From Arenibacter echinorum (GTDB lineage Bacteria > Bacteroidota > Bacteroidia > Flavobacteriales > Flavobacteriaceae): 64,000 nucleotides of DNA. Below the pieces are notes generated by a model. The model did no database searches, had not been told where the DNA came from, and saw only the letters and a program-made list of their open reading frames with translations. The stretch spans positions 1 to 64,000 of the forward strand of contig NZ_QLLN01000006.1 of the NCBI RefSeq assembly GCF_003259375.1. The letters are read 5' to 3'. Position numbers and translations under genes: made by a program. Positions 1-64,000 of the stretch are shown here, in pieces (within the stretch, counting starts at the first letter, position 1; the number at the start of each line of letters is the position of its first letter).

Positions 1-340
1 TCCTATGAAAAGCACTAGTCCAGTTCCTTAAAGTTAATATTTTATTTTTTATCAGTCCATATTGGTGATTTTGGGGTGTTGAATTGTTGGCAACCCTTGT
101 CAGCTTTTTACTTGGTTGTCAATACTTCAACACCATATATAACTTGCTCCGCATCCTATATGTGATCGATCCTAGATTATGAACGTCACCGGCATCTGTA
201 TGATTATAAGTTATAATAAGCCCGGCCACTTGCTATAAAAATGTGATCCCAATTCCTTGGGCCACCCACGTTGTTTTGTGGTACTGGCTTTGAATACTTC
301 GTTGTGAGCTTTGTTATCTGGTTGCTGTTTATCCTTTAGG
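1..340. other. Noncoding left edge: severed repeat left arm and IS110 flank
   Basis: No credible gene is seen here. Positions 126-140 read TCAACACCATATATA, which fits the left-arm pattern YAAC-N3-GTATA of the array elements described below (CAAC at 128-131, three bases, then ATATA). No matching right arm follows; the right half of such an element lies on the far side of the IS110 gene at 1482-1600. I therefore read 126 to about 190 as the left half of an interrupted element. The remaining bases up to the transposase stop would be IS sequence. In the IS1111 branch of the IS110 family a long noncoding right end carries the bridge RNA; whether this stretch does so is not visible by eye. Confidence 0.4.
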
Positions 341-1480
341 TTATTCCAATACCCCTATCACATAAGGGGTCTCCGTCTTTATTACCGCCAGTGTCCTGCT
401 CAGCAGTTTCCTGGCCACCTTTATGATAATGCTCTTTACGTTCTTGCCATGGTGCTTGCGGTAATAGGCCTGCATAACAGGATCCGCCCGTATCGCCTGC
501 CAGGCAGCCTCCACAAAGTAGGACCGGATCAAACGGTGCGCCCTTGGCGTTATCCCCAGTGTCCTATAATTACTTCCGCTCTGGTGCACCCCTGGGGCCA
601 GGCCTACATAGCCCGCCAGATGCTTTACGCTGTTGAACCTCCTCAGGTCCCCCAATTCACAAAGAATGCCGCATGCCACTATCCCTCCGATTCCGGGAAT
701 ACTCCGCAGCAGCATATAATCCTTCTTGTAGTGGACTTTGCAATACCTCCTGAGTTGGGTAGAAACATCGCGCAGTTCCTGATCCACGAAACGAAAAAAA
801 CGCATCCTGCTCTCCAAGGTCGCCTTCGCCGTGGGATATCCAAAGACCAAATCGTCCAACCACTTCCGATACTTGTGGCTCCAATGGTCGTTGTCGAACT
901 CCTCGGGTTCCTTGATACCAAAATAGAGCAACTGCATCTTGATGTAGCTCTTGATCCGCCTATAGTCCTTTACGAGATCGTTGCGCCTACGGAAAAGGCT
1001 CCTGAGCTGTTCCCGTTCCTTCCCTGGTACGTGGATGCTGTCCAGACGACCGTCCTTAAGTTCCCTACTCAGCAATTGAGCATCGATCATATCGGTCTTT
1101 GCATGGAGTTCCCGTCCCTTTCTGTGTACGTCGGCAGGGTTCACCACCATTGAACGCCAACCATAACCCTCAAAGCAACGATGGGCATGGTAACCACAGC
1201 AACCGGCCTCATAGACAACATTGACCTCATGTCCTGCAAAATGTTTGTCTACATACTTTCGTAAAAGTTCCGGATCGGGAGCCATGCTAAAGGATTTGCC
1301 TGAAAAAAGGTCCGTGGAACAATGAATCTTCCAGCTTCGTTTGTGTATATCGATACCAATGAATAACTTAGGTGTGGCAGTAATTTGAGTGTTCATATCT
1401 TTAAGGTTTTAGCTATAATTTAAAGATACTCGACTTACTGCTTTTTCATCGATGCTATAATTAATGGCTGGTTCTCACCT
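190..1480 (-). mobile_element. IS110-family insertion sequence, boundaries approximate
   Basis: The element is defined by the transposase gene on the minus strand plus flanking noncoding DNA. IS110-family elements typically lack long terminal inverted repeats and often make no target duplication, so the ends cannot be read directly. The proposed limits come from the two halves of an attC-like repeat: the left arm at 126-140 and the right half from 1482. That leaves about 1.3 kb, a normal size for this family. Confidence 0.5.
341..1396 (-). CDS. IS110-family transposase (RuvC-like DEDD plus Transposase_20 domain)
   Basis: This 351-residue protein is a full-length IS110/IS1111-type recombinase. 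The N-terminal RuvC-like domain has the four acidic residues of the DEDD site: D16 in GIDIHK, E63 in YEAGCCGY, and D102 and D105 in KTDMIDAQLLS. The C-terminal Transposase_20 region starts near residue 229 (LLRSIPGIGG) and keeps the serine of APGVHQSG (S273), which acts as the nucleophile in this family. Known members are guided by a bridge RNA made from noncoding DNA within the element. The gene is intact, so the element may still be active. It is the only minus-strand gene in the first 32 kb and interrupts the plus-strand cassette-like array. Confidence 0.95.
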   Translation of the reverse strand: MNTQITATPKLFIGIDIHKRSWKIHCSTDLFSGKSFSMAPDPELLRKYVDKHFAGHEVNVVYEAGCCGYHAHRCFEGYGWRSMVVNPADVHRKGRELHAKTDMIDAQLLSRELKDGRLDSIHVPGKEREQLRSLFRRRNDLVKDYRRIKSYIKMQLLYFGIKEPEEFDNDHWSHKYRKWLDDLVFGYPTAKATLESRMRFFRFVDQELRDVSTQLRRYCKVHYKKDYMLLRSIPGIGGIVACGILCELGDLRRFNSVKHLAGYVGLAPGVHQSGSNYRTLGITPRAHRLIRSYFVEAAWQAIRADPVMQAYYRKHHGKNVKSIIIKVARKLLSRTLAVIKTETPYVIGVLE

Positions 1481-1481
1481 A

Positions 1482-1600
1482 CTTACGAAAATCCACCCAC
1501 GCCCAAAAGCGTGGCAGGACGGATTTTCTATTTCGTTTGTATTTGCTAAATTAGGTGGTAAAAACACGCAACAAACCATATACAAACACGTTGGCAATAA
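1482..1600 (+). repeat. attC-like element AR1, right half (left half cut off by IS110)
   Basis: The segment has the right-hand part of the array element: a hairpin CCACGC-CCAAAA-GCGTGG followed by CAGGACGG (about 1495-1522), then ACCATATACAAACACGTTGGCA. The last part fits the right arm TATAC-N6-GTTR, with GTTG near 1589. The hairpin plus CAGGACGG motif recurs in AR14, AR15 and AR17. The matching left arm is found only at 126-140 on the other side of IS110. The following open reading frame starts 8 bases after the right end. Confidence 0.7.
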
Positions 1601-1607
1601 TTTAAAA

Positions 1608-1898
1608 ATGACAAATAGTACTACAAATAAACTTTTACTGATAAACGTAATTCTAATAGTTTTAATGTTTATCGCAAACGAATTTTGGACTGAATTAGGA
1701 CTAACCGATTCGTAAAACATTTATTACGCTTTAATCGGAATTATAATATTCGGAATCAGTACTGGTGGAATTTTTGTCGGAATTAAAGAACTGAAATCGA
1801 AGGGAAATAAAACTCTGATTGGACTAATTGGAAACTCAATTCTGACTTTACTTTTCTTAATTGCTTTTTTCTATATTGCTCTGACAATGGAAAGATAA
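1608..1898 (+). pseudogene. Small membrane protein broken by one in-frame stop
   Basis: Translation from ATG 1608 gives 35 residues with one hydrophobic segment (LLLINVILIVLMFIANEF) and then TAA at 1713-1715. The same frame continues cleanly for 60 codons to TAA 1896-1898. That second part contains two more membrane-like stretches (ALIGIIIFGISTGGIFVGI and LIGNSILTLLFLIAFFYIAL). A single base change would restore a protein of about 96 residues with three membrane segments. The family is not recognised. It lies alone between elements AR1 and AR2, like a one-gene cassette. Sequencing error is the main alternative to a real nonsense mutation. Confidence 0.6.
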
Positions 1899-1935
1899 AT
1901 GAATGATGACTGAATTGAATCTGAATAAAAAACTA

Positions 1936-2070
1936 TTGCCAACACCGTATTTAAAAAATGGCAGAATTTGCGCAAGCCATTTGGTTTGCGCTTTTTTATT
2001 ATCTTCCATCTATCGGAAAAGTATGTTTATTAAAATCAGCTACTTTTCATATACGGAGCCGTTATACCCA
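1936..2070 (+). repeat. attC-like element AR2
   Basis: The left arm is TTGCCAACACCGTATTT (CAAC-ACC-GTATT) and the right arm is CATATACGGAGCCGTTATA (TATAC-GGAGCC-GTTA). Between them lies a strong hairpin, GCGCAAGCC-ATTT-GGTTTGCGC, with one mismatch in nine pairs. The three extra bases on the right side leave unpaired bases when the arms pair, as in integron attC sites. The next gene starts 16 bases after the right end. Confidence 0.7.
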
Positions 2071-2085
2071 ATTAGAACATTATTA

Positions 2086-3264
2086 ATGAGAACAGCTATA
2101 GTTAAAATCATAACCCTAACATTTTCAATTTTAATTATAGTAACGTTATTTGGTTGTAACTCAAAAAATAAAGAGTCTATTAAAGATACTAAAAGGGTAA
2201 CTTCCCAAAATGTTCTTTCCGTTGTGATTGATTCTATTAATTCAGATATAAACAACGGAGATTATGGATTAATTGACCGCTTTATGGTCATTCGAAATGA
2301 CGAGTTATTGGCAGATTACAAATATGAACAGGACTATGAAACCATGGCTCAGAAATATGACACAGTCAATCATCAATTCAATTTCAATAGTACTGATTGG
2401 CATCCATACTACAAGCAAACTGAATTACATACCCTTCAGTCTGTCACCAAAAGCATTACTTCAATCCTTTTAGGTATTGCGTTGGATTTGAATGGGGATT
2501 ATAATGTTAGCAACAAAGCAATGCCTTTATTGACTGGTTATAATACTGACTTTCAAGATAAACAAAAGCAAAATATATCTATTGAAGATTTATTGACTAT
2601 GAGAAGTGGATTACAATGGAATGAAGAAACCGATCATAATGATACTACAAATGACTGTTTTAGGCTGGAATCAAGTGACAACTGGATAGAGTATGTATTG
2701 AGCAAACCTATGGATACTATACCGGGAACAAAATTCGTGTATAATGGTGGAGCAACTGTACTTCTAGGTAAAATCGTTAGAACCATTACGGGCAAACGAA
2801 TTGACGATTGGGCAGAAGAAAAATTATTTGAGCCACTCGGCATTACGGATTACTATTGGAAAGAAACGCCTTATGGAGAAATTGATACAGAAGGAGGTTT
2901 ATATCTTAAGGCAGAAGACTTGGCTAAAATTGGTATATTGTTTTTGAACAAAGGGAAATGGAATGACAAACAAATTGTATCAGAAAGTTGGGTCAATACA
3001 TCCACGAGCCCTTTAATCAAAGACGTAAAACCTGAATGGCGACGTGATATGGGATATGGCTATCAATGGTGGATTCCGGAATACACTAATAAAGGTGAAT
3101 CCAGTATTTATGCAGGCAATGGATATGGTGGACAGTATTTAATGATGGCACCTGAATACAATTTAATAATCATCTTTAATGGCTGGAATATTAATGATGA
3201 GCCTGAAAAGTCGACTTGGAGAGTTTTACAAGACAGAATAATCCCTACACTTAAGAATAAATAA
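2086..3264 (+). CDS. Serine hydrolase of the beta-lactamase / penicillin-binding protein family, lipoprotein
   Basis: This 392-residue protein belongs to the beta-lactamase-like serine hydrolases (PF00144-type), which act on peptides or esters and are often not true beta-lactamases. The catalytic SxxK is S119-V-T-K122, and a Y219-N-G stands where the family has the second motif. A C-terminal NGYGGQY replaces the usual HxG. The start at ATG 2086 is chosen because it gives a lipoprotein signal with the lipobox LFGC (C24). The upstream in-frame ATG at 1903 would run through repeat AR2. Lipidation suggests an envelope location. The gene is alone between AR2 and AR3, and its stop codon (3262-3264) overlaps the left arm of AR3. 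Confidence 0.88.
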   Translation: MRTAIVKIITLTFSILIIVTLFGCNSKNKESIKDTKRVTSQNVLSVVIDSINSDINNGDYGLIDRFMVIRNDELLADYKYEQDYETMAQKYDTVNHQFNFNSTDWHPYYKQTELHTLQSVTKSITSILLGIALDLNGDYNVSNKAMPLLTGYNTDFQDKQKQNISIEDLLTMRSGLQWNEETDHNDTTNDCFRLESSDNWIEYVLSKPMDTIPGTKFVYNGGATVLLGKIVRTITGKRIDDWAEEKLFEPLGITDYYWKETPYGEIDTEGGLYLKAEDLAKIGILFLNKGKWNDKQIVSESWVNTSTSPLIKDVKPEWRRDMGYGYQWWIPEYTNKGESSIYAGNGYGGQYLMMAPEYNLIIIFNGWNINDEPEKSTWRVLQDRIIPTLKNK

Positions 3265-3400
3265 CTGGGTATAAGAATGACTATAAGTAATTGGTTGTCC
3301 TCGTCTATTTTGGAGATTCCTGCGGAATTTCCAACTTGGCGTGTACTTTAAAAGTTAATCGCAAAACCACGCAACTAACCAAAGCCGAGACGTTGTACGT
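3262..3400 (+). repeat. attC-like element AR3
   Basis: The left arm is ATAACTGGGTATAAG (TAAC-TGG-GTATA) and shares its TAA with the stop codon of the serine hydrolase. The right end is GAGACGTTGTACG (GTTG near 3392). The inner part has an imperfect inverted repeat (GGAGATTCCTGCGGAATTTCC). The L' box of the right side is less clear than in AR2. Confidence 0.6.
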
Positions 3401-3410
3401 AATATAATTA

Positions 3411-4916
3411 ATGATGAAAAAGAATTTGATCTACTATTTCACGCTGCTAGTTTTCTTTAGCTATAATTATGATTCTATCGCTCAAAGTCAAGATCGGAAT
3501 AACTCCTTGGTTCTAAATAAGGCGACTCAAAAGCAACTAAAGGAATATGATAGTTTTTTCGTAGAAAATCATAAAAGACATATCAATGAGTTAGTTGAAC
3601 TGATTGCCATCCCGACCATGTCGATGCAACCAGAAAACAAGCCAGAACTCAAAAAAGCTGCAGACTTACTTAAAGACATGCTCCATACCATTGGTATGGA
3701 AAACACAGAAGTGTATTTCACCAATGAATTGCCAGTAGTTACTGCCACCTATACACGCCACAAAAGGCAACCTACCATCCTTTTTTATGGGCATTTTGAT
3801 GTGCAACCTGTCAATAAAGAACGTTGGAAAAGCGACCCATTTAGTGCAGAAATAAGAGATGAAAGGCTTTATGGAAGAGGAGCCACCGATGACAAGGGGC
3901 CTATTATTGCTTTAATTAGCGCAATAGAAGGATTGATAAAAGTGGATGGCAATCTTCCTGTCAACATCAAGCTACTATTGGATGGTGGCGAAGAAATGGG
4001 GAGTCCACATTTACCAATATGGTTAGCTTCAAATCAAGACTGGCTAAGTGACATTGATTTTGGAGTTAATGTAGATGCCATGATGAATAATGACAACCAA
4101 GGAATGATGTGGAAAGGACTACGAGGAGCCGCAGACCTTGAAGTCACTATTACTTCGGCAAATACCGATTTGCACTCAGGTATCTACGGAGGTGTTGCAC
4201 CAAATGCTGCTTTAGCAGCTTCTAAAGTGATTGCTTCCCTTTGGAATAAAGATGGATCAATAGCTATTAAAGGATTTTATGATGGCCTAAGGCAATATTC
4301 TGAAAAAGAACGAAAGGAAATTGCTGCTGTTGTAGACCAAGATCAACAAGCTAAGGATTTAAAGAAATTTGGCATCGACCAATGGATCGGAGAGAGAGAA
4401 TACTCCTTTTATGAGCGTCCTTGGATTCGTACCTCAGTAGACATTACAGGGTTTAAAGCTGGTTATACTCAAGGTAAGGCCTCTATTATACCTCACACTG
4501 CTTGGTTCAGAATGTTGGCAAGGACGGGGCCCGACCATGATCCTAAAGAAGTATTGGAAATGCTTAAAAAACACGTCAAAGATAGTCTCCCATGGGGATT
4601 GAAAGTGGATTTCAAAGAAAGTGTGATGGGCACTGCACCTGTTTTCGATGAAAGTGATTTGGGCTTTAGAATAGGCAAACAAGTATTAACAGACTTTTTC
4701 GGGACCCCACCGATCATACTTTATATTGGAGGTACCGTGCCGGCCCTATCGTCTATTCCCGATGGTGGTGGCCCAAATTTAGTTTCCGTAGGCTTTCAAA
4801 GGGGTGATGAAAATTTTCATGCTGACAATGAATATATGCGTATTGAGAGTTTCAAGAAAGGTCAGCGTATATACGTGAACTTGCTTCATGCATTTGTGAA
4901 TCAATTGAATGAATAA
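3411..4916 (+). CDS. M20-family metallodipeptidase, exported
   Basis: This 501-residue protein has an N-terminal signal peptide of about 25 residues and a complete M20 peptidase core. Zinc-site residues are visible: H128 and D130 in FYGHFDVQ, D160 in GRGATDDKG, and the catalytic and metal glutamates E194-E195 in DGGEEMGS. The GRGATDDKGP version is typical of the dipeptidase branch (carnosinase-like and CNDP-like) rather than ArgE. It probably hydrolyses dipeptides or short peptides in the periplasm. Two ATGs stand in tandem; the first is used here and the second would shorten the protein by one residue. It is the only gene between AR3 and AR4. Confidence 0.9.
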   Translation: MMKKNLIYYFTLLVFFSYNYDSIAQSQDRNNSLVLNKATQKQLKEYDSFFVENHKRHINELVELIAIPTMSMQPENKPELKKAADLLKDMLHTIGMENTEVYFTNELPVVTATYTRHKRQPTILFYGHFDVQPVNKERWKSDPFSAEIRDERLYGRGATDDKGPIIALISAIEGLIKVDGNLPVNIKLLLDGGEEMGSPHLPIWLASNQDWLSDIDFGVNVDAMMNNDNQGMMWKGLRGAADLEVTITSANTDLHSGIYGGVAPNAALAASKVIASLWNKDGSIAIKGFYDGLRQYSEKERKEIAAVVDQDQQAKDLKKFGIDQWIGEREYSFYERPWIRTSVDITGFKAGYTQGKASIIPHTAWFRMLARTGPDHDPKEVLEMLKKHVKDSLPWGLKVDFKESVMGTAPVFDESDLGFRIGKQVLTDFFGTPPIILYIGGTVPALSSIPDGGGPNLVSVGFQRGDENFHADNEYMRIESFKKGQRIYVNLLHAFVNQLNE

Positions 4917-4922
4917 ATACTA

Positions 4923-4995
4923 CTTACAACAAAGTATATGAGTTCATAGCACCCTAAGGGATGCAACATTTAATATACACGAACCGTTGGCAACA
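4923..4995 (+). repeat. attC-like element AR4 (short form)
   Basis: The left arm is CTTACAACAAAGTATATG (CAAC-AAA-GTATA). The right arm is ATATACACGAACCGTTGGCA (TATAC-N7-GTTG). The centre is only a short GCACCCTAAGGGATGC-like hairpin, so the whole element is about 73 bp, half the usual length. The next gene starts 18 bases downstream. Confidence 0.6.
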
Positions 4996-5012
4996 ATTAA
5001 ACCAATCGAAAA

Positions 5013-5948
5013 ATGAACAATATTACGAGAAATCAAATTTTATTATCCTTTTTCGTTTCCTTGCTGATGGTGAGTTGTCAATATAAACAAAGCACAGAAG
5101 AACGTTCAGAAAACACTACTTCAGACCAAATAGAAAGCACATCAAGTAAATCTGAAAAAGAAATAAAAGCTATACTGGAAAGGATCTTGGCTGCAGTTGG
5201 AAACCGGGATGCTCAAGAATTGGATGACCTGAGTTTCGACCAGGCCAATATCGCATATACGTATCCGAAGGATGGACAATGGCAGCATAAAGAGATGACT
5301 ATTGACTCGTATTTGCAAACCATCCGAGATATGAAAGATCCAAAGCCTATTTTAGAATCCGCCAATTCGTATAAGATAAATATAACCGAAGATCGATTGG
5401 CCTCAATAATAATGCCTACCGTCATTTCAAAATTCGGTGTTGCCAGTAGCAATGAGGTTAATCATGCTATAATGATGAAAGACAGTGACCAATGGAAACT
5501 GTTAAGTATTTCATGGACCGCTCACCGTATTCCCGAAGAAGAAAGAGAATTCGACTTAAATCTCTATGCACATAACTATGCACAAGTCTGGGGAAGTAAC
5601 CGACCTGAGTTTGTTGCTATGTTTTATGCTGAAGACGGTTCATTACAAGTGAATGACGGAGAACCTGCCGTTGGTAGAAATGCCATTACAAATGTTGCTA
5701 AAGGATTTATGGACGCTTTTCCTGATATGATTGTTTCAATGGATAGTCTAATTACTAAATCGGACAAAAAACGATTCTATTGGACACTGACTGGAACAAA
5801 TGACGTACCAAATGGAACTGGTAAGAAAGTTAAAATTAGTGGATTTGAAGAATGGATATTAAATGATGATGGATTAATCCAAGAATCAAAAGGCCATTTT
5901 GATGAAAAAGAATACAAGCGACAACTTGAATTTGGAACGGATAAATAA
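5013..5948 (+). CDS. Lipoprotein with SnoaL / NTF2-like domains
   Basis: The 311-residue product begins with a lipoprotein signal ending at LMVSC. The mature part contains two stretches that look like SnoaL/DUF4440 alpha-beta cones, at about 45-170 and 180-300. The second has the typical helix and strand pattern VGRNAITNVAKGFMDAFPDM followed by a strand reading FYWTLTGTNDVPNGTGKKVKISGFEEW. Proteins of this group bind small hydrophobic ligands or act as isomerases; no function can be assigned here. It is a one-gene unit between AR4 and AR5. Confidence 0.75.
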   Translation: MNNITRNQILLSFFVSLLMVSCQYKQSTEERSENTTSDQIESTSSKSEKEIKAILERILAAVGNRDAQELDDLSFDQANIAYTYPKDGQWQHKEMTIDSYLQTIRDMKDPKPILESANSYKINITEDRLASIIMPTVISKFGVASSNEVNHAIMMKDSDQWKLLSISWTAHRIPEEEREFDLNLYAHNYAQVWGSNRPEFVAMFYAEDGSLQVNDGEPAVGRNAITNVAKGFMDAFPDMIVSMDSLITKSDKKRFYWTLTGTNDVPNGTGKKVKISGFEEWILNDDGLIQESKGHFDEKEYKRQLEFGTDK

Positions 5949-5954
5949 TAACTA

Positions 5955-6090
5955 CAGCCAACAATGTATATTTAAAATAGGCGGAACAATGTTGAAACAC
6001 AGCTTTTGACTCATATCAAAGTTTGCGATTAACCGAATGTACAGTGCTTCGTAACCGCTTTCTTTTCATATACTTAAGGTTGGCAGTAAG
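5955..6090 (+). repeat. attC-like element AR5
   Basis: The left arm is CAGCCAACAATGTATATT (CAAC-AAT-GTATA). The right arm is TCATATACTTAAGGTTGGCA (TATAC-N5-GTTG). The element is about 135 bp long. The next gene starts 27 bases after the right end. Confidence 0.68.
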
Positions 6091-6116
6091 CATGAACAAA
6101 CACTACAACAAACACA

Positions 6117-6629
6117 ATGAGACTTCCACCATACGACAAATTTCCAAGTATTTCGGGCGACAAAATATTGTTGCGACAAATTCAATTTTCCGACATCAAT
6201 GACATTATTGAAATTTCATTCTACGACTCTATTCAAGCTACAACATTGACACAAGCAATAGAAATGCAAGCCAAAATAAATGTGGACTACAGTAACGGAA
6301 ATTCAATACACTGGGGTATTGCAGACAAATTAACAAATAAGATTGTTGGAACATGCGGTTATTATCGTGGACTTGACAAAGGCGAAGGAGAACTGGGTTG
6401 TGTTTTATTACCTCAATACCGTGGACAAGGATATATGACTTTGGCAATGTTATTAGCAATTGAATTTGGACTAAATAATATTGGACTAAAACGCATTTGG
6501 GCTATAACAACTAAACAAAACGAAAAAGCAATAAAACTAATTGAGAAACTTAACTTTATTAAAATTGCAGATGTGGAGGACAATGAAGTAGAATACGAAT
6601 TAAGACAAGATTTAAATCTAGCAGATTAA
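6117..6629 (+). CDS. GNAT-family N-acetyltransferase
   Basis: The 170-residue protein matches the RimJ/RimL-type GNAT fold. It starts with a strand reading ILLRQIQFSDIND. The acetyl-CoA pyrophosphate loop is QYRGQGYM at 100-107, followed by a long helix and the C-terminal block NEKAIKLIEKLNFIK. It would transfer an acetyl group from acetyl-CoA to an amine; the substrate (amino-sugar, peptide N-terminus or antibiotic) is not indicated. The gene is alone between AR5 and AR6, a common cargo type in mobile cassettes. Confidence 0.88.
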   Translation: MRLPPYDKFPSISGDKILLRQIQFSDINDIIEISFYDSIQATTLTQAIEMQAKINVDYSNGNSIHWGIADKLTNKIVGTCGYYRGLDKGEGELGCVLLPQYRGQGYMTLAMLLAIEFGLNNIGLKRIWAITTKQNEKAIKLIEKLNFIKIADVEDNEVEYELRQDLNLAD

Positions 6630-6643
6630 TGGATAAAATGCCT

Positions 6644-6780
6644 ACCGCTAACAGGTGTTTGGCTCAATGGCGGGTGACGTGGTTAATTTAACATTCTGCC
6701 TCGCATCAATTTTTGTGCTATATTGACAGTTATGTGCTCTGAAATCCGCCACTGCACCAACCGCCGAAAAGTTAGCATAT
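6644..6780 (+). repeat. attC-like element AR6
   Basis: This is one of the clearest elements. The left arm GCTAAC-AGGT-GTTTGGCTCAATGGCGG pairs with the right arm, whose reverse complement begins GCTAAC, has an eight-base gap, and continues GGTTGGTGCAGTGGCGG. The inner block agrees at 14 of 17 positions. The right side therefore carries four more unpaired bases than the left, the asymmetry expected of an attC site. The right end GTTAGCA is at 6771-6777. Confidence 0.72.
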
Positions 6781-6803
6781 ATACTAGTACAATTTTAAAC
6801 TAA

Positions 6804-7034
6804 TTCAAAAAACTGAAAGACTTTTTTGTAAATACGATAGACACCTATCCAATCTATACGGGAATATTATTTTTACTGCTAGGAATTTTAATCTTTGCGT
6901 ATCAGATTAATAAAAATGAAACATTCAATATGAACAAGCACGGACTTGCTTCATGGAAAGCTTTTGTAAATACCTGGGGAGTTGCAATCATGTTAACACT
7001 TTGGGGAATAATTTTGATTATAAGAAATTATTAA
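6804..7034 (+). pseudogene. Small two-helix membrane protein without a usable start codon
   Basis: After a stop at 6801-6803 the frame stays open for 76 codons and ends at TAA 7032-7034, four bases before the next start. The translation has two membrane segments (YTGILFLLLGILIFAYQI and TWGVAIMLTLWGIILII) and reads as a normal small membrane protein. No ATG, GTG or TTG precedes the first helix. The only candidate is CTG at 6813; the next in-frame ATG lies between the helices. Either the start codon has mutated or CTG is used. It shares a unit with the SRPBCC gene that follows. Confidence 0.45.
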
Positions 7035-7037
7035 TTT

Positions 7038-7502
7038 ATGCCAAGAATCGAATTGCGAACAGAAATAAATGCACCTAAAGAAATTGTTTTCGACCTATCT
7101 CGGAGTATTGACTTGCATAAAATCTCAACACAACACACAAATGAAGAGGCCATTGATGGAATTACAACTGGCCTAATTGGACTGAACGAATCTGTCACTT
7201 GGAAAGCCAAACACTTTGGGATTTATCAAAATCTTACATCAAAAGTGACTGAGTTTGACCGACCAAACTATTTTGCAGACGAAATGGTTAAAGGTGCTTT
7301 CAAAAGTTTTAAACACGAACATCATTTTACGGACTTAAATCAAGGAACTCTAATGACGGACTTTTTTGAATACGAGTCACCAACAGGTATCTTAGGAAAG
7401 TTAGCGGACAAGTTGTTTCTCAAAAAGTATATGATGGATTTGCTCGAAAAACGCAATCAAACCATAAAAGAGTTTGCTGAGCGGACAATTGGAAAAAAGT
7501 AA
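7038..7502 (+). CDS. SRPBCC-family protein (polyketide cyclase / START-like fold)
   Basis: This 154-residue protein has the SRPBCC signature: an opening strand IELRTEINAPKEIVFDLSRSID, a central GLNESVTWKAKHFG strand pair, and a long C-terminal helix LLEKRNQTIKEFAE. Such proteins form a deep hydrophobic cavity and bind or modify small lipids and aromatic compounds; no catalytic residue can be named. It follows the start-less membrane ORF by three bases, so the two were probably co-expressed. The unit is bounded by AR6 and AR7. Confidence 0.82.
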   Translation: MPRIELRTEINAPKEIVFDLSRSIDLHKISTQHTNEEAIDGITTGLIGLNESVTWKAKHFGIYQNLTSKVTEFDRPNYFADEMVKGAFKSFKHEHHFTDLNQGTLMTDFFEYESPTGILGKLADKLFLKKYMMDLLEKRNQTIKEFAERTIGKK

Positions 7503-7523
7503 TTCCGGAATAAAAAGTAAGTA

Positions 7524-7660
7524 TGCTAACACGGTGTATAATTAATTGCGGTCAGAATTTCCACTTGGAAATTCTCGCAATCAATTATCTTTAGCGTACG
7601 GGCGGACATTTTCCGTTGGAAAAGTCCGCATCTAACCATAAACTAGACCGTTGTAAGTAA
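7524..7660 (+). repeat. attC-like element AR7
   Basis: The left arm is TGCTAACACGGTGTATAATT (TAAC-N5-GTATA). The right arm is ACCATAAACTAGACCGTTGT (ATAAAC-TAGACC-GTTG). Two internal hairpins are visible: AGAATTTCC-ACTT-GGAAATTCT and GCGGACATTTTCCGTTGGAAAAGTCCGC. The next gene starts at the TTG at 7685. Confidence 0.7.
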
Positions 7661-7684
7661 TTTAAACCATAATCACCACAAACA

Positions 7685-8248
7685 TTGGAAAAATTAAAAG
7701 CATACTTCATTCAAGCTGGGTTTAGCGAAATTGATGTTGAAAAAATAACCAACGTCTTTCATTTCAAACAATTTAATAAAGGTGATTTTTTTATTAAAGA
7801 GGGAAAAATTACCAATCAACTCGCATTTATAGATGAAGGTTCTTTTCAATATTATTCCTTGTCAAAAGGAGAGGAACGCACTACCTACATTGCGCTTCAA
7901 AACTCTTTTGTCGCATCACTTTTAAGTTATTTGAGAGAAATACCTTCAAGGGAAAATATAAGAGCCTTAACAAAAGCTACCTTGTGGATTATTGACAAAA
8001 AAAATGTAGTTAAACTGCAAAATGAAGTTCCTGCATTTAAGGAATTTTATATTGGCCTTATAGAATGGCAAATTTGCTGTATCGACAAAAGCAAGTTTGA
8101 CCTACTGACGCTTACGGCGGACGAGCGTTATAAAAAACTAATGGAAGAAGAACCTGAAATTTTACAGCAAATACCTTTGCAATACATCGCATCAATGATG
8201 GGAATTACACAAAGACATTTGAGTAGATTACGAAAAAATATTTGCTAA
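7685..8248 (+). CDS. Crp/Fnr-family transcription regulator 1
   Basis: The 187-residue protein has a cyclic-nucleotide-binding-like beta-roll (about 20-115, with FNKGDFFIKEGKITNQLAFIDEGSF) and a short C-terminal helix-turn-helix. That helix-turn-helix is YIASMMGITQRHLSRLRKN, with which the chain ends. The conserved cAMP-contact residues of E. coli Crp are absent, as in most Bacteroidota members of this type. The start is TTG at 7685; no ATG fits. A 16-bp dyad lies 10 bases after its stop in the promoter of the next gene, so it probably controls the genes that follow. It opens a multi-gene unit between AR7 and AR8. Confidence 0.88.
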   Translation: MEKLKAYFIQAGFSEIDVEKITNVFHFKQFNKGDFFIKEGKITNQLAFIDEGSFQYYSLSKGEERTTYIALQNSFVASLLSYLREIPSRENIRALTKATLWIIDKKNVVKLQNEVPAFKEFYIGLIEWQICCIDKSKFDLLTLTADERYKKLMEEEPEILQQIPLQYIASMMGITQRHLSRLRKNIC

Positions 8249-8257
8249 AAAGTAGTT

Positions 8258-8302
8258 TTGGACATTTGTCCAATAAAAACAACATTACTTGAAGCAATTT
8301 TG
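8258..8302 (+). promoter_or_regulatory. Crp/Fnr operator and promoter for the gene at 8327
   Basis: A perfect dyad TTGGACA-TT-TGTCCAA occupies 8258-8273. A -7 box of the Bacteroidota type, CAATTTTG (consensus TAnnTTTG), lies at 8295-8302. From dyad start to -7 start is 37 bp, which places the dyad centre near -41.5 if transcription starts about five bases after the box. The same spacing is found behind regulators 2, 3 and 5. Confidence 0.65.
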
Positions 8303-8326
8303 CATCATCATTTTAAATAAAAAGAT

Positions 8327-8782
8327 ATGCAAAAAAATGTTTTATTAGTTGTGTTACTTTTAATAGCAAGCGCAACATTCGCTCAAAGTAAATTTCCTGA
8401 AAATCAATTGAGCATCAATGGATTTAGAAACCCATCTATTGGATTGGAGTACCAACGCAATCAATTTTCAATTCACGCAGGTTATTATCCTACCAATTTT
8501 GAAAGTGGTGTAACCACCGAATTTTTAAAAGCAGGCATAACCTATTGGTTTCTTCCTGTTGATGAAAAAGAAATTCCATCCTCTTTTTACGGCGGACTGT
8601 CCTATTTGAGAGGTACTACAAGGGTGTATAAAGATGAAAATGCCTTGGGAGTAGAAGCAGGTTTTCGTTGGTATGTTTGGAAAGGCTTAAACTTTCGTAT
8701 AGGTGTAATTGCACTAACAGCTGAAGGAAAGGATTTAAAAATTAACCCAACACCAAGTATCAGTTATTCATTCAAATTCTAA
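8327..8782 (+). CDS. Small outer-membrane beta-barrel-like protein
   Basis: The 151-residue product has a cleavable signal peptide (LLLIASATFAQ). Its mature sequence is made of alternating strands rich in aromatic residues, ending with PSISYSFKF; a terminal phenylalanine is typical for outer-membrane barrels. The family is not recognised. It directly follows the regulator-1 operator, with 24 bases between the -7 box and the start codon, and is the likely first target gene. The frameshifted DUF4386 gene begins seven bases downstream. Confidence 0.65.
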   Translation: MQKNVLLVVLLLIASATFAQSKFPENQLSINGFRNPSIGLEYQRNQFSIHAGYYPTNFESGVTTEFLKAGITYWFLPVDEKEIPSSFYGGLSYLRGTTRVYKDENALGVEAGFRWYVWKGLNFRIGVIALTAEGKDLKINPTPSISYSFKF

Positions 8783-8788
8783 ACGATA

Positions 8789-9477
8789 ATGAAAACTGAA
8801 AAAACCATTGGAATTTTACTGATTGTTGGAGTCATCGGCATTTTCGTTCCCTATACTATCTTGACAATGATATTTGAATATCCAACCATATTAAGGCAAG
8901 ATACAGGCACTATTTTAATAAAATTTTATAATGGTGGTAATCCTTTAATATGGACTTGGTGGGCTTTTGCAATATTAGGTCTACCCATATTGGAAGCTTG
9001 TATTTTAATAGGCCAAAAGATAGAATCTAAATTTTACTTTGTAAGATTGGCAACAATTCTTGGTGTCATTGGCTTAATGGTTCAAGTATTAGGATTATTG
9101 CGCTGGACCTTCGTTGTACCAGTTTTAGCCAAAGATTTTGTGCTTGGTAACGAGATGACAAAAGAAGCGGTAACTGTTGCGTTTAAAGTAGTTCACCAAT
9201 ATGGAGGAATCATTTTAGGCGAACACATCGGACAGTTATTTACGATTGCTTGGACAGTTATGATAACGTCTGCGTTTGAAAAACTTAAACTCTTCCCAAA
9301 GTGGATTATATGGCTTGGATATGCCGCGTCAATTATTTATTTGCACAAGCAGAGTTATTCTCAACAGTGATTCCAAATTTCCCTGTATGGAATATAGCAG
9401 GATTTTTAGGTAGTACGATTTGGCTAATATGGTTATTGATAATTGGTATTAAATTCATAAAAACAGAAATCCATTAA
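8789..9477 (+). pseudogene. DUF4386 membrane protein with a frameshift near the C-terminus
   Basis: The first frame (8789-9370) gives 193 residues with about five membrane helices typical of DUF4386. After WIIWLGYAASIIYL it goes out of frame and ends at TGA 9370. The expected C-terminus is present in another frame: AQAELFSTVIPNFPVWNIAG and a last helix GSTIWLIWLLIIGIKFI, ending at TAA 9475-9477. One base appears to be missing near 9340-9345, where TATTTGCACAAG would read TATTTTGCACAAG. Without the shift the protein would have about 229 residues, the usual length. A sequencing error is possible. It follows the barrel gene within the regulator-1 unit. Confidence 0.75.
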
Positions 9478-9556
9478 CAAGAAAAAAGTTGCATTAATTT
9501 GTAACAAAATCCGAGTTGAAATCACCTATAGCATATAAACATTTAAAACAACTAAT

Positions 9557-9955
9557 TTGATCACAAAAATTTTATTGACAGCAAGCGCATTCTTTTTGGG
9601 ACTGATGGGAATTGGTTAGTCCTTTTTGCCAAATGAAATATTCATATATTTAAATATGGGCTCAAATCCCATTTTATATCTTCTACTTCAATTATTAGGC
9701 GCACTCTATCTTGGATTAGGAATTATGAATTGGATGGCGAAAGGCACATTGATTGGAGGAATTTATAATAGGCCTATGGCAATTGGAAATTTTATGCATT
9801 TTGGTGTTTGGGCAATCACTTTAGTGAAAATTGTATTCGGAATCAAAGTACATACTGAAATTATAATTTCACTTACAGTTATTTACACTATTCTAGCTTT
9901 ATGTTTTGAATATGTATTTCTAACTAATCCAATTAAAGTCGGAACCGAAAAATAA
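9557..9955 (+). pseudogene. Small four-helix membrane protein with an in-frame amber stop
   Basis: The frame starts with TTG at 9557, reads ITKILLTASAFFLGLMGIG, and meets TAG at 9617-9619. It then continues as SFLPNEIFIYLNMGSNPILY and on to 9955. The downstream part alone would be 109 residues from TTG 9626. Joined, the protein has about 132 residues and four hydrophobic helices, with the conserved-looking MNWMAKGTLIGGIYNRPMAI loop. I recall similar unnamed proteins in Bacteroidota that start before this stop, so a truncated start at 9626 is less likely. It lies in the regulator-1 unit. Confidence 0.55.
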
Positions 9956-9960
9956 AACAA

Positions 9961-10698
9961 ATGAAAAAAACACTTTACATTTTACTGATTATTTTTGGAG
10001 CCTCTGTTCGTGTATTTAGTCAGGAAACACTATTAAGTCCATTAAATAATCCAGCTCACAAAAACCTTATAAAGTCCGAAACTTCGGAAATGACTTGGTT
10101 TATGCTTAAAGATTCTCTTATAGTAGAAATAGGAAATGTGCAAACTAAAATTCAGAAAGAAAAAGAGCGACTATATATTATAACAACAGTCAATATGAAA
10201 CAGTCTCCTAATGAATGGATTGACAGTACAATCGTTGAAACACTGAACTTTAAACCTATATATCATTCTTCATTCAACCAACAGAGAGATATGGTATTGA
10301 AATTTGGAAAAAAAATTACAGGCTATTATTTTGATAAACAAACAGAAACTAAAACGCAGATTTCTGAAGTCGCTGACAAGCCTTTTTTTGACAGTAATTT
10401 CTACCCTCAATTAATAAGATTCCTGCCATTAAAAGATACATATTCAAGCACTATTTCTATTTTTGACTATAACCCCAGCTCCGTAATTGGAATAATTACT
10501 GCAACAATAAAAAACACAGAACAGACCACTATAAGTTTCAATGGAAAGAAGAGACAAGTTTGGAAAGTTGAAACTACAGATGACATTTCAAACAACGCTG
10601 CTATAAGCACATATTACATAGATACATCGACAAGAAAAGTACTTATATAATCAATTGATTTTGGCAGCATAAAAATGCTGATGGAATTAGTAGAATAG
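9961..10698 (+). pseudogene. Secreted protein resembling DUF3108, with a stop 16 codons before the natural end
   Basis: The open frame 9961-10650 encodes 229 residues with a signal peptide (YILLIIFGASVRVFSQ). Its beta-rich body ends TYYIDTSTRKVLI followed by TAA. Reading on in frame gives SIDFGSIKMLMELVE and a TAG at 10696-10698. Proteins with this tail pattern usually close with a strand such as this, so the TAA at 10648-10650 looks like a late nonsense change. The product may still fold. Function is unknown; the DUF3108-like resemblance is weak. It is the last gene of the regulator-1 unit. Confidence 0.5.
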
Positions 10699-10741
10699 GG
10701 AAAAACACACATCGTATATGAACTATAGCTAGCATTAATTT
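10660..10741 (+). repeat. attC-like element AR8, degenerate
   Basis: Only the right end is recognisable: CGTATATGAACTATAGCTAGC followed by ATTAATTT, which resembles the TATAC-N6-GTTAGC-ATTAATT right ends of other elements with GTTAGC changed to GCTAGC. A left arm cannot be recognised. It lies at the expected place between two genes of the array. Confidence 0.35.
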
Positions 10742-10758
10742 AAGAAACTCGAACTAAA

Positions 10759-11232
10759 TTGGAGATTATAGAAAAATATAAAAACGAATATCTGATTTCA
10801 ACAGATAGTAAAAAATTGGAGATTTCATCAATTCACAATTTTTTGACCAACGAATCTGGATGGAGTAATGGAATTTCATTTGATAAGGTAAAAAAATCAA
10901 TAAATAATTCCTTGAATTTCGGAATGTATCTTGACTCAAAATTAATTGGTTATGCAAGAGTTATTTCAGACTTTTCTACTATCGCATATCTTGGAGATAT
11001 TTTTATTTTAAAAGAATATCGAGGACTTGGGTTGAGTAAATGGCTTATGGAAACAATTATGGATCATAAACATTTACAAGATTTAAGACGTTGGATTTTA
11101 TTGACAAGCACAGCGGAGTGGCTCTATGAAAAATACGGATTTACAAAACTACCCAAACCAGAAATCTATATGGAAAAATTTAATCCGAATGTTTACCAAA
11201 ATAAGGAACAAACTAATGCCAACAATGTATAA
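10759..11232 (+). CDS. GNAT-family N-acetyltransferase
   Basis: The 157-residue protein is a compact GNAT. Motif A is LGDIFILKEYRGLGLSKWLM at about 75-94, with the acetyl-CoA loop YRGLGLS, followed by LTSTAEWLYEKYGFTKLPKPE. The latter is the usual end of the group related to YjdJ/Ypea-like small-molecule acetyltransferases. Start is TTG 10759. The last codons (TNANNV and TAA) lie inside the left arm of AR9, so the repeat supplies the stop codon. The natural protein may have ended earlier before joining the repeat. Confidence 0.85.
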   Translation: MEIIEKYKNEYLISTDSKKLEISSIHNFLTNESGWSNGISFDKVKKSINNSLNFGMYLDSKLIGYARVISDFSTIAYLGDIFILKEYRGLGLSKWLMETIMDHKHLQDLRRWILLTSTAEWLYEKYGFTKLPKPEIYMEKFNPNVYQNKEQTNANNV

Positions 11233-11368
11233 CTGCAATTACGGCTCATTCGACTACGTCCGAATCCACTCGCAATTGATATTGTCAGTGCTAGACCGAA
11301 AATAATGGCTAATTTGCCCCTCGCTAGCCATAATTTCCTTTGACAAAAAAGTGAAGGTATATAAATTT
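11217..11368 (+). repeat. attC-like element AR9, no clear right arm
   Basis: The left arm TGCCAACAATGTATAACTGC (CAAC-AAT-GTATA) overlaps the end of the GNAT gene. The inner part holds an inverted repeat AATGGCTA...TAGCCATAA (about 11308-11336). It runs directly into the left arm of AR10 without a GTTR right end. This suggests a deletion or a recombination joining two elements. Confidence 0.5.
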
Positions 11369-11511
11369 CATACAACACCGTGTATAAGCCATTGCTTGTT
11401 CAGCGCTAATCTGGAAAATCCTATCGGATTTCCCAACGCAGTTTTGTACTTTTAATGGTTCGTGCCGAGACACGCAACGGCCCATACACAAAAACGATGA
11501 TGTTGCATTAG
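11369..11511 (+). repeat. attC-like element AR10
   Basis: The left arm is CATACAACACCGTGTATAAG (CAAC-N5-GTATA). The right side is CCATACACAAAAACG-ATGAT-GTTGCATTAG, which is the normal right arm with five extra bases before GTTG. An inner hairpin GGAAAATCC-TATC-GGATTTCC is present. No gene lies between AR9 and AR10. Confidence 0.55.
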
Positions 11512-11667
11512 TTCATATCATTTTTATTTTATTTTAAAGGAATTCATATGTTCGCTGCGCTCGGAACTCCTACGTCGAGCCTATGTGCTACATCTCGTGT
11601 GCCAACGCCCCAACTCGCCGACTGCTGTCGCAGATGTCGCCCGCACAAAGGGAAATGCAACATCATC
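11496..11667. repeat. 172-bp segment bounded by a perfect 14-bp inverted repeat
   Basis: GATGATGTTGCATT at 11496-11509 is repeated in inverted form as AATGCAACATCATC at 11654-11667. The left copy overlaps the right end of AR10. The 144 bases between have no convincing gene; an 84-codon frame here has atypical composition. A tract at about 11600-11640 (CCAACGCCCCAACTCGCC then ACTGCTGTCGCAGATG) recurs at 11847-11884. It could be a small non-autonomous mobile repeat or another class of folded recombination site. Confidence 0.5.
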
Positions 11668-11841
11668 CCAGCGCTATGTCAGATCACATAAAACCGAAGG
11701 ATAAGAGTACTTTTTCTTCGAACGACGCTCAACGGAAGAAATCAACGCAACATATCAAGTCACTATATGTAATCTATTCATGCCATTTCCATTGTATTAA
11801 AACCCATCCAGAAAAGGTTTTCACTATATTTCCATAAAATA

Positions 11842-11910
11842 TCGCACCAACGCTACAACTCGCCCACTGCTCTCGCAGATGGCGTACATAGCGCTGCGTT
11901 AGCAGCAAGC
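11842..11910 (+). repeat. attC-like element AR11 of a different sequence class
   Basis: The left part ACCAACGCTACAACTCGCCC matches the direct repeat near 11602-11640. The right end CGCTGCGTTAGCAGCAAGC carries GTTAGC preceded by GCGC, and is partly complementary to the left (CAACGC against GCGTTAG). This sub-type is more GC-rich than the other elements. The next gene starts 14 bases downstream at ATG 11924. Confidence 0.45.
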
Positions 11911-11923
11911 ACAAAAAACAAAT

Positions 11924-12493
11924 ATGGAATTAACAGATACAATAAATCAAGTAGTCAATCTGACGAAGGATGAAAAATTATCTATCGAAAAGTATTTTAC
12001 AGTTAAAACTTTACCCAAAGGAGGATTATGGATTAAAGAAGGTCAATACTGTAACCATATAGCTTTTATTAAAAAAGGGATTTGTCGGATATTCTATAAT
12101 GACCAGGATGGGAATGAAATCAGTTGTTTCTTTATGCCTGAAAACAATTTCATTTCTTCGTATACGAGCTTTTTAACGCTAACCCCAACTAAGGAAAATA
12201 TTGAAGCCGTTGAGGATTTAGAAATGCTGGTTATTAATAGAGAAGATTTAGAGAAATTATCTAAAGAGGTTCCAAAAGTTCAAATCTGGAGAAGAGTTAT
12301 TGCTGAAAACCTATTTATTCTTTTGGAAAGACGTATTTCAATGCTTCAATCCAAAACGGCACAAGAACGTTATGAAAATCTGATTAAAGAAAATGGCGAT
12401 ATCCTTCTAAAGGTACCATTACAATACACCGCTAGTTTTCTTGGTGTTACCCCACAACACCTTAGTAGATTAAGAAAAAATAGTGTAAAGTGA
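11924..12493 (+). CDS. Crp/Fnr-family transcription regulator 2
   Basis: The 189-residue protein has the beta-roll sensor domain (KTLPKGGLWIKEGQYCNHIAFIKKG at about 28-52) and a short terminal helix-turn-helix, YTASFLGVTPQHLSRLRKN. Its recognition helix (PQHLSRLRKN) closely resembles that of regulator 1 (QRHLSRLRKN), and its putative operator is also similar. No ligand can be inferred. It heads the unit with the NAD(P)-binding epimerase gene; the intervening promoter carries the operator at 12497-12512. Confidence 0.88.
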   Translation: MELTDTINQVVNLTKDEKLSIEKYFTVKTLPKGGLWIKEGQYCNHIAFIKKGICRIFYNDQDGNEISCFFMPENNFISSYTSFLTLTPTKENIEAVEDLEMLVINREDLEKLSKEVPKVQIWRRVIAENLFILLERRISMLQSKTAQERYENLIKENGDILLKVPLQYTASFLGVTPQHLSRLRKNSVK

Positions 12494-12496
12494 TTT

Positions 12497-12541
12497 CTTA
12501 ACATTTGTTCAGTGGCTACACATTTATCTCTCCCATTTTTG
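12497..12541 (+). promoter_or_regulatory. Crp/Fnr operator and promoter for the gene at 12584
   Basis: The dyad CTTAACA-TT-TGTTCAG spans 12497-12512 (one mismatch in seven pairs). The -7 box CATTTTTG lies at 12534-12541. Dyad start to -7 start is again 37 bp. The core ACATTTGT is identical to that of the operator behind regulator 1. Confidence 0.62.
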
Positions 12542-12583
12542 TAGTGTAATTAATAATAACACTCACAAATAAAATTAGAACAA

Positions 12584-13510
12584 ATGGAAAATAAGATTCA
12601 TACTGTACTCGGAGCGAATGGAGCAATTGGAAAAGCCGTTATAAAGGAACTAGAAATTCGACAACTTCAAATAAGAAAAGTTAGTTCAAAGCCTACCTGG
12701 GTTCAAGCAGATTTACTTCGTAAAGTAGACGCTGAGAAAGCCATTGATGGCAGCAGTTACGTTTATCTCTGCATAGGCCTTCCATACAATGCTAAGATTT
12801 GGGAAACTCAATGGCCTCAGATAATGCAAAATGTGATTGACGCCTGTGAAAAGTCTCAAGCTAAGCTGATATTTTTAGATAATATCTATATGTACGCTTC
12901 GCCTTTACCTATTCCGTTTGATGAAAGCACGCCTCAAAACCCTCATTCAAAAAAAGGAAAAGCTCGTAAACAAACTGCTGATTTAATGATAAAAGCCTTA
13001 AGAGATAAAAAGATTAAAGGACTGATTGGACGCTCTGCTGATTTTTACGGAGAAGGTGCGGTAAACAGTCCCTTTTATATTTCTTTTTTGGAACGAATGC
13101 TACAGGATAAAGGGCCACAAACCCTCGTTTCGGCTGATATAGAACATACATATGCCGATGTTCTTGATAATGGACGAGCTTTAGTGGAATTGGCTTTGAA
13201 TGATGATTGTTATGGTGAAGTATGGCATTTACCGGTTGGAGAACCAATAACGACAAATGGAATGCTTGCTATATTTAATGAAAAATTGGGCAGCAATTTT
13301 AAAGTAAGTGTGATGCCAACTTTATTAAAAAAAATATTGCCAATTTTTATACCTATGATAAAAGAAGCTAAAGAAATGGAGTATCAGTTTGCACAGAAGT
13401 ACGTCATGTCTGATAATAAGTTCAGAAAGAGATTTCCCAATTTCCATGTTTCTAATTATCAAGATGGAGTTAATAGAATGGTGGAATCGTTTAAAGACAT
13501 TGAAAAATAA
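12584..13510 (+). CDS. NAD(P)-dependent epimerase/dehydratase-like (atypical SDR)
   Basis: The 308-residue protein has a Rossmann nucleotide-binding loop VLGANGAIGKAV (G10, G13 and G16). It keeps the extended or atypical SDR layout, with FLDNIYMYA in the catalytic-strand position and RSADFYGEGAVNSPF later. The classical YxxxK is not clear (YMYASPLP), so it may act as a reductase with altered chemistry or as an NmrA-like sensor. It is the only gene downstream of regulator 2 before AR12 and is its probable target, 42 bases after the -7 box. Confidence 0.78.
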   Translation: MENKIHTVLGANGAIGKAVIKELEIRQLQIRKVSSKPTWVQADLLRKVDAEKAIDGSSYVYLCIGLPYNAKIWETQWPQIMQNVIDACEKSQAKLIFLDNIYMYASPLPIPFDESTPQNPHSKKGKARKQTADLMIKALRDKKIKGLIGRSADFYGEGAVNSPFYISFLERMLQDKGPQTLVSADIEHTYADVLDNGRALVELALNDDCYGEVWHLPVGEPITTNGMLAIFNEKLGSNFKVSVMPTLLKKILPIFIPMIKEAKEMEYQFAQKYVMSDNKFRKRFPNFHVSNYQDGVNRMVESFKDIEK

Positions 13511-13518
13511 AACGCGAG

Positions 13519-13650
13519 CTGCTAACAAGGTATAAAAGCAATAGCGATTTGGGTATCTAATAGAACCGTTTTTGCATTTGATTAGGTATATTACACAGTA
13601 AAGTAAGTGCAGCTAATCCGCTACTGCTCTTATACAAAAGCGTTATGTGT
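13519..13650 (+). repeat. attC-like element AR12
   Basis: This is a clear element. The left arm is CTAAC-AAG-GTATAAAAGCAATAGCGATT. The reverse complement of the right arm is ATAAC-GCTTTT-GTATAAGAGCAGTAGCGGATT. The arms pair well over GTATAA and AGC(A)AGTAGCG, with three more bases unpaired on the right. Confidence 0.72.
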
Positions 13651-13700
13651 AATTTTGAATCCCAAGTAAAAAAGCAACCAAACAAATTAAATCTAAAAAA

Positions 13701-14234
13701 ATGATTTACTATTGGCTACACTTGTTTTACATCTATCTAGGTGCGAAATTCTTTTGGAACAAGGTTGACATAGAATCAGACCTTTCTAGAATTAGAACTG
13801 TCAAAATAATGGATTGTGATAGTTTGCGATACATGGCTAATTCTAAATATTTCTATTACATGGATTTTATAAGATTTGAAATACTCTTTAGATCGAAGCT
13901 TTACGATAATACATTTAAGAAAGGAATATTTCCAGTTTTAGGTTCTCAAAAATTCATTTATAAAAAACCCTTAAAAAGATGGACAAAATTTAAAATCACT
14001 ATAAGTCTGGAAGGCTGGGATGACAAATGGGTTTATCATCGTCAAACTTTCAGGCAGAAAGGTGAAATATATGCAGTTGGATATACCAAAGTTGCATTTT
14101 GGAAAAACAAAAAAGCATTAAACATGCGGAATATTATTTATGATAGCGGATTTCATAAAACAGAGATGAAGCCAGCAGCTAATATTTTAAACATGTTTAA
14201 AGATGATTACGACATATTGAAAACTCTAAAATAA
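13701..14234 (+). CDS. Hot-dog thioesterase-like protein (4HBT / THEM6-like)
   Basis: The 177-residue protein starts with a hydrophobic helix (YWLHLFYIYLGAKFF). It then has CDSLRYMANSKYFYYMDFIRFEILF, which resembles the DxxxHMNNxxYxxxxDxxR catalytic region of acyl-CoA thioesterases of the THEM6/4HBT type. The helix and strands that follow (KFKITISLEGWDDKWVYHRQTF and GEIYAVGYTKVAFW) fit a single hot-dog fold. The usual HMNN is changed to YMANS, so activity is uncertain. It is a one-gene unit between AR12 and AR13. Confidence 0.65.
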   Translation: MIYYWLHLFYIYLGAKFFWNKVDIESDLSRIRTVKIMDCDSLRYMANSKYFYYMDFIRFEILFRSKLYDNTFKKGIFPVLGSQKFIYKKPLKRWTKFKITISLEGWDDKWVYHRQTFRQKGEIYAVGYTKVAFWKNKKALNMRNIIYDSGFHKTEMKPAANILNMFKDDYDILKTLK

Positions 14235-14244
14235 TGAGAAAACT

Positions 14245-14380
14245 ACATACAACACCGTTAAAAATTCATGTTCAATTTTGTTTCTAACACAAAGTTTTTT
14301 CACTTTTATACAACTGATTTTCCGATGGAAAATCAGCCGCGTGTTTACACGCACAAACCATACAAAAGACCGTTAGCCTT
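14245..14380 (+). repeat. attC-like element AR13
   Basis: The left arm is ACATACAACACCGTTAAAAA (CAAC-ACC-GTTAA). The right arm is ACCATACAAAAGACCGTTAG (ATAC-N8-GTTA). Inner hairpin GATTTTCC-GAT-GGAAAATC. The next gene starts nine bases after the right end. Confidence 0.66.
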
Positions 14381-14388
14381 AATAAAAA

Positions 14389-15552
14389 ATGATACTTATA
14401 GATAACCCATATATTTCAGATTTTCTAATAAGAACTATTAAAGAAAATAATTTTGAAATTATTTCTACTAAAGAAGCGAAGTCATTGATTAATGATGATT
14501 CTCTGAATTGGATTTCTGAAAATGATGCGAAGAATATAATCTTAACCAGCCCGAACCCTATTATTTACACAAATTCTGAGAACTCATTAACCTGGATTTT
14601 CAACAATCTAAAAGAAATTAACCTACCTAACCAAATAAGATTATTTAAGGACAAACTTAAATTTAGAGAACTGACTAAAGATATCTTTCCTAATTTCCTG
14701 TTTAGAAAAATTAAAATAGATGAAATTCAAACCTTAGATATTGATGAATTAAAATTGCCATTTGTCATTAAGCCTTCATTAGGGTTTTTTAGTATTGGAG
14801 TACACATTGTTCGTAACAAGTCTGACTGGTATACTGCTCAAAAAGAATTAAACTATGATAATCTAAAAAGCATTTACCCTAAAGAGGTAATGGATGCTTC
14901 TACTTTTATTATAGAAGAATACATAGAAGGAGAAGAATTTGCCATAGATGCTTATTTTAATAATGATGGAGAAGTAGTTATTCTAAATATTCTACATCAT
15001 ATGTTTTCTTCAAATACTGATGTAAGTGATAGGGTTTACTCTACTTCTCAAAGCATAATTCGTAAGTACAAAGAAAGCCTTGAAAAGTTTTTAAATCCCA
15101 TAGGAAAAAAAGCTGATTTGAAATACTTTCCTTTACATGTAGAGGTTAGAATTGATAAAAAAGGAGTAATAAAACCAATAGAAATAAACCCGCAACGATT
15201 TGGAGGCTGGTGCACGACTGGAGATCTTTCGTGGTATGCATTTAAGTTCAATTCATACCAATATTTCATTCAAAATGAAAAACCGAATTGGGATGAAATT
15301 TTCAAAAATAAGAAAGATGAAATTTATAGCATTATTTTATTAAACAATAATTCAGGTTTTAAACCATCAGAAATCTCTTATTTTGATTTTGATCTGCTTA
15401 AACAAGATTTAGAAAATATATTAGTTATCAGAAAATTAGATTTTAAAAAATATCCTGCATTTGGAATCTTATTTACTGAAACAAGTGAAGGAAATGAAAG
15501 AGAACTAAAAGAAATCCTAAATTCTGATTTAAGGAAATATATTAGAGAATAG
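14389..15552 (+). CDS. ATP-grasp domain protein (carboxylate-amine ligase type)
   Basis: The 387-residue protein has ATP-grasp hallmarks: FVIKPSLGFFSIGVHIV with K128, the hinge FIIEEYIEGEEFAIDAYF (about 173-190), and magnesium ligands near VEVR (E252) and PIEINPQRFGGW (E265 and N267). Such enzymes activate a carboxylate with ATP and join it to an amine or thiol. No specific product can be named. It is alone between AR13 and AR14, so it is not embedded in an obvious biosynthetic cluster. Confidence 0.85.
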   Translation: MILIDNPYISDFLIRTIKENNFEIISTKEAKSLINDDSLNWISENDAKNIILTSPNPIIYTNSENSLTWIFNNLKEINLPNQIRLFKDKLKFRELTKDIFPNFLFRKIKIDEIQTLDIDELKLPFVIKPSLGFFSIGVHIVRNKSDWYTAQKELNYDNLKSIYPKEVMDASTFIIEEYIEGEEFAIDAYFNNDGEVVILNILHHMFSSNTDVSDRVYSTSQSIIRKYKESLEKFLNPIGKKADLKYFPLHVEVRIDKKGVIKPIEINPQRFGGWCTTGDLSWYAFKFNSYQYFIQNEKPNWDEIFKNKKDEIYSIILLNNNSGFKPSEISYFDFDLLKQDLENILVIRKLDFKKYPAFGILFTETSEGNERELKEILNSDLRKYIRE

Positions 15553-15561
15553 AAATTACTA

Positions 15562-15720
15562 AGGCTAACAACGCATAAAAATAATTAGGTAGTTATTGCT
15601 TAATCAAAGTTTAGTACCGTTTTGTTACGTTTGATTTTCCTCCACGCTAAAAAGCGTGGCAGGACGGAGAGTCCGCGCACACAAAACCGCACTATTCCCA
15701 AACATAAACATTAGGTACAA
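15562..15720 (+). repeat. attC-like element AR14
   Basis: The left arm is GGCTAACAACGCATAAAAAT (TAAC-AAC-GCATA). The right end is AAACATAAACATTAGGTAC, with GTTAG changed to ATTAG. The middle has CCACGCT-AAAA-AGCGTGG followed by CAGGACGG. About 95 bases (from 15574) are identical to AR15 apart from one base. Confidence 0.7.
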
Positions 15721-15788
15721 GCGAATTGTAAATTAGAGCATACTATAATAAATTGAATTTTATTTAAAACACTTTTGCAACTAATCCC

Positions 15789-17030
15789 ATGAATGTATTA
15801 CAAGAAGAAATGATTTTACCAAATGGAGTAATCCTAAGTAATAGAATTGCCAAATCAGCAATGAGTGAGAATTTATCCAACAAACATCACGAGCCAACAG
15901 CTATTCTGATAAATGCATATAAAACATGGGCTCAAAGTGGTGCAGGATTATTGATTACTGGAAACATTATGATTGATTCGGAGGCAATTGGAGAACCAAG
16001 AAATGTAGTTGTTCAAAATAGAAAAAATATTGAAATTCTTAAAAAATGGGCTGAAAGTGTAAAAGGCACAAAAACACATTTATGGGCTCAGATAAACCAT
16101 CCCGGCAGACAAGCTATGGAACAAATTAACAGTAGTTTAAAAGCTCCTTCCGCTGTACCTCTAAAAACTGGTGGAAGAAAAAAAACAACAAAAAAAGTAC
16201 CTGAGGTTTTAAGAGAAAGTGAGATTCTAGAAACAATTGAAGCTTTTGCCAATACATCCATTATATTAAAAGAAGCAGGCTTTTCAGGAATTCAGATCCA
16301 TGGTGCACATGGTTATTTAGTTAGTCAATTTCTATCGCCTTATACAAATATTAGAAAAGATAAATGGGGAGGAAACTTAGAAAATAGATCCAGATTTGTT
16401 GTTGAAGTTTATAGAAAAATTAGAGAACGCGTAGGAAATAATTTTCCTGTTGGAATTAAATTAAACTCTTCGGACTTTCAAAAAGGTGGATTTTCAGAAG
16501 AAGAATCAATGGAAGTTGTCAAAATCCTTTCAAAGGAAGGAATTGATTTAATAGAAATATCAGGAGGAACATATGAAGCTCCTGCAATGATGGGAAAACG
16601 CAAAGAGAGCACAATAAAAAGAGAAGCTTATTTTATAGATTATATTGATAAAGTGAGAAAAATAACAAATACTCCATTAATGTTAACAGGAGGATTCCGC
16701 ACTACTTCAGTGATGCGAGATGCCATTGCTTCTAATCAATTGGATATTATTGGAATTGCCAGACCTTTTGCTGTGTTCCCTAATATTGGGAATGAAATAT
16801 TTAACGAAAGTCGAGCTGATTTTACAACAAAAATTAAAAAAACAGGAGTAAAAGCAATTGATGGAATGATGAATATAATATGGTATGAATCACAAATAAA
16901 ACGAATAGGACAAGGAAAAAAAACTAAGCCTGAATTAAGTGGATGGTCTGTCTTTTTTAAATATTTATGGCTAATAATAGAGCAAAAACTAATAAGTAAA
17001 ACAAAAAATCCAGTGCCTAGCAATGTATAA
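15789..17030 (+). CDS. NADH:flavin oxidoreductase / Old Yellow Enzyme family
   Basis: The 413-residue protein is an FMN-dependent TIM-barrel ene-reductase. Visible signatures are WAQINHPGRQ (Q101 near the flavin) and QIHGAHGYLVSQFLSPYTN (about 169-187), with the substrate-binding H171/H174 and Y176, then KDKWGGNLENRSRF. These fit the branch related to 2,4-dienoyl-CoA reductase, but the C-terminal iron-sulfur and FAD domains are missing, so it is a single-domain OYE. The last residues and stop (PSNV, TAA) fall in the left arm of AR15, which thus supplies the stop codon. Confidence 0.9.
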   Translation: MNVLQEEMILPNGVILSNRIAKSAMSENLSNKHHEPTAILINAYKTWAQSGAGLLITGNIMIDSEAIGEPRNVVVQNRKNIEILKKWAESVKGTKTHLWAQINHPGRQAMEQINSSLKAPSAVPLKTGGRKKTTKKVPEVLRESEILETIEAFANTSIILKEAGFSGIQIHGAHGYLVSQFLSPYTNIRKDKWGGNLENRSRFVVEVYRKIRERVGNNFPVGIKLNSSDFQKGGFSEEESMEVVKILSKEGIDLIEISGGTYEAPAMMGKRKESTIKREAYFIDYIDKVRKITNTPLMLTGGFRTTSVMRDAIASNQLDIIGIARPFAVFPNIGNEIFNESRADFTTKIKKTGVKAIDGMMNIIWYESQIKRIGQGKKTKPELSGWSVFFKYLWLIIEQKLISKTKNPVPSNV

Positions 17031-17172
17031 AAATAATTAGGTAGTTAATGCTTAATCAAAGTTTAGTACCGTTTTGTTACGTTTGATTTTCCTCCACGCT
17101 AAAAAGCGTGGCAGGACGGAAAATCCTGCACAAACATGTAAATTTCCATATTCATAACCGTTGCATGCAATG
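17014..17172 (+). repeat. attC-like element AR15
   Basis: The left arm is CCTAGCAATGTATAAAAA (TAGC-AAT-GTATA) and the right arm is CATATTCATAACCGTTGCAT. The block 17025-17120 is almost identical to AR14 (one difference seen, attA versus attT context in the TAGTTA stretch). The end of the Old Yellow Enzyme gene lies within its left arm. Confidence 0.7.
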
Positions 17173-17226
17173 AAATATGCGTTTCGCACTATTATTTATT
17201 TGATTAAAATATAATTTAAGATATAG

Positions 17227-17607
17227 ATGTTATCATACTTTTCTTCCCCACTATACCTGACAATTGGATTTTTACTTTTGACTGTCTTGTCGCTTTTGAT
17301 TTTTGGTAAAGACCAAGCTGAAAGCTTGTGGAACATTGGAGGTATTGTTTTTGGTTGCTATATTATCTTCAGTTCTATACTTGTTTTGTTTATTGATGCG
17401 GGGTGGGGTTATTTTTTTCGAATTTTGGGTTATTCTATACTATATCTCATTCTTAGCGGCATTTTAATTCAAATAATAATTCAGGTCAGGCAGATCCCAG
17501 GTTCCAATGAGTCCGCCATGATATTCTTGATAATAATGTTTCATCCTATTCTTCTGCTTTTTTTAAAATTTATCAAATGGTTGTTTTCAATACTTGCGCA
17601 AAAATGA
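17227..17607 (+). CDS. Small integral membrane protein, family unknown
   Basis: The 126-residue protein is almost wholly hydrophobic, with about four membrane helices (near 8-26, 38-56, 60-83 and 98-124) joined by short loops. No known motif is seen. It is preceded by AR15; on its 3' side there is a broken GNAT fragment before AR16, so its own unit may have lost or gained material. Confidence 0.6.
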   Translation: MLSYFSSPLYLTIGFLLLTVLSLLIFGKDQAESLWNIGGIVFGCYIIFSSILVLFIDAGWGYFFRILGYSILYLILSGILIQIIIQVRQIPGSNESAMIFLIIMFHPILLLFLKFIKWLFSILAQK

Positions 17608-17654
17608 AAAATGAAACTAAAAGATTAGGGAACAGCAAGATTAGCTTTATCTAA

Positions 17655-17837
17655 AATTGTGAGGATAAATCTATAGATTGTATATTGATTGACCCTCTAA
17701 TGTCCAACGATAAAGCTTTAAGGTTTTATGAGAGGCTGGGATTTGAATTCATTGAGGAAAGAGAATTTGAAGGAACGGCTTGCCTTGTGTATGAATTGAA
17801 AAGAGAAAAGCCAGCAGATAATAACACCCATAATTAA
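17655..17837 (+). pseudogene. C-terminal fragment of a GNAT acetyltransferase (AAC(6')-like)
   Basis: After the stop at 17652-17654 the frame is open to TAA 17835-17837. The translation contains SIDCILIDPLMSNDKALRFY and ERLGFEFIEEREF, which match the last third of aminoglycoside 6'-type and related GNATs (NxxAxRFYERLGF block). No start codon or N-terminal acetyl-CoA motif precedes it. The end overlaps the left arm of AR16. It is a relic of a formerly complete cassette gene. Confidence 0.6.
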
Positions 17838-17970
17838 TTGTTGGCGGATTTTCCCTTCGGAAAATCCACGTATATTCAGTATGTTTAATGTGCTGGCCGA
17901 AATCCCTACCAACCACTTAGGCTGGGATATCATACCGCAACTAAACATACGAGCCGAGATCGTTAACCTA
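17816..17970 (+). repeat. attC-like element AR16
   Basis: The left arm is AATAACACCCATAATTAA (TAAC-ACC-CATAA). The right side ends CATACGAGCCGAGATCGTTA, with a longer gap than usual. A perfect inner hairpin GGATTTTCC-CTTC-GGAAAATCC is present, the same style as in AR10 and AR13. Confidence 0.6.
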
Positions 17971-18031
17971 CATATGAAACTATGTTAGCCTAAAGAAACA
18001 TTAAATTTCTCTAATACTAATAATTAATGAC

Positions 18032-19234
18032 ATGATAACAAAAACTCACTTAACTACACATTTCTCTACCAACAAGAACAAAATACATATCTCTTTGATA
18101 TTGGTTTTTACATTTTTATTCTTTACATGGAGTTGTGGTAAGGATGATCCAAAAGAACCCATGCAAGAAGAAATGGAAGAAGAGATGGAAGAAGAGGTGG
18201 GATATAATTATCCCGAAGGTAAAATATTTTTCGACTTCCCACCCATGGATTTAGATGGAGCTTCTTTTTATGAACCTATGGGATTTATGGGGGTGTTCCC
18301 TCAAGATCATGGTGGCTTTATTCACTTTGAATATGGGGTAGATGAACCAAAAACGCCGATTTATGCTATGGCCGATGGTGTCGTTATAGAACTCGGGGCC
18401 AGTGGAGGTGATTTATTCATGACCGTGAAGTATAGTACAACCATAAGTGCCAAACTTGGTCATGTGGGTAGATTTGCTAATTTTATATTGGATCAAACAG
18501 GGCCAGTAATAGAAGGTAGCCCTCTAGATGTTGAAATTGAAGTAAAATCAGGGCAGATTATTGGCTACATCTCGCCATTATCAGCTTTAGATATTGGCAT
18601 TCATGATTTAGAAGTGGCGGATAGTAAGTCATTTTGTTATCCAGAATTGGCCTATTTTGAAAATTTATATGCTGCAGACATTTTTGATTACTATAAGGAC
18701 GAGAACCCTGTAAAAGCAGAATTTTTGAGTAAAAATGTTAGAGCACTTCCTCCCTATGGAGGGAAAAATGACTTTGACGTAAAAGGAACAATCTCTGGAA
18801 ATTGGTATATTAAGGATAAATTTGAAGGTAAGGATCAGGCTACCAATTATTTTGCAATCGGATATGATCATATATATGCACAAAGAATTGCCCTTCTCGA
18901 TGGATTACCAGCCCATGATCCTGATATAGCTAACACGTACTCACATTCGTGGATAAAAGGTAATAATCCCAAACCTGAAGAAGTTAATGTTGCATTTGGA
19001 ATAGTTAAATATGAATTAATTCCAAAACTCCATTTAATAAGAAACCCTGATGGAACTTACGAATTATACTCGCTTGATAATATTGATGATCAAATACCAA
19101 GAGGTGTCCTTTTAATGCAAATGCTGGAATCGGAAACCATGCAGCTCGAATTTATTGCAGATAAGACCGCAATGGAAGTTGACGGATTTAGTGGTAATCA
19201 AAGAATATACGTTCGTAATCCTGATTATGAGTAA
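18032..19234 (+). CDS. Lipoprotein with a degenerate M23 (LytM)-like domain
   Basis: The 400-residue protein has a lipoprotein signal with C35 (FTWSC) followed by an acidic linker of EEM repeats (about 43-56). A beta-sheet region reads DHGGFIHFEYGVDEPKTPIY and continues MADGVVIELG, then LGHVGRF. This resembles the M23 peptidase core (HxxxD, AxxDGxV), but the second motif HxH is reduced to a single H. It is probably not an active peptidase. The C-terminal 200 residues show no family I recognise. Surface or periplasmic location is likely. Confidence 0.6.
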   Translation: MITKTHLTTHFSTNKNKIHISLILVFTFLFFTWSCGKDDPKEPMQEEMEEEMEEEVGYNYPEGKIFFDFPPMDLDGASFYEPMGFMGVFPQDHGGFIHFEYGVDEPKTPIYAMADGVVIELGASGGDLFMTVKYSTTISAKLGHVGRFANFILDQTGPVIEGSPLDVEIEVKSGQIIGYISPLSALDIGIHDLEVADSKSFCYPELAYFENLYAADIFDYYKDENPVKAEFLSKNVRALPPYGGKNDFDVKGTISGNWYIKDKFEGKDQATNYFAIGYDHIYAQRIALLDGLPAHDPDIANTYSHSWIKGNNPKPEEVNVAFGIVKYELIPKLHLIRNPDGTYELYSLDNIDDQIPRGVLLMQMLESETMQLEFIADKTAMEVDGFSGNQRIYVRNPDYE

Positions 19235-19245
19235 CTGTGCATACA

Positions 19246-19491
19246 GTGTTAAAACAAATTATTGATAAATTTGGCAACAACACATAGCCCAATATTGCGC
19301 ATATATATGCCTGTTGGGGAGAAAAGGATAAAGCTATTATATGGCTGGAGCTAGCCTTAGATAATAGAGATGCTTCATTACTAGAAATCCTTAATGAGTC
19401 ACAGTTTAAAAGTTTATTTGGCGACCCACCCTGGAATCCGTTTAGTAATAAAGTAGGCTTACCCAAAGACCATGACTTTAATTTAGATTAA
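19246..19491 (+). pseudogene. C-terminal fragment of a TPR / cyclase-type protein with an internal stop
   Basis: The frame reads VLKQIIDKFGNNT, TAG (19285-19287), PNIAHIYACWGEKDKAIIWL and so on, and ends at TAA 19489-19491. The order 'IAxxYAxxGEKDKAxxWLExAxxxRD...LFxxLxxDPxWxPF' is the usual C-terminus of TPR-repeat proteins attached to winged-helix, adenylate-cyclase or kinase domains. Only the last two repeats remain. It shows that foreign or decayed gene pieces lie between elements AR16 and AR17. Confidence 0.6.
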
Positions 19492-19517
19492 GAATGAATT
19501 AACCAACAAATAACGAA

Positions 19518-19675
19518 AGGCTAACAATGTATAAAAATGCTTAGCTTAATGCTTAACCAATAGGTAGGTTCAACTTTGCTTGCATCTGATTTACCTCCAC
19601 GCTAAAAAGCGTGGCAGGACAGAAAATCCTTGCAAACAAAAACGCAACTTTCCATATATATAAACGTGGTAAAAC
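19518..19675 (+). repeat. attC-like element AR17
   Basis: The left arm is AGGCTAACAATGTATAAAAA (TAAC-AAT-GTATA). The right arm is CCATATATATAAACGTGGTA (TATAT-ATAAAC-GTGG, core changed from GTTG to GTGG). The middle carries CCACGCT-AAAA-AGCGTGG then CAGGACAG, as in AR14 and AR15. It is the last element of the continuous array; the AraC gene starts 22 bases downstream. Confidence 0.68.
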
Positions 19676-19697
19676 GCTTTAAATAAACTAAAGATCT

Positions 19698-20513
19698 ATG
19701 AACTATCGAACATTCCAACCACATCCAGATTTGGAATCTCTAGTAAGCTGTTATTGGTCCTTAGAAGTTCCTGCCGAAAATGATACGGAAAGACAACGCA
19801 TTATACCTGATGGCTGTATTGAAATGGCATTTATTCTTGGGGACGACATAAAGCGTTATACTTCGCAAGAAGAATTTATCCTACAACCCCGTGCAATGGT
19901 ACTTGGACAAACCATTGAACCATTTTATATTGAACCAACTGGATATGTGGATACATTCGCAATCCGATTTTATCCTTACGGATTTGCCAATTTCGTTACT
20001 ACGCCCATTAAAAATTTGGCAAATAAAGAAACACCAATAGCATTATTGTTCGGAGAAAATATTGCCAAAGAATTAGAACAAAAAATTATTCACGCAACAG
20101 ACAGCAAACAACGAATTGAAATCATAGAAAACTTTCTTTTAGAAAAGCTGAAAGATAAAACAACCATAGACCATATTGTAAAACAGACCGTTGATGCACT
20201 TTTGTCATCAAAGGGAACAGAATCGATAACAACAATTCTTAAAGAAGACTTATCAAAAAGAAGACAGCTCGAAAGAAATTTTAAAAAACAAATTGGTGTT
20301 AGTCCAAAACAATTAGGCAAAGTAATTCGATTACAAACCGCATTAAAAATACTTCTTAACAAAGACACAGAAAGCTTAACTAAAATAGCTTACGAAAGTG
20401 AATATTACGACCAAGCCCATTTCATCAAAGACTTTAAGGAGTTTACGGGAATTAATCCGAAGGAATTTTTAGGTAACGAAAATATGGCTCTTTCAACACT
20501 CTTCTATCAATAA
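19698..20513 (+). CDS. AraC-family transcription regulator (DUF6597-type N-terminus)
   Basis: The 271-residue protein has an N-terminal cupin-like sensor of the DUF6597 kind (MNYRTFQPHPDLESLVSCYW and RIIPDGCIEMAFIL). Its C-terminal pair of helix-turn-helix motifs starts with RRQLERNFKKQIGVSPKQLG (about 190-209) and includes YYDQAHFIKDFKEFTGINPK. It probably controls the VOC lipoprotein gene that follows: the promoter between them has a candidate site. Genes of this regulator type often stand next to glyoxalase-fold or small detoxification genes in Bacteroidota. Confidence 0.88.
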   Translation: MNYRTFQPHPDLESLVSCYWSLEVPAENDTERQRIIPDGCIEMAFILGDDIKRYTSQEEFILQPRAMVLGQTIEPFYIEPTGYVDTFAIRFYPYGFANFVTTPIKNLANKETPIALLFGENIAKELEQKIIHATDSKQRIEIIENFLLEKLKDKTTIDHIVKQTVDALLSSKGTESITTILKEDLSKRRQLERNFKKQIGVSPKQLGKVIRLQTALKILLNKDTESLTKIAYESEYYDQAHFIKDFKEFTGINPKEFLGNENMALSTLFYQ

Positions 20514-20520
20514 GTACTAG

Positions 20521-20565
20521 TGTCGCATTTTTACAATTTTAGACTTCACCAAAATTTCATATTTG
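20521..20565 (+). promoter_or_regulatory. Promoter with candidate AraC-type site for the gene at 20589
   Basis: TGTCGCATTTTTACAATTTT at 20521-20540 has the look of operators bound by this AraC subgroup (TGTC...TTTTTACAAT). A -7 box CATATTTG (TAnnTTTG-like) lies at 20558-20565, 24 bases before the ATG at 20589. The assignment is by resemblance and position only. Confidence 0.4.
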
Positions 20566-20588
20566 TACTGTGAACTTAAACAGCAAAT

Positions 20589-21083
20589 ATGAAAAAGACA
20601 ATACTATTAAGTGCGGTTATACTTTCCTTCTGCATTATAGCCTGTAAAGATCAAGACAAATCAAATATAGAGAACCAGGAAATTGATTCAAACGTAACAC
20701 AAACAACAAACGATATGAAAAGTTTTATTTCCCTTTTTGAAATTCCAGCAACGGATATTTCACGAGCAGTCAGCTTTTATCAAGCAATTTTGGACATTAA
20801 CATTGAAAAAATGGAAATACCGGGAATGGAAATGGGAATATTCCCATATGAAGAACAAATGGTTACGGGCGTTATTATGAAAGCAGCAGGTTACATACCC
20901 TCTGCTGATGGAGTAAACCTATATCTAAATGGAGGAGATAATCTTCAGAACATTCTTGATAAAGTCGAGAACAATGGCGGACAAATTATTGTTCCGAAAA
21001 CAGCTCATGCCGATGAAAGTGGGTTTTTTGCTTTGTTTATAGATACCGAAGGAAATAAGCTTGGTTTAAATTCCCCAAACTAA
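20589..21083 (+). CDS. VOC-fold (glyoxalase/bleomycin-resistance-like) lipoprotein
   Basis: The 164-residue protein has a lipoprotein signal (SFCIIAC, C19), a short linker, and one VOC domain from about 46 to 162. The domain shows SLFEIPATDISRAVSFYQAI and ends GFFALFIDTEGNKLGLNS, the usual paired beta-alpha-beta-beta-beta units. Most VOC proteins are cytosolic dioxygenases, lyases or binding proteins; an acylated envelope form is uncommon. It follows the AraC regulator and is its likely target. Confidence 0.82.
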   Translation: MKKTILLSAVILSFCIIACKDQDKSNIENQEIDSNVTQTTNDMKSFISLFEIPATDISRAVSFYQAILDINIEKMEIPGMEMGIFPYEEQMVTGVIMKAAGYIPSADGVNLYLNGGDNLQNILDKVENNGGQIIVPKTAHADESGFFALFIDTEGNKLGLNSPN

Positions 21084-21172
21084 ACACGGCAAAAAAGAAC
21101 GAACACACATTAATCCATAAGCAATACGGGCTTTGGCCCTTGCTGAGAGGTAGTTGTACAAATCAAAGTCAA

Positions 21173-21230
21173 CAAAAGCCTTATTTTGAGTTTTTATCTT
21201 TAAATTTAAAAACAAAAAATAAGGCTTTTG
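21173..21230. terminator. Strong hairpin, probable bidirectional terminator
   Basis: CAAAAGCCTTATTTT (21173-21187) pairs perfectly with AAAATAAGGCTTTTG (21216-21230), and the loop has a further GTTTTT/AAAAAC pairing. The A/T-rich stem flanks fit an intrinsic terminator in both directions. It follows the VOC lipoprotein gene by 90 bases. Confidence 0.55.
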
Positions 21231-21377
21231 CTATGTGCTAAACGGAAAGGCTTACGTTAAAATCCCCGAGCTGCCCATAGCCTAACTTTAGTGCTTCATT
21301 ATGCCCCCTCTTGAATATAGGCTACATAATATGAAACAACATCTTTGATAATTTTATTAACAACAAAAACCAAAATC

Positions 21378-21785
21378 ATGACAACTAAGCAGAACGTTCA
21401 AATTATTGACTCACTGTACAACGCTTTTTCAACTGGCGATATGCCAACTGTTTTGGGATTGATGGATCCAAAAATCGCATGGAACGAAGCCGAAGGTAAT
21501 TCGCTTGCAGATGGCAACCCCTACATTGGCCCAGATGCAATTTTAGAAGGAGTATTTGCACGTCTTGGAGCCAACCACGAACACTTTGGGTTAAAGGATG
21601 CAAAAGTCCATGGCATGAGCGATAACATGGTCTTAGCTACTCTAAGATATGATGCTAAAGTAAAGGCAACAGGAAAGAGTTATAATGCGCAAGCGGCTCA
21701 TCTATGGACCCTAAATGATGGAGGGAAAATTATGGCCTTTCAGCAATTTGTTGATACTAAGAAGTTGGCAGACTCTGAAAAGTGA
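21378..21785 (+). CDS. SnoaL-like / ketosteroid-isomerase-type protein
   Basis: The 135-residue protein has the pattern of the SnoaL/NTF2 superfamily: NVQIIDSLYNAFSTGDMPTV, LGLMDPKIAWNEAEGN, GPDAILEGVFARLG, and a strand pair ending AAHLWTLNDGGKIMAFQQFV. The start at ATG 21378 is preferred to the in-frame ATG at 21345, which would add 11 residues of poor composition. These proteins isomerise or bind small hydrophobic compounds; no substrate is suggested. It lies outside clear element boundaries. Confidence 0.85.
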   Translation: MTTKQNVQIIDSLYNAFSTGDMPTVLGLMDPKIAWNEAEGNSLADGNPYIGPDAILEGVFARLGANHEHFGLKDAKVHGMSDNMVLATLRYDAKVKATGKSYNAQAAHLWTLNDGGKIMAFQQFVDTKKLADSEK

Positions 21786-21822
21786 TTTTAATTGTATCGA
21801 TTGATAATTCATTAAAAAATAA

Positions 21823-21840
21823 CCACCCTAAAAAGGGTGG
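21823..21840. repeat. Hairpin CCACCCT-AAAA-AGGGTGG, relative of the array hairpin
   Basis: The sequence CCACCCTAAAAAGGGTGG is followed by CATGCG. It has the same length, loop and position of CA after the stem as CCACGCTAAAAAGCGTGG-CAGGACGG in AR14, AR15 and AR17, with compensating changes in the stem. It lies 38 bases after the SnoaL gene. It may be the remnant of an eroded element or a terminator. Confidence 0.4.
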
Positions 21841-22026
21841 CATGCGAAAGTACCACAATTTATGTAATTTACCCGACGGCCTACCGCAGGCTGGCGCAGC
21901 CCTCCTTACACATAAACTATATGGGTAATAAATCGAAATTTGCTGTAATTGAATTTTTTATTTTTGGCAGCAAGAATGTAATTCTTAAGTTATTAAATTA
22001 TAGCACATTATATTTAGAATAAAATT

Positions 22027-22569
22027 TTGAAATATTCATTCATAATACCACTATTTGTTTTATTTTTTTGTCATTGCCGACATAAGGAAGATAATACAAT
22101 TACACAATTTTATGGTAAGCCAGAAGTTCCTTCATCTATAAAAGAAGACCACAAATACCTTCTTGACAAAATTGAAAAAATGACCTTATTTCAAGACAGT
22201 ACAGGTCTAGTTGCAATCAAACTCAAAGAACTTATGCAGCATCATTTTGCCGAAGAAGAAGATTATGTACTATCCCCATTAGGACTATTGCCTCAATTAG
22301 CAAATGGGGAATTGCCAGAACATAGTATAGAAGTTGTAGAATTATGTGAAAAATTTAAATCTCAGTGGGCCCATATGAACGCGGAGCATCAATTAATCAA
22401 AGCATTCATGAATGAGTTGGTACAAGCTTCTAAAGATGAAGATCATCCTGAAATTATGGAATTGGAAAAGGAACTTCAAAAACATGCAAAGACTGAAGAA
22501 GAAGTTTTTTTCCCTACAGCAATACTAATTGGAGAATATTTAAAACTTAAATCTTTAGAGGTTAATTAG
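22027..22569 (+). CDS. Hemerythrin-like (HHE) domain protein, putative lipoprotein
   Basis: The 180-residue product starts at TTG 22027 with a hydrophobic stretch ending LFFCHC, a possible lipobox. The rest is a four-helix HHE domain. Candidate iron ligands are H42 (KEDHKYL), H73 and E77 (QHHFAEEE), H116/H121 (HMNAEH), and H153/E157 (KHAKTEEE). Family members bind a diiron centre and sense or carry oxygen or nitric oxide, or repair iron-sulfur damage. Envelope attachment would be unusual. It is unaccompanied by related genes. Confidence 0.75.
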   Translation: MKYSFIIPLFVLFFCHCRHKEDNTITQFYGKPEVPSSIKEDHKYLLDKIEKMTLFQDSTGLVAIKLKELMQHHFAEEEDYVLSPLGLLPQLANGELPEHSIEVVELCEKFKSQWAHMNAEHQLIKAFMNELVQASKDEDHPEIMELEKELQKHAKTEEEVFFPTAILIGEYLKLKSLEVN

Positions 22570-23064
22570 GTGTTTATTCCTTGGAAAGAATATGTTTTTG
22601 TAGTACACAGCCATATGATAAAATGCACAAAATCTTCTTGAAGCAGGAATTAAAATTGGATATAGCGGAATTAAAAAATGGACTAAAAAATAAGGACATT
22701 GAGGTGGTGGAAATATAATGTTACACAACAAAACCTAAACCTAATGGGGACTTTAAGGGTAAATTAATAGGTTGGTGTTTACCTGCTTACCGTCAGACAA
22801 GTTTATATTGTCCTAAAGTGAAAATTACCCGTTAGGGAAATATTCAATTTAGCTTTGGACAAAAAAATAAAATACCCCCCGATCGACCGCCTGAATTATA
22901 AAGTGGGCCAGTTACCCTCTTGTCAGCGCTGTAACTTTTTGAAACCAAAGGAAAATCGCTTGAGGAAATTGGTAACCTAAAATTTTATAGTAATAAAAAA
23001 TGGCGTAATTTGTCCTTGTCATTGTAATATACAGTAGACGATCTTAATCTTTCAAAACATAAAA
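22570..23064. other. 495-bp stretch without a recognised gene
   Basis: A short frame 22623-22718 (MHKIFLKQELKLDIAELKNG..., 31 codons) looks like a gene fragment of unknown origin. The rest has no convincing frame or repeat. A run of C and T-rich and A-rich tracts is present but no clear terminator. The promoter of the beta-helix gene must lie in the last 100 bases. Confidence 0.3.
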
Positions 23065-25041
23065 ATGAAAAAATTTAAGATCTCCAGAATCAGAAGTTTA
23101 AGTGTTCGAAGTTGTACTAGCGGCATTCCCATAATCGGTGTTACGGCCATCGTTCTATTTGCATTGTTTACCCCTATTAATTCAACGGCCCAACCCCATG
23201 AATACCATATTGCAAAATCTGGTAATGATAAGTCTGTTGGATTATCTAACTCACCGTTCAGGACCATATCCGCCGCTGCACAAATAGCTATGCCAGGCGA
23301 TACAATTACCGTACACGAAGGAATTTATAGGGAACGGGTAACCCCACGGAACGGTGGTTCAAATAATTTGAACAGAATTCTTTATCGAGCCGCTCCTGGC
23401 GAGAAAGTGATCATCAAAGGTTCGGAGATTGTTACGAATTGGAAAAAGGTAAAAGGTTCCGTTTGGAAAGCAGAAATACCCAATACTACTTTTAAGGACT
23501 ATAATCCATATTCAGATTTGCTTACAGGGGATTGGTTGGATAAAAAAGGGATGGAACATCATACGGGTGAAGTATTTCTTAATGGCGAATCATTGTATGA
23601 AAAGTCGTCGTTAAAAGATGTTTTTACTTCGGAGCCATATCCCGACTCAAGGGATAAAGAGGCCTCCATCTACACTTGGTATTCAGAAGTGGATACACAA
23701 AATACAACCATATGGGCTAATTTTCAAAAATTCGACCCTAACAAAGAATTGGTGGAGATCAATGCAAGGGAAAGCTGTTTTTATCCCGAGAAGACTGGAG
23801 TGGATTATATCACAGTACGCGGTTTTATTATGGACCAGGCAGCAACACAGTGGGCAGCGCCTACTGCCGAACAGATCGGTTTGATCGGCACACATTGGAG
23901 TAAAGGTTGGATCATCGAGGACAATTTTATCAGCAACTCAAAAGCGGTCGGTATTACCCTAGGAAAAGATAGGGCAACCGGGCAAAATGTTTGGTTGAAC
24001 AACCCGATAAAGGACGGGGCCACACACTATAACGAGGTTATTTTCAAGGCCCTGAACATCGGATGGTCCAAAGAAAAAATAGGCTCCCACCTTGTTCGGA
24101 ACAATGTAATATTTGATTGTGGACAGGCTGGAATCGTGGGCAGCCTAGGCGCTGTTTTTAGCGAAATTTATAATAACCATATTTACGATATATGGACGAA
24201 GAGAACATTTGAAGGTGCGGAATTGGCGGGAATAAAAATCCACGCGGCCATTGACATGCTCATTAAAAACAACAGGGTCCATAATGCCGGTAGAGGTATC
24301 TGGGTGGATTGGATGGCCCAAGGCACTAGAATAACTGGCAATCTATTATACGATAACACTATACAGGATTTGTTCACCGAAATGAACCATGGACCGTGTT
24401 TGATGGACAACAATATTTGTTTGTCAGAGACCTCGTTACGAGACTGGTCCGAGGGGGGTGCGTTCGTTCACAATCTTTTCATGGGTAGAGTCGAGATAGG
24501 CAAAGTGTTGGATCGCTCTTCTCCCTATCACTTACCGCACTCGACGAAATTAGCAGGATTAAGGAACATCAACTTAGGTGATAATCGTTTTTTCAACAAC
24601 ATTTTCGTAAAACCTGAAATTGCCACCTTGGGTACAGAAGAAAATGTGGTTACTTTTTATGGACTGGATGGGTATAAAATAGCCGAGTTTGAAAATGTGG
24701 CCAACGGTAACATTTACTATAATAATGCAAAACCAGCTGAAAAAGAAACAGATTTTATAGAAACACAGGCTTGGAAACCTGTAATTGCACTAGAAGAAAA
24801 AGGGGATGAAGTATATCTAAAAATGGATTGGGACACTTCTATTTTTAATTCGATTACCACACCAGTTACCACCAAAAGACTGGGTACAACCATTATATCC
24901 GAAGCGATATTCGAGAATCCTGATGGAATGCCCTATCTGTTTGATCTCGATTTCCAAGGAAATAAAAGAAACCTGGAAAAACCCTTACCTGGACCCTTTG
25001 AAAACATCAAGGAAGGAATAGGTACATACAAGGTTTGGTAA
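23065..25041 (+). CDS. Right-handed parallel beta-helix protein (DUF1565 / GH141-like), exported
   Basis: The 658-residue protein has a long signal region (hydrophobic at about 24-42) followed by the start of a beta-helix, HIAKSGNDKSVGLSNSPFRT, typical for DUF1565. Many NN and GN turns follow (NNVIFDCGQAGIVG, NNHIYDI, NNRVHNAGRGIWVDW, GNLLYDN). This fold is shared by polysaccharide lyases and by GH141-type fucosidases or xylanases. It probably acts on an extracellular glycan. Base composition is more GC-rich than the array to its left. The next gene, regulator 3, starts 20 bases downstream. Confidence 0.78.
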   Translation: MKKFKISRIRSLSVRSCTSGIPIIGVTAIVLFALFTPINSTAQPHEYHIAKSGNDKSVGLSNSPFRTISAAAQIAMPGDTITVHEGIYRERVTPRNGGSNNLNRILYRAAPGEKVIIKGSEIVTNWKKVKGSVWKAEIPNTTFKDYNPYSDLLTGDWLDKKGMEHHTGEVFLNGESLYEKSSLKDVFTSEPYPDSRDKEASIYTWYSEVDTQNTTIWANFQKFDPNKELVEINARESCFYPEKTGVDYITVRGFIMDQAATQWAAPTAEQIGLIGTHWSKGWIIEDNFISNSKAVGITLGKDRATGQNVWLNNPIKDGATHYNEVIFKALNIGWSKEKIGSHLVRNNVIFDCGQAGIVGSLGAVFSEIYNNHIYDIWTKRTFEGAELAGIKIHAAIDMLIKNNRVHNAGRGIWVDWMAQGTRITGNLLYDNTIQDLFTEMNHGPCLMDNNICLSETSLRDWSEGGAFVHNLFMGRVEIGKVLDRSSPYHLPHSTKLAGLRNINLGDNRFFNNIFVKPEIATLGTEENVVTFYGLDGYKIAEFENVANGNIYYNNAKPAEKETDFIETQAWKPVIALEEKGDEVYLKMDWDTSIFNSITTPVTTKRLGTTIISEAIFENPDGMPYLFDLDFQGNKRNLEKPLPGPFENIKEGIGTYKVW

Positions 25042-25061
25042 AAAATTGTTGAAAACAAACG

Positions 25062-25643
25062 ATGAGCAAAATTTTCTTTGAACAAATTTACAACCATCCT
25101 TCAATTAAAAAAGAAGATTATAAAACATTAATGGATTCGCATACCAAAGTTGAATTTTCTAAAAATGAACTTATATTAAATGAAGGAAAAACTAGCAATG
25201 AATATTACTTAATAGAAAATGGATTGTTCAGATCTTATGTCATAGACTTTAACGGAAATGAAATTACCACTAATTTTTTTGGTTCAAACCAAATATTAAT
25301 TGAAGTTGCTTCGCTATTTCTTCGCATCCCTTCAAAAGAAAATATACAAGCGCTTTCAGATGGAACTGTCTGGAAAATTGATTTTATCACTTTTCAAGAA
25401 TTGTTCAACAGCATAGCTGGATTTACCCAATGGGGAAGAACTTGGATGTCCAACCAACTTTTTATTTCAAAACAACGCTCTATTCATATGCTTACACAAA
25501 GTGCAACAGACCGATATTTGGCACTCATTGATGAACAACCACAAATCATCAAACAAGTTCCCTTAAAATACATAGCTTCTTATTTAGGAATTACCGATAC
25601 GTCCTTAAGTAGAATAAGAAAAGAAATCTCTTTGAATACATAA
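25062..25643 (+). CDS. Crp/Fnr-family transcription regulator 3
   Basis: The 193-residue protein has the beta-roll domain (FSKNELILNEGKTSNEYYLI at about 29-48) and the short helix-turn-helix YIASYLGITDTSLSRIRKEI at the C-terminus. Its recognition helix (TDTSLSRIRKE) differs from those of regulators 1 and 2, and so does the dyad found 3 bases after its stop. It is the likely controller of the run of small genes from 25719 to 29043. Confidence 0.88.
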   Translation: MSKIFFEQIYNHPSIKKEDYKTLMDSHTKVEFSKNELILNEGKTSNEYYLIENGLFRSYVIDFNGNEITTNFFGSNQILIEVASLFLRIPSKENIQALSDGTVWKIDFITFQELFNSIAGFTQWGRTWMSNQLFISKQRSIHMLTQSATDRYLALIDEQPQIIKQVPLKYIASYLGITDTSLSRIRKEISLNT

Positions 25644-25645
25644 AT

Positions 25646-25690
25646 CTTGTCTTATGACAAGTGACATCGATTTTGAATTTTTTAAATTTA
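25646..25690 (+). promoter_or_regulatory. Crp/Fnr operator and promoter for the run starting at 25719
   Basis: The dyad CTTGTC-TTAT-GACAAG spans 25646-25661 (six perfect pairs). A weak -7 box TAAATTTA lies at 25683-25690, again 37 bp from the dyad start. A TTTTG nearer by (25671-25675) breaks the spacing and is considered less likely. Confidence 0.5.
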
Positions 25691-25718
25691 TATTAATTAA
25701 TCCTAAAATAATTTAAAA

Positions 25719-26111
25719 ATGAAAAATGAAAATCCAGTTGTTTGGTTCGAAATTTATGTTGACGACCTAAAGAGAGCCAGAAAATTCTACGAAACCGTTT
25801 TTAAATTGGAATTAAACGAATTGCCTATGCCAGATACTGGAGAGGATTCTATGAAGATGTTGTTTTTCCCTAGCAATATGGAATCTATGAACAGCGCCTC
25901 TGGTGCTTTGGTAAAAATGGATGGATTTAAAGCAGGAAACAACAGTACTATTGTTTATTTTATGAGTGAAGATTGTAGTATTGAAGAAGCTAGAATTGCA
26001 AAAGCAGGAGGAAGTGTCTTTAAATCCAAACTTTCACTTGGTGACTATGGTTTCATGGTACTTGCAACAGATACTGAAGGCAATATGATTGGAATACACT
26101 CCATGAAATAA
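25719..26111 (+). CDS. VOC-family protein
   Basis: The 130-residue cytosolic protein is a single VOC/glyoxalase fold. It opens with VWFEIYVDDLKRARKFYETV and closes with GFMVLATDTEGNMIGIHSMK, the two conserved ends of the domain. Metal ligands are not certain. It is the first gene after the regulator-3 operator, 28 bases from the -7 box. An NTF2-like gene follows after eight bases, so they are probably co-transcribed. Confidence 0.85.
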   Translation: MKNENPVVWFEIYVDDLKRARKFYETVFKLELNELPMPDTGEDSMKMLFFPSNMESMNSASGALVKMDGFKAGNNSTIVYFMSEDCSIEEARIAKAGGSVFKSKLSLGDYGFMVLATDTEGNMIGIHSMK

Positions 26112-26119
26112 AAATCACA

Positions 26120-26497
26120 ATGACTAAAATAACCATAAAAACAGATTGTGGCCACTCTCCAAAAAAAGAATTCCTCAAGGATTTCAATGTGGCTTTCGGT
26201 AAGGGAAACACAGAATTTTTAACAGCAAATGTTACTGACGACATTGTTTGGACTATGGTAGGAAATAAGGTCATTGAAGGAAAGGAAGCGTTTGCCAAGG
26301 CAATACAACAAATGGCAGATTACAAGGTGTCAGAATGCATTATTGAAAAAATAGTTACCCATGGTAAAGAAGGAGCAGTAAATGGAGTAATGAAGATGGA
26401 TGATGGCAAAGAATATGCCTTTTCGGATTTTTACGAATTTAAAAATACAAAGTCAACAGATTTAAAAACAATAACATCATACCTAATCCAGATTTAA
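26120..26497 (+). CDS. NTF2-like / SnoaL-type small protein
   Basis: The 125-residue protein fits the nuclear-transport-factor-2-like fold: KKEFLKDFNVAFGKGNTEFL, TDDIVWTMVGNKVIEGKEAF, and a final strand KDGKEYAFSDFYEFKN-like segment. It belongs to the unnamed group of small Bacteroidota proteins found next to VOC and Crp genes. Function unknown. It follows the VOC gene by eight bases. Confidence 0.78.
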   Translation: MTKITIKTDCGHSPKKEFLKDFNVAFGKGNTEFLTANVTDDIVWTMVGNKVIEGKEAFAKAIQQMADYKVSECIIEKIVTHGKEGAVNGVMKMDDGKEYAFSDFYEFKNTKSTDLKTITSYLIQI

Positions 26498-26574
26498 TAC
26501 AGAGCGCAAAACGGAACCTATAATTGACCTACAAAATAAGTGAATGGTTAACAAGGCTGTAAATTCTAAACTCA

Positions 26575-26994
26575 ATGAAAACAAAGATGATTTGGGCTAA
26601 TTTAGGTGTAGAAAGTATAGCTAGGACCCAAAAATTTTATCGCGAATTAGGATTTAAATTAAACGGAGAACCAAATGAAGAATTGGTGAGCTTCATTTTT
26701 GGTGATAACAATTTTATTATTCACTTTTTCAAAAAGGGCAAATTGAAAGAAAGTATGGAAGGTGCACTGTCCGATTTGAGTACAGGAAACGAAATTATGT
26801 TTTCATTATCAGCAGAAACACAATCCGAGTATGACCAATGGGTGAAACAAATTAAAAAAGCTGGCGGAAAAATCCACTTTGATTCCAACATTGACCGGAA
26901 AGAGTTTTATGATAAAAATGGATATTATGTTTGCGTTTTTGCCGATCCGGACGGACACAAGTACAATCTACTCTATAACAAAAACAAACAATGA
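26575..26994 (+). CDS. VOC-family protein (lactoylglutathione-lyase-like)
   Basis: The 139-residue protein has the VOC pattern MIWANLGVESIARTQKFYRE at the start and GYYVCVFADPDGHKYNLLYN at the end. The last residues include the D-P-D-G-H element common in extradiol-dioxygenase-like folds. It overlaps the next gene by four bases (ATGA), which indicates translational coupling with the RibD-like reductase. Confidence 0.85.
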   Translation: MKTKMIWANLGVESIARTQKFYRELGFKLNGEPNEELVSFIFGDNNFIIHFFKKGKLKESMEGALSDLSTGNEIMFSLSAETQSEYDQWVKQIKKAGGKIHFDSNIDRKEFYDKNGYYVCVFADPDGHKYNLLYNKNKQ

Positions 26995-27611
26995 GCAAAA
27001 TTATCTTTGATAGCGGAATATCACTTGACGGCTTTTTCGCAGGTGATAACAGAAGTCCAAAAAACCCCATGGGTGGTGTATCAGGGAAACTACACCAATG
27101 GATGTTTAAACAAAAAGCATTTTGGAAACACATCAAAATGGAAGGTGGCGTAGAAAACGGGGCAGACTCCAAGTTAATAGACGATGTGTTCGCCAGAACA
27201 GGAGCTTACATTATGGGGAAACGCATGTTTGAAGAAGGCGAAGTCGTTTGGGCAGAAGATTTATATGAAGCCGATGTTTATGTACTCACACACGAAAAAC
27301 GGGAACCATGGGTGCAAAAGGGTTCCACTACTTTTTACTTCATTAATGATGGAATAGAAAGTGCCTTGGAAAAAGCAAGAAAATCGGCCAAAGGAAAGGA
27401 CATTAGAATACAGGGTGGCGCAAATACTATTCAGCAATTTCTAAATGCGGGACTTATTGACGAATGTTTTATTCATATTGCTCCAATTTTTTTGGGCAGC
27501 GGAATCCGACTATTTGACGGTATAGAAAAAGACAAGTATAAAATTCAAATTGCTGAAGTAATTCCATCTGACCTAACAACCCACTTGAGATACAAATTGT
27601 TGAAAAAATAA
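26991..27611 (+). CDS. Dihydrofolate-reductase / RibD C-terminal-like protein 1
   Basis: The 206-residue protein is a RibD_C-type reductase fold. It has SGISLDGFFAGDNRSPKNPM, a GAYIMGKRMFEEGE loop, VYVLTHEKREPW, and KDIRIQGGANTIQQFLNAGL followed by IDECFIHIAPIFLGSGIRLF. These are the standard NADPH-site and dimer elements of the family. The physiological substrate is unknown in these small stand-alone forms. It is translationally coupled to the VOC gene before it and followed after 36 bases by a paralogue. Confidence 0.88.
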   Translation: MSKIIFDSGISLDGFFAGDNRSPKNPMGGVSGKLHQWMFKQKAFWKHIKMEGGVENGADSKLIDDVFARTGAYIMGKRMFEEGEVVWAEDLYEADVYVLTHEKREPWVQKGSTTFYFINDGIESALEKARKSAKGKDIRIQGGANTIQQFLNAGLIDECFIHIAPIFLGSGIRLFDGIEKDKYKIQIAEVIPSDLTTHLRYKLLKK

Positions 27612-27647
27612 AAACCGGCAACTTGGGATTGATATAAAAACCGAAAT

Positions 27648-28193
27648 ATGCGAAAACTAATTGCGGCAATCAATATGACAGTGGATGGGATTTGCGACCA
27701 TACGGCCGGAATACCTGATGAGGAAATACATCAACATTATACTGAACTGTTAGGACAGGGAGACCTAATTTTATATGGTAGAAAAACTTACAAACTTATG
27801 GAATTTTGGCGACCATTTTTGGAAACCCCTTCAGAAGTCAAATCAATGAACGACTTTGCTTTGGCTATTGACAAAATTCCAAAAATTGTTTTTTCGCACA
27901 CCTTGAAAAGTGTTGAATGGAAAAGCGCAACAGTTGCTAATCGTAATTTAAAAGAAGAAGTGGAAGTGCTGAAGCAACAAGCAGGTAAGGACATTTTAGT
28001 AGGCAGTCGCAGCTTAATTATACAACTAATGAATCTTAATTTGATCGATGAATGCCAACTGTGTATTTATCCAGTAATTGCAGCAAAAGGTCTGGCATTA
28101 TTTGAAGACATAAAAGAAAGGACTATCCTAAAACTCATAAAAACTAAAACCTTTAAAGGAGGTGCAGTAATTCATTACTATAAACCGAAATAA
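27648..28193 (+). CDS. Dihydrofolate-reductase / RibD C-terminal-like protein 2
   Basis: The 181-residue protein has the same fold as its neighbour: MRKLIAAINMTVDGICDHTA, LILYGRKTYKLMEFW, and DILVGSRSLIIQLMNLNLID followed by ECQLCIYPVIAAKGLALF. Sequence divergence from the previous gene is large, so they were not duplicated recently. The NADPH-binding GGxS element is here VGSRS. Probably an NADPH-dependent reductase of unknown substrate. Confidence 0.86.
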   Translation: MRKLIAAINMTVDGICDHTAGIPDEEIHQHYTELLGQGDLILYGRKTYKLMEFWRPFLETPSEVKSMNDFALAIDKIPKIVFSHTLKSVEWKSATVANRNLKEEVEVLKQQAGKDILVGSRSLIIQLMNLNLIDECQLCIYPVIAAKGLALFEDIKERTILKLIKTKTFKGGAVIHYYKPK

Positions 28194-28240
28194 TGAAATA
28201 ATTCGTTTATCGGACGCAAGTAAGCCTAATAACTATAAAA

Positions 28241-28666
28241 ATGAAAAATCAAATATATCCTTGCCTTTGGTTTGATGGAAAAGCGCAAGAAGCGGCCCAA
28301 TTTTATTGTTCCATCTTTAAAAATTCAAAAATTACAGCAGACAATCAGACGGTGGTAACATTTGAATTGAACGGCAAAAAATTTATGGGACTAAATGGTG
28401 GCCCCGAATTTAAATTTAATGAAGCCGTATCCCTTGTTGTTGATTGTGAAACCCAAGAAGAAATTGACCATTTATGGGATAAATTAACTTCCGAGGGAGG
28501 AAAAGAAGGTAATTGTGGCTGGTTAAAAGATAAGTTTGGGGTTTCTTGGCAAATTGTGCCAACAGTTTTACCAAAACTTTTGAGCAATCCTGAAAAGGCA
28601 AAAAATGTTATGGAGGCCTTTATGAAAATGAAAAAGTTTGATATAGAAAAACTAATAAATTCTTAA
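28241..28666 (+). CDS. PhnB-like VOC protein (3-demethylubiquinone methyltransferase-like domain)
   Basis: The 141-residue protein belongs to the PhnB/3-dmu-9_3-mt group of the VOC superfamily. It has YPCLWFDGKAQEAAQFYCSI, the ELNGKKFMGLNGGPEFKFNE strand-loop, and the signature GWLKDKFGVSWQIVPTVLPK. Despite the domain name these proteins are not methyltransferases. It belongs to the run behind regulator 3; the broken DUF1801 gene begins five bases after its stop. Confidence 0.87.
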   Translation: MKNQIYPCLWFDGKAQEAAQFYCSIFKNSKITADNQTVVTFELNGKKFMGLNGGPEFKFNEAVSLVVDCETQEEIDHLWDKLTSEGGKEGNCGWLKDKFGVSWQIVPTVLPKLLSNPEKAKNVMEAFMKMKKFDIEKLINS

Positions 28667-28671
28667 TAATA

Positions 28672-29043
28672 ATGAGCGGAACGGATAACTTTAAAACAGT
28701 TCAAGAATACTTTGAATCCCAACCAATAAAAACCAAACAGGCATTACTTGAATTAAAGCAATGTATTCTAAAGGTTGCACCTGAGGCAACCGAATTGTTT
28801 AATTATAATATTCCAGCTTATGCATTGATTTAAGGTGGAAAAAGAGAGCAACAAATTATGATTGCCGGATATAAAACACACGTTGGTTTTTATCCTCACC
28901 CAACTACCATAGAAAAATTTAATTCAGAGCTAAGCAACTTTAAGAAAGGCAAAGGATCTGTTCAATTTCCTTTAAACAAATCGCTCCCCAAAGAGTTGAT
29001 AGAAAGTATGGTTGCCTATCGAATGGAATTATTAAAGCAGTAA
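28672..29043 (+). pseudogene. DUF1801 protein broken by one in-frame TAA
   Basis: ATG 28672 opens a frame reading MSGTDNFKTVQEYFESQPIK and, after PEATELFNYNIPAYALI, meets TAA at 28831-28833. The frame continues GGKREQQIMIAGYKTHVGFY through to TAA at 29043. DUF1801 proteins normally read through this point with an acidic residue (A-L-x-E-G-G-K), so GAA to TAA is the likely change. Both halves are otherwise intact. It ends the regulator-3 run; a complete DUF1801 gene exists at 36619. Confidence 0.75.
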
Positions 29044-29050
29044 TAAGGTT

Positions 29051-29280
29051 GATCAACAACGCGTATAATTAACCAGCCCCACATAATCATTCGCGCTTGC
29101 CATGCTTTTTGGCATGGTCCCTGCCCGAATAGGTACGCCCGACCGTACCGATTCGGGCGGGGGAGGGTTGCAAGTTCTCTGTGTACTCTTAAAATCCTAT
29201 GCACATACCTATTGTTCAGTTTCTTTTACTAACTTACCTCCTGCCCACACCAATGACCATATAATGAACCGTTGTCAGTA
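29051..29280 (+). repeat. attC-like element AR18, isolated
   Basis: The left arm is GATCAACAACGCGTATAATT (CAAC-N5-GTATA). The right arm is CCATATAATGAACCGTTGTC (TATAA-TGAACC-GTTG). At about 230 bp it is longer than the array elements. It contains a hairpin CTTGCCATGC-TTTTT-GGCATGG and a second inverted repeat CCCGAAT...ATTCGGG. It lies about 9.5 kb away from AR17 with no other element between. Confidence 0.6.
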
Positions 29281-29328
29281 TTTTAGGATAAAAACATCAT
29301 TTAAAATATTGAATAATAAAATATAATT

Positions 29329-30135
29329 ATGAAAAATATATTCATTTGTGCATTACTTATAACAGTCACTTCCGAATTTTTATATTCCCAGGATATAAAT
29401 AAGAACTTCAAATGGCCTGAAAATAAAAAAGTCGCAGTATGTTTAACATTTGATGATGGTCTAGATTCCCATCTGGATAACGCCATACCTATATTGGACT
29501 CTTTAAATGTAAAAGCCACTTTTTACTGTCCCGGAAATAAAGAATCTTTACATAATCGCACTTCTGAATGGAAAAAAATTGTTGAAAACGGACATGAACT
29601 AGGTAATCATTCGTTATTTCATCCATGTGATGGTAGGTTATTTGATTGGGTTACACCAGAATATGACCTAAACAATTATACTTTGGAACAAATGCGTATG
29701 GAATTATATACAGCCAACACCCTACTTAAGGCTGTTGATGGAAAAAGCCATAGAACTTATGGCTATACTTGCTCAAACTATACAGTACAGGGCGATACAA
29801 CCTACATAGATGTGGTAAAAGAACTATTTTCTGCAGCTAGAAGTGATGGGCCCATACCGGACACTATGGAGAATATTGACCTCAATTTTATGCCAAGTTG
29901 GTATGTAGACAGTCATACGGGTCAAGAATTGATTGATTATGTAAAAGAGGCAAGAGAAAAAGGCACTATTGCCACTTTTATGTTTCATAGTGTTGGAGGT
30001 GGTTACTTAAACGTATCCAATGAAGCCTTACGGGAATTATTAATTTACCTTAAAGAAAACGAAGAAGATTATTGGGTAGATACCTTTTACAATGTTACAG
30101 CATATATAGCCAAGCAATCAGACAAGACTAAATAA
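29329..30135 (+). CDS. Polysaccharide deacetylase family protein, exported
   Basis: The 268-residue protein has a signal peptide (IFICALLITVTSEFLYSQ) and a NodB-type carbohydrate esterase 4 domain. The catalytic motif TFDDG has D42 and D43, and the zinc motif HSxxHP is H94-S-L-F-H98-P. The later FMFHSVGG supplies the third conserved histidine. It removes acetyl groups from a glycan such as peptidoglycan or an environmental polymer. It stands right after element AR18, with 48 bases between. Confidence 0.88.
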   Translation: MKNIFICALLITVTSEFLYSQDINKNFKWPENKKVAVCLTFDDGLDSHLDNAIPILDSLNVKATFYCPGNKESLHNRTSEWKKIVENGHELGNHSLFHPCDGRLFDWVTPEYDLNNYTLEQMRMELYTANTLLKAVDGKSHRTYGYTCSNYTVQGDTTYIDVVKELFSAARSDGPIPDTMENIDLNFMPSWYVDSHTGQELIDYVKEAREKGTIATFMFHSVGGGYLNVSNEALRELLIYLKENEEDYWVDTFYNVTAYIAKQSDKTK

Positions 30136-30429
30136 ATCAGTGAGATTGGATAATTGAACAGTTTACGACAAGAGATCCACTTTATGATTGCATTGGCTCT
30201 TCATTTAAGACCTTTTTATTTAGTTTCTAATTGTGCCGTCTAAAAACCATAGTGTATTTTTAAAGTATATTTCAACTGCGATTCGGATAAATAGCCGGTT
30301 TCTAGAAAAAGACTAAATTAGTATCCACAATAAACCCGTTAAGCCTACAAATCGGCATTCCTAAATCCACAGTCCGGTCGTAAACCGGGGCTGCTGTTGC
30401 TGATTTGAAAGAATTGTACTAGAAACAGT
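30136..30429. other. 294-bp gap with a short inverted repeat
   Basis: No gene is seen. CCGGT-CGTAA-ACCGG at 30374-30388 is a five-pair dyad upstream of the serine hydrolase gene. A TTTG at 30404-30407 could be part of the -7 box. The dyad does not stand at the 37-bp spacing seen behind the Crp/Fnr genes. Confidence 0.3.
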
Positions 30430-31467
30430 ATGACTATAAAAAAATCAAAACGAATAATTAGAATCCTTTTGTTTCTTGGAACAATAATCTCATTATACTT
30501 TGTTCCATGGCCTATAGTAAAAGCGTGGATAGCTCCATTACCCGATACAGTACAGGAGCAAGTGGATATGGCTTCCGATTATGGATTTGATGGAATTATT
30601 GTTTATGCGGATGAAAAAGGCGAAAAACCTGAATTTTATGCTGCGGGTTATAAAAACAGAGAAAATAAAATCCCTGCGGACCCACATTCTTTGTTTAAAA
30701 TAGCCAGTGTAGGGAAACTTTATTTTGCTGTGGCTGTCGCTAAATTGGTACGAGATGGGACATTATCATTGGAGAAAACACTAGCTGATTATTTGCCCGA
30801 ATTAAAAGGAAGAATAGAATATGCAGATAAAATTACTTTGCGTATGTTGGTTCGGCACAAAAGTGGTATTCCAAATTACACTGATACTTACATGTACTGG
30901 GTGGCACCTAAGGAAACGGCAGATGAGAATCTTGCTTTGGTTTTGGATTTGCCCGCCAATTTTAAACCCGGTGAAGATTTTCAATATTCAAACACAAACT
31001 ATCTATTACTCGACAAAATAATGAACCGAGTACTGGGATACGCCACATTCCATTACATTCAAAAAGAGGTTTTGACACCATTGAAACTAAAACACACTTA
31101 TGGTTCCATCCAGGATGTAAATATGGATGATGTAATGAGCGGTTACTATGTAGGTTATGATATGGATCTAAAAACGGATGATATTGGTTCAATGTTGGCA
31201 ACCGCCGAAGATCTTGGTAAATTTATAAGAGCCTTAAATGAAGGGACTGTTTTTAAAGATAAAGAAGAACAGGAAATCTACACCTCAATTTACGAGTATG
31301 AACATACGGGTTTGATTCCAGGCTATCAAACCATCGCCAAATATCATAACGACATTGATGCAGTGATCATTCAATTTACAAATACGGTGAACTTTGAAGG
31401 TTACAACTGGAATTTATCGGAAGTAATGTATAGCAGAATTGTGAAAATAATTAAAAATAAAAACTAG
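30430..31467 (+). CDS. Serine hydrolase (class C beta-lactamase / D-peptidase fold)
   Basis: The 345-residue protein has one N-terminal membrane segment (about 10-30) and all three motifs of the family: S93-V-G-K96, Y186-S-N188, and HTG in YEHTGLIPGY near the C-terminus. The classical set makes activity likely, on peptides, esters or beta-lactams. It is more canonical than the array-borne paralogue at 2086. It is probably anchored in the inner membrane facing the periplasm. The Crp/Fnr gene 4 follows after about 190 bases. Confidence 0.88.
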   Translation: MTIKKSKRIIRILLFLGTIISLYFVPWPIVKAWIAPLPDTVQEQVDMASDYGFDGIIVYADEKGEKPEFYAAGYKNRENKIPADPHSLFKIASVGKLYFAVAVAKLVRDGTLSLEKTLADYLPELKGRIEYADKITLRMLVRHKSGIPNYTDTYMYWVAPKETADENLALVLDLPANFKPGEDFQYSNTNYLLLDKIMNRVLGYATFHYIQKEVLTPLKLKHTYGSIQDVNMDDVMSGYYVGYDMDLKTDDIGSMLATAEDLGKFIRALNEGTVFKDKEEQEIYTSIYEYEHTGLIPGYQTIAKYHNDIDAVIIQFTNTVNFEGYNWNLSEVMYSRIVKIIKNKN

Positions 31468-31656
31468 TCCCCGCTATCGCTATATTTCCTTATCCCAATA
31501 TGGTAAAAACTACAATATTAGTCACCAAACGGACTGCTTCCATTAGCGGCAAAGTGTACTCTTCCATGGCACCGTTCATTTTTTGTCCAGCCAGTATCGC
31601 AACTTTAAAAACATAAATCAATATCTTAACCCAACAAATCAAAAGATTAGTACATA

Positions 31657-32235
31657 GTGGAAAATACATTGGTGGAAATGATGTCAGGTTTTATTGACTT
31701 GAACAATGATGAAAAACAAGGGATTTTAGAAGCTTTTCCTATTAGAACGTATACAAAAGGCACAAGTTTGCTCAAACAGGGGCAAATTGCCAAAGATGCT
31801 TTTGTAGTAATAAAAGGTTGCATAAGAGAATATTCAATTGACGATGGTGAAGAAATAACATCCGAGTTTTATACTGAATTTCAATCTGCCGTGAATTTTG
31901 ACAGCATGACCAATAACAAACCTTCTAAATGTTATTTTACTTGTACTGAGGATACTACTGTAGCCATTATGAACGCTGAAAAAGAAACTGCATTATATAA
32001 AAGATTCCCTCGATTTGGTGAAGTTTGTCGTGTGGAAATGGAAAAAATACTAGGAGCAAGTCAAGAAAAACTAACTGATTTTAAAAAATCAACTCCAAAA
32101 GGTCGTTATTTAAATTTATTGAAAGAAAGGCCCGACCTAATAAATAGAGTACCTCAATATCAAATAGCAAGCTATCTTGGAATTAAGTCAGAAACCCTAA
32201 GTCGGATTCGGAGTAGAATTGCTACAATGGATTAA
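31657..32235 (+). CDS. Crp/Fnr-family transcription regulator 4
   Basis: The 192-residue protein starts at GTG 31657. It has the beta-roll (YTKGTSLLKQGQIAKDAFVV) and the short terminal helix-turn-helix IASYLGIKSETLSRIRSRIA. Its recognition helix is closest to regulator 3 (SLSRIRKE versus TLSRIRSR). Unlike the other four it is followed by a gene on the opposite strand, with which its end overlaps by four bases, and no matching operator was found beside it. Confidence 0.87.
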   Translation: MENTLVEMMSGFIDLNNDEKQGILEAFPIRTYTKGTSLLKQGQIAKDAFVVIKGCIREYSIDDGEEITSEFYTEFQSAVNFDSMTNNKPSKCYFTCTEDTTVAIMNAEKETALYKRFPRFGEVCRVEMEKILGASQEKLTDFKKSTPKGRYLNLLKERPDLINRVPQYQIASYLGIKSETLSRIRSRIATMD

Positions 32236-32900
32236 TTAATTTTCTGTGCCACAACATAGTATTCTGTAGCTGGTTTATCTATTAAGATATCCGTCTCAAT
32301 TATTTTAAAACCACAATCCGTAATCATTTCTTCCAATTCCAACATTGTTACGAATTTTAAATAAGGGAGAATTTTCAGCTTTTTCAAAATGAGTATTATA
32401 CTGCCGGACAATACCCCTACAAATGTCCGCTTTTCTTTTAAACAAGCCGTTGAAGTAATAATCAAACCCCCTGCTTTTAGTAAGTCATTCATTCGATTTA
32501 AAACCTTTTCAATATCTTCAAAATACAATAGAATATTTAAGGCTAAAATAGTATCAAAGCTCTTGCATTTATAATTTTTGTCAAAAAGGGTTGTTTGCGA
32601 AAATGTAATATTTTCAATTTGGTTATTTAGTGCTTTTTCTCTTGCTGCACTTATCATTTTAGATGATATATCAAAAGCCTGTATCTCCTTAACCTTATTG
32701 GAAAATTCGATAGCATATAGGCCGGTAGCGCAACCAAAATCGAGAACAGTATCAAAGTTTTTAAAATACTTTGGACTTTTGCTTAGAATTAGATTGTAGG
32801 CATTATCCATAGCTTTTTTATCATAATTCTCGGATAGTTTGTTCCAGAAATGTTCTGAACTTTTCATTTCATTATTTTTTAAATTAGAATTTAAAGCCAA
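32232..32900 (-). CDS. Class I SAM-dependent methyltransferase
   Basis: The 222-residue protein has motif I in VLDFGCATGLYAIEF and motif II/III region IQAFDISSKMISAARE, then FDTILALNILLYFEDIEKVL, the normal order for small-molecule methyltransferases. Upstream on the minus strand a good -7 box TATATTTG lies at 32916-32923. The substrate is not indicated. Its 3' end overlaps that of regulator 4 (convergent genes). Confidence 0.87.
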   Translation of the reverse strand: MALNSNLKNNEMKSSEHFWNKLSENYDKKAMDNAYNLILSKSPKYFKNFDTVLDFGCATGLYAIEFSNKVKEIQAFDISSKMISAAREKALNNQIENITFSQTTLFDKNYKCKSFDTILALNILLYFEDIEKVLNRMNDLLKAGGLIITSTACLKEKRTFVGVLSGSIILILKKLKILPYLKFVTMLELEEMITDCGFKIIETDILIDKPATEYYVVAQKIN

Positions 32901-33274
32901 AGTTTAAACTTGGTTCAAATATATGTTTTGGTTTTCCTTCTTCTATTTTTTCAAAATCTCAAGGGAAGTTAGTATCAATAGGCCAATATTTAAGTGCGTA
33001 CGCCGGTTCTACAAAGAAACGTTCATTAAAATCATCGATAATTTTACCTTTAAATTCATAGTTTTATGTTGCTTAGAAAATCATTTCTACAAATTTAGGT
33101 TCTCATTTTACCTTATTCATTGACTATAGTCAAGAAATGAAAAAAGGAAGAATAATGCCATAGAGCAATGTTAATTGATAGTATCTGTTTTGGTAATAAG
33201 CCCACCCCACTACTCCTACCGCTGTCGGCCTACCTTGCCGTGCCAGTTGTGTACAGTTTTGAAAAAAATACAAA
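32901..33274. other. 374-bp gap with the methyltransferase promoter
   Basis: The minus-strand -7 box TATATTTG (32916-32923) belongs to the methyltransferase gene. ATTTT-TTC-AAAAT at 32945-32957 is an A/T-rich dyad of low weight. The remaining sequence has no gene that I can support. Confidence 0.35.
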
Positions 33275-33439
33275 ATGGATAAAAAAATTGGACTAAAAGG
33301 TGCTATTGCCATTGTTACCGTCGGCAATGTACCTTTTAAACAAATTTTAGATGCCCAAGATCATGTTTTTGCCAAAAATGCAGAAACAAGCTTGGGACAA
33401 ATTGGATTTACCACTGTGCAGGGCAAGGTCGAAAACTAA
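33275..33439 (+). CDS. Short unknown open frame (54 codons), possibly a gene fragment
   Basis: ATG 33275 opens MDKKIGLKGAIAIVTVGNVP and ends with FTTVQGKVEN at TAA 33437-33439. The composition and the ordered strands look protein-like, but I recognise no family. It could be the tail of a larger gene that has lost its front. No promoter is evident. It precedes the SDR gene by about 210 bases. Confidence 0.25.
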   Translation: MDKKIGLKGAIAIVTVGNVPFKQILDAQDHVFAKNAETSLGQIGFTTVQGKVEN

Positions 33440-33562
33440 ATACTGTTTTAAGCCTGGATGCTAATATACTTACGGGCTTATAAGCATTATCTGTAGCGAT
33501 TCGAATACCAAAATCATTGCCATGACGATGCCAACAATATGAAATTACGTACCTTGTTGTTT

Positions 33563-33570
33563 TATATTTG
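33563..33570 (+). promoter_or_regulatory. -7 box of the SDR gene
   Basis: TATATTTG matches the Bacteroidota -7 consensus TAnnTTTG exactly and lies 78 bases before ATG 33649. No clear -33 TTG at the ideal distance was identified, and no dyad stands at the Crp spacing. Confidence 0.4.
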
Positions 33571-33648
33571 TACAAGCAAAAGTATGCAGTTCAAAGTGAC
33601 AAGTATTAATTTCACTACGATTATCAACTCTTCTTATATTGGAACAAA

Positions 33649-34419
33649 ATGAAAAACGATAATAAATTAAAAGGAAAGAACATTCTAATCACCGCTGGTG
33701 CCCAAGGTATTGGTGAATCAATCACCAGACACTTCATTGATAGTGGAGCCAATGTTGCCATCCACTATTTTTCCAGTGCCGATACCGCGGACCAATTAGC
33801 GGAATATGCAATTGGTAAAGGACAAAAGGCGGTTGCTATAAGTGGTGACCTAACAAAGGAGGCCGATGCGAATGCATTGGTGGAAAAAACAGTAAAAGCG
33901 TTTGGTGGTCTGGACATACTGATCAATAATGCAGGTTCACTTGTTGCCCGTAAAATGCTGAGCGAAATGGAGGCCGAATTCTGGCACAAAGTAATGGATA
34001 TAAACCTTACCTCCATGATGTTCGTAACACGAGCTGCGGCTCCTTTTCTAGCCAAAAATGACAATAGTAGTATTGTTAATTTGGCATCACTTGCCGGGCG
34101 AAAAGGAGGTCACCCGGGATCGTTGGCTTATTCTACCAGCAAAGGTGCTATCCTTACATTTACGCGGGCACTCTCAGCCGAATTGGGACCTCAAGGTACT
34201 CGGGTCAACGCGGTTGCTCCAGGTCTTATCCTTGGTACTTCATTTCACAACACTCATACGACAAAAGAATCAGCGGCTGCAACAACGGCAAGTATTCCAA
34301 TCCAACGAGCAGGTAACGCAGATGACGTGGCGCGGGCAGTATTATTTCTGGCTTCCGAATACGACGGCTTTATTACCGGTGCTACCCTGGACATCAATGG
34401 CGGCGTCTACAATATGTAG
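33649..34419 (+). CDS. SDR-family NAD(P)-dependent oxidoreductase
   Basis: The 256-residue protein is a classical short-chain dehydrogenase. The cofactor loop is ITAGAQGIG (14-22), followed by NNAG at 93-96 and the catalytic S147, Y161 and K165 in YSTSKGA. The fragment VNAVAPGLILGTSFH and the C-terminal FITGATLDINGGVYNM complete the fold. It resembles 3-oxoacyl-ACP reductase or glucose dehydrogenase-like members; no substrate is fixed. The RbsD/FucU gene downstream suggests sugar metabolism. Confidence 0.9.
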   Translation: MKNDNKLKGKNILITAGAQGIGESITRHFIDSGANVAIHYFSSADTADQLAEYAIGKGQKAVAISGDLTKEADANALVEKTVKAFGGLDILINNAGSLVARKMLSEMEAEFWHKVMDINLTSMMFVTRAAAPFLAKNDNSSIVNLASLAGRKGGHPGSLAYSTSKGAILTFTRALSAELGPQGTRVNAVAPGLILGTSFHNTHTTKESAAATTASIPIQRAGNADDVARAVLFLASEYDGFITGATLDINGGVYNM

Positions 34420-34544
34420 GTCGTGCTAAATTTGAACGTGACCAGAAACTTAACCAAATGCAAGAGGTAGGTGAAAAACAGAAAATACTGGGAGCTAAAT
34501 AACACCCCGTGTTTTAATATTAATTTTTTTTTAAGGATAAGTTT

Positions 34545-34979
34545 ATGTTAAAGACTCCGGTAATACATCCTACAATCATGGAAGTGCTTGCCCGTTCAGG
34601 GCATTTTGCACAAGTAGTCATTGCTGACGGAAATTTACCGGTCGCTGCCATGACAGGTCCAAACTCCACCACTGTACACCTCAACTTTCGTCCGGGACTA
34701 TTGGACGCACTCACGGTGCTTGAAGGTATTCTGGAAGTCTGCCCTGTTCAAGGTGCTATCGTCATGGAAAAGCCTGCAGAAGCAAGCGCCGAAATACACG
34801 ATGCTTATAAAAAATTATTGGGTGATGTAAGTTGGGAAAGCATGGAACGCTGGGCTTTCTACGATAAAATCAGGGAACCTACCACCACATTGATTATTCA
34901 AACCGGTGAACAGCGCCGCTTCGCCAATTTGATCCTTATTGTTGGTGTTGTAAAAATGGCCGAAGAAACTAACTTTTAG
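34545..34979 (+). CDS. RbsD/FucU-family sugar mutarotase-like protein
   Basis: The 144-residue protein fits the RbsD/FucU group: HPTIMEVLARSGHFAQVVIA with H20 and D28, PNSTTVHLNFRPGLLDALTV, and EQRRFANLILIVGV at the end. FucU interconverts fucose anomers and RbsD ribose forms. The match is clear at fold level but does not tell ribose from fucose. It follows the SDR gene by about 125 bases. An A/T tract precedes the start. Confidence 0.82.
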   Translation: MLKTPVIHPTIMEVLARSGHFAQVVIADGNLPVAAMTGPNSTTVHLNFRPGLLDALTVLEGILEVCPVQGAIVMEKPAEASAEIHDAYKKLLGDVSWESMERWAFYDKIREPTTTLIIQTGEQRRFANLILIVGVVKMAEETNF

Positions 34980-35093
34980 GAACTTGACGCTCAGCTAACA
35001 GTAAATGAGCTTTCTGATCTAAGTGAGAAAAAACCCCATTCACCAACAATGTGCACATTTAAGAAATTAGGATAGCCAATTTGAAAAAATATT

Positions 35094-35651
35094 ATGGAAA
35101 TTGAATATCTACATAGCGTAAGGAAGCAATTTGAGTATTACAAATCCCTTGGAGAGAAAACCCTTGAACAACTAAACGAAAAAGACCTCTTTTGGCAATA
35201 TAACGAAGAGTCCAATTGCATAGCAATTATGGTCAACCACCTTTGGGGAAACATGAAATCGCGCTGGACAGATTTTTTAACCACGGACGGAGAAAAGGAA
35301 TGGCGTAATCGTGATTCGGAATTTGAATCCGAAATAAAATCAAAAGTTGAACTACTTTCAAAATGGAATGATGGATGGAATTGCCTGTTTGAGGCACTAG
35401 CCTCTATTAATAAAGAAAATTTTGACACCAAGGTTTATATCAGGAACCAAGAGCATTCAATAATCGAGGCGATAAATAGACAATTGGCCCATTATTCCTA
35501 TCACATTGGACAAATAGTTTATATAGGCAAAATGATCAAAGGAAGTGAATGGAAAAGTTTGACTATTCCAAAAGGAAGATCAACAGAATTTAACCATGGG
35601 AAATTTTCTAAAGGAAAGCACAAAGGACATTTCTCCGACGACATAATTTAA
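35094..35651 (+). CDS. DUF1572 / DinB-like four-helix protein
   Basis: The 185-residue protein belongs to the DinB-like superfamily of the DUF1572 type. The blocks EYLHSVRKQFEYYKSLGEKT, CIAIMVNHLWGNMKSRW and INRQLAHYSYHIGQIVYIGK contain the three histidines that form the metal site (in VNHLWG, LAHYSYHIGQ). Members are metal-dependent and some act as thiol transferases. It starts a run with a nitrilase-like gene at 35703. Confidence 0.85.
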   Translation: MEIEYLHSVRKQFEYYKSLGEKTLEQLNEKDLFWQYNEESNCIAIMVNHLWGNMKSRWTDFLTTDGEKEWRNRDSEFESEIKSKVELLSKWNDGWNCLFEALASINKENFDTKVYIRNQEHSIIEAINRQLAHYSYHIGQIVYIGKMIKGSEWKSLTIPKGRSTEFNHGKFSKGKHKGHFSDDII

Positions 35652-35702
35652 AACCAAAAAAGGAACTTTAGTTGGAAAATTAATTTCGAAAAAACAAATA
35701 CA

Positions 35703-36449
35703 ATGAAAATTTGTGTTGCACAGACAAAATCGGAAAAAGGAAATATAAAGGCCAATATCCAAAACCATTTAAGGTGGATAGAACTTGCCGTTTCCGAAAA
35801 AACGGACTTGATCATTTTCCCTGAATTATCCTTGTTAAACTACGAACCGGAACTCGCAAAAGATTTTGCGACCGACCAAAATGATCTGAGATTGGACGTA
35901 TTTCAAGCAATTAGCGACACAAACAGCATTGCCATTGGTGTTGGTATACCTACCAAAATGGAATCCGAGATTTTAATTAGTATGGTTATTTTTCAGCCCA
36001 AGCAAGCACGACAAACTTATTCCAAACAAATTCTGCATCCGGACGAAAAGCCGTACTTTAATGAAGGAACCCAACAGACTATTTTGGCCATTAAGGACTC
36101 GAAAATTGCCCTAGCTATTTGTTACGAATCCTTACAGCCTGAACATTCCAAAAATGCACATGGAATGGGAGCAGAAATATATTTGGCGAGCGTAGCGAAA
36201 TCACAAGCGGGAATGGAAAAAGCGAATACGGACTATCCGAAAATAGCGGACAAATATTCAATGCCAGTTTTAATGGTCAATTGCATCGGGTATTGTAATA
36301 ATTCCCTGAGTGCGGGACAAACATCCATCTGGGACGCTAACGGAATTCTAATCGGACAACTCGATAGCCAAAGCGAGGGATTGTTAATCTATGATACGGT
36401 ATCAAAATCTACCTATTCTGTAAACCAGGCTCATAGACTTTCCAACTAA
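35703..36449 (+). CDS. Carbon-nitrogen hydrolase (nitrilase superfamily)
   Basis: The 248-residue protein has the catalytic triad of the superfamily: E41 in FPELSLLNY, K108 in YSKQILHPDE, and C140 in LAICYESLQ. It would hydrolyse an amide or nitrile C-N bond; the subgroup (omega-amidase, formamidase-like or N-carbamoylase) cannot be told. It starts 51 bases after the DinB-like gene and probably shares its transcript. Confidence 0.88.
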   Translation: MKICVAQTKSEKGNIKANIQNHLRWIELAVSEKTDLIIFPELSLLNYEPELAKDFATDQNDLRLDVFQAISDTNSIAIGVGIPTKMESEILISMVIFQPKQARQTYSKQILHPDEKPYFNEGTQQTILAIKDSKIALAICYESLQPEHSKNAHGMGAEIYLASVAKSQAGMEKANTDYPKIADKYSMPVLMVNCIGYCNNSLSAGQTSIWDANGILIGQLDSQSEGLLIYDTVSKSTYSVNQAHRLSN

Positions 36450-36618
36450 ATCACGTTACCTAAAATTAGAATGTCAAAACATACTTTCAATTCTAATAAA
36501 TGATCAGACTAGCGGAAGTTACTCCCTATTTAATATATTCAGACAAAACCGTAACTTACTTCCAAATTAATATTAGTCAGTAGTTGTTTACAAACAGCAA
36601 AAATAAAAAGCTAATAAA

Positions 36619-37047
36619 ATGGGTAACGTAAAAGTAAAAACTAACCCTAAAGTAGATGAGGTCTTTGCAAACTATCCTGATTTTGTTAGGGAAAAGATGC
36701 AGGCGTTACGGGAATTGGTTCTTGAAACAGCGGAAGAAACCGAAGGAGTTTACAAACTGGAAGAAACCCTGAAATGGGGAGAACCAAGTTTTGTAACCAA
36801 AGATGGTAGTACCTTGCGCATGGACTGGAAAGAAAAAACACCCGATAAGTACGCCATGTATTTTCATTGCACAAGTAGGTTGGTAGATACATTTAGATTG
36901 GTTTTCAATCACAAATTTCAATACGAAGGTAAACGGGCCATAGTTTTTCAATTAAATCAGACAATCCCAAAAGAAGAATTGAAGGAATGTATTAAAGCTT
37001 CATTGACCTATCACAAAGTAAAGGAATTGATTACGTTGGGAATTTGA
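36619..37047 (+). CDS. DUF1801 protein
   Basis: The 142-residue protein belongs to DUF1801: VFANYPDFVREKMQALRELV, ETAEETEGVYKLEETLKWGE, PSFVTKDGSTLRMDWKEKTP, and FQLNQTIPKEELKECIKASL. Members are small cytosolic proteins of unknown function, sometimes called YdeI-like. It is an intact relative of the broken gene at 28672. Confidence 0.85.
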   Translation: MGNVKVKTNPKVDEVFANYPDFVREKMQALRELVLETAEETEGVYKLEETLKWGEPSFVTKDGSTLRMDWKEKTPDKYAMYFHCTSRLVDTFRLVFNHKFQYEGKRAIVFQLNQTIPKEELKECIKASLTYHKVKELITLGI

Positions 37048-37260
37048 GTCATTAAGAGAGAAGAAAGTAAATTCAGTAATCTCCATATAATAAACACTTA
37101 TAAATATAATGATGCTAATCTTATAAGGAAGTCGAGAGGTTTTAGACTATTATAGCATTAATATGAGGTCTCGCACGATGGCTATCGGAATGCGCCTAAC
37201 TGATTATCCATAACAACTCATAAACAATATATATTTAATTGAACACCTGTTGTTTATGTG

Positions 37261-38490
37261 CTACATTTCGGCCAGTATCTTATAAACAAGAAAAACAATG
37301 CATAGCAGGGCTGCAAACAATGGCAGTAAAAACCTCCGGTTTCCCCAACATTTCTCCTTGCCATAATCGTTAATGGCCAATTTGGTCTGTGAGAGATTTA
37401 CCATTGTAAAAACACTTATGACTACATAGCTTGTAGCATTGGCCAGTTCAACAATAGGAACAAAAATGGCGAGAACAACAATCCCAATGGCTATAGCAAT
37501 GGTGGCCAGTAATGGAGTACGATACTTCTTATGTACTTGATGAAACAATTTGGGTGCGCTGTTCTGCCCGGCCATTCCATATAGAACCCTTGAACCCATT
37601 ATTACCTGTGCCAATACTCCATTTAAAACAGCAACCAAACTAATGATACTTATAATATAGGCATAATGTGGCCCTTTATTCGCAACTATTTCCGCCATTG
37701 GAGCATCGGTGGCAATAAGTTCGTTCAGTGGCAAGGCAATCACGGCGACTATGGCGACGGCTATATACAGGAACAAGGCTACGAACAAACTGCCCATTAT
37801 AGCTATAGGCATGCTCTTTTTCGGGTCTTTGGCCTCCTCGGCAACATTTGCCAAATCTTCAAACCCAACAAAGGCATAGAAGGCCAGAAACGCACCCTGA
37901 AACACAGCGAATATATCATAACCAGGTGCCATAATGAACATTTGGGAAAACTGTGAAGTGAATTTCTCCAAATCTATACCTGCCACAAAAATGACAAATA
38001 GTAACCCCCCTACCTCAATCAGTGTTATTAATCCGATCACGTTTAAAGACTCCCCAATACCCCGGATGGCAAGTAAACAAAGTAGTGTCATACTAACAAT
38101 GATCACAATAGCATCGGGAAATTCTATAAACACGTCCAAGTAGCCAACAAATCCTTTGAGAATGGCAGCAGCGGAAATGAACCCTGTAAATATTACCCCC
38201 CACCCCACCAAAGAGGCCAATCGTTTTGAATTGAATGCCTTATTTACATAGATTATCTCCCCACCACTTTTCGGAAACCGCGGTGCAAGAAGGGAATAGG
38301 AATATGCGGTCAATCCTGCCAAAACCCCGGCAAGAAGGAAGGAAAGAGGAGCCAGTGTTCCAGAATATCCAGCTACTTTGCCCACCAGCACATAAATACC
38401 TGCTCCCAGCATGGTCCCAACTCCGTATAGGAGTATTTGCATTGTACCCAGTTGTTTCTTTAACCCAACCTCTTCCTTTTCATTCTTCAT
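37261..38490 (-). CDS. APC-family amino acid permease
   Basis: The 409-residue protein has about 11-12 membrane segments. The first helix carries GTMLGAGIYVLVGKVAGYSG, the substrate/sodium-site signature of APC permeases, and FPKSGGEIIYVNKAFN follows. GFEDLANVAEEAKDPKKSMP identifies the cationic or general amino acid branch. It probably imports amino acids by proton or sodium symport. It is the first of a minus-strand run of transport and stress genes. Confidence 0.9.
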   Translation of the reverse strand: MKNEKEEVGLKKQLGTMQILLYGVGTMLGAGIYVLVGKVAGYSGTLAPLSFLLAGVLAGLTAYSYSLLAPRFPKSGGEIIYVNKAFNSKRLASLVGWGVIFTGFISAAAILKGFVGYLDVFIEFPDAIVIIVSMTLLCLLAIRGIGESLNVIGLITLIEVGGLLFVIFVAGIDLEKFTSQFSQMFIMAPGYDIFAVFQGAFLAFYAFVGFEDLANVAEEAKDPKKSMPIAIMGSLFVALFLYIAVAIVAVIALPLNELIATDAPMAEIVANKGPHYAYIISIISLVAVLNGVLAQVIMGSRVLYGMAGQNSAPKLFHQVHKKYRTPLLATIAIAIGIVVLAIFVPIVELANATSYVVISVFTMVNLSQTKLAINDYGKEKCWGNRRFLLPLFAALLCIVFLVYKILAEM

Positions 38491-38541
38491 GCCTGCAAGT
38501 TTTCATTTTATTTTAGGTGATTAAAGTGATTCCATTACTTT

Positions 38542-39810
38542 CTAACCGGGATTGACTTCCTTTTTCCCAATTCCCAAGCGCCGTGCTTGGATTCCAATTA
38601 ATGGCCCAGCGAGGATTGAGGACAGTAGCGCTGAAAATACTATAGCGACGAATATTGCTTGTCCAATTAGCTGTAGTTCAATGGCCAGTGTAGCAACCAC
38701 AATCTCCATGGCTCCTCCCGGAATAAAGATCAAGCCCATCAAAATAGATGTTTGTTGGGATTGTTTGCCCAATTTTGCTCCTAACCAGGCCCCTCCAAAT
38801 TTACCTAAAATGGCCACCATACAGAATATTAGGGTTGGCCATAATTCCAGTCCGGCCAAAAAGTCGATTTTAATACCAAGTGTCGCAAAAAAGAGGGGTA
38901 CAAAGATAGCGTGCAAGGTATCCGAGACACTATTGCGAAGATCCTCTGTTACCCTTTTGGCACTACCGGCCATGGTACCGGCAAGGAAGAATCCCAGAAT
39001 GGCATGAATTCCCATCCACTGCGTGATGGCTCCACAGAGCAGACCAACACTGACTATTAGGGTCTGTGCTGCTGCGGGCTGTGGTAATGAAGTGGCTTCG
39101 ACACGCTTTATCGCAAAATTCAACACCTTGGCCCCAACGGCAATACTTATAACAATAAAGACTATCACAAGCAATGCCCTACCGCCCAGATCAATGAAGC
39201 TCATTTCATGGGCCGTTACCAATGAGATAACCACAGTAAACAATAACCATCCAAAAATATCATTGATTGCACAGGCCGAAAGGGCAAGGGACGCTTGTGG
39301 CGTTTTACTAATTCCAAGATCGCCCAGGGCACGTGCCACGACCGAGATGGCAGTGATAGAACATGCTACGGACAAAAATAAAGGGAAGGTGATTCCCGTA
39401 GCTGCTTCTCCCCAATAAATAGGGTCATAAGCACTAAAAATTGGATAGCCAATAGCAATGGGAAACAACACCCCGACAATGCCGATTAAAATGGACGAAC
39501 GACCACTACGTAACGCATGTCCCACATTTACGTGAAACCCTGAAGATAACAAAAGAAAAAAGACCCCTAGCCAAGAAACAGTTTCCAGCATTATGTATTG
39601 GGGTTCACTATCTGGAAACAGCATGTTTTGTAAGTCTGGCGATACCCGTCCAAGTAGGGTTGGCCCCAAAATAACGCCAGCTAAAATTTCACCAGCCAAG
39701 GCCGGTATCTTTAAGGATTCACAGATAACACCAAGAGTTCGTGCAACCCCAAGAAGTACAAGGATCTGCACAATAAAAAGTAGGATGTGGCTTTCGTTGA
39801 GGTAATGCAT
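38542..39810 (-). CDS. Cation:proton antiporter (CPA2 family, KefB/NapA-like)
   Basis: The 422-residue protein is a CPA2 antiporter with about 12 membrane helices. It has LKIPALAGEILAGVILGPTL, the discontinuous helix SITAISVVARALGDLGISKT and the conserved ALSACAINDIFGWLLF containing the ND pair of the ion site. No RCK/TrkA domain is present at the C-terminus. It exchanges Na+ or K+ for protons and serves pH or salt homeostasis. A palindrome lies upstream at 39872-39886. Confidence 0.9.
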   Translation of the reverse strand: MHYLNESHILLFIVQILVLLGVARTLGVICESLKIPALAGEILAGVILGPTLLGRVSPDLQNMLFPDSEPQYIMLETVSWLGVFFLLLSSGFHVNVGHALRSGRSSILIGIVGVLFPIAIGYPIFSAYDPIYWGEAATGITFPLFLSVACSITAISVVARALGDLGISKTPQASLALSACAINDIFGWLLFTVVISLVTAHEMSFIDLGGRALLVIVFIVISIAVGAKVLNFAIKRVEATSLPQPAAAQTLIVSVGLLCGAITQWMGIHAILGFFLAGTMAGSAKRVTEDLRNSVSDTLHAIFVPLFFATLGIKIDFLAGLELWPTLIFCMVAILGKFGGAWLGAKLGKQSQQTSILMGLIFIPGGAMEIVVATLAIELQLIGQAIFVAIVFSALLSSILAGPLIGIQARRLGIGKKEVNPG

Positions 39811-39871
39811 ATCAATATTTTAGCCTATTGTAGTCATATTAGAGTATACTAAGTGCCATTCATAAATGCAC

Positions 39872-39886
39872 TTGGCAGATTGCCAA
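39872..39886. promoter_or_regulatory. Palindrome TTGGCA-GAT-TGCCAA upstream of the antiporter gene
   Basis: A perfect six-pair dyad with a three-base spacer lies about 60 bases upstream of the antiporter start (minus strand). It could be an operator. Its right part also resembles the left arm of the array elements (CCAACACCATAT), but no right arm is found downstream. Confidence 0.35.
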
Positions 39887-40077
39887 CACCATATCTCCGG
39901 TAGTCCAATTTTCCCTTTATCTGTTATTTTGATACCATTAAATTCACTGAAGCGAAACCTCCAATTTTACTTAGACTATCCTTGATTGGTTTTAGTTCCG
40001 AACTGCACCTACCTATACCTAAAACTGGGTCAAAACAGTAACACTATTTAATACGGGAAAAATGTTTTGTTCAAGGT

Positions 40078-40902
40078 TTATGCCTCCTTTTGAAAAGTAA
40101 AAAGTGGTATTCTAGTTTGAAATGCCGTATTTTGGGTGACGCTCTGTTGAAATACCTTTTCTATGAAGTTGGTATGGTGGGTAAACATGATTACCATATC
40201 TGCGTCAACATCGGCCACAAACTTATTGATGCCCAATACAACGGAGCTGATTTTTAGTTCGGTCATTTTAATTTTTTGATAGGAAAAATCTTTTATCAAA
40301 CTCTTTTCCTTTTGTTGCAGGTCTCCTTCAAAACCCTCATCCGCCTTATCTATATGAAGGATTTGAATCCATGCATTCATTAATTTTGCGAAAGGGATAA
40401 TTAAATCAAGCTCTTTCTCAAGATTGTAAAAGTCGCTGGAGTATACAATATTTTTGATACCCTTATATCGGGCAAATTCAGGAATGGTCAGTACTGGGAT
40501 ACTACTGTTCTCTATTATACTGGCGGCATTACTACCAAAGAGAATCTTTTTAAGCCCACTGGCACCTTTTGTTCCAATACATACAATATCGATATCATTT
40601 TTAAGCGCGGTCGTTTCTACATATTTTCCTATGGACGTACCAGAAGTAATTTCATAGCTTATATCAATCTTATGGGTATTATCTTTTTCAATAGATGCCA
40701 AAAGTTCTTTCATTGCCCTTTCGGAACTAGCTTTTATAGCCTCTTGAAGCTTATTGGAACCCACTCTGGCCCTTGAAGGGGCACTGGTATCTATTACGTG
40801 AAGTAGTTTAAGTTCTACCTCTAGGTCCTTGCTCATATCTACAGCATACTGGATCGCTACCTTGGATAATTCTGAAAAATCTGTTGGGATTAAAATTCTC
40901 AT
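40078..40902 (-). CDS. Universal stress protein (two UspA domains)
   Basis: The 274-residue protein carries two UspA folds, typical for tandem USPs. The first begins MRILIPTDFSELSKVAIQYA and has the nucleotide loop GTKGASGLKKILFGSNAASI with IPVLTIP. The second begins at about 150 with KNIVYSSDFYNLEKELDLII and has a degenerate nucleotide loop. It probably binds ATP and supports stress tolerance. The neighbouring USP gene and the antiporter suggest a stress and ion-homeostasis group. Confidence 0.88.
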   Translation of the reverse strand: MRILIPTDFSELSKVAIQYAVDMSKDLEVELKLLHVIDTSAPSRARVGSNKLQEAIKASSERAMKELLASIEKDNTHKIDISYEITSGTSIGKYVETTALKNDIDIVCIGTKGASGLKKILFGSNAASIIENSSIPVLTIPEFARYKGIKNIVYSSDFYNLEKELDLIIPFAKLMNAWIQILHIDKADEGFEGDLQQKEKSLIKDFSYQKIKMTELKISSVVLGINKFVADVDADMVIMFTHHTNFIEKVFQQSVTQNTAFQTRIPLFTFQKEA

Positions 40903-41197
40903 ATAAAAACTGTTTTAGGTTTATACTTTAAAAATATCCAACTCCTGGGTCAAATAATATGATATTGGTCATCCCTAGAAATAATATAACACAGACCCAT
41001 TTATCCTAAAATCCTTCTACATACCTATATTAGAACTGCTATATAAAATGTTGTGGTCTTTTTAATGAACTCCAAATGTATGCAGTTAAAGCTTCCTGTT
41101 GACTTCTATTGTAGTGCATAACACTCCCCTTTAACCGTATTATGCGCAACTACGCACATTGCCCAATTCCTGAGAGTCCATCATAGTACTCCTATCA

Positions 41198-42034
41198 TCA
41201 TTTTCTAAAGTCGTGTAAAGCCAAAACCGGTATAGTGCTGTAATAACCCAGGTTTTTTACCATAGGTCGGGATAATATCATTTTAAAAAAATGGTGCCTT
41301 CTGTTCATAAAGGCAATCATATTACTACCACTACTCTGTAAGAACACATTGATTGCAGATTGCACATCTTTGTTAATTATGGAATGGAAAGAACAGTCCA
41401 AGCCTTCAAAATAATCTTTTAAAAGGTTTTGATTATTAATCTGGTCTTCATCCAGTATTTCATCCTTGGGGAGCACAATTAACACTTTTATTGATGATTT
41501 TGAGATTTTTGCTATATCTACCATAGACTGAAATTCATGTCTTTTAAAGGTAGTCCTATAATCCGTTGGAAAAACAATTTCCTTTATTTTGGTATAGGTT
41601 GTTTTTGAAGGTATGGCAAGTACCGGACAGCTTCTTATTTCTTCCATGGCAAGAACCGTCTGGCTCCCGTAAATTTCCATTCTAGAATCCGCAGCTCCCT
41701 TGGTCCCCATAACAACAATATCTATATTGTGTTTATCCACCATATTTTTCATGGTATCAATTAAATTACCACGTTCTGATACCGTGTGGAATTCATGATG
41801 AACAGCCTTATCAGCAGTTACCCAATCACGAACAATTTGCAATCCATCAGTCGATTTCTTTTTGGATTGCTCCAATGTATTGGTAAACGTGAGCTCCAAA
41901 GTATAAGCTTCAACTTGATAAGTGTTTAGAATATAAAAAACACACTTTTCCTTCTTGAAAAGTGCAATGGCATAATCAATTGCATTTTGAGCATTTCTTG
42001 AAAAATCCGTAGGACAAAGTATTCTTCGTGTCAT
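41198..42034 (-). CDS. Universal stress protein (two UspA domains)
   Basis: The 278-residue protein has the same tandem UspA layout as the gene before it. Domain one starts MTRRILCPTDFSRNAQNAID and has the loop VMGTKGAADSRMEIYGSQTV with CPVLAIPSK. Domain two starts KEIVFPTDYRTTFKRHEFQS and lacks the nucleotide loop. The two proteins are distant paralogues. About 295 bases without a gene separate them. Confidence 0.87.
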   Translation of the reverse strand: MTRRILCPTDFSRNAQNAIDYAIALFKKEKCVFYILNTYQVEAYTLELTFTNTLEQSKKKSTDGLQIVRDWVTADKAVHHEFHTVSERGNLIDTMKNMVDKHNIDIVVMGTKGAADSRMEIYGSQTVLAMEEIRSCPVLAIPSKTTYTKIKEIVFPTDYRTTFKRHEFQSMVDIAKISKSSIKVLIVLPKDEILDEDQINNQNLLKDYFEGLDCSFHSIINKDVQSAINVFLQSSGSNMIAFMNRRHHFFKMILSRPMVKNLGYYSTIPVLALHDFRK

Positions 42035-42206
42035 AATTGAACCTGTTTGCCCAAATATATTTTTTTAAAAACTGGGATGCTATGATATTTATCAGTAGGG
42101 CAATACCTCTTTAAACAGGCCAGCTTAAGGACCGTCCTTTGGTTAAAATTGAAACCCTGGTAAGTTAAACTTTAAATACAACCAAGTACATCAACAAGAT
42201 GTAATC

Positions 42207-42878
42207 CTATAATATTTTATAAAGCGTAGTTACTATTACCCCTTTACCATCATTTAAAACATGGGATAATAATGGTTTTTTTTCCTTTACTTTTAAATTA
42301 AATGGTGGGGCCAATAAGTTTAGACCGCTTTGCTTTTTTAACCTAATTCCCTGTCCAGAAATAATATCCTTATTGGGTACAAAATCCCCTTCAGGTAAAT
42401 GTTCCGTTAAAACAACATATTTATAATTGTACAACTTACCCACTACACTTTGTACTTCCTCATTGGATAAATGTTGAAGCACTTGTCTCAATATAGCACA
42501 ATCCCCAGAAGGCAACTCATCAAGGGCGATATCCAAACAATGGAACTCCAAATTATCTGCCTTATATTTTTCCCTATTACGGGCTATAAGCCCTGTAACT
42601 ATATCTATGGCTATGTACTTCCTGGTATGCCCTACCAATTCCTTTCCAACATTAAAATCCCCACAACCTAAATCGCATACGGTTAAGGGTTCTTTAAACG
42701 AGCTCAAGAATAATGTTAGTACAGCTATATAAGGGTTTACTATTTCTGGGTGATGTGACCCTGCGCCGGAATAAAAATCGGATTCGTTTCCGCCCCACAG
42801 GTTCATTTCATAAACCTGTTCCATAGTCGCTTTGGTGGGCCAAGGCTTCTTTGTTCTTTTTATTCTATTTTCTTTCAT
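42207..42878 (-). CDS. Class I SAM-dependent methyltransferase
   Basis: The 223-residue protein has motif I in LTVCDLGCGDFNVGKELVG, IAIDIVTGLIARNREK as motif II, and CAILRQVLQHLSNEEVQSVV as motif IV region. The start ATG 42878 (MKENRIKRTKK...) is chosen over the TTG ten codons upstream, whose added residues look unnatural. The substrate is unknown; its lack of partner genes gives no clue. Confidence 0.82.
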   Translation of the reverse strand: MKENRIKRTKKPWPTKATMEQVYEMNLWGGNESDFYSGAGSHHPEIVNPYIAVLTLFLSSFKEPLTVCDLGCGDFNVGKELVGHTRKYIAIDIVTGLIARNREKYKADNLEFHCLDIALDELPSGDCAILRQVLQHLSNEEVQSVVGKLYNYKYVVLTEHLPEGDFVPNKDIISGQGIRLKKQSGLNLLAPPFNLKVKEKKPLLSHVLNDGKGVIVTTLYKIL

Positions 42879-43143
42879 TCTCCATAAACACTCTAGTTGG
42901 CACTGCAAACTACAAAATCAGCTTAATATCCATTCCAATGTATTTTTACTTTTCCATGCATTTTGCTAATCAAGTAATGGTAAAAGTTATTAATTGGTAT
43001 TTGCTATCTTAGATTCAAAATATTTGTCCGGTCACCATGTTGTAACCAGCGCTTTGAAGGTTTAAACAATCTAAGAGTAAACTTGGATGGTAAAAACCCT
43101 GAACAAATTGAATAAAATAAATGATTAATCTTTATACATACCA

Positions 43144-45045
43144 ATGAAAGCTGGATACCCAACTACAATTTTAAATTTAGCTACTCTAGTGAAAATAATA
43201 GCCATAAACTGTGTTATTTTCCTAATTATAATGTCTTGTCAAATTTCGAAAGCCCAAACAGGCAGTGAAAACGAACCTATACGCTACATTGGCGGCACAC
43301 ATATTGACCCCTTTACCCACGAAGCGGGCTTAAGATATGCCATTGGTGTCGAAAATATTCAAACCTTTCGAGCAAACCGTACACATCCAGAGTTAAGTGA
43401 TGGATATGGATGGACATATAGTCATGCGTCCAACCTAGCCTATTGGAATGGTCAATTCTACCAACAATATATTAGTGGTGAAGCCGATGAGCATAGATCA
43501 CCCGTGCAAACAATGTTGATTACTTCCAAGAATGGAAAAGACTGGAGTTTTCCCAAAGTGATTTTTCCTCCTTATAAAGCTCCGGAAGGAGTTAAAATCC
43601 CGGAGGGATCAACGGGTTATATGATGCATCAGCGAATGGGCTTTTATGTTGCACCCAATGGCCGATTACTGACCTTGGCTTTTTATGGTCACACGGAAGA
43701 TCCGTTCCGGGAAAATGGTATAGGGCGTGTAGTACGCGAAATTTACAAAGATGGGAGTATGGGTCCCATCTATTTTATAAGGTATGATAGCCAAACAAAT
43801 TGGAATGAATCCAACACCACATATCCATTCTTTAAAAAATCAACAAATAAAGGATTTTTAGAAGCTTGTGATTCTCTTTTGAAAGATAAATTAATGACCC
43901 TACAATGGTTTGAAGAGGATAATGGCGTTGATGGTTTTTACACCTTCAACAATTCTGAACAGGCTTTTAATTGGCATGTAAGGAAAGATGGAAAGATAGT
44001 GGGACTTTTTAAACACTCCTTTGCATCACTTTCCAACGATGGGGGTATTACCTTTTCAGACCCTGTAAAAGTAAATTCTTTAGTCATGTCCGGAGGTAAA
44101 ATGTGGGGGCAAAGAACAGAAGATGACAGATATGCAATTTCATATAACCCTGTAGATCAATCGGAGTATCGTTTTCCCATGGCAATTACAAGTAGTGATG
44201 ACGGTATTCTATATGATGATCTGCTGCTCGTCCAAGGAGAAGTTCCTGCCAGGCGATTCTATGGCATATGGAAAGATTTCGGCCCCTGTTATATGCGAGG
44301 CATTACGCCAGGTAATGGAAACCCTCCAGGTACGGACATGTGGATGACCTACAGCATGAATAAAGAGGATATGTGGGTATCCCGTATTCCCACACCTATT
44401 AAATACAAAGTGGACGAAGACATTACCAATGACTTTGAAAATATGGACATCACTGGACATGTTATAGATTGGAACATTTATTCGCCAACCTGGGCAAAAG
44501 CAAGTTTGATCAAAGAAAACAACGGCAATCAATGTTTGCAAATGAAGGATATGGACCCATATGATTATTGCAGGGCGATCCGTGTTTTTGAAGAAAGCAA
44601 AGTAGTTACAGCAAGTTTTAAGTTGAAAGTTAAAGCAATGGATACTACCCAGTTCGATATTGACATTACTGACCGTTATGGCAACAGACCTGTACAAATA
44701 TCATTTGACACGGATGGTTATATTAAGGCTGCAAATGGGGCTAAAATTATGTCTTTACAGAAGTTCGAGGTCAATAAATGGTATTCCTTTAAAATAAATT
44801 ATGATACCCGTGGCTTGGGTTTCTATTCCCTTGCTATCAATGATAAGACAGTAGCAGATAATTTAGCTGCAGTAGTGGCTGTAAAATCTGCTGAAAGAAT
44901 TTCATTTAGAACGGGGGCTTATCGCGATATACCTAGCAGGAAGACTCCCAACGAAGTGGAATTGCCACCCTTAAAGGGTGCCGATGAAAAACAAAAGCTT
45001 TCGAGTTATTTAATTGATGATGTATTTATTAAACAAATTTTTTAA
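43144..45045 (+). CDS. Sialidase-fold (six-bladed propeller) secreted protein
   Basis: The 633-residue protein has a signal region (hydrophobic at about 13-31, cleavage near SKAQ). Asp-box-like repeats MLITSKNGKDWSFP and SLSNDGGITFSDP (S-x-D-x-G-x-x-W/F) point to a sialidase-type beta-propeller. About residues 430-620 form a beta-sandwich that may bind carbohydrate. It could be an exo-glycosidase or a rhamnosidase/sialidase-like enzyme; the catalytic residues cannot be assigned. The DUF1593 gene follows after about 110 bases. Confidence 0.65.
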   Translation: MKAGYPTTILNLATLVKIIAINCVIFLIIMSCQISKAQTGSENEPIRYIGGTHIDPFTHEAGLRYAIGVENIQTFRANRTHPELSDGYGWTYSHASNLAYWNGQFYQQYISGEADEHRSPVQTMLITSKNGKDWSFPKVIFPPYKAPEGVKIPEGSTGYMMHQRMGFYVAPNGRLLTLAFYGHTEDPFRENGIGRVVREIYKDGSMGPIYFIRYDSQTNWNESNTTYPFFKKSTNKGFLEACDSLLKDKLMTLQWFEEDNGVDGFYTFNNSEQAFNWHVRKDGKIVGLFKHSFASLSNDGGITFSDPVKVNSLVMSGGKMWGQRTEDDRYAISYNPVDQSEYRFPMAITSSDDGILYDDLLLVQGEVPARRFYGIWKDFGPCYMRGITPGNGNPPGTDMWMTYSMNKEDMWVSRIPTPIKYKVDEDITNDFENMDITGHVIDWNIYSPTWAKASLIKENNGNQCLQMKDMDPYDYCRAIRVFEESKVVTASFKLKVKAMDTTQFDIDITDRYGNRPVQISFDTDGYIKAANGAKIMSLQKFEVNKWYSFKINYDTRGLGFYSLAINDKTVADNLAAVVAVKSAERISFRTGAYRDIPSRKTPNEVELPPLKGADEKQKLSSYLIDDVFIKQIF

Positions 45046-45158
45046 CGTACTATTTTCAATTAAACATCTGTCTTTAAGACCGCAAGATTGATACTTAAAT
45101 ACCGCTACTTCTATTAAATGGAACCCTTATTTGGAAGACACAATAGCATCAAAAACAA

Positions 45159-46247
45159 TTGAAAATGAAAAGAATAAACAAGAGTGGGAGATATTATAGG
45201 GTATATATCCTGATTATGTTGACAACCATCTTGTTTGCGAATGCACAAGAGTCAACATCAAACAAAACCTTTGATGTTATTATTGATACAGATCTGGGAG
45301 GTGATCCCGATGATATACAATCATTGTTCAGAACTGTGCATTATTCTGATATAATCAAGATAAAAGGTATTGTAGCAACGCCCAATTCAGATATTGATCA
45401 CCACCCTTGGGATACCATAGAACATACAGGACTAATTGAAAATTGGATCAAGAGGATAGATGTTGAACATTTGCGTAAAAACGGTTACCGACAATTAATG
45501 CGGGAGGAAGATTTGCTCTCCATCATAAAATCGGGAGCAAAAAAACCAGGAGGCCCTTCGGACAACCAGAGTACAGAAGGTTCTGAATGGATAATTAAAA
45601 CAGCCCAAAATTATACGAAGGAAAGTCCAATATGGATATTGGTGTGGGGAAGTTTAACAACAACTGCCCAGGCACTTCACGATGCTCCTGACATTGCCGA
45701 TAAAATAAGGATCTACTATATCAGTTCTTCCAACACCCTACATGACCCCGTAAGCAGGAATTTTGTATATACCTTCATGGAAAATGAATACCCTGAATTA
45801 TGGTGGATTGAAAACGGAATCCTTCCAAGGGGCAAACATGAAACTTTTCGTGGTGTTTATCAATCCGGAATTCAAGATGGAGAATGGTCCTATACCAGTT
45901 TCACCGATTTCAATATTCGTAACCACGGCTCTACCCACGATGGCTTGTTTCAAGAAAAATGCGGTGATGTCTTTCCATTGGCCAATTATCCCAAAAACAG
46001 TTTAAAGGAAGGAGATAGCCCTTCACTGTTGTATTTAATGTCTCCTATAATTGGTGGTGTGGGAAACGTTGATGACCCCACCCAAGAAAGTTGGGGCGGA
46101 CAGTTTAGGCATTCAGACAAAAATACTCATCCCAATTACTATATTGATCTTGACAAATCTCCTGCTGAATGCCAAATGACTATAGGAAAATGGCGATATA
46201 ATGTAATGAATGATTGGAAGAATCGGTGGGACAGATATGATAGGTAG
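45159..46247 (+). CDS. DUF1593 protein (nucleoside-hydrolase-like fold), secreted
   Basis: The 362-residue protein has a signal peptide (ILIMLTTILFANAQ) and the calcium-site motif IIDTDLGGDPDDIQS with D43, D45, D51 and D52 typical of nucleoside hydrolases and of DUF1593. Further blocks are IWILVWGSLTTTAQALHDAP and NHGSTHDGLFQEKCGDV. DUF1593 proteins are found with polysaccharide-utilisation genes and probably cleave an N- or O-glycosidic bond. No SusC/SusD pair lies near. Confidence 0.82.
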   Translation: MKMKRINKSGRYYRVYILIMLTTILFANAQESTSNKTFDVIIDTDLGGDPDDIQSLFRTVHYSDIIKIKGIVATPNSDIDHHPWDTIEHTGLIENWIKRIDVEHLRKNGYRQLMREEDLLSIIKSGAKKPGGPSDNQSTEGSEWIIKTAQNYTKESPIWILVWGSLTTTAQALHDAPDIADKIRIYYISSSNTLHDPVSRNFVYTFMENEYPELWWIENGILPRGKHETFRGVYQSGIQDGEWSYTSFTDFNIRNHGSTHDGLFQEKCGDVFPLANYPKNSLKEGDSPSLLYLMSPIIGGVGNVDDPTQESWGGQFRHSDKNTHPNYYIDLDKSPAECQMTIGKWRYNVMNDWKNRWDRYDR

Positions 46248-46456
46248 TCATTGTAACAAAAAACTTCCAAACTATAATACGGACTACTTAAAAGGCACTG
46301 GTAAAACCACCTGTACATTTAGATGAAATCTCCACAATAAAGTTTCTTTCCAAAAGGCTATTTACCCTTAAAATATTATATCAAAATATACTTCCGAATT
46401 GCTATCTTAGTTTAAGATATGCATTCGATAATTAGATACGATTGCGACCAGCCATT

Positions 46457-47029
46457 ATGAAAAAAACCATAATAATTATAGCAATACTGGCTTTTTCCCA
46501 GGTCAAGTCCCAATTAATAAAAGATGAGTCCATTGCCTTTTCTGTAGGTTACGGGTTAAGTGCACCCTATGATGATGTTAATGTAGCCGCCACTGGATTT
46601 TACCTACAGGGCGAATATGTATTTACCCTTGCCAAGTGGATGGACATGAGGCCATATGCTGGACTAATTTTGACAAAATCCAATGGTGAGGACTTAAATG
46701 AGAATCCAACTCCTTATAAAGCAACTTCCAAAGCATTTTTAATCGGAGGAAAAACAAGAATAACGGCTCCTATTCCATGGGTTGCCCCCTATATAGAAGC
46801 TGGGGTTGGCACATCTATAGGGTCATTTAAAACCTTAACACCATATACAGATTTTGATAAAAGTGGATTAATTGTTCACGTCCCCTGCTCTATTGGATTG
46901 GAATTGGGACCCAACCAGAATTTTGATATTGCCTTCACCTATTATTTTCATCCAAGTATGAAACAGTTCTCAGGAGCAGCTGCTTTTGGAATTTCGTTTC
47001 CAATAAATACTATTAAAAGAATATCGTAG
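46457..47029 (+). CDS. Outer-membrane beta-barrel-like protein
   Basis: The 190-residue product starts at ATG 46457 (the in-frame start at 46442 adds five residues ahead of the lysines). It has a signal peptide (IIIIAILAFSQVKSQ) and many alternating strands (FSVGYGLSAPY, GFYLQGEYVFTL, AFGISFPINTI). The pattern fits a small outer-membrane barrel, comparable in type to the protein at 8327. The specific family is not recognised. Confidence 0.7.
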   Translation: MKKTIIIIAILAFSQVKSQLIKDESIAFSVGYGLSAPYDDVNVAATGFYLQGEYVFTLAKWMDMRPYAGLILTKSNGEDLNENPTPYKATSKAFLIGGKTRITAPIPWVAPYIEAGVGTSIGSFKTLTPYTDFDKSGLIVHVPCSIGLELGPNQNFDIAFTYYFHPSMKQFSGAAAFGISFPINTIKRIS

Positions 47030-47083
47030 TATATTAACTCTACTAACCTACCCTGTTATAGCTGGAGTTAAATTGAATGAGAT

Positions 47084-47461
47084 TTATCCTCCCAATTCGG
47101 CCATTTTTTTTCCAACATGGGTAATTACCTCGTTGAATTCTTTTGTTGGATTAAAATCAATCATTTTAACATCTTTCTGAATTATAGCCGTATGTCCTGA
47201 TGGCATATAAAAAACATCTCCCTTCTCGAGTAATTCTTCTTTTCCATCATCATAGATAACTAACAAAGCACCTTCCAATATATATCCCCAATGAGGACAA
47301 TGACAACTGTCATTATTCAAACCTTGTAAGAGTGGTGTGAAATCGGTGCCCTTTGGTAATTCATTGAAACAAACGGTCATTCCTCCAAAATCAGGTTGAG
47401 CCCGCATTGTAGTACCTGGTGCTTGCATGGTGATCGGAATGCTTTCCTTTTTAATTTTCAT
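47084..47461 (-). CDS. Cupin-domain protein
   Basis: The 125-residue protein is a single cupin. The two cupin motifs read HCPHWGYILEGALLVIYDDG and GDVFYMPSGHTAI, with H/E/H metal ligands partly replaced (the first motif has HWGY in place of HxH). It may bind a small ligand rather than act as an enzyme. It is convergent with the barrel gene at 46457. Confidence 0.8.
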   Translation of the reverse strand: MKIKKESIPITMQAPGTTMRAQPDFGGMTVCFNELPKGTDFTPLLQGLNNDSCHCPHWGYILEGALLVIYDDGKEELLEKGDVFYMPSGHTAIIQKDVKMIDFNPTKEFNEVITHVGKKMAELGG

Positions 47462-47751
47462 GATCGTATATGTTTAGTGTACAATAAGTTACGGAAAAAT
47501 ATTTTAAAAGGTGCGGTGATTAAATCTAACCCAAAGAAATTAAGGGTCATCTTAATAACTTCTGCTATGCAAAAAGTGTAAGTCTAATGCTCAAGAAGAA
47601 TTATTAGCTTAAATGTCTTTCTCATAGATATACAGTAGTTCACTTAAAAAATAATACTTTTAAGCCAGTTTTTACAATAGGCTGCACGCCCTTTATAAAT
47701 GATTATTGAGCCAAATGGCAATCCTTTTATTCAGATTCAACTTGTAACCCA

Positions 47752-48462
47752 ATGAAATTAAAACTCCTTTTTATTGCCGTTTTCACTTTAAGTCAATCTT
47801 TTTATGCCCAAATTACTAAGGGTCTAATTGTACCCAAAGAAGCTAACGTCTCTAATTTTTGTTGTGCTTATGTTCCGGAGTCTGGCATCCAGATTTATAA
47901 CAAACCCAATGGTGAAGTTCAAGGAAGAATTGTTCAAGACTCCGGAAAAGATCGTCAAAATAAATCAAGGGGAATATTCATTAAAGTGCAAGGGGAATTA
48001 GAACCAATAGAACATCCTAACATAAAAATAATAGGCGATGATATTACAGCTCTGCTGTACATTGATGAACATTCAAATTTTGTTAAATTACAAAATGGCT
48101 ATTGGATTAAATTAGGAGAATTGGAGGATAAGGGATTGCAAATTGTTAATTGGATGCAATATCTAATTGAGAAAAGTCCGGAAGTAATTGGGTACTATGC
48201 AAAAGAACCTGGTCTCCATTTAAGGGAAAATCCTTCAGAAAATTCAGAACTAATTTTAGATTTGAAAGGAGATTTATTGGAAATAAAACTTACCCAAGAA
48301 GTCAAAGGATTATGGTGCAAAGTTATTGTAACCAAATATAGTGATCACCCATGTTCCAGTAAAGGTAATTTTGAGGAAATAAAACTCAAGACCTTCACCG
48401 GTTGGATTCAACTATTAACGGACGATTTAACTCCGAATGTAACGTATTACAAAACTTGCTAA
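47752..48462 (+). CDS. Secreted protein with possible SH3-like domain
   Basis: The 236-residue protein has a signal peptide (LLFIAVFTLSQSFYAQ). Its second half includes EPGLHLRENPSENSELILDL, the usual start of bacterial SH3-like repeats, followed by a WIQLLTDD end. The first half repeats a similar theme (IQIYNKPNGEVQGRIV). It may bind the cell wall or another protein. Function unknown. It is convergent with the phosphoesterase gene downstream. Confidence 0.6.
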   Translation: MKLKLLFIAVFTLSQSFYAQITKGLIVPKEANVSNFCCAYVPESGIQIYNKPNGEVQGRIVQDSGKDRQNKSRGIFIKVQGELEPIEHPNIKIIGDDITALLYIDEHSNFVKLQNGYWIKLGELEDKGLQIVNWMQYLIEKSPEVIGYYAKEPGLHLRENPSENSELILDLKGDLLEIKLTQEVKGLWCKVIVTKYSDHPCSSKGNFEEIKLKTFTGWIQLLTDDLTPNVTYYKTC

Positions 48463-48488
48463 GGGAACGAAAGTAAATCTCTAATTTT

Positions 48489-51101
48489 CTATTTATCCTT
48501 ATTATTGACCAAAATTGGATACTCTACGTCATAGCCTTTTATGGAATGCCAAATTATCCTATTAAAAATGCTTTCATCCGCCTCATCAATATCATCAAGT
48601 GGCATTTCCATTGATTTTTGTGCATAATACAATTGTTTCTCATTAGAAATCGAAGACAACTCTGGGTTCATCTCATCCAATTTAATATTATTAGGTATCA
48701 CTTTATAGGGAGAAAAATCTGGCTCACTGGTAAAACAATCAACCAATGGCTCCGCTAATAGATCAAATTGTGTCATAGGCGATAATCCCAAAATCAATTC
48801 CATGGTGCGGAGAAAGCTATTTTGATTATAGTGAGTGCTTATTACCTCTCCCCTTTTGGTGTACGGACTTATACACAAGGCACCTGTTCTGCGGCCATCT
48901 ACATGATCTAAACCTGCCTGAGTATCGTCCTGAATAACAAAAATGGCCGTTTCTGCCCAGAATTTACTATGACTTACCGCTTCTACTATTTGCCCTAACG
49001 CCAAATCATTATCTGCAACAGTTGCTCTAGGTGTAGGATATCCAGCTCTGGTACCCACTGTATGATCATTAGGTAGAAGCATTACTGTAAAATTCGGAAA
49101 GTTATCATTCTTTTCAAATTCCTTTAATTCTTTTATAAACTCCCCTGCGCGGTAAACATCCTGTACTTTTCCCGGAAATCCAACATAGGTTGGGCAAAGA
49201 TAAGGCTCCAGAGACTTGACCTCTGTAGTTGCCCTGATCTTTATTTCATTGGTACCTGCTTTAAATTGATTATATAGCTCGGTCCAAGTGGCTTCTTTTG
49301 GTTCAATATCCGCTATTACAAATTCGCCATAGTTGCGAAAAGAAAGTCCTGCATCCAAAACCTTATCCCATATAAAACCCCCTGAAGAATATGCCAAGAC
49401 ATCATCTCCATCATAGGGGTAACTTCTAACAAAACCTCCGAAACTTTTTTCGAGATAATCGGTAACAAATCCTTCCATAGCCCACATATGTCCATCGGCA
49501 CTAAGCACTCCATTGCAATAAGTGTTATCCAACAAAACATATTTCTCTGCAAGGGCATGTTGGTTGGGGGTTACTTCCCTCCCAAACTGACATAAACTGG
49601 CATCTCCATTGCCTTGAGGAAGATCCCCATATACCTGGTCATATGTCCGGTTTTCTTTAATAATATAAAGCACATGTTTAAATACAGACTTTTCACCCGG
49701 ACGGGTGGGCAAAGGCACCACTTTTTCTTCAGTAGCTTCAATATTCAATTCGTTAATTATTTTTGGAAGTCTCATATTAGAGGCCGCTTGCAATGAATAG
49801 CTATTTAACTCCTCCTCTCCAGGAACTGGTATGAAGGAGACAGACCCCATATGATCATGTGAGTTATAACCTCCCTTAGGAATTTTAGAACGTTCTTCCC
49901 ATCTACCTCCAGTGCCTTTTACATTAGCCACGATTAACCCTGACCCGGCTTTATTCATAACAACGGCCCCTGGATACCATCCTGTAGGGATTAATCCAGT
50001 TACTTTATCTGTTTCAAGATCTATTACGGCAAGTAAATTATTAGCACCATTGGCTACATATAATAATTTCCCAGATGGTTCCAATACAAGAGCATTGGGA
50101 GCACTCCCAAAAGGTAGTTCTGCACTGGGTTTTGTTTCAATAGATTTTAATACTACATCCTGTTTGGTATCAATAACAGATATGATATCACTGTTGGCAT
50201 TGGCAACATACAACCTTGACGCGTCATTTGACAATACCATATTACATGGAAGCAAACCAACTTCGATTTCCTTCAACACGGTTCTACTTTTTAAATCAAC
50301 TACCGAAATGGTTCCTGAAGAACCAATACCCGTTTTGGGATCAATAACAGCATCTGACCCAGAGGTTAACCCTGTTATATCTTCCGAGTTTGGAGTGCGC
50401 CCTCCCCAATTGGTTACATAAGCCTTAGAATCTTTTATAATTACAGTAAAAGGAGCTATTCCCACGGGAATCTGCGTTTCCAACTCCATTGTTTTTGTGT
50501 TTACAACACCAAGACTATTATTACGACTAAGGGTTACATAAATCAATTCTTGTGCTTCATCAATAACAAAACCACCAGGATAAGACCTGTTGTTATCTTC
50601 CTTTTCAGGACCTTTTAATGTAATTTCTTTATGCCAATTAAAACCATTCACACCCAATATGGCCGACCTTAAAATACCTTCGGTGTCGGTAGTCCAAACA
50701 ATAGAATCATTTGACGCCCATTCAATACCTTCAAATGTATTACCGCCTTTGGGCAATTCCAATGTTTGTATAATCGATTGACTGTTTACATCCAAGAATG
50801 TCAAATCACTCTTATTCTTTATAGCTACAATAGTTTCTGCATTATTTAAAGCAAGATCCGTAGGCCTTCCAGGAAAAACTACCGTATTACCAGCTGGATT
50901 TATTATTTGTGAAGTAGCAACTACATGGCTACCATCCTCCTGAGGTCCTACCATTGCTCTACGATTAAATAAATCCGGAGCAACAGTAAACTGCTTTTTG
51001 GAATTTTCTTTAATTTTTACTGAATTACAACTGAATAGAAAACTTAAACCAACTAGGGAAATAAGGACAATTGATTTTATTGATTTTTTGAAGTGGTTCA
51101 T
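48489..51101 (-). CDS. YncE-type beta-propeller fused to a phosphoesterase domain, lipoprotein
   Basis: The 870-residue protein has a lipoprotein signal (FLFSC, C25). Residues about 45-420 form YVTN-type propeller repeats (LYVANANSDIISVIDTKQDV, LLYVANGANNLLAVIDLETD). From about 480 a phosphoesterase domain of the alkaline-phosphatase superfamily follows: YIIKENRTYDQVYGDLPQGN, DNTYCNGVLSADGHMWAM, and FVIQDDTQAGLDHVDGRRTG. Such fusions occur in Bacteroidota and are annotated as bifunctional YncE/alkaline phosphatase. It probably stands on the periplasmic or outer-membrane surface and may release phosphate. The substrate is unknown. Confidence 0.88.
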   Translation of the reverse strand: MNHFKKSIKSIVLISLVGLSFLFSCNSVKIKENSKKQFTVAPDLFNRRAMVGPQEDGSHVVATSQIINPAGNTVVFPGRPTDLALNNAETIVAIKNKSDLTFLDVNSQSIIQTLELPKGGNTFEGIEWASNDSIVWTTDTEGILRSAILGVNGFNWHKEITLKGPEKEDNNRSYPGGFVIDEAQELIYVTLSRNNSLGVVNTKTMELETQIPVGIAPFTVIIKDSKAYVTNWGGRTPNSEDITGLTSGSDAVIDPKTGIGSSGTISVVDLKSRTVLKEIEVGLLPCNMVLSNDASRLYVANANSDIISVIDTKQDVVLKSIETKPSAELPFGSAPNALVLEPSGKLLYVANGANNLLAVIDLETDKVTGLIPTGWYPGAVVMNKAGSGLIVANVKGTGGRWEERSKIPKGGYNSHDHMGSVSFIPVPGEEELNSYSLQAASNMRLPKIINELNIEATEEKVVPLPTRPGEKSVFKHVLYIIKENRTYDQVYGDLPQGNGDASLCQFGREVTPNQHALAEKYVLLDNTYCNGVLSADGHMWAMEGFVTDYLEKSFGGFVRSYPYDGDDVLAYSSGGFIWDKVLDAGLSFRNYGEFVIADIEPKEATWTELYNQFKAGTNEIKIRATTEVKSLEPYLCPTYVGFPGKVQDVYRAGEFIKELKEFEKNDNFPNFTVMLLPNDHTVGTRAGYPTPRATVADNDLALGQIVEAVSHSKFWAETAIFVIQDDTQAGLDHVDGRRTGALCISPYTKRGEVISTHYNQNSFLRTMELILGLSPMTQFDLLAEPLVDCFTSEPDFSPYKVIPNNIKLDEMNPELSSISNEKQLYYAQKSMEMPLDDIDEADESIFNRIIWHSIKGYDVEYPILVNNKDK

Positions 51102-51529
51102 ACTGATTAACTAATTTATCAAAGTGTTTTGATATTCACCAAATATGTCATGCGATAGACAAACCATTAAATATAAGGAAATATCTTCTGAGAAATTTAA
51201 TTCACTGTAGATCCTTTTCATTTCTCTTTTTGTTTGCACCTAATTATTTACTGAATTTAAATTGCAAGAAAAGACAATAAATAAATTTGGACTTTGGTGA
51301 CCTGATCCACATAATCAATGACTGTTTAAAAAATTTACATTTGTCTTCCATCTTTTTTCAATTGTTTTTTTAAGAATAGGTTTCAACCCTAGCCTTGTAT
51401 TTATGAAGCCTTTCTTGGGCTTTACACCAATAGTATCCAAACTACAGAAATAATTTGGATTTACTATACTAAGGCTATAAAAGACATATTTACCATGATC
51501 CTTTATCTTTGGGTTACACTTGCTGACAA
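51102..51529. other. 428-bp gap between divergent genes
   Basis: It must contain the promoter of the propeller-phosphoesterase gene (minus strand) at its left side. No repeat, hairpin or gene could be identified. Confidence 0.3.
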
Positions 51530-52054
51530 ATGAAATACCTACTTACAGGACAGTAAACCGAAAGATTAAAATTTAGACTACTTAAAGTAGAGGATTTCGA
51601 TTCTTGGGTGAATTTATTTAAGGCAGATAAAGTGGCGGAATATTTAGACCTTGATCCAAAACTAACGGAACCGGAATTATGCAAAATTTGGTTTGATAAA
51701 GCTTTTCATAGATACCAAAATGATCTGGGCGGAATGAACGTGCTGATCGAAAAAAGAACAAACCGACTTGTTGGTCAATGTGGGCTCCTAGTCCAAACCA
51801 TTGAAAATAGGGAGAGATTGGAAATAGGTTACTCTATACTGCCAGAGTTTTGGAAAAAAGGTTTTGCTATCGAAGCTGCTACAAAATGTAAAAATTATGC
51901 TTTTGAAAACAACTTTGCTGATTCATTGATCTCTATGATTCATGAAGATAACCTAAGCTCTGAAAAGGTCGCTTTGAGAAATGGAATGACATTCGAAAAA
52001 ATGATAAAATCCTTCAATATATTTCGTATAGACAAGGAGAATTGGAACCGTTAA
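51530..52054 (+). pseudogene. GNAT acetyltransferase broken by an early in-frame TAA
   Basis: ATG 51530 reads MKYLLTGQ then TAA (51554-51556), and continues in the same frame TERLKFRLLKVEDFDSWVNL to 52054. The order 'GQxTERLxFRxL' is the standard first strand of RimJ-type GNATs and expects a glutamate at the stop position, so GAA to TAA is likely. The later part is intact, with FWKKGFAIEAATKCKNYAF as the acetyl-CoA loop region. A shorter product from GTG 51608 would lack the first strand and is unlikely to fold. Confidence 0.75.
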
Positions 52055-52424
52055 ATCCCAATTTACTGAGGATGGCAATTTTACTAAAGCGATTTTGCAA
52101 TATTAGAAGTTGGCTATTTAAAAATTGTGGAAGTATACTTTGGATTAGTTGAATAAAAATGGATAAAGAACAAAATTTTCATTTTCCCGTCTATACTTAA
52201 AACTTCAATTCCCACATACACCATAAGAAATAACAATGGGTACTTATAAACCGAAAAAGATCAACAGCATTATGGTCGTTTACCTTAATTAACTATTTTT
52301 ATTCCAATCAACCGTCACGGTTATTTAGAACATGACAATACCGCCTTGATTATAGAAATTGACTGATAATATTTTTATTCGACGTTTAACTTTATAAATT
52401 TAAGTGTAATCCAATCTGTGAATA
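52055..52424. other. 370-bp gap, nothing recognised
   Basis: The stretch is A/T-rich without a coding frame of weight, an element of the array type or a clear hairpin. The promoter of regulator 5 must be in its right part. Confidence 0.3.
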
Positions 52425-53003
52425 ATGTATGACCTCCTCATTGGAAATATTAAGGAATTAGTACCTCTTACCGAAGATGAATCCAAGCTGATCAAGAAAT
52501 CGTTTGAACCGGTCCATCTTAAAAAGAAACAATTTTTACTTCAAAGCGGGGAATATTCCAACCATATGCGCTTCATTTCCCAGGGATGCGTAAAACTGTA
52601 TAACCTAGATGAATTGGGTGTTGAACATATTCTACAATTTGGGATAAGTGGATGGTGGATCAACGACTTGTATGCCTATCTCACCCAAAAACCTGCAACA
52701 TTCTTCATTCAGGCCATTACACAGAGTACCGTACTTCAAATACATAGGGATAGATTAAATGAACTCTTTGATAAAATCCATATGATGGATAGATTTTTCC
52801 GTATCAAAACACAGAATGGCTATGTTGCCCTACAGGAAAGAACTATCAATAATATGAGTCAGTCCGCCGAGCAACGTTACCTTGAGTTTATTGAGCGTTA
52901 CAGAGACATAGAACAACAGATTCCTCAATATATGCTTGCCTCCTACTTGGGGGTGACCCCAGAGCACCTAAGCTCCATCCGGAAAAATATAAGGGATTAT
53001 TAG
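52425..53003 (+). CDS. Crp/Fnr-family transcription regulator 5
   Basis: The 192-residue protein has the beta-roll (LKKKQFLLQSGEYSNHMRFI and SQGCVKLY) and the short helix-turn-helix MLASYLGVTPEHLSSIRKNI at the end. Its recognition helix (PEHLSSIRKN) has SS where the others have SR. The operator behind it (TTAAG...CTTAA) also differs from the others. It heads the run from 53074 to about 56302 and probably controls it. Confidence 0.88.
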   Translation: MYDLLIGNIKELVPLTEDESKLIKKSFEPVHLKKKQFLLQSGEYSNHMRFISQGCVKLYNLDELGVEHILQFGISGWWINDLYAYLTQKPATFFIQAITQSTVLQIHRDRLNELFDKIHMMDRFFRIKTQNGYVALQERTINNMSQSAEQRYLEFIERYRDIEQQIPQYMLASYLGVTPEHLSSIRKNIRDY

Positions 53004-53007
53004 CGTT

Positions 53008-53052
53008 CTTAAGATACCTTAATGGAATAGTTCCACATGGTTTTAATATTTG
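53008..53052 (+). promoter_or_regulatory. Crp/Fnr operator and promoter for the gene at 53074
   Basis: The dyad C-TTAAG-ATAC-CTTAA-T spans 53008-53023 (five perfect pairs). The -7 box AATATTTG lies at 53045-53052, exactly 37 bp from the dyad start as at the other three sites. Another dyad, TGGAA-TAG-TTCCA (53023-53035), overlaps but does not keep the spacing. Confidence 0.55.
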
Positions 53053-53073
53053 CACAAACAAATTATTTAAACC

Positions 53074-54054
53074 ATGAAAAGAACTAAGATTTTAATTGCA
53101 GTCCTGCTCTTTTTTCAGTTAATGTTGAGAGGGCAACAACAAGAAACAGTGGGTAAAAGCCCATGGGGACCACAGGATCAAATTGGCACCCTTAATATGA
53201 TGACCGAAGCTTCAAAGCTTCAGGTACTCTCCAAAATATCCTCTGGAAAGACCTACGACCTCAGTGTAGAATACTTTGTTGGGATGCCCAGTTTTCATTC
53301 GCTGGGAGATCCTGGATACCAGTATTGGCTTACACATACACCACACGGCACTATAGTGGACAATCCCAATGGCCTAGGTGAGGAAATGAACAGAAAGGTA
53401 AGCTATACCGGGGACGCCATCTCCTTGTATACCCATATGGGCACACACATAGATGCCCTGAACCACTTTGGCCTGGATGGGAAAATATGGAACGGATTTA
53501 CCCCAGAGGAATACCTAGGAAACAAGGGCTGGAAGAAGACCGGAGCAGAAACTATTCCTCCAATTATTGCCAGAGGAGTACTCTTGGATGTGGCGGATGC
53601 AAAAGGACCCCTTCCAAAAAACTATCACATCACCTCCCAAGACTTACAGCTCACCCTTAAAAAACAGGGTATAAAGCTAAAGAGCGGGGATGTTGTTTTG
53701 ATCAGAACCGGCCAAGCCGAATTCTACGAAGATGCCTCACACTACCTAGATAACTATCCAGGTATTGGCCTTGAGGCCGTTAAGTGGTTGGTAGAAGAGC
53801 AAGGAATTATGCTCTTGGGTGCCGATAACCTTAGTTTTGAGGCATTTCCGCCAGAACGGGAAGACAATTGGGTACCTGTGCACACCTATCTACTCGCCGA
53901 AAAAGGGGTAATGTTCATAGAGCAGCTATCCTTGGAAGAGCTATCCAAAGATGAGGTCTATGAATTTGCATTTATTGCGGCATCCCTAAAATTAAGGGGT
54001 GCAAGCGGATCCCCAATGCGGCCCCTTGCCATCCCTTTTAACACAAAAAAGTAA
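53074..54054 (+). CDS. Cyclase-family protein (PF04199, kynurenine-formamidase-like), exported
   Basis: The 326-residue protein has a signal peptide (ILIAVLLFFQLMLRG) and the metal motif of the cyclase family, H121-M-G-T-H125-I-D127 with H131. Domain members hydrolyse or cyclise small amides and lactones (for example N-formylkynurenine or isatin). The first gene behind the regulator-5 operator, it is followed by an EamA-like transporter after three bases. Confidence 0.87.
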   Translation: MKRTKILIAVLLFFQLMLRGQQQETVGKSPWGPQDQIGTLNMMTEASKLQVLSKISSGKTYDLSVEYFVGMPSFHSLGDPGYQYWLTHTPHGTIVDNPNGLGEEMNRKVSYTGDAISLYTHMGTHIDALNHFGLDGKIWNGFTPEEYLGNKGWKKTGAETIPPIIARGVLLDVADAKGPLPKNYHITSQDLQLTLKKQGIKLKSGDVVLIRTGQAEFYEDASHYLDNYPGIGLEAVKWLVEEQGIMLLGADNLSFEAFPPEREDNWVPVHTYLLAEKGVMFIEQLSLEELSKDEVYEFAFIAASLKLRGASGSPMRPLAIPFNTKK

Positions 54055-54057
54055 GCC

Positions 54058-54504
54058 ATGAACAATTCATCGCTATTACTTCTCTCGTTTTCGGTAGGTA
54101 TTTTGGTCGTAATCCAGGGTGGAATTAACGCTAGGCTCGGGATACTGCTAAACAACACCTTGCTAGCTACCACCGCTGCCTTGGTAATGAGTGCAAGTTT
54201 TACACTAATTGCAGTTTTCATGACCGTCCGCGAACTTCCAAGTATAGACCAAATACAATCTATACCCACCTATATGTGGTTTACAGGAGGGGCTTTAAGT
54301 TTCTTGGCAGTTACCCTCTTTTACTACATCATTCCACGTATTGGGATATCTACAGCGGTAATTTTTGGACTAAGTGGTCAAATAATTTTTGCAGCGATAG
54401 CGAGCCATTTTGGTTGGTTCGGAATGCCCATGGAACCCATGACCATTAAAAAAGTTATGGGAATGATAGTGATGACCTTAGGAGTAATACTCATAAAATA
54501 TTAA
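54058..54504 (+). CDS. DMT-family small transporter (YdcZ/DUF606-like)
   Basis: The 148-residue protein has about five membrane helices (LLLLSFSVGILVVIQGGINA, NNTLLATTAALVMSASFTLI, GALSFLAVTLFYYIIPRIGI, ...) and the pattern of the DMT_YdcZ/DUF606 half-size transporters. These often work in pairs or dimers and export small metabolites. It starts three bases after the cyclase gene and overlaps the next gene's possible start by one base, so the run is an operon. Confidence 0.82.
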   Translation: MNNSSLLLLSFSVGILVVIQGGINARLGILLNNTLLATTAALVMSASFTLIAVFMTVRELPSIDQIQSIPTYMWFTGGALSFLAVTLFYYIIPRIGISTAVIFGLSGQIIFAAIASHFGWFGMPMEPMTIKKVMGMIVMTLGVILIKY

Positions 54505-54509
54505 TGATT

Positions 54510-55226
54510 ATGGATTTGATTACAGCAAACATTAAAAATCTTACAAGCTTATGGAGCTTGGCTGGCATTAAGGACGGTCAATTTTTGGATAATGAAAATT
54601 TCGCCATCAGCACCGTGTCAGAATCGGAATGGCCTAATAAATTATGGTTTCATAGGCCTCCAACCCAAGAGCTATTGGAGGAAATCCTTACTAGATGTGA
54701 AAGTGACGGCATCACTATTCCCATATGGCAAAACATTGTGCCGGAAGGACTATTAAAGTCCCGTGGTTTCTCCTTAAAAAATGAATTGACCGGAATGTCA
54801 TTACAGCTGAATGGCACCCACAATAGAACACATAGATTATCCTTCCAAAAGGTAAGCGATGCCAGCTCAGCTGTACTGTGGTCCAATCTTTTCCTTAAAG
54901 CCTTTGGATACTTTATCAGCCCGAAAACAGTAGAACTCACCATGGGTCGGGTAGACTATCTCATTGGGAACCATGGGCCACAATCCATTGGAACAGCTGT
55001 TCTTTATAGAGATAATCCCAATACGGCAGGCATTCATTCCATTGGTGTTGTCCCGGACCATAGGCGAAAGGGATATGCCGCAGACCTACTGAATCATGTT
55101 TTGGACCTGGCCAAACAGCAAGGTGCCATCTATGCCACCCTACAAGCGTCTTCCATGGCAAAAGAACTATATCTAAAAACAGGATTTCAAGAAGATTTCC
55201 TTATTCAAAATTTTGTAAAACATTAA
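54510..55226 (+). CDS. GNAT-family N-acetyltransferase, two-domain
   Basis: The protein of about 238 residues has a GNAT domain in its C-terminal half: GIHSIGVVPDHRRKGYAADL is the acetyl-CoA loop, followed by LKTGFQEDFLIQ at the end. The N-terminal half (about 100 residues) is less conserved and resembles the first half of FR47-type proteins. Another ATG two codons upstream (54504) overlaps the stop of the transporter gene. The substrate is unknown; the neighbours suggest a small aromatic or amide compound. Confidence 0.83.
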   Translation: MDLITANIKNLTSLWSLAGIKDGQFLDNENFAISTVSESEWPNKLWFHRPPTQELLEEILTRCESDGITIPIWQNIVPEGLLKSRGFSLKNELTGMSLQLNGTHNRTHRLSFQKVSDASSAVLWSNLFLKAFGYFISPKTVELTMGRVDYLIGNHGPQSIGTAVLYRDNPNTAGIHSIGVVPDHRRKGYAADLLNHVLDLAKQQGAIYATLQASSMAKELYLKTGFQEDFLIQNFVKH

Positions 55227-55237
55227 AACAGTATACA

Positions 55238-55867
55238 ATGAATTTAATTGATCATCTAAATTGGCGATATGCCACCAAAATGTTCGACCCAAAAAGAAAG
55301 GTAAGCAAGCAAGACTTGGAATTTCTAAAAGAAGCCATAAGGCTTTCCGTATCATCCTATGGCCTACAACTTTATAAAGTATTGATCATTGAAAACGATG
55401 AAATCAGGGCAGCACTGCGAAAAGCTTCTTGGGATCAATCCCAAATTACCGACGCATCCCAGTTGTTCGTTTTTTGTAATTACACCCTAGATTATGATAG
55501 GCATGTAGACGATTATGTAGAACGAATTATCACTACACAGGGCAATTCTTCCGATGGGATAAAACAATATGGAGAATCTATTAAGACAAGCATCGCCAAG
55601 ATGTCGGCAGAGGAACGAAAAAGTTGGTCGGAAAAGCAAACCTATCTGGCCTTGAACAATCTTCTTATTGCCTGTGCCGAGCTAAAAATAGACGCATGTC
55701 CCATGGAAGGCTATGACAACCAGGCCTATAATCAAATATTGGGATTGGATGAACTGGGACTTAATGCAACAGTGATAGCCCCTGTAGGGTATAGATCTGC
55801 TTCCGATAAATCCCAGAATAGATTAAAAATAAGAAAGACCAAGGAAGAATTATTCCAAACTGCCTGA
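55238..55867 (+). CDS. Nitroreductase-family NAD(P)H oxidoreductase (NfsB-like)
   Basis: The 209-residue protein fits the FMN nitroreductase family: LIDHLNWRYATKMFDPKRKV, EAIRLSVSSYGLQLYKVLII, QTYLALNNLLIACAELKIDA followed by CPMEGYDNQAYNQILGLDEL. The R and K positions of the flavin site are kept. It would reduce quinones or nitro compounds with NAD(P)H. It follows the GNAT gene by 11 bases in the regulator-5 operon. Confidence 0.89.
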   Translation: MNLIDHLNWRYATKMFDPKRKVSKQDLEFLKEAIRLSVSSYGLQLYKVLIIENDEIRAALRKASWDQSQITDASQLFVFCNYTLDYDRHVDDYVERIITTQGNSSDGIKQYGESIKTSIAKMSAEERKSWSEKQTYLALNNLLIACAELKIDACPMEGYDNQAYNQILGLDELGLNATVIAPVGYRSASDKSQNRLKIRKTKEELFQTA

Positions 55868-55954
55868 CCAAATAGAATTGAAAAAAAGTATGGCAAGTTC
55901 AACATCCTTATAAAGCAGGTTGGACTTGCCTAAAATAATCTAAAGTATAATAGT

Positions 55955-56302
55955 ATGCCACACTTTGTAATTGATTGCTCGCAAAACATTTTAAACAAAA
56001 AAGCTCCTAACGAAATCATTCAGAGGGTTTATGATACCGCTGAAGCAACCGATCTTTTTGAAGCCGGGGACATCAAGGTAAGGATCAATCCCTTTGAATA
56101 CTATACGATAGGCAATACCAGAGACGACTTTATGCACGTTTTCGCCAATATTATGGAAGGAAGAAGCATTCCCGAAAAAAAAGATTTATCAAAAAAAATA
56201 GTTTCTGAATTGAAATCAATGTTTCCGGAAGTTCCCATTATTTCCATAAACATCCGGGATTTTGAGAAAGCCACCTACTGTAATAAATCAATGGTAGGGT
56301 AA
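55955..56302 (+). CDS. 5-carboxymethyl-2-hydroxymuconate isomerase-like tautomerase
   Basis: The 115-residue protein begins MPHFVIDCSQNILN. In the CHMI family of the tautomerase superfamily the proline after the removed methionine is the catalytic base, so P2 fits. The C-terminal block PEVPIISINIRDFEKATYCN is typical. It would tautomerise a substituted muconate or a similar dienol acid. The nitroreductase and cyclase next to it are compatible with breakdown of an aromatic compound. Confidence 0.87.
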   Translation: MPHFVIDCSQNILNKKAPNEIIQRVYDTAEATDLFEAGDIKVRINPFEYYTIGNTRDDFMHVFANIMEGRSIPEKKDLSKKIVSELKSMFPEVPIISINIRDFEKATYCNKSMVG

Positions 56303-56425
56303 ATTTGTACAGTATATCAGGGATAATACTAAATAACCGCTTTCACGCAACTTTACCTATTATTTTCATCTTCGGGAATAAAAAGGTTATGGTTATTGTA
56401 TGATTTATTGGTAAAAGCAAATTAA

Positions 56426-56608
56426 GGAATAATTTCAATCTCCAAACATTTAATTGAAAGGACCAAGAAATTAGTAAAAGAGACATCTGCCTGCGGGATG
56501 TTTTTGGAAACGAAAATATTCAATTTAAAGGGCAATAATCTATATTCAAAAACCGGATTTGCGTTGAACAAGGAATCAAATTTTTATTATTGGGATGATA
56601 ATCTGTAA
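56426..56608 (+). pseudogene. C-terminal fragment of a GNAT acetyltransferase
   Basis: After a stop at 56423-56425 the frame reads GIISISKHLIERTKKLVKET and SACGMFLETKIFNLKGNNLY, then SKTGFALNKESNFYYWDDNL, ending at TAA 56606-56608. The end block NxxLYxKxGF is the usual GNAT C-terminus. No start codon and no acetyl-CoA loop precede it. It lies between the regulator-5 run and the MFS gene. Confidence 0.6.
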
Positions 56609-56681
56609 CAATTATCTCGTATCTATCACCAATGTAGGAATATACCATTATACCAAGTGGGATTAAAAATGAACGACAAAA

Positions 56682-57917
56682 ATGAGAAAGCTATTATCCA
56701 GTTATGTTAACACCTTTAATGGACTATCCAGAGAAGTTTGGTGGCTGGCACTTATTACACTTATTAACAGGGCCGGTACCATGGTAATACCATTTCTTTC
56801 CCTATACCTTACCCAAAGTTTAAACTTTAGCCTTTCGGATGTAGGTTGGATCATGGCACTTTTTGGCTTGGGGTCTGTGATCGGCTCTTGGTTGGGAGGA
56901 AAATTAACGGATAGAATAGGCTATTACAAGGTGATGGTATTAAGCCTATTGGCCTCTGGAGTTTCATTTATCCTCTTACAGTACATTACAACATTTGTTG
57001 GTTTTTGTGTTGGAGTCTTAGTTCTAATGGCCATCGCCGATATGTTCCGTCCGGCCATGTTTGTAGCATTAAGCTCCTATAGTAAACCAGAAAATAGAAC
57101 GCGCTCCATAACGCTGATCAGGTTGGCCATTAATTTGGGTTTTTCTGCGGGACCTGCCTTGGGAGGTCTCATTATATTTGCTCTAAGTTATGGGGGACTG
57201 TTTTGGATAGATGGCATAACCTGTTTTATAGCCGGTATGTTATTATTGAAAATTCTGAACCCTAAGAAAGCAAAGGTTATTGAGCAGGTTAAGGTGGTAA
57301 ATCCCTCAGAGGCATACACGGATATGGCCTTTATGATTCTTTTGGTTGGAATGACATTATTTGGGCTGGCATTCTTTCAATTGTTATCTACCCTTCCCCT
57401 TTATTACAAAGATGTGCATCATTTAACGGAGGCAGAGATAGGCCTGCTCCTAGGATTGAATGGCTTTCTTATTTTTATTTTTGAAATGCCACTGATCAAA
57501 TGGTTGGAAAGCAGTAAAAATAGTATGTCCAAACTCATCCTCATTGGGGTCCTATTAACAGCAATGAGCTTCATTGTAATCAATCTTACCGGATGGATAG
57601 GAGCCCTGGTTATTGGTATGATTCTTATGTCATTTGGAGAAATGATCGTATTTCCGTTCTCCAATTCCTTGGCCCTAAATAGATCTATAAAAGGAAACCA
57701 AGGGCAATACATGGCCTATTACTCCATTTCCTTCTCCATAGCCCACATTTTTGGGCACAGCATCGGAATGAATTTAGTGGCGAATTTGGGATATAAATCT
57801 ACCTGGCATATAATTACCCTAGTGGCCATATCAAGTGCGGCATTTATGTTGTTGTTAATTCATTTTTTAAAGAAAGAAAAAGAAAACAAAACTAGTTCTT
57901 TAAGGAGTGTTGGGTAA
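56682..57917 (+). CDS. MFS transporter (drug/metabolite efflux type)
   Basis: The 411-residue protein has 12 predicted membrane helices. Between helices 2 and 3 it carries GSWLGGKLTDRIGYYKVMVL, the MFS motif A (GxLaDrxGrkxxl). Later PENRTRSITLIRLAINLGFS and NLGFSAGPALGGLI fit multidrug-type members. It may export a small organic compound. Its neighbours are GNAT genes; a link to the regulator-5 operon is not proven because a gene fragment intervenes. Confidence 0.9.
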   Translation: MRKLLSSYVNTFNGLSREVWWLALITLINRAGTMVIPFLSLYLTQSLNFSLSDVGWIMALFGLGSVIGSWLGGKLTDRIGYYKVMVLSLLASGVSFILLQYITTFVGFCVGVLVLMAIADMFRPAMFVALSSYSKPENRTRSITLIRLAINLGFSAGPALGGLIIFALSYGGLFWIDGITCFIAGMLLLKILNPKKAKVIEQVKVVNPSEAYTDMAFMILLVGMTLFGLAFFQLLSTLPLYYKDVHHLTEAEIGLLLGLNGFLIFIFEMPLIKWLESSKNSMSKLILIGVLLTAMSFIVINLTGWIGALVIGMILMSFGEMIVFPFSNSLALNRSIKGNQGQYMAYYSISFSIAHIFGHSIGMNLVANLGYKSTWHIITLVAISSAAFMLLLIHFLKKEKENKTSSLRSVG

Positions 57918-57965
57918 TCTAGGACTAAAGGCTATAATTGTAAATAAACCATACTGCTAATTGGT

Positions 57966-58409
57966 TTGAAAATAGAGATAACAGATTTTGAGGAAAACGA
58001 TAGAACACGGCTTCAAGAAATTTATTTTGAAGTTCGGATTTCTACCTTTACATGGCTACCCAAAGATTCTATCGACAAATCTTCGTTTAACCAGGACACC
58101 AAAGGAGAATATATTTTGGTGGCGAAAATGGAAAATGAAATCGTAGGTTTTGCCTCTGTATGGCTTCAGGACAGCTTTCTTCACCATCTGTATATCTCTA
58201 ATAATTTTCAAGGTAAAGGCATTGGCACCATGCTATTGAACAAAGTCATTGAAAAGTCCAATTCTGACCTTGCACTAAAGTGCTTGAAGAAAAATAAATT
58301 AGGCATCCATTTCTATTTGAAATCGGGATGGGTGGCAGCATCCGAAGGAATTTCCAAAGAAGGGGAGTATATTTTATTTAAATACCATATTTTCCAATTT
58401 GTGATTTAA
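57966..58409 (+). CDS. GNAT-family N-acetyltransferase
   Basis: The 147-residue protein starts at TTG 57966. It has the GNAT core LHHLYISNNFQGKGIGTMLL (acetyl-CoA loop QGKGIG) and a C-terminal block KNKLGIHFYLKSGWVAASEG. This is the group related to YafP and PhnO. It follows the MFS gene by about 50 bases and may be co-transcribed. Confidence 0.86.
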   Translation: MKIEITDFEENDRTRLQEIYFEVRISTFTWLPKDSIDKSSFNQDTKGEYILVAKMENEIVGFASVWLQDSFLHHLYISNNFQGKGIGTMLLNKVIEKSNSDLALKCLKKNKLGIHFYLKSGWVAASEGISKEGEYILFKYHIFQFVI

Positions 58410-58603
58410 AGGGGGCCAGTACACCTTTACAGTTGCAGAAAAACTATGTTCCAGCGCATAAAATATTAGAAATATATGTAATGGAAAAATCCATAGGGAA
58501 ACAATAGCTTGTAGGATTTTCTAAATTTATGATAATTTGTATATTTATCATGTAATCAGTCATTTAATCCAGACTTTTCGTCTAAAAACAACCTAAGTTT
58601 CAC

Positions 58604-59617
58604 ATGTGGAAAAGCAATTACTTTATTCGGATTTTGTTCGTAAGTTTTCTATTTGTTATTATTTCTTCCTTTAAACATTCAATTCCGCACCCTTCAGAAA
58701 AAGAGAGCTCGCCTCCACAATCGTTGGTATTTAATACCGACGGCTTGTACAACGCCGAGTTTTTCGATTATATCTTTAGAGGTCATTTTGAAAATATTGA
58801 TTTAAAACGTGAGGACATGCGATTCCTTATGATTTTTGAACAATACCTCAGAGCCTTCGGAAGGGAATGTCCCAGTTACCTGCCGGAAGACAGGGTAGAG
58901 ATTATGGAACAGGTATGCGCCGTGGAAGAGGTATCCCGAAATGTATATGGAGATGAGCTTAGTAGGGTATGTATTGAATATAAATGGGTAGGCACCGGCC
59001 TTTTTGCTCGCAGAGATCTGTATAATGCCAAAATAGAAGTCGAAAATATACAAAGGGCCGATGCTGTACGTACTACTATGGAAATGATATTGGACCCACA
59101 TTCTATGGGCAATTCCGTTGATTTAATGCATCAGGCCAAAGGATTAAAAAATGATATGCTTCAAATTTTTAAGATAAACAGCTGCAATAGTCCCGGTGTG
59201 CAAAGATTTGAAGAAAACCTAAAACTGTTTGCCCTGAACAAACCTTCGATCCGCATGGAGGGAAGTAGTAAATATGCCGTCATGAAAAAATCCGGGGGAC
59301 CTACAGGATCCCAGGATTATAATAAGTTGATAGATGACCTTGTAGCCAACCAATCCAAAACCTGGTCGTTCAATCGTTATACTGCTGGAAGTATTTCAGC
59401 TTTTTCCGTACTTTCCAAAGACAGCGAAGGGAGACCTAAATCAGTAAGGGCCAATTATAGCTATTCAGGTTTTGGTAGCAGTAGTCAAGGTTGGGTGCAA
59501 ATTGACTTTAGCAATGGTTTGCCAAAATGCATTTATTTTTTTGACTTTCCCACGAACTGCAAAACTCCGAACAGTAGTATTGTGGCCTCGTTTGCAAAGG
59601 GCGATTATGGGAGATAG
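58604..59617 (+). CDS. Secreted or membrane-anchored protein, unrecognised family
   Basis: The 337-residue protein has an N-terminal hydrophobic helix (YFIRILFVSFLFVIISSF, about 5-22) as signal or anchor. The rest is mixed with cysteines at C93, C107, C122 and several later, which suggests disulfide bonds. A block of helices (FENIDLKREDMRFLMIFEQY) precedes a beta-rich C-terminal half with YSYSGFGSSSQGWVQIDF. I recognise no family. A transcript with the DUF4256 gene that follows is possible. Confidence 0.6.
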   Translation: MWKSNYFIRILFVSFLFVIISSFKHSIPHPSEKESSPPQSLVFNTDGLYNAEFFDYIFRGHFENIDLKREDMRFLMIFEQYLRAFGRECPSYLPEDRVEIMEQVCAVEEVSRNVYGDELSRVCIEYKWVGTGLFARRDLYNAKIEVENIQRADAVRTTMEMILDPHSMGNSVDLMHQAKGLKNDMLQIFKINSCNSPGVQRFEENLKLFALNKPSIRMEGSSKYAVMKKSGGPTGSQDYNKLIDDLVANQSKTWSFNRYTAGSISAFSVLSKDSEGRPKSVRANYSYSGFGSSSQGWVQIDFSNGLPKCIYFFDFPTNCKTPNSSIVASFAKGDYGR

Positions 59618-59637
59618 CCTTTGCTAAAAACACACGG

Positions 59638-59769
59638 GTGAAAATTTATCATAAACTCACCGAAATTGATTTAGATGAGTTAGTTTTATTCTACATGGAA
59701 AGAAGTTCAGACTCCCCTATCGTCAAAGGCATTAAAAAATATGTCCATTTATGTTCAAAACGAAATTAA
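59638..59769 (+). CDS. Short open frame of doubtful status (43 codons)
   Basis: GTG 59638 opens a frame reading VKIYHKLTEIDLDELVLFYM and ending in CSKRN at TAA 59767-59769. It overlaps the first codons of the DUF4256 gene in another frame. It looks protein-like but is very short and has no homologue that I know. It may be a leader-like gene or chance. Confidence 0.15.
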   Translation: MKIYHKLTEIDLDELVLFYMERSSDSPIVKGIKKYVHLCSKRN

Positions 59770-60311
59770 CCTCAAAAGATCAGACCGCTATTCTGGAAGT
59801 TTTAAAAGCCAGATTTCACCAGAACATGAATAGGCATACGGGCCTTGAATGGCATGCTATTGAAAATAAATTAAATAACAGCCCGGAAAAACTATGGTCC
59901 CTTAACGAAATGGAAAAGACCGGAGGGGAACCGGATGTGGTCTATTTTGATGTGAAAAGTGGTGCGTATATCTTTTTCGATTGCTCGGTGGAAAGTCCTA
60001 CAGGTAGAAGAAGTGCCTGCTATGACCAAGAGGCACAGGAATCCAGAATAAAGTTCAAACCCAAACACAACGCCTGTTCTATGGCCCTGGCCATGGGAGT
60101 GGATTTAATGACCGAAGAGGACTATAGAAAACTACAAAAACTGGGGAAGTTCGATACAAAAACATCGAGTTGGATACAGACTCCGCCCGATATTAGACAA
60201 CTAGGAGGGGCACTGTTCGCCGATTTTAGGTACGGCCATGTTTTTGTTTATCACAATGGAGCCGATTCCTATTATGCTGCTAGAGGTTTTAGGGGCTTAT
60301 TAAGAGTCTAA
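59751..60311 (+). CDS. DUF4256 protein
   Basis: The 186-residue protein matches DUF4256: QTAILEVLKARFHQNMNRHT, GLEWHAIENKLNNSPEKLWS, LNEMEKTGGEPDVVYFDVKS, and SPTGRRSACYDQEAQESRIK near the middle, then GGALFADFRYGHVFVYHNGA. The family is widespread in bacteria and has no known function. Length is normal. The unrecognised secreted protein precedes it by about 130 bases. Confidence 0.85.
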   Translation: MFKTKLTSKDQTAILEVLKARFHQNMNRHTGLEWHAIENKLNNSPEKLWSLNEMEKTGGEPDVVYFDVKSGAYIFFDCSVESPTGRRSACYDQEAQESRIKFKPKHNACSMALAMGVDLMTEEDYRKLQKLGKFDTKTSSWIQTPPDIRQLGGALFADFRYGHVFVYHNGADSYYAARGFRGLLRV

Positions 60312-60491
60312 TTCCAAAAGGTTTTGGATGCAATTAATGAACAAAATAGTAGAAGAGAACTTTGAATTCTACTATTATAAATGGTCTCCCTCAAAATAAA
60401 AAGCGGGCATTTTATTGGGTAATGGAATTCTCTTTTACTCCGATTAACAAAAGTTTATTGCTATATTACATGACACCTAAAACTGAAACAA

Positions 60492-61661
60492 ATGCCAACC
60501 AACAGACGTAAATTTATAGGCCAATCCTTTGCCTCCGTAGCCGGAATAGCAGCCATTGGCATGATCCCTAACCACATTTTTGGCCACAACTTACATAATA
60601 CTTCAAGGCCTGAAGAAATTATATTACCAGTCAACAAATCCAATAGCATCAAGGAATCCATAAGATTTTCCGTAATAGGTTTGAACCATAGCCATATTTA
60701 TGGAATGGTCGATTCCTTACTGACAGGCGGTGGAACTATGGTCGCCGTTTACGCCAAGGAGCCTGAATTGTTGCAGCAATTTACCAAACGCTATCCCAAG
60801 GTTAAGATTGCGAAAAGCGAAAATGAAATTATTGTGGACAATACTATCCAGCTGGTGGCCAGCGCGGCAATTCCTATAGAAAGGGCACCGATAGGAATTC
60901 GTGTAATGCAGTCCGGAAAGGATTTTATGGCGGACAAGCCTGGCATTCTTACACTGGAACAGTTGAAAGAAGTAAAAAAAGTACAAAAGGAGACGAAGCG
61001 AATTTATTCAATAATGTATAGCGAGCGTTTAGGTAATCCGGCCTCTATAAAAGCTGGGGAACTGGTCAGTGCCGGTGCCATAGGAAAAGTGGTACAGACC
61101 ATCGGACTGGGACCGCACCGAATGCGACCAGAATCCCGTCCCGACTGGTTTTTCGATCCCAACAAGGCAGGGGGTATTCTATGTGACATTGGCTCGCACC
61201 AGTGTGACCAATTTCTATTTTATACCAACTCCAAACAAGCAGATGTAAATTTTTCCCAAATAGGAAATTTTAAAAATTCGCATAATCCAATTTATCAAGA
61301 TTTTGGGGATATGAGTGTTAGAAGTGCACACGCTACTGGCTACATTAGAATCGACTGGTTTACACCGGAAGGTCTAGGTACATGGGGAGATGGCCGCACC
61401 TTTATTTTGGGAACGGAAGGCTATATAGAAATGCGGAAATACATCGACATTGCAGGTCGAGAAGGTGGTAATCACCTTTTTTTAGTGAACCAAAAAGAAA
61501 CCAAATATTACGATTGTTCCAATATCTACATGCCTTATGGCGAACAATTGGTAAACGATGTGGTGCACCGCACCGAAACGGCCATGACACAGGAACATTG
61601 TTTCCTTGCTACGGAATTAGCGCTGAAAGGTCAAAAAATGGCCCATAAACTAAATGTGTAA
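60492..61661 (+). CDS. Gfo/Idh/MocA-family oxidoreductase with Tat-type signal
   Basis: The 389-residue protein has an N-terminal twin-arginine-like sequence NRRKFIGQSFASVAGIAAIG, so export to the periplasm is likely. The oxidoreductase fold follows (about 57-389): RFSVIGLNHSHIYGMVDSLL in the NAD site, DFMADKPGILTLEQLKEVKK with the conserved EKP-like lysine (K here in DKPG), and GGILCDIGSHQCDQFLFY. Members act on sugars or sugar acids. The GH88/105 gene nearby fits a carbohydrate context. Confidence 0.88.
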   Translation: MPTNRRKFIGQSFASVAGIAAIGMIPNHIFGHNLHNTSRPEEIILPVNKSNSIKESIRFSVIGLNHSHIYGMVDSLLTGGGTMVAVYAKEPELLQQFTKRYPKVKIAKSENEIIVDNTIQLVASAAIPIERAPIGIRVMQSGKDFMADKPGILTLEQLKEVKKVQKETKRIYSIMYSERLGNPASIKAGELVSAGAIGKVVQTIGLGPHRMRPESRPDWFFDPNKAGGILCDIGSHQCDQFLFYTNSKQADVNFSQIGNFKNSHNPIYQDFGDMSVRSAHATGYIRIDWFTPEGLGTWGDGRTFILGTEGYIEMRKYIDIAGREGGNHLFLVNQKETKYYDCSNIYMPYGEQLVNDVVHRTETAMTQEHCFLATELALKGQKMAHKLNV

Positions 61662-61685
61662 GCTTTATTAAATATGAATAATTAA

Positions 61686-62087
61686 ATGAGTGGAGAAACC
61701 GACATATCTAAGTTAATACATGAAATGTCCCCTGAACTGAACCAAGGGGAATACGTATTTTCTACGGTAGAAAACATGGATTATATTGACAGAGAGGATA
61801 CCATCTGTGAATTCAAGGAAAAAGAAGGAACTACTATAATAATCGAGAAGCACAAAGCGGACCACTTAAAACTGCCCTATGAATATGTAGCCTCTTGGAT
61901 TACCCTAAAAATTCATTCTTCGCTGGAAGCGGTAGGTCTAACCGCTGTATTTTCAACAGCATTGGCCAAAAATGATATAAGCTGTAATGTAATAGCCGGC
62001 TATTATCACGACCATATTTTTGTGGATACAAAGGATTCGGAAAAGGCAATGCTGGTTTTAACGGCCCTATCAGACGAGTCTGAATAA
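61686..62087 (+). CDS. ACT-domain-like small protein
   Basis: The 133-residue protein resembles the ACT_7/CASTOR-type group. It shows the paired beta-alpha-beta units WITLKIHSSLEAVGLTAVFS and TALAKNDISCNVIAGYYHDH with IFVDTKDSEKAMLVL at the end. ACT domains bind amino acids or related ligands for control of enzymes. Here it stands alone, so it may be a small sensor. It starts 24 bases after the oxidoreductase gene. Confidence 0.72.
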   Translation: MSGETDISKLIHEMSPELNQGEYVFSTVENMDYIDREDTICEFKEKEGTTIIIEKHKADHLKLPYEYVASWITLKIHSSLEAVGLTAVFSTALAKNDISCNVIAGYYHDHIFVDTKDSEKAMLVLTALSDESE

Positions 62088-62365
62088 CAGGCACCCATGA
62101 TTCAATGGTTGCAGCATCCCCCCTATTCCTGCTCTTCCCACTTATAAAGCCAAGACTATATTTTATCTAATATTGCATCATTATCATAATACAGCCATAT
62201 TATTCATTCAATTGAAAAGATTTTAACTGAATATTTACTATTATTGATAACTGTTATCAGTAATAATAGGTGTCCTTAAATATCCAAAGCCTTTGGAAAT
62301 ACTAAATTGGAGGTTTTTTATTATTCTAATACACCAATAATCATCTATGAAAATTTAACCCATCA

Positions 62366-63478
62366 ATGAGAAGAGCAGCCATTTTTACAGCGTTATCAGT
62401 ATTTGCGTTTACCACCATTACCCAAGCCCAGGATATAAAGCCGACTGAAGTTATAAAGGTCATGGAGAAAGTGGCCGACTGGCAGATAGACAATTACCAA
62501 GGGTTGTACAGTGGACACGATAAGCCACACCACCCGTTGGACTGGACCAATGGCGCCTTGTATGTAGGTATGGTAAAATGGGCCGCCATGACCGATAGTG
62601 ACAAATATTATGAGTGGCTTAAAGATATTGGACAAAAGCATGAATGGCAATTACACCGTAGAAAATACCATGCCGATGATCATACCGTTGGACAGTTATA
62701 TATAGATCTTTATAGAAAGTATCAGGACAAAGTAATGATAGAACCCACCATAGAACAGTTTAATTTTATCATGTACCATCCTTCGCTTAGCTCGCTTCAT
62801 TGGAAAACTCCCTATCACCAGGACCGTTGGAATTGGTGCGATGCCCTTTTTATGTCCCCACCGGTCTGGGCTAAATTGTACAATGTTACAGGTGAAAAAA
62901 AATATCTCGATTTCATGATGACCGAATTCAAGGCCACTACCGATTTCCTGTTTGATAAAAAAGAAAGCCTATACTACAGGGACGAAAGTTATATGGGCAA
63001 ATTGGACAACGGTACCAAAATATTTTGGGCAAGGGGCAACGGCTGGGTATTTGCCGGACTCGTTAATGTCATGAACGAATTGGATCCACAGAGCAAGGAA
63101 TACAAATATTTCCTGAATATTTACAAAAAAATGGCTGCCAAACTGCTGGAGATCCAAACTCCGGAAGGCCATTGGGCTATGAGTTTATTGGGGCAGAAAT
63201 TTTACCCCACTCCAGAAACCAGTGGAACCGCTTTTAATGTTTACGGTTTGGCCTGGGGTATAAACCAAGGCATATTGGATAAGGCCACCTACACCCCTGC
63301 GGTAAAAAAGGGATGGTACGCCTTGGTGGGCCATGTTACCAGTGATGGTATGTTGGGCTATGTTCAGCCTATTGGAGCCGCACCTGGGAATGCTTGGGCA
63401 GACAAAACGGAAGTTTATGGCACGGGAGCCTTTCTAAGCGCCGGTTCGGAAGTGTATAAGTTGTATGGTGGAAAATAA
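62366..63478 (+). CDS. GH88/GH105 unsaturated uronyl hydrolase, secreted
   Basis: The 370-residue protein has a signal peptide (IFTALSVFAFTTITQAQ). The alpha/alpha-barrel of family GH105/GH88 follows: KYHADDHTVGQLYIDLY and the catalytic region YHQDRWNWCDALFMSPPVWA, where D159 is the probable acid, with RGNGWVFAGL later. It would cleave the unsaturated uronic acid left on pectin or rhamnogalacturonan fragments after lyase action. The 278-base gap upstream shows only A/T tracts. Confidence 0.9.
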   Translation: MRRAAIFTALSVFAFTTITQAQDIKPTEVIKVMEKVADWQIDNYQGLYSGHDKPHHPLDWTNGALYVGMVKWAAMTDSDKYYEWLKDIGQKHEWQLHRRKYHADDHTVGQLYIDLYRKYQDKVMIEPTIEQFNFIMYHPSLSSLHWKTPYHQDRWNWCDALFMSPPVWAKLYNVTGEKKYLDFMMTEFKATTDFLFDKKESLYYRDESYMGKLDNGTKIFWARGNGWVFAGLVNVMNELDPQSKEYKYFLNIYKKMAAKLLEIQTPEGHWAMSLLGQKFYPTPETSGTAFNVYGLAWGINQGILDKATYTPAVKKGWYALVGHVTSDGMLGYVQPIGAAPGNAWADKTEVYGTGAFLSAGSEVYKLYGGK

Positions 63479-63602
63479 GGAATCCTAAATATAGTTTAGA
63501 AATTTTTTTTCGTTATTTAATAAAGTAGTAGAAGCAAAAACTTGTTGATACGGGTCATTGCAATGCCTTTTAATGCCATAATTTTAGGTACTTAACATTG
63601 AG

Positions 63603-64000
63603 ATGAAAAGAACCTTAGTACAGTTTAGGAATAGCCGTTTACGGGGGTTTATAAGAAAACATGAAAAATATGCTCCCATCCTATTTTTCATTGGTGGATT
63701 TATATTTGACACCCTTACCCTTGGGCGCATAGATAGGCTATATGACCTTAGTGTTCTGTGCCTGCACATGACATCCTTGACCATTACGTTGTACCTCTAT
63801 AATCTAGCCGATGATGGGAAATGGAACAATACCGTTCTGGAAAGGTTTAAAGAATATTATCCTTTGGCCATACAATTTTTCTTCGGCGGGCTTTCCAGTG
63901 CCTATGTAATATATTACTCGCGTAGTGTATCCATGTCCAAAACCGTTTTCTTCCTGATCATACTCCTTGTATTACTATTTGCCAATGAAATTTTAAAAAA
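63603..64000 (+). CDS. Membrane protein of DUF2914 type, cut off by the window end
   Basis: The visible 132 codons (no stop before 64000) begin MKRTLVQFRNSRLRGFIRKH and show four membrane segments (about 22-40, 50-66, 89-104 and 110-130). The pattern of an N-terminal membrane domain matches DUF2914 proteins as I recall them, in which a soluble DUF2914 domain follows. That domain lies outside the window, so the assignment is tentative. Confidence 0.6.
   Translation, partial: MKRTLVQFRNSRLRGFIRKHEKYAPILFFIGGFIFDTLTLGRIDRLYDLSVLCLHMTSLTITLYLYNLADDGKWNNTVLERFKEYYPLAIQFFFGGLSSAYVIYYSRSVSMSKTVFFLIILLVLLFANEILK

What the first reader, a model, noticed from the sequence alone, without database searches (positions are those of the whole stretch)
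126..1600. IS110 element appears inserted inside an attC-like site
A left arm (CAAC-ACC-ATATA, 128-139) and a right half (1482-1600) of one element flank an intact IS110-type transposase gene, with about 1.3 kb between them. In integrons the IS1111-attC group of this same family targets attC sites. A targeted insertion would be independent support for the attC nature of these repeats.
Basis: partly seen in the sequence, partly recalled or inferred. Interest (0 to 1): 0.72.

Follow-up and report, generated by a model that had tools for sequence, protein, structure and literature searches.

The report
RNA-guided jumping gene inside integron cassette site
A small jumping gene that seems to carry its own guide RNA has landed at one exact point in the recombination site of a gene-capture system of a marine bacterium, and its relatives appear to do the same across the Bacteroidota, with guides that change along with the sites they hit.

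Summary
Window 1-1455 is an IS110-family element of IS1111 type (transposase 341-1396, minus). The contig starts at the element's first base. The 'left arm' at 128-139 is inside the element; the true left half of the interrupted site is at the end of another contig, C13. A related genome (G016) holds the uninterrupted site: C13's flank joins window 1456 without duplication or loss. Relatives sit at the same point, after AACA plus 4-6 nt of the site's 5' end (59 of 61 flanks). The predicted bridge RNA has two target guides (267-275, 234-242) that covary with each copy's flanks (0 of 20,000 shuffles as good) and two probable donor guides. The sites behave as integron attC sites: left arms are complementary to the start of their own cassette, not to their array neighbour; the array is headed by a divergent tyrosine integrase and an attI-like segment followed, after GTT, by a different cassette in each of five congeneric genomes. 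That integrase lacks about 40 residues present in VchIntIA, where, as recalled, helix I2 lies: the boldest reading is an I2-less integron.

The parts
1..1455 (-). Complete IS110-family (IS1111-type) insertion sequence, 1455 bp; with the TA core counted at the tnp-left end, 1457 bp
   Evidence: Ends set by the empty allele in G016 and by full-length relatives that begin at base 1 and end at GATGC|TA
341..1396 (-). DEDD transposase, 351 aa, with the motif GLAPGVHQSG
   Evidence: NCBIfam NF033542 212 bits
4..14 (.). Subterminal inverted repeat, tnp-right end (TATGAAAAGCA), 3 bp from the end
   Evidence: imperfect, one indel against the other end
1438..1450 (.). Subterminal inverted repeat, tnp-left end (GATGAAAAAGCAG read on the minus strand), 5 bp from the end, 7 bp with the TA core
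135..300 (-). Predicted bridge/seek RNA: two stem-loops, each with an internal loop; ends approximate
   Evidence: Consensus and single folds of 67 homologous sequences and swapped-arm controls; the single window sequence is not more stable than its shuffles
267..275 (-). Target guide 1 (RNA AACAACGUG); matches the last 9 nt of the left flank (AACACCGTG), 8 of 9
   Evidence: Covariation with own left flank over 54 loci and over 27 clusters
234..242 (-). Target guide 2 (TATAAAAAT read in target sense); matches the right flank TATAATTAA, 6 of 9
   Evidence: Covariation with own right flank over 45 loci
192..196 (-). Probable donor guide for the 1455 end (GCATC, reverse complement of GATGC)
   Evidence: Sequence identity and place in the second internal loop; no covariation test made
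154..159 (-). Probable donor guide for the base-1 end (TCCTAT)
   Evidence: Sequence identity and place in the second internal loop; no covariation test made
1456..1592 (+). Right part of the interrupted attC-like element; the left part, ending ACAACACCGTG, is at the end of contig C13 outside the window
1590..2060 (+). Cassette 1 (from GTT to the base before the next GTT), absent from G016
128..139 (+).

Best explanation
Window 1-1455 is an IS1111-type, RNA-guided transposon inserted at a fixed point in an attC-type cassette recombination site. Inferred mechanism: the noncoding region downstream of the transposase gives a bridge RNA; its first internal loop pairs with the two sides of the target (AACANNNNN | TANNNN, the 5' end of the attC-like site), and its second loop pairs with the element's own ends. 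The transposase joins circle and target without a duplication. Shown by comparison: the exact ends, the empty site, the fixed position and orientation, and guide-target covariation. Inferred: RNA transcription, the circular intermediate and catalysis. Probable consequence (inferred): the arm next to the upstream cassette is separated by 1.5 kb from the rest of its site, which should block that cassette's excision.
For: Empty allele in G016, no gap at the junction, 238 of 267 aligned positions identical. AACA starts 9 nt before the left end in 54, 10 nt in 4, 8 nt in 1 of 61 flanks. Guide 1, variable positions only: 203 of 270 matches against a shuffled mean of 125 and maximum of 156 in 20,000; guide 2: 195 of 225 against 152, maximum 177. 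Guide 1 still holds with one member per cluster, 27 clusters. The first two target bases (TA 40, TT 4, TC 1) equal the guide in 45 of 45 loci, though the extraction required T as the guide's first base. Two-loop RNA fold with hairpin arms that pair better than swapped arms. Family evidence.
Against: The window copy's own guides are imperfect (8 of 9 and 6 of 9). Over 54 loci guide 1 matches 9 of 9 in 18, 8 in 12, 7 in 14 and only 6 in 10. The window RNA alone is no more stable than its shuffles (z -0.49). 2 of 61 flanks lack AACA at the expected distance. A strict right-end motif is found in only 29 of 53 right flanks, against 188 of 1340 random pieces. Shuffles do not fully remove relatedness. 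The left flank of the C6 contig is not assembled; linking C13 to C6 rests on synteny with G016. No RNA or transposition data.
Confidence: 0.92

Rival explanations
1. The insertion is real, but the elements are ordinary dispersed repeats (REP-like hairpins between genes) rather than recombination sites, as with ISPa11 and REP sequences.
For: IS1111 elements are known to target REP hairpins (PMC11187229, passages). The elements are long and of several sequence types.
Against: Left arms are complementary to the start of their own cassette and not to their array neighbour (115 of 160 against 54 of 144; rule-based version). The integrase-proximal segment is conserved up to GTT and then differs in each of five genomes. 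G016 lacks cassette 1, the next cassette starting at GTT. One exact GTT-to-GTT unit is shared by contigs C3 and C13.
Confidence: 0.05
2. One reading: the left half is 128-139 and the inserted element spans about 140 to 1481.
For: 128-147 (CAACACCATATATAACTTGC) resembles the element's 5' end by eye.
Against: Full-length relatives begin at window base 1, and the empty allele lacks 1-1455 as a whole. The stretch is not conserved among relatives and does not covary with their targets.
Confidence: 0.01
3. The insertion point is a hotspot set by the DNA hairpin or by the transposase alone, and the guide similarity is inherited, not functional.
For: AACA is shared by nearly all copies, so part of the match is constant; related copies live in related hosts.
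Against: The variable guide positions follow the target across 27 sequence clusters, including distant members with other targets: AACAAAACC, AACACAACC, AACAGCACC and AACAAAGCA match exactly; rare TT and TC cores are matched too.
Confidence: 0.04

Closest known systems
IS1111-attC elements (ISKpn4, ISPst6, ISPa25)
   Same: IS1111-type element in one end of attC sites, guided by an RNA from the noncoding region downstream of tnp; no added bases at the target is stated there for IS1111 family members (PMC11187229: abstract, sections 6, 9, 13 and passages)
   Different: Hosts are Bacteroidota; the best-ranked plasmid-borne transposase is 31.5% identical (capped at 5000 records; ISKpn4 itself not compared); guides differ between lineages with the subtype of attC-like site; sites belong to an array whose integrase lacks about 40 residues present in VchIntIA
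IS621 / bridge RNA (IS110 group)
   Same: RNA with a target-binding and a donor-binding internal loop; DEDD transposase; guides found by covariation (PMC11208160, passages)
   Different: Noncoding region downstream, longer subterminal repeats, reversed strand order of the target guides; sequence similarity to the IS621 chain only over residues 223-345
Sedentary chromosomal integrons (Vibrio type)
   Same: Divergent integrase, attI-like segment, long array of mostly same-strand cassettes, cassette-wise complementarity of the arms, exchange at GTT (the integron side recalled)
   Different: Integrase below the IntI model cut-off and without about 40 residues of VchIntIA; conserved arm core is AAC/GTT with variable neighbours; several types of site in one array
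Bacteroidetes integrons in IntegronFinder 2.0
   Same: Integrons in the phylum
   Different: That survey reports In0 only in its earlier version and now one complete integron in Salinibacter ruber within Bacteroidetes, besides those in Chlorobi and Ignavibacteriae (PMC9024848, passages); the passages shown name no Flavobacteriaceae

Membership tests
IS110 family, IS1111 group | DEDD (RuvC) plus Transposase_20 transposase | tested here: met
IS110 family, IS1111 group | C-terminal motif GL-P----S(T)G | tested here: met
   GLAPGVHQSG in the translation; motif from PMC11187229 section 6
IS110 family, IS1111 group | Subterminal inverted repeats of 11-13 bp, perfect or near-perfect, with 7 and 3 bp extensions | tested here: inconclusive
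   TATGAAAA(A)GCA-type repeat with a one-base indel; best ungapped match 9 of 10 in the window copy; extensions 3 bp and 5 bp, 7 bp only if the TA core is counted; definition
IS110 family, IS1111 group | Long noncoding region downstream of tnp | tested here: met
   340 nt downstream against 59 nt upstream
IS110 family, IS1111 group | No target-site duplication | tested here: met
   Empty site in G016
IS110 family, IS1111 group | Top-strand guide 5' of bottom-strand guide in the RNA | tested here: met
   Guide 1 (267-275) precedes guide 2 (234-242) in the minus-strand RNA; strands assigned by reasoning in the orientation of tnp (order)
IS110 family, IS1111 group | Circular intermediate and RNA bound to the transposase | not testable with these tools
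   Needs an experiment
IS1111-attC subgroup | Insertion at a fixed point at one end of attC sites | tested here: met
   59 of 61 flanks; attC nature:
IS1111-attC subgroup | Transposase of the ISKpn4/ISPst6 or ISPa25 clade | not tested
   No ISKpn4, ISPst6 or ISPa25 sequence was compared; best-ranked plasmid match 31.5%
Integron (for the interrupted site) | attI with variable first cassette and divergent integrase | tested here: met
   149 nt next to the integrase 93-100% identical between G000, G016, G014 and G004; after GTT a different sequence in G000, G016, G014, G013 and G017 (G013 and G017 compared by eye); gene orders
Integron (for the interrupted site) | Cassette-wise complementarity of the outer arms (R'' with R') | tested here: met
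   the feature is recalled from general knowledge
Integron (for the interrupted site) | IntI integrase with the additional (I2) segment | tested here: not met
   192.8 bits against a cut-off of 265; alignment jumps from residue 202 to 246 of VchIntIA, the place of I2 being recalled; predicted model has no helix between 262 and 279, model of moderate quality
Integron (for the interrupted site) | Recombination of attC as a folded single strand | tested here: inconclusive
   The bottom strand of the G016 site folds better than the top (-23.8, z -3.1 against -16.8, z -1.2); no assay

The most novel reading that the evidence does not exclude
Arenibacter and some other marine Flavobacteriaceae carry a complete integron-like gene-capture platform (divergent integrase, attI, arrays of tens of cassettes) run by a tyrosine integrase that lacks the I2 segment thought necessary for cassette capture, and an IS1111-type bridge-RNA transposon lineage has specialised on attC sites of this kind across the Bacteroidota, re-tuning its guides to the attC subtypes it meets.
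Probability: 0.6. Interest if true: 0.87.

Novelty: new variant of a known kind. Interest (0 to 1): 0.7.

Why it matters
RNA-guided IS elements that hit attC sites were known from elements such as ISKpn4, ISPst6 and ISPa25. Here a lineage spread over many Bacteroidota genera does it, with natural changes of guide that follow changes of target, which gives a ready test set for how bridge RNAs are re-programmed in nature. It also exposes a gene-capture system that a search tied to canonical IntI could miss. Whether an integrase without helix I2 can shuffle cassettes bears on how integrons arose, and these strains make that testable.

Tried and rejected

Two separate insertions in C13 and C6: at first inferred from the exact 1465-bp overlap of the contig ends; the G016 synteny makes one insertion simpler. 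Copy number is left open.

G019 as a second empty allele: its left-flank gene matches (93%), but the site is rearranged, so it was not used.

Rfam over 1-21500: no match at gathering scores. Single-sequence RNA folding of the window copy: no better than shuffles, and its own minimum-energy fold does not show the outer stem of the target loop. The RNAalifold run found both stems of the target loop and the inner donor hairpin but not the outer donor stem, which was seen in single folds of other members. In the swapped-arm test the patterns failed for 10 of 67 target hairpins and 6 of 67 donor hairpins and took too long a stretch for at least two.

Cassette test by eye: 20 pairs used; elements near 10.7 kb, 11.2 kb, 17.8 kb and 19.5 kb of the window, the left half at 11.4 kb and single halves in C13 were left out because their core triplets could not be placed. 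The rule-based test includes many false elements and gives a weaker but still clear signal; there the same-element comparison is slightly above chance (755 of 20,000 shuffles as good).

Guide test: of 68 records, 4 had no readable guide 1, 1 had no left flank and 9 were duplicates of guide plus flank; 54 used, 45 for guide 2. The 61 flanks and 63 loci still contain duplicates.

Integrase: the best NCBIfam score is not IntI but a XerA-type model (NF040815, 202.7 bits, cut-off 220); no listed model reached its cut-off. Search for canonical IntI in 60 genomes: 0 of 60, but none of the 14 control genomes rang, so absence is not shown. A structure model of the integrase was only moderate (pLDDT 71, pTM 0.44), so no fold search was made.

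Full report
What is there. The window is the start of contig C6 of a 24-contig genome. Window 341-1396 (minus) encodes a 351-aa IS110-family transposase (NF033542 212 bits). All of window 1-1465 recurs, 100% identical, as the last 1465 bases of contig C13. In C13 it is preceded by ...AAACGCAGTACAACACCGTG. The element is 46.6% G+C against 34.2% for window 1456-20000.

Where the element ends. A search of 198 genomes, own included, gave matches in 26; the full-length ones begin at window base 1 and end between 1457 and 1470. Aligned flanks show TCCTATGAAAAG at the left end and GATGC|TA at the right end. Genome G016 holds the uninterrupted site: the C13 left flank joined to window 1456 onward aligns across the junction without a gap, with one substitution two bases before it, 238 of 267 positions identical overall. 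So the element is window 1-1455, there is no target duplication, and C13 and C6 most simply flank one insertion.

The same point in relatives. One scan of one-genome-per-species contigs found 82 places with a related transposase; the best 80 were kept, 77 distinct loci, mostly Flavobacteriaceae but also Saprospiraceae, Chitinophagales, Crocinitomicaceae and Pedobacter. A left end was placed in 67 of the 77, and a right end in 59 of the 68 records that include the window. Of 61 left flanks of at least 40 nt with a readable guide, duplicates not removed, AACA starts 9 nt before the element in 54, 10 nt in 4 and 8 nt in 1; every distance from 11 to 39 nt has 0-3. The right flank continues as the body of an attC-like element; a strict right-end motif is found in 29 of 53 flanks against 188 of 1340 random pieces of the same loci. 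Several misses end in a visible CGTT that the motif is too strict for; others do not. One Saprospiraceae target looks, by eye, like a short classical attC (locus L113).

The guide RNA. The region downstream of the transposase is conserved in two blocks. In RNA sense, the consensus of 67 sequences and single folds of several members give two stem-loops with internal loops. Hairpin arms pair better with their own partner than with swapped partners: mean pairs 5.9 against 4.7, maximum 5.3, for the target hairpin (40 distinct arm pairs), and 7.4 against 5.5, maximum 6.1, for the donor hairpin (37), 300 swaps each. The 5' side of the first loop (window 267-275) reads like the last nine bases of each copy's own left flank; its 3' side (234-242) reads like the first bases of the right flank. 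Over 54 non-redundant loci the variable positions of guide 1 match in 203 of 270 cases, shuffled mean 125, maximum 156 of 20,000 shuffles; 18 loci match 9 of 9, 12 match 8, 14 match 7 and 10 match 6. Guide 2 matches 195 of 225 over its first five bases, mean 152, maximum 177, and the first two bases agree in 45 of 45, including four TT and one TC (the extraction required T as the first guide base). With one member per 80% identity cluster (27 clusters) guide 1 still matches 0.757 of variable positions, and no shuffle was as good in 200 draws of 500. Distant members with other targets match exactly, such as AACACAACC, AACAGCACC, AACAAAGCA and AACACCATA. The second loop holds TCCTAT (154-159) and GCATC (192-196), which read like the element's two ends. 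The window copy itself matches its target at 8 of 9 and 6 of 9 positions.

Family. The downstream noncoding region, the GLAPGVHQSG motif, no duplication and the order of the guides fit the IS1111 group as described in PMC11187229 (sections 6, 9, 13 and passages); the subterminal repeats are imperfect and their extensions fit (7 and 3 bp) only if the TA core is counted. That paper already describes ISKpn4, ISPst6 and ISPa25 as elements that target attC sites with a guide RNA.

Are the sites attC? In an integron each cassette's outer arms pair with each other in the circle, so in the array the left arm of a site should match the start of its own cassette, not the right arm beside it (recalled from general knowledge of integrons). 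In 20 pairs chosen by eye from contigs C6, C13 and C15 the matches are 115 of 160 for the same cassette (shuffled mean 57, maximum 87 in 100,000) and, in 18 pairs, 54 of 144 for the array neighbour (mean 51). A rule-based set from four genomes gives 183 of 432 (mean 118, maximum 158) and 166 of 536 (mean 147).

The head of the array. Contig C3 begins, in reverse, with a 355-aa tyrosine recombinase pointing away from a cassette; this cassette, GTT to GTT, 1639 bases, is shared exactly with the start of C13. In G016 the integrase (C27:248099-249163) and sites at C27 205-229 kb are on one contig, on opposite strands; G014 and G004 have the same arrangement. Next to the integrase about 149 nt are 93-100% identical between G000, G016, G014 and G004; in G000, G016, G014, G013 and G017 the sequence switches at GTT to a different one, and G004 has another repeat there (G013 and G017 compared by eye). 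G023 shows a similar ATGTGTT junction; G028 is unclear. Relatives with at least 64% identity occur in 8 of 60 genomes, own included. The protein scores 192.8 bits against the integron-integrase model (cut-off 265) and 202.7 against a XerA-type model (cut-off 220); its alignment to VchIntIA jumps from chain residue 202 to 246. That this is where helix I2 lies is recalled. PMC7790495 (abstract and introduction read) says that I2 is necessary for cassette capture and is found in no other protein. So the platform works like an integron by comparison, but I do not file it as a canonical one.

Literature. Searches for integrons or attC with Bacteroidetes, Bacteroidota, Flavobacteria, Arenibacter, Maribacter or Zobellia, and for IS110 or bridge RNA with attC, listed no title or abstract that describes this system; two searches showed 20 of 35 and 20 of 89 papers. 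IntegronFinder 2.0 reports one complete integron in Salinibacter ruber for Bacteroidetes (passages). PMC8618304 lists Bacteroidota among phyla with integrons (passage). The library holds open-licence papers only.

Limits. Everything is comparative. The contig break leaves the copy number open. Shuffles do not fully remove relatedness. The effect of the insertion on cassette movement is inferred. The statement that the integrase acts on these sites rests on position and on the switch at GTT, not on an assay. Only the Arenibacter arrays were linked to this integrase; which enzyme serves the sites hit in other genera was not examined.

Noticed in passing
G000 C3 1-1639 and C13 1-1639 (L172, L173): Two contigs share exactly one cassette, from GTT to GTT, one copy beside the integrase. 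Suggests a duplicated cassette or mixed arrangements in the culture.
   Followed up: partly
G000 C13 22038-22055 (L048): An attC-like element carries a near copy of the first 18-19 bases of the IS left end (TCCTTTGTAAAGCACTAG) in place of its usual sequence: possible scar of an earlier insertion.
   Followed up: partly
L039-L042 (G105, G005, G071, G035): Isolated 39-50 bp copies of the IS left end, in all four cases after an AACA-bearing flank, without a DNA match to the rest of the element: decayed copies, scars or divergent elements with the same end.
   Followed up: no
window about 11490-11905; L013 about 5350-5815 and 8824-9285; L015; attI of G004: A recurring unit of about 0.5 kb (GATGTTGCATTAG...GCGCTGCGTT) sits between the right end of a site and the next cassette start and, in part, at attI of G004: a possible gene-poor cassette or a mobile unit of its own.
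   Followed up: no
window 1590-2060 against L170 (G016): A whole cassette is present in this strain and absent in G016, the next cassette starting at GTT in both; the end of the preceding site also differs.
   Followed up: partly
loci such as L182, L185, L187, L191, L192: A wider set of tyrosine recombinases of about 376-385 aa at roughly 39-45% identity to the integrase occurs in many Flavobacteriaceae; whether they also head cassette arrays was not examined.
   Followed up: no
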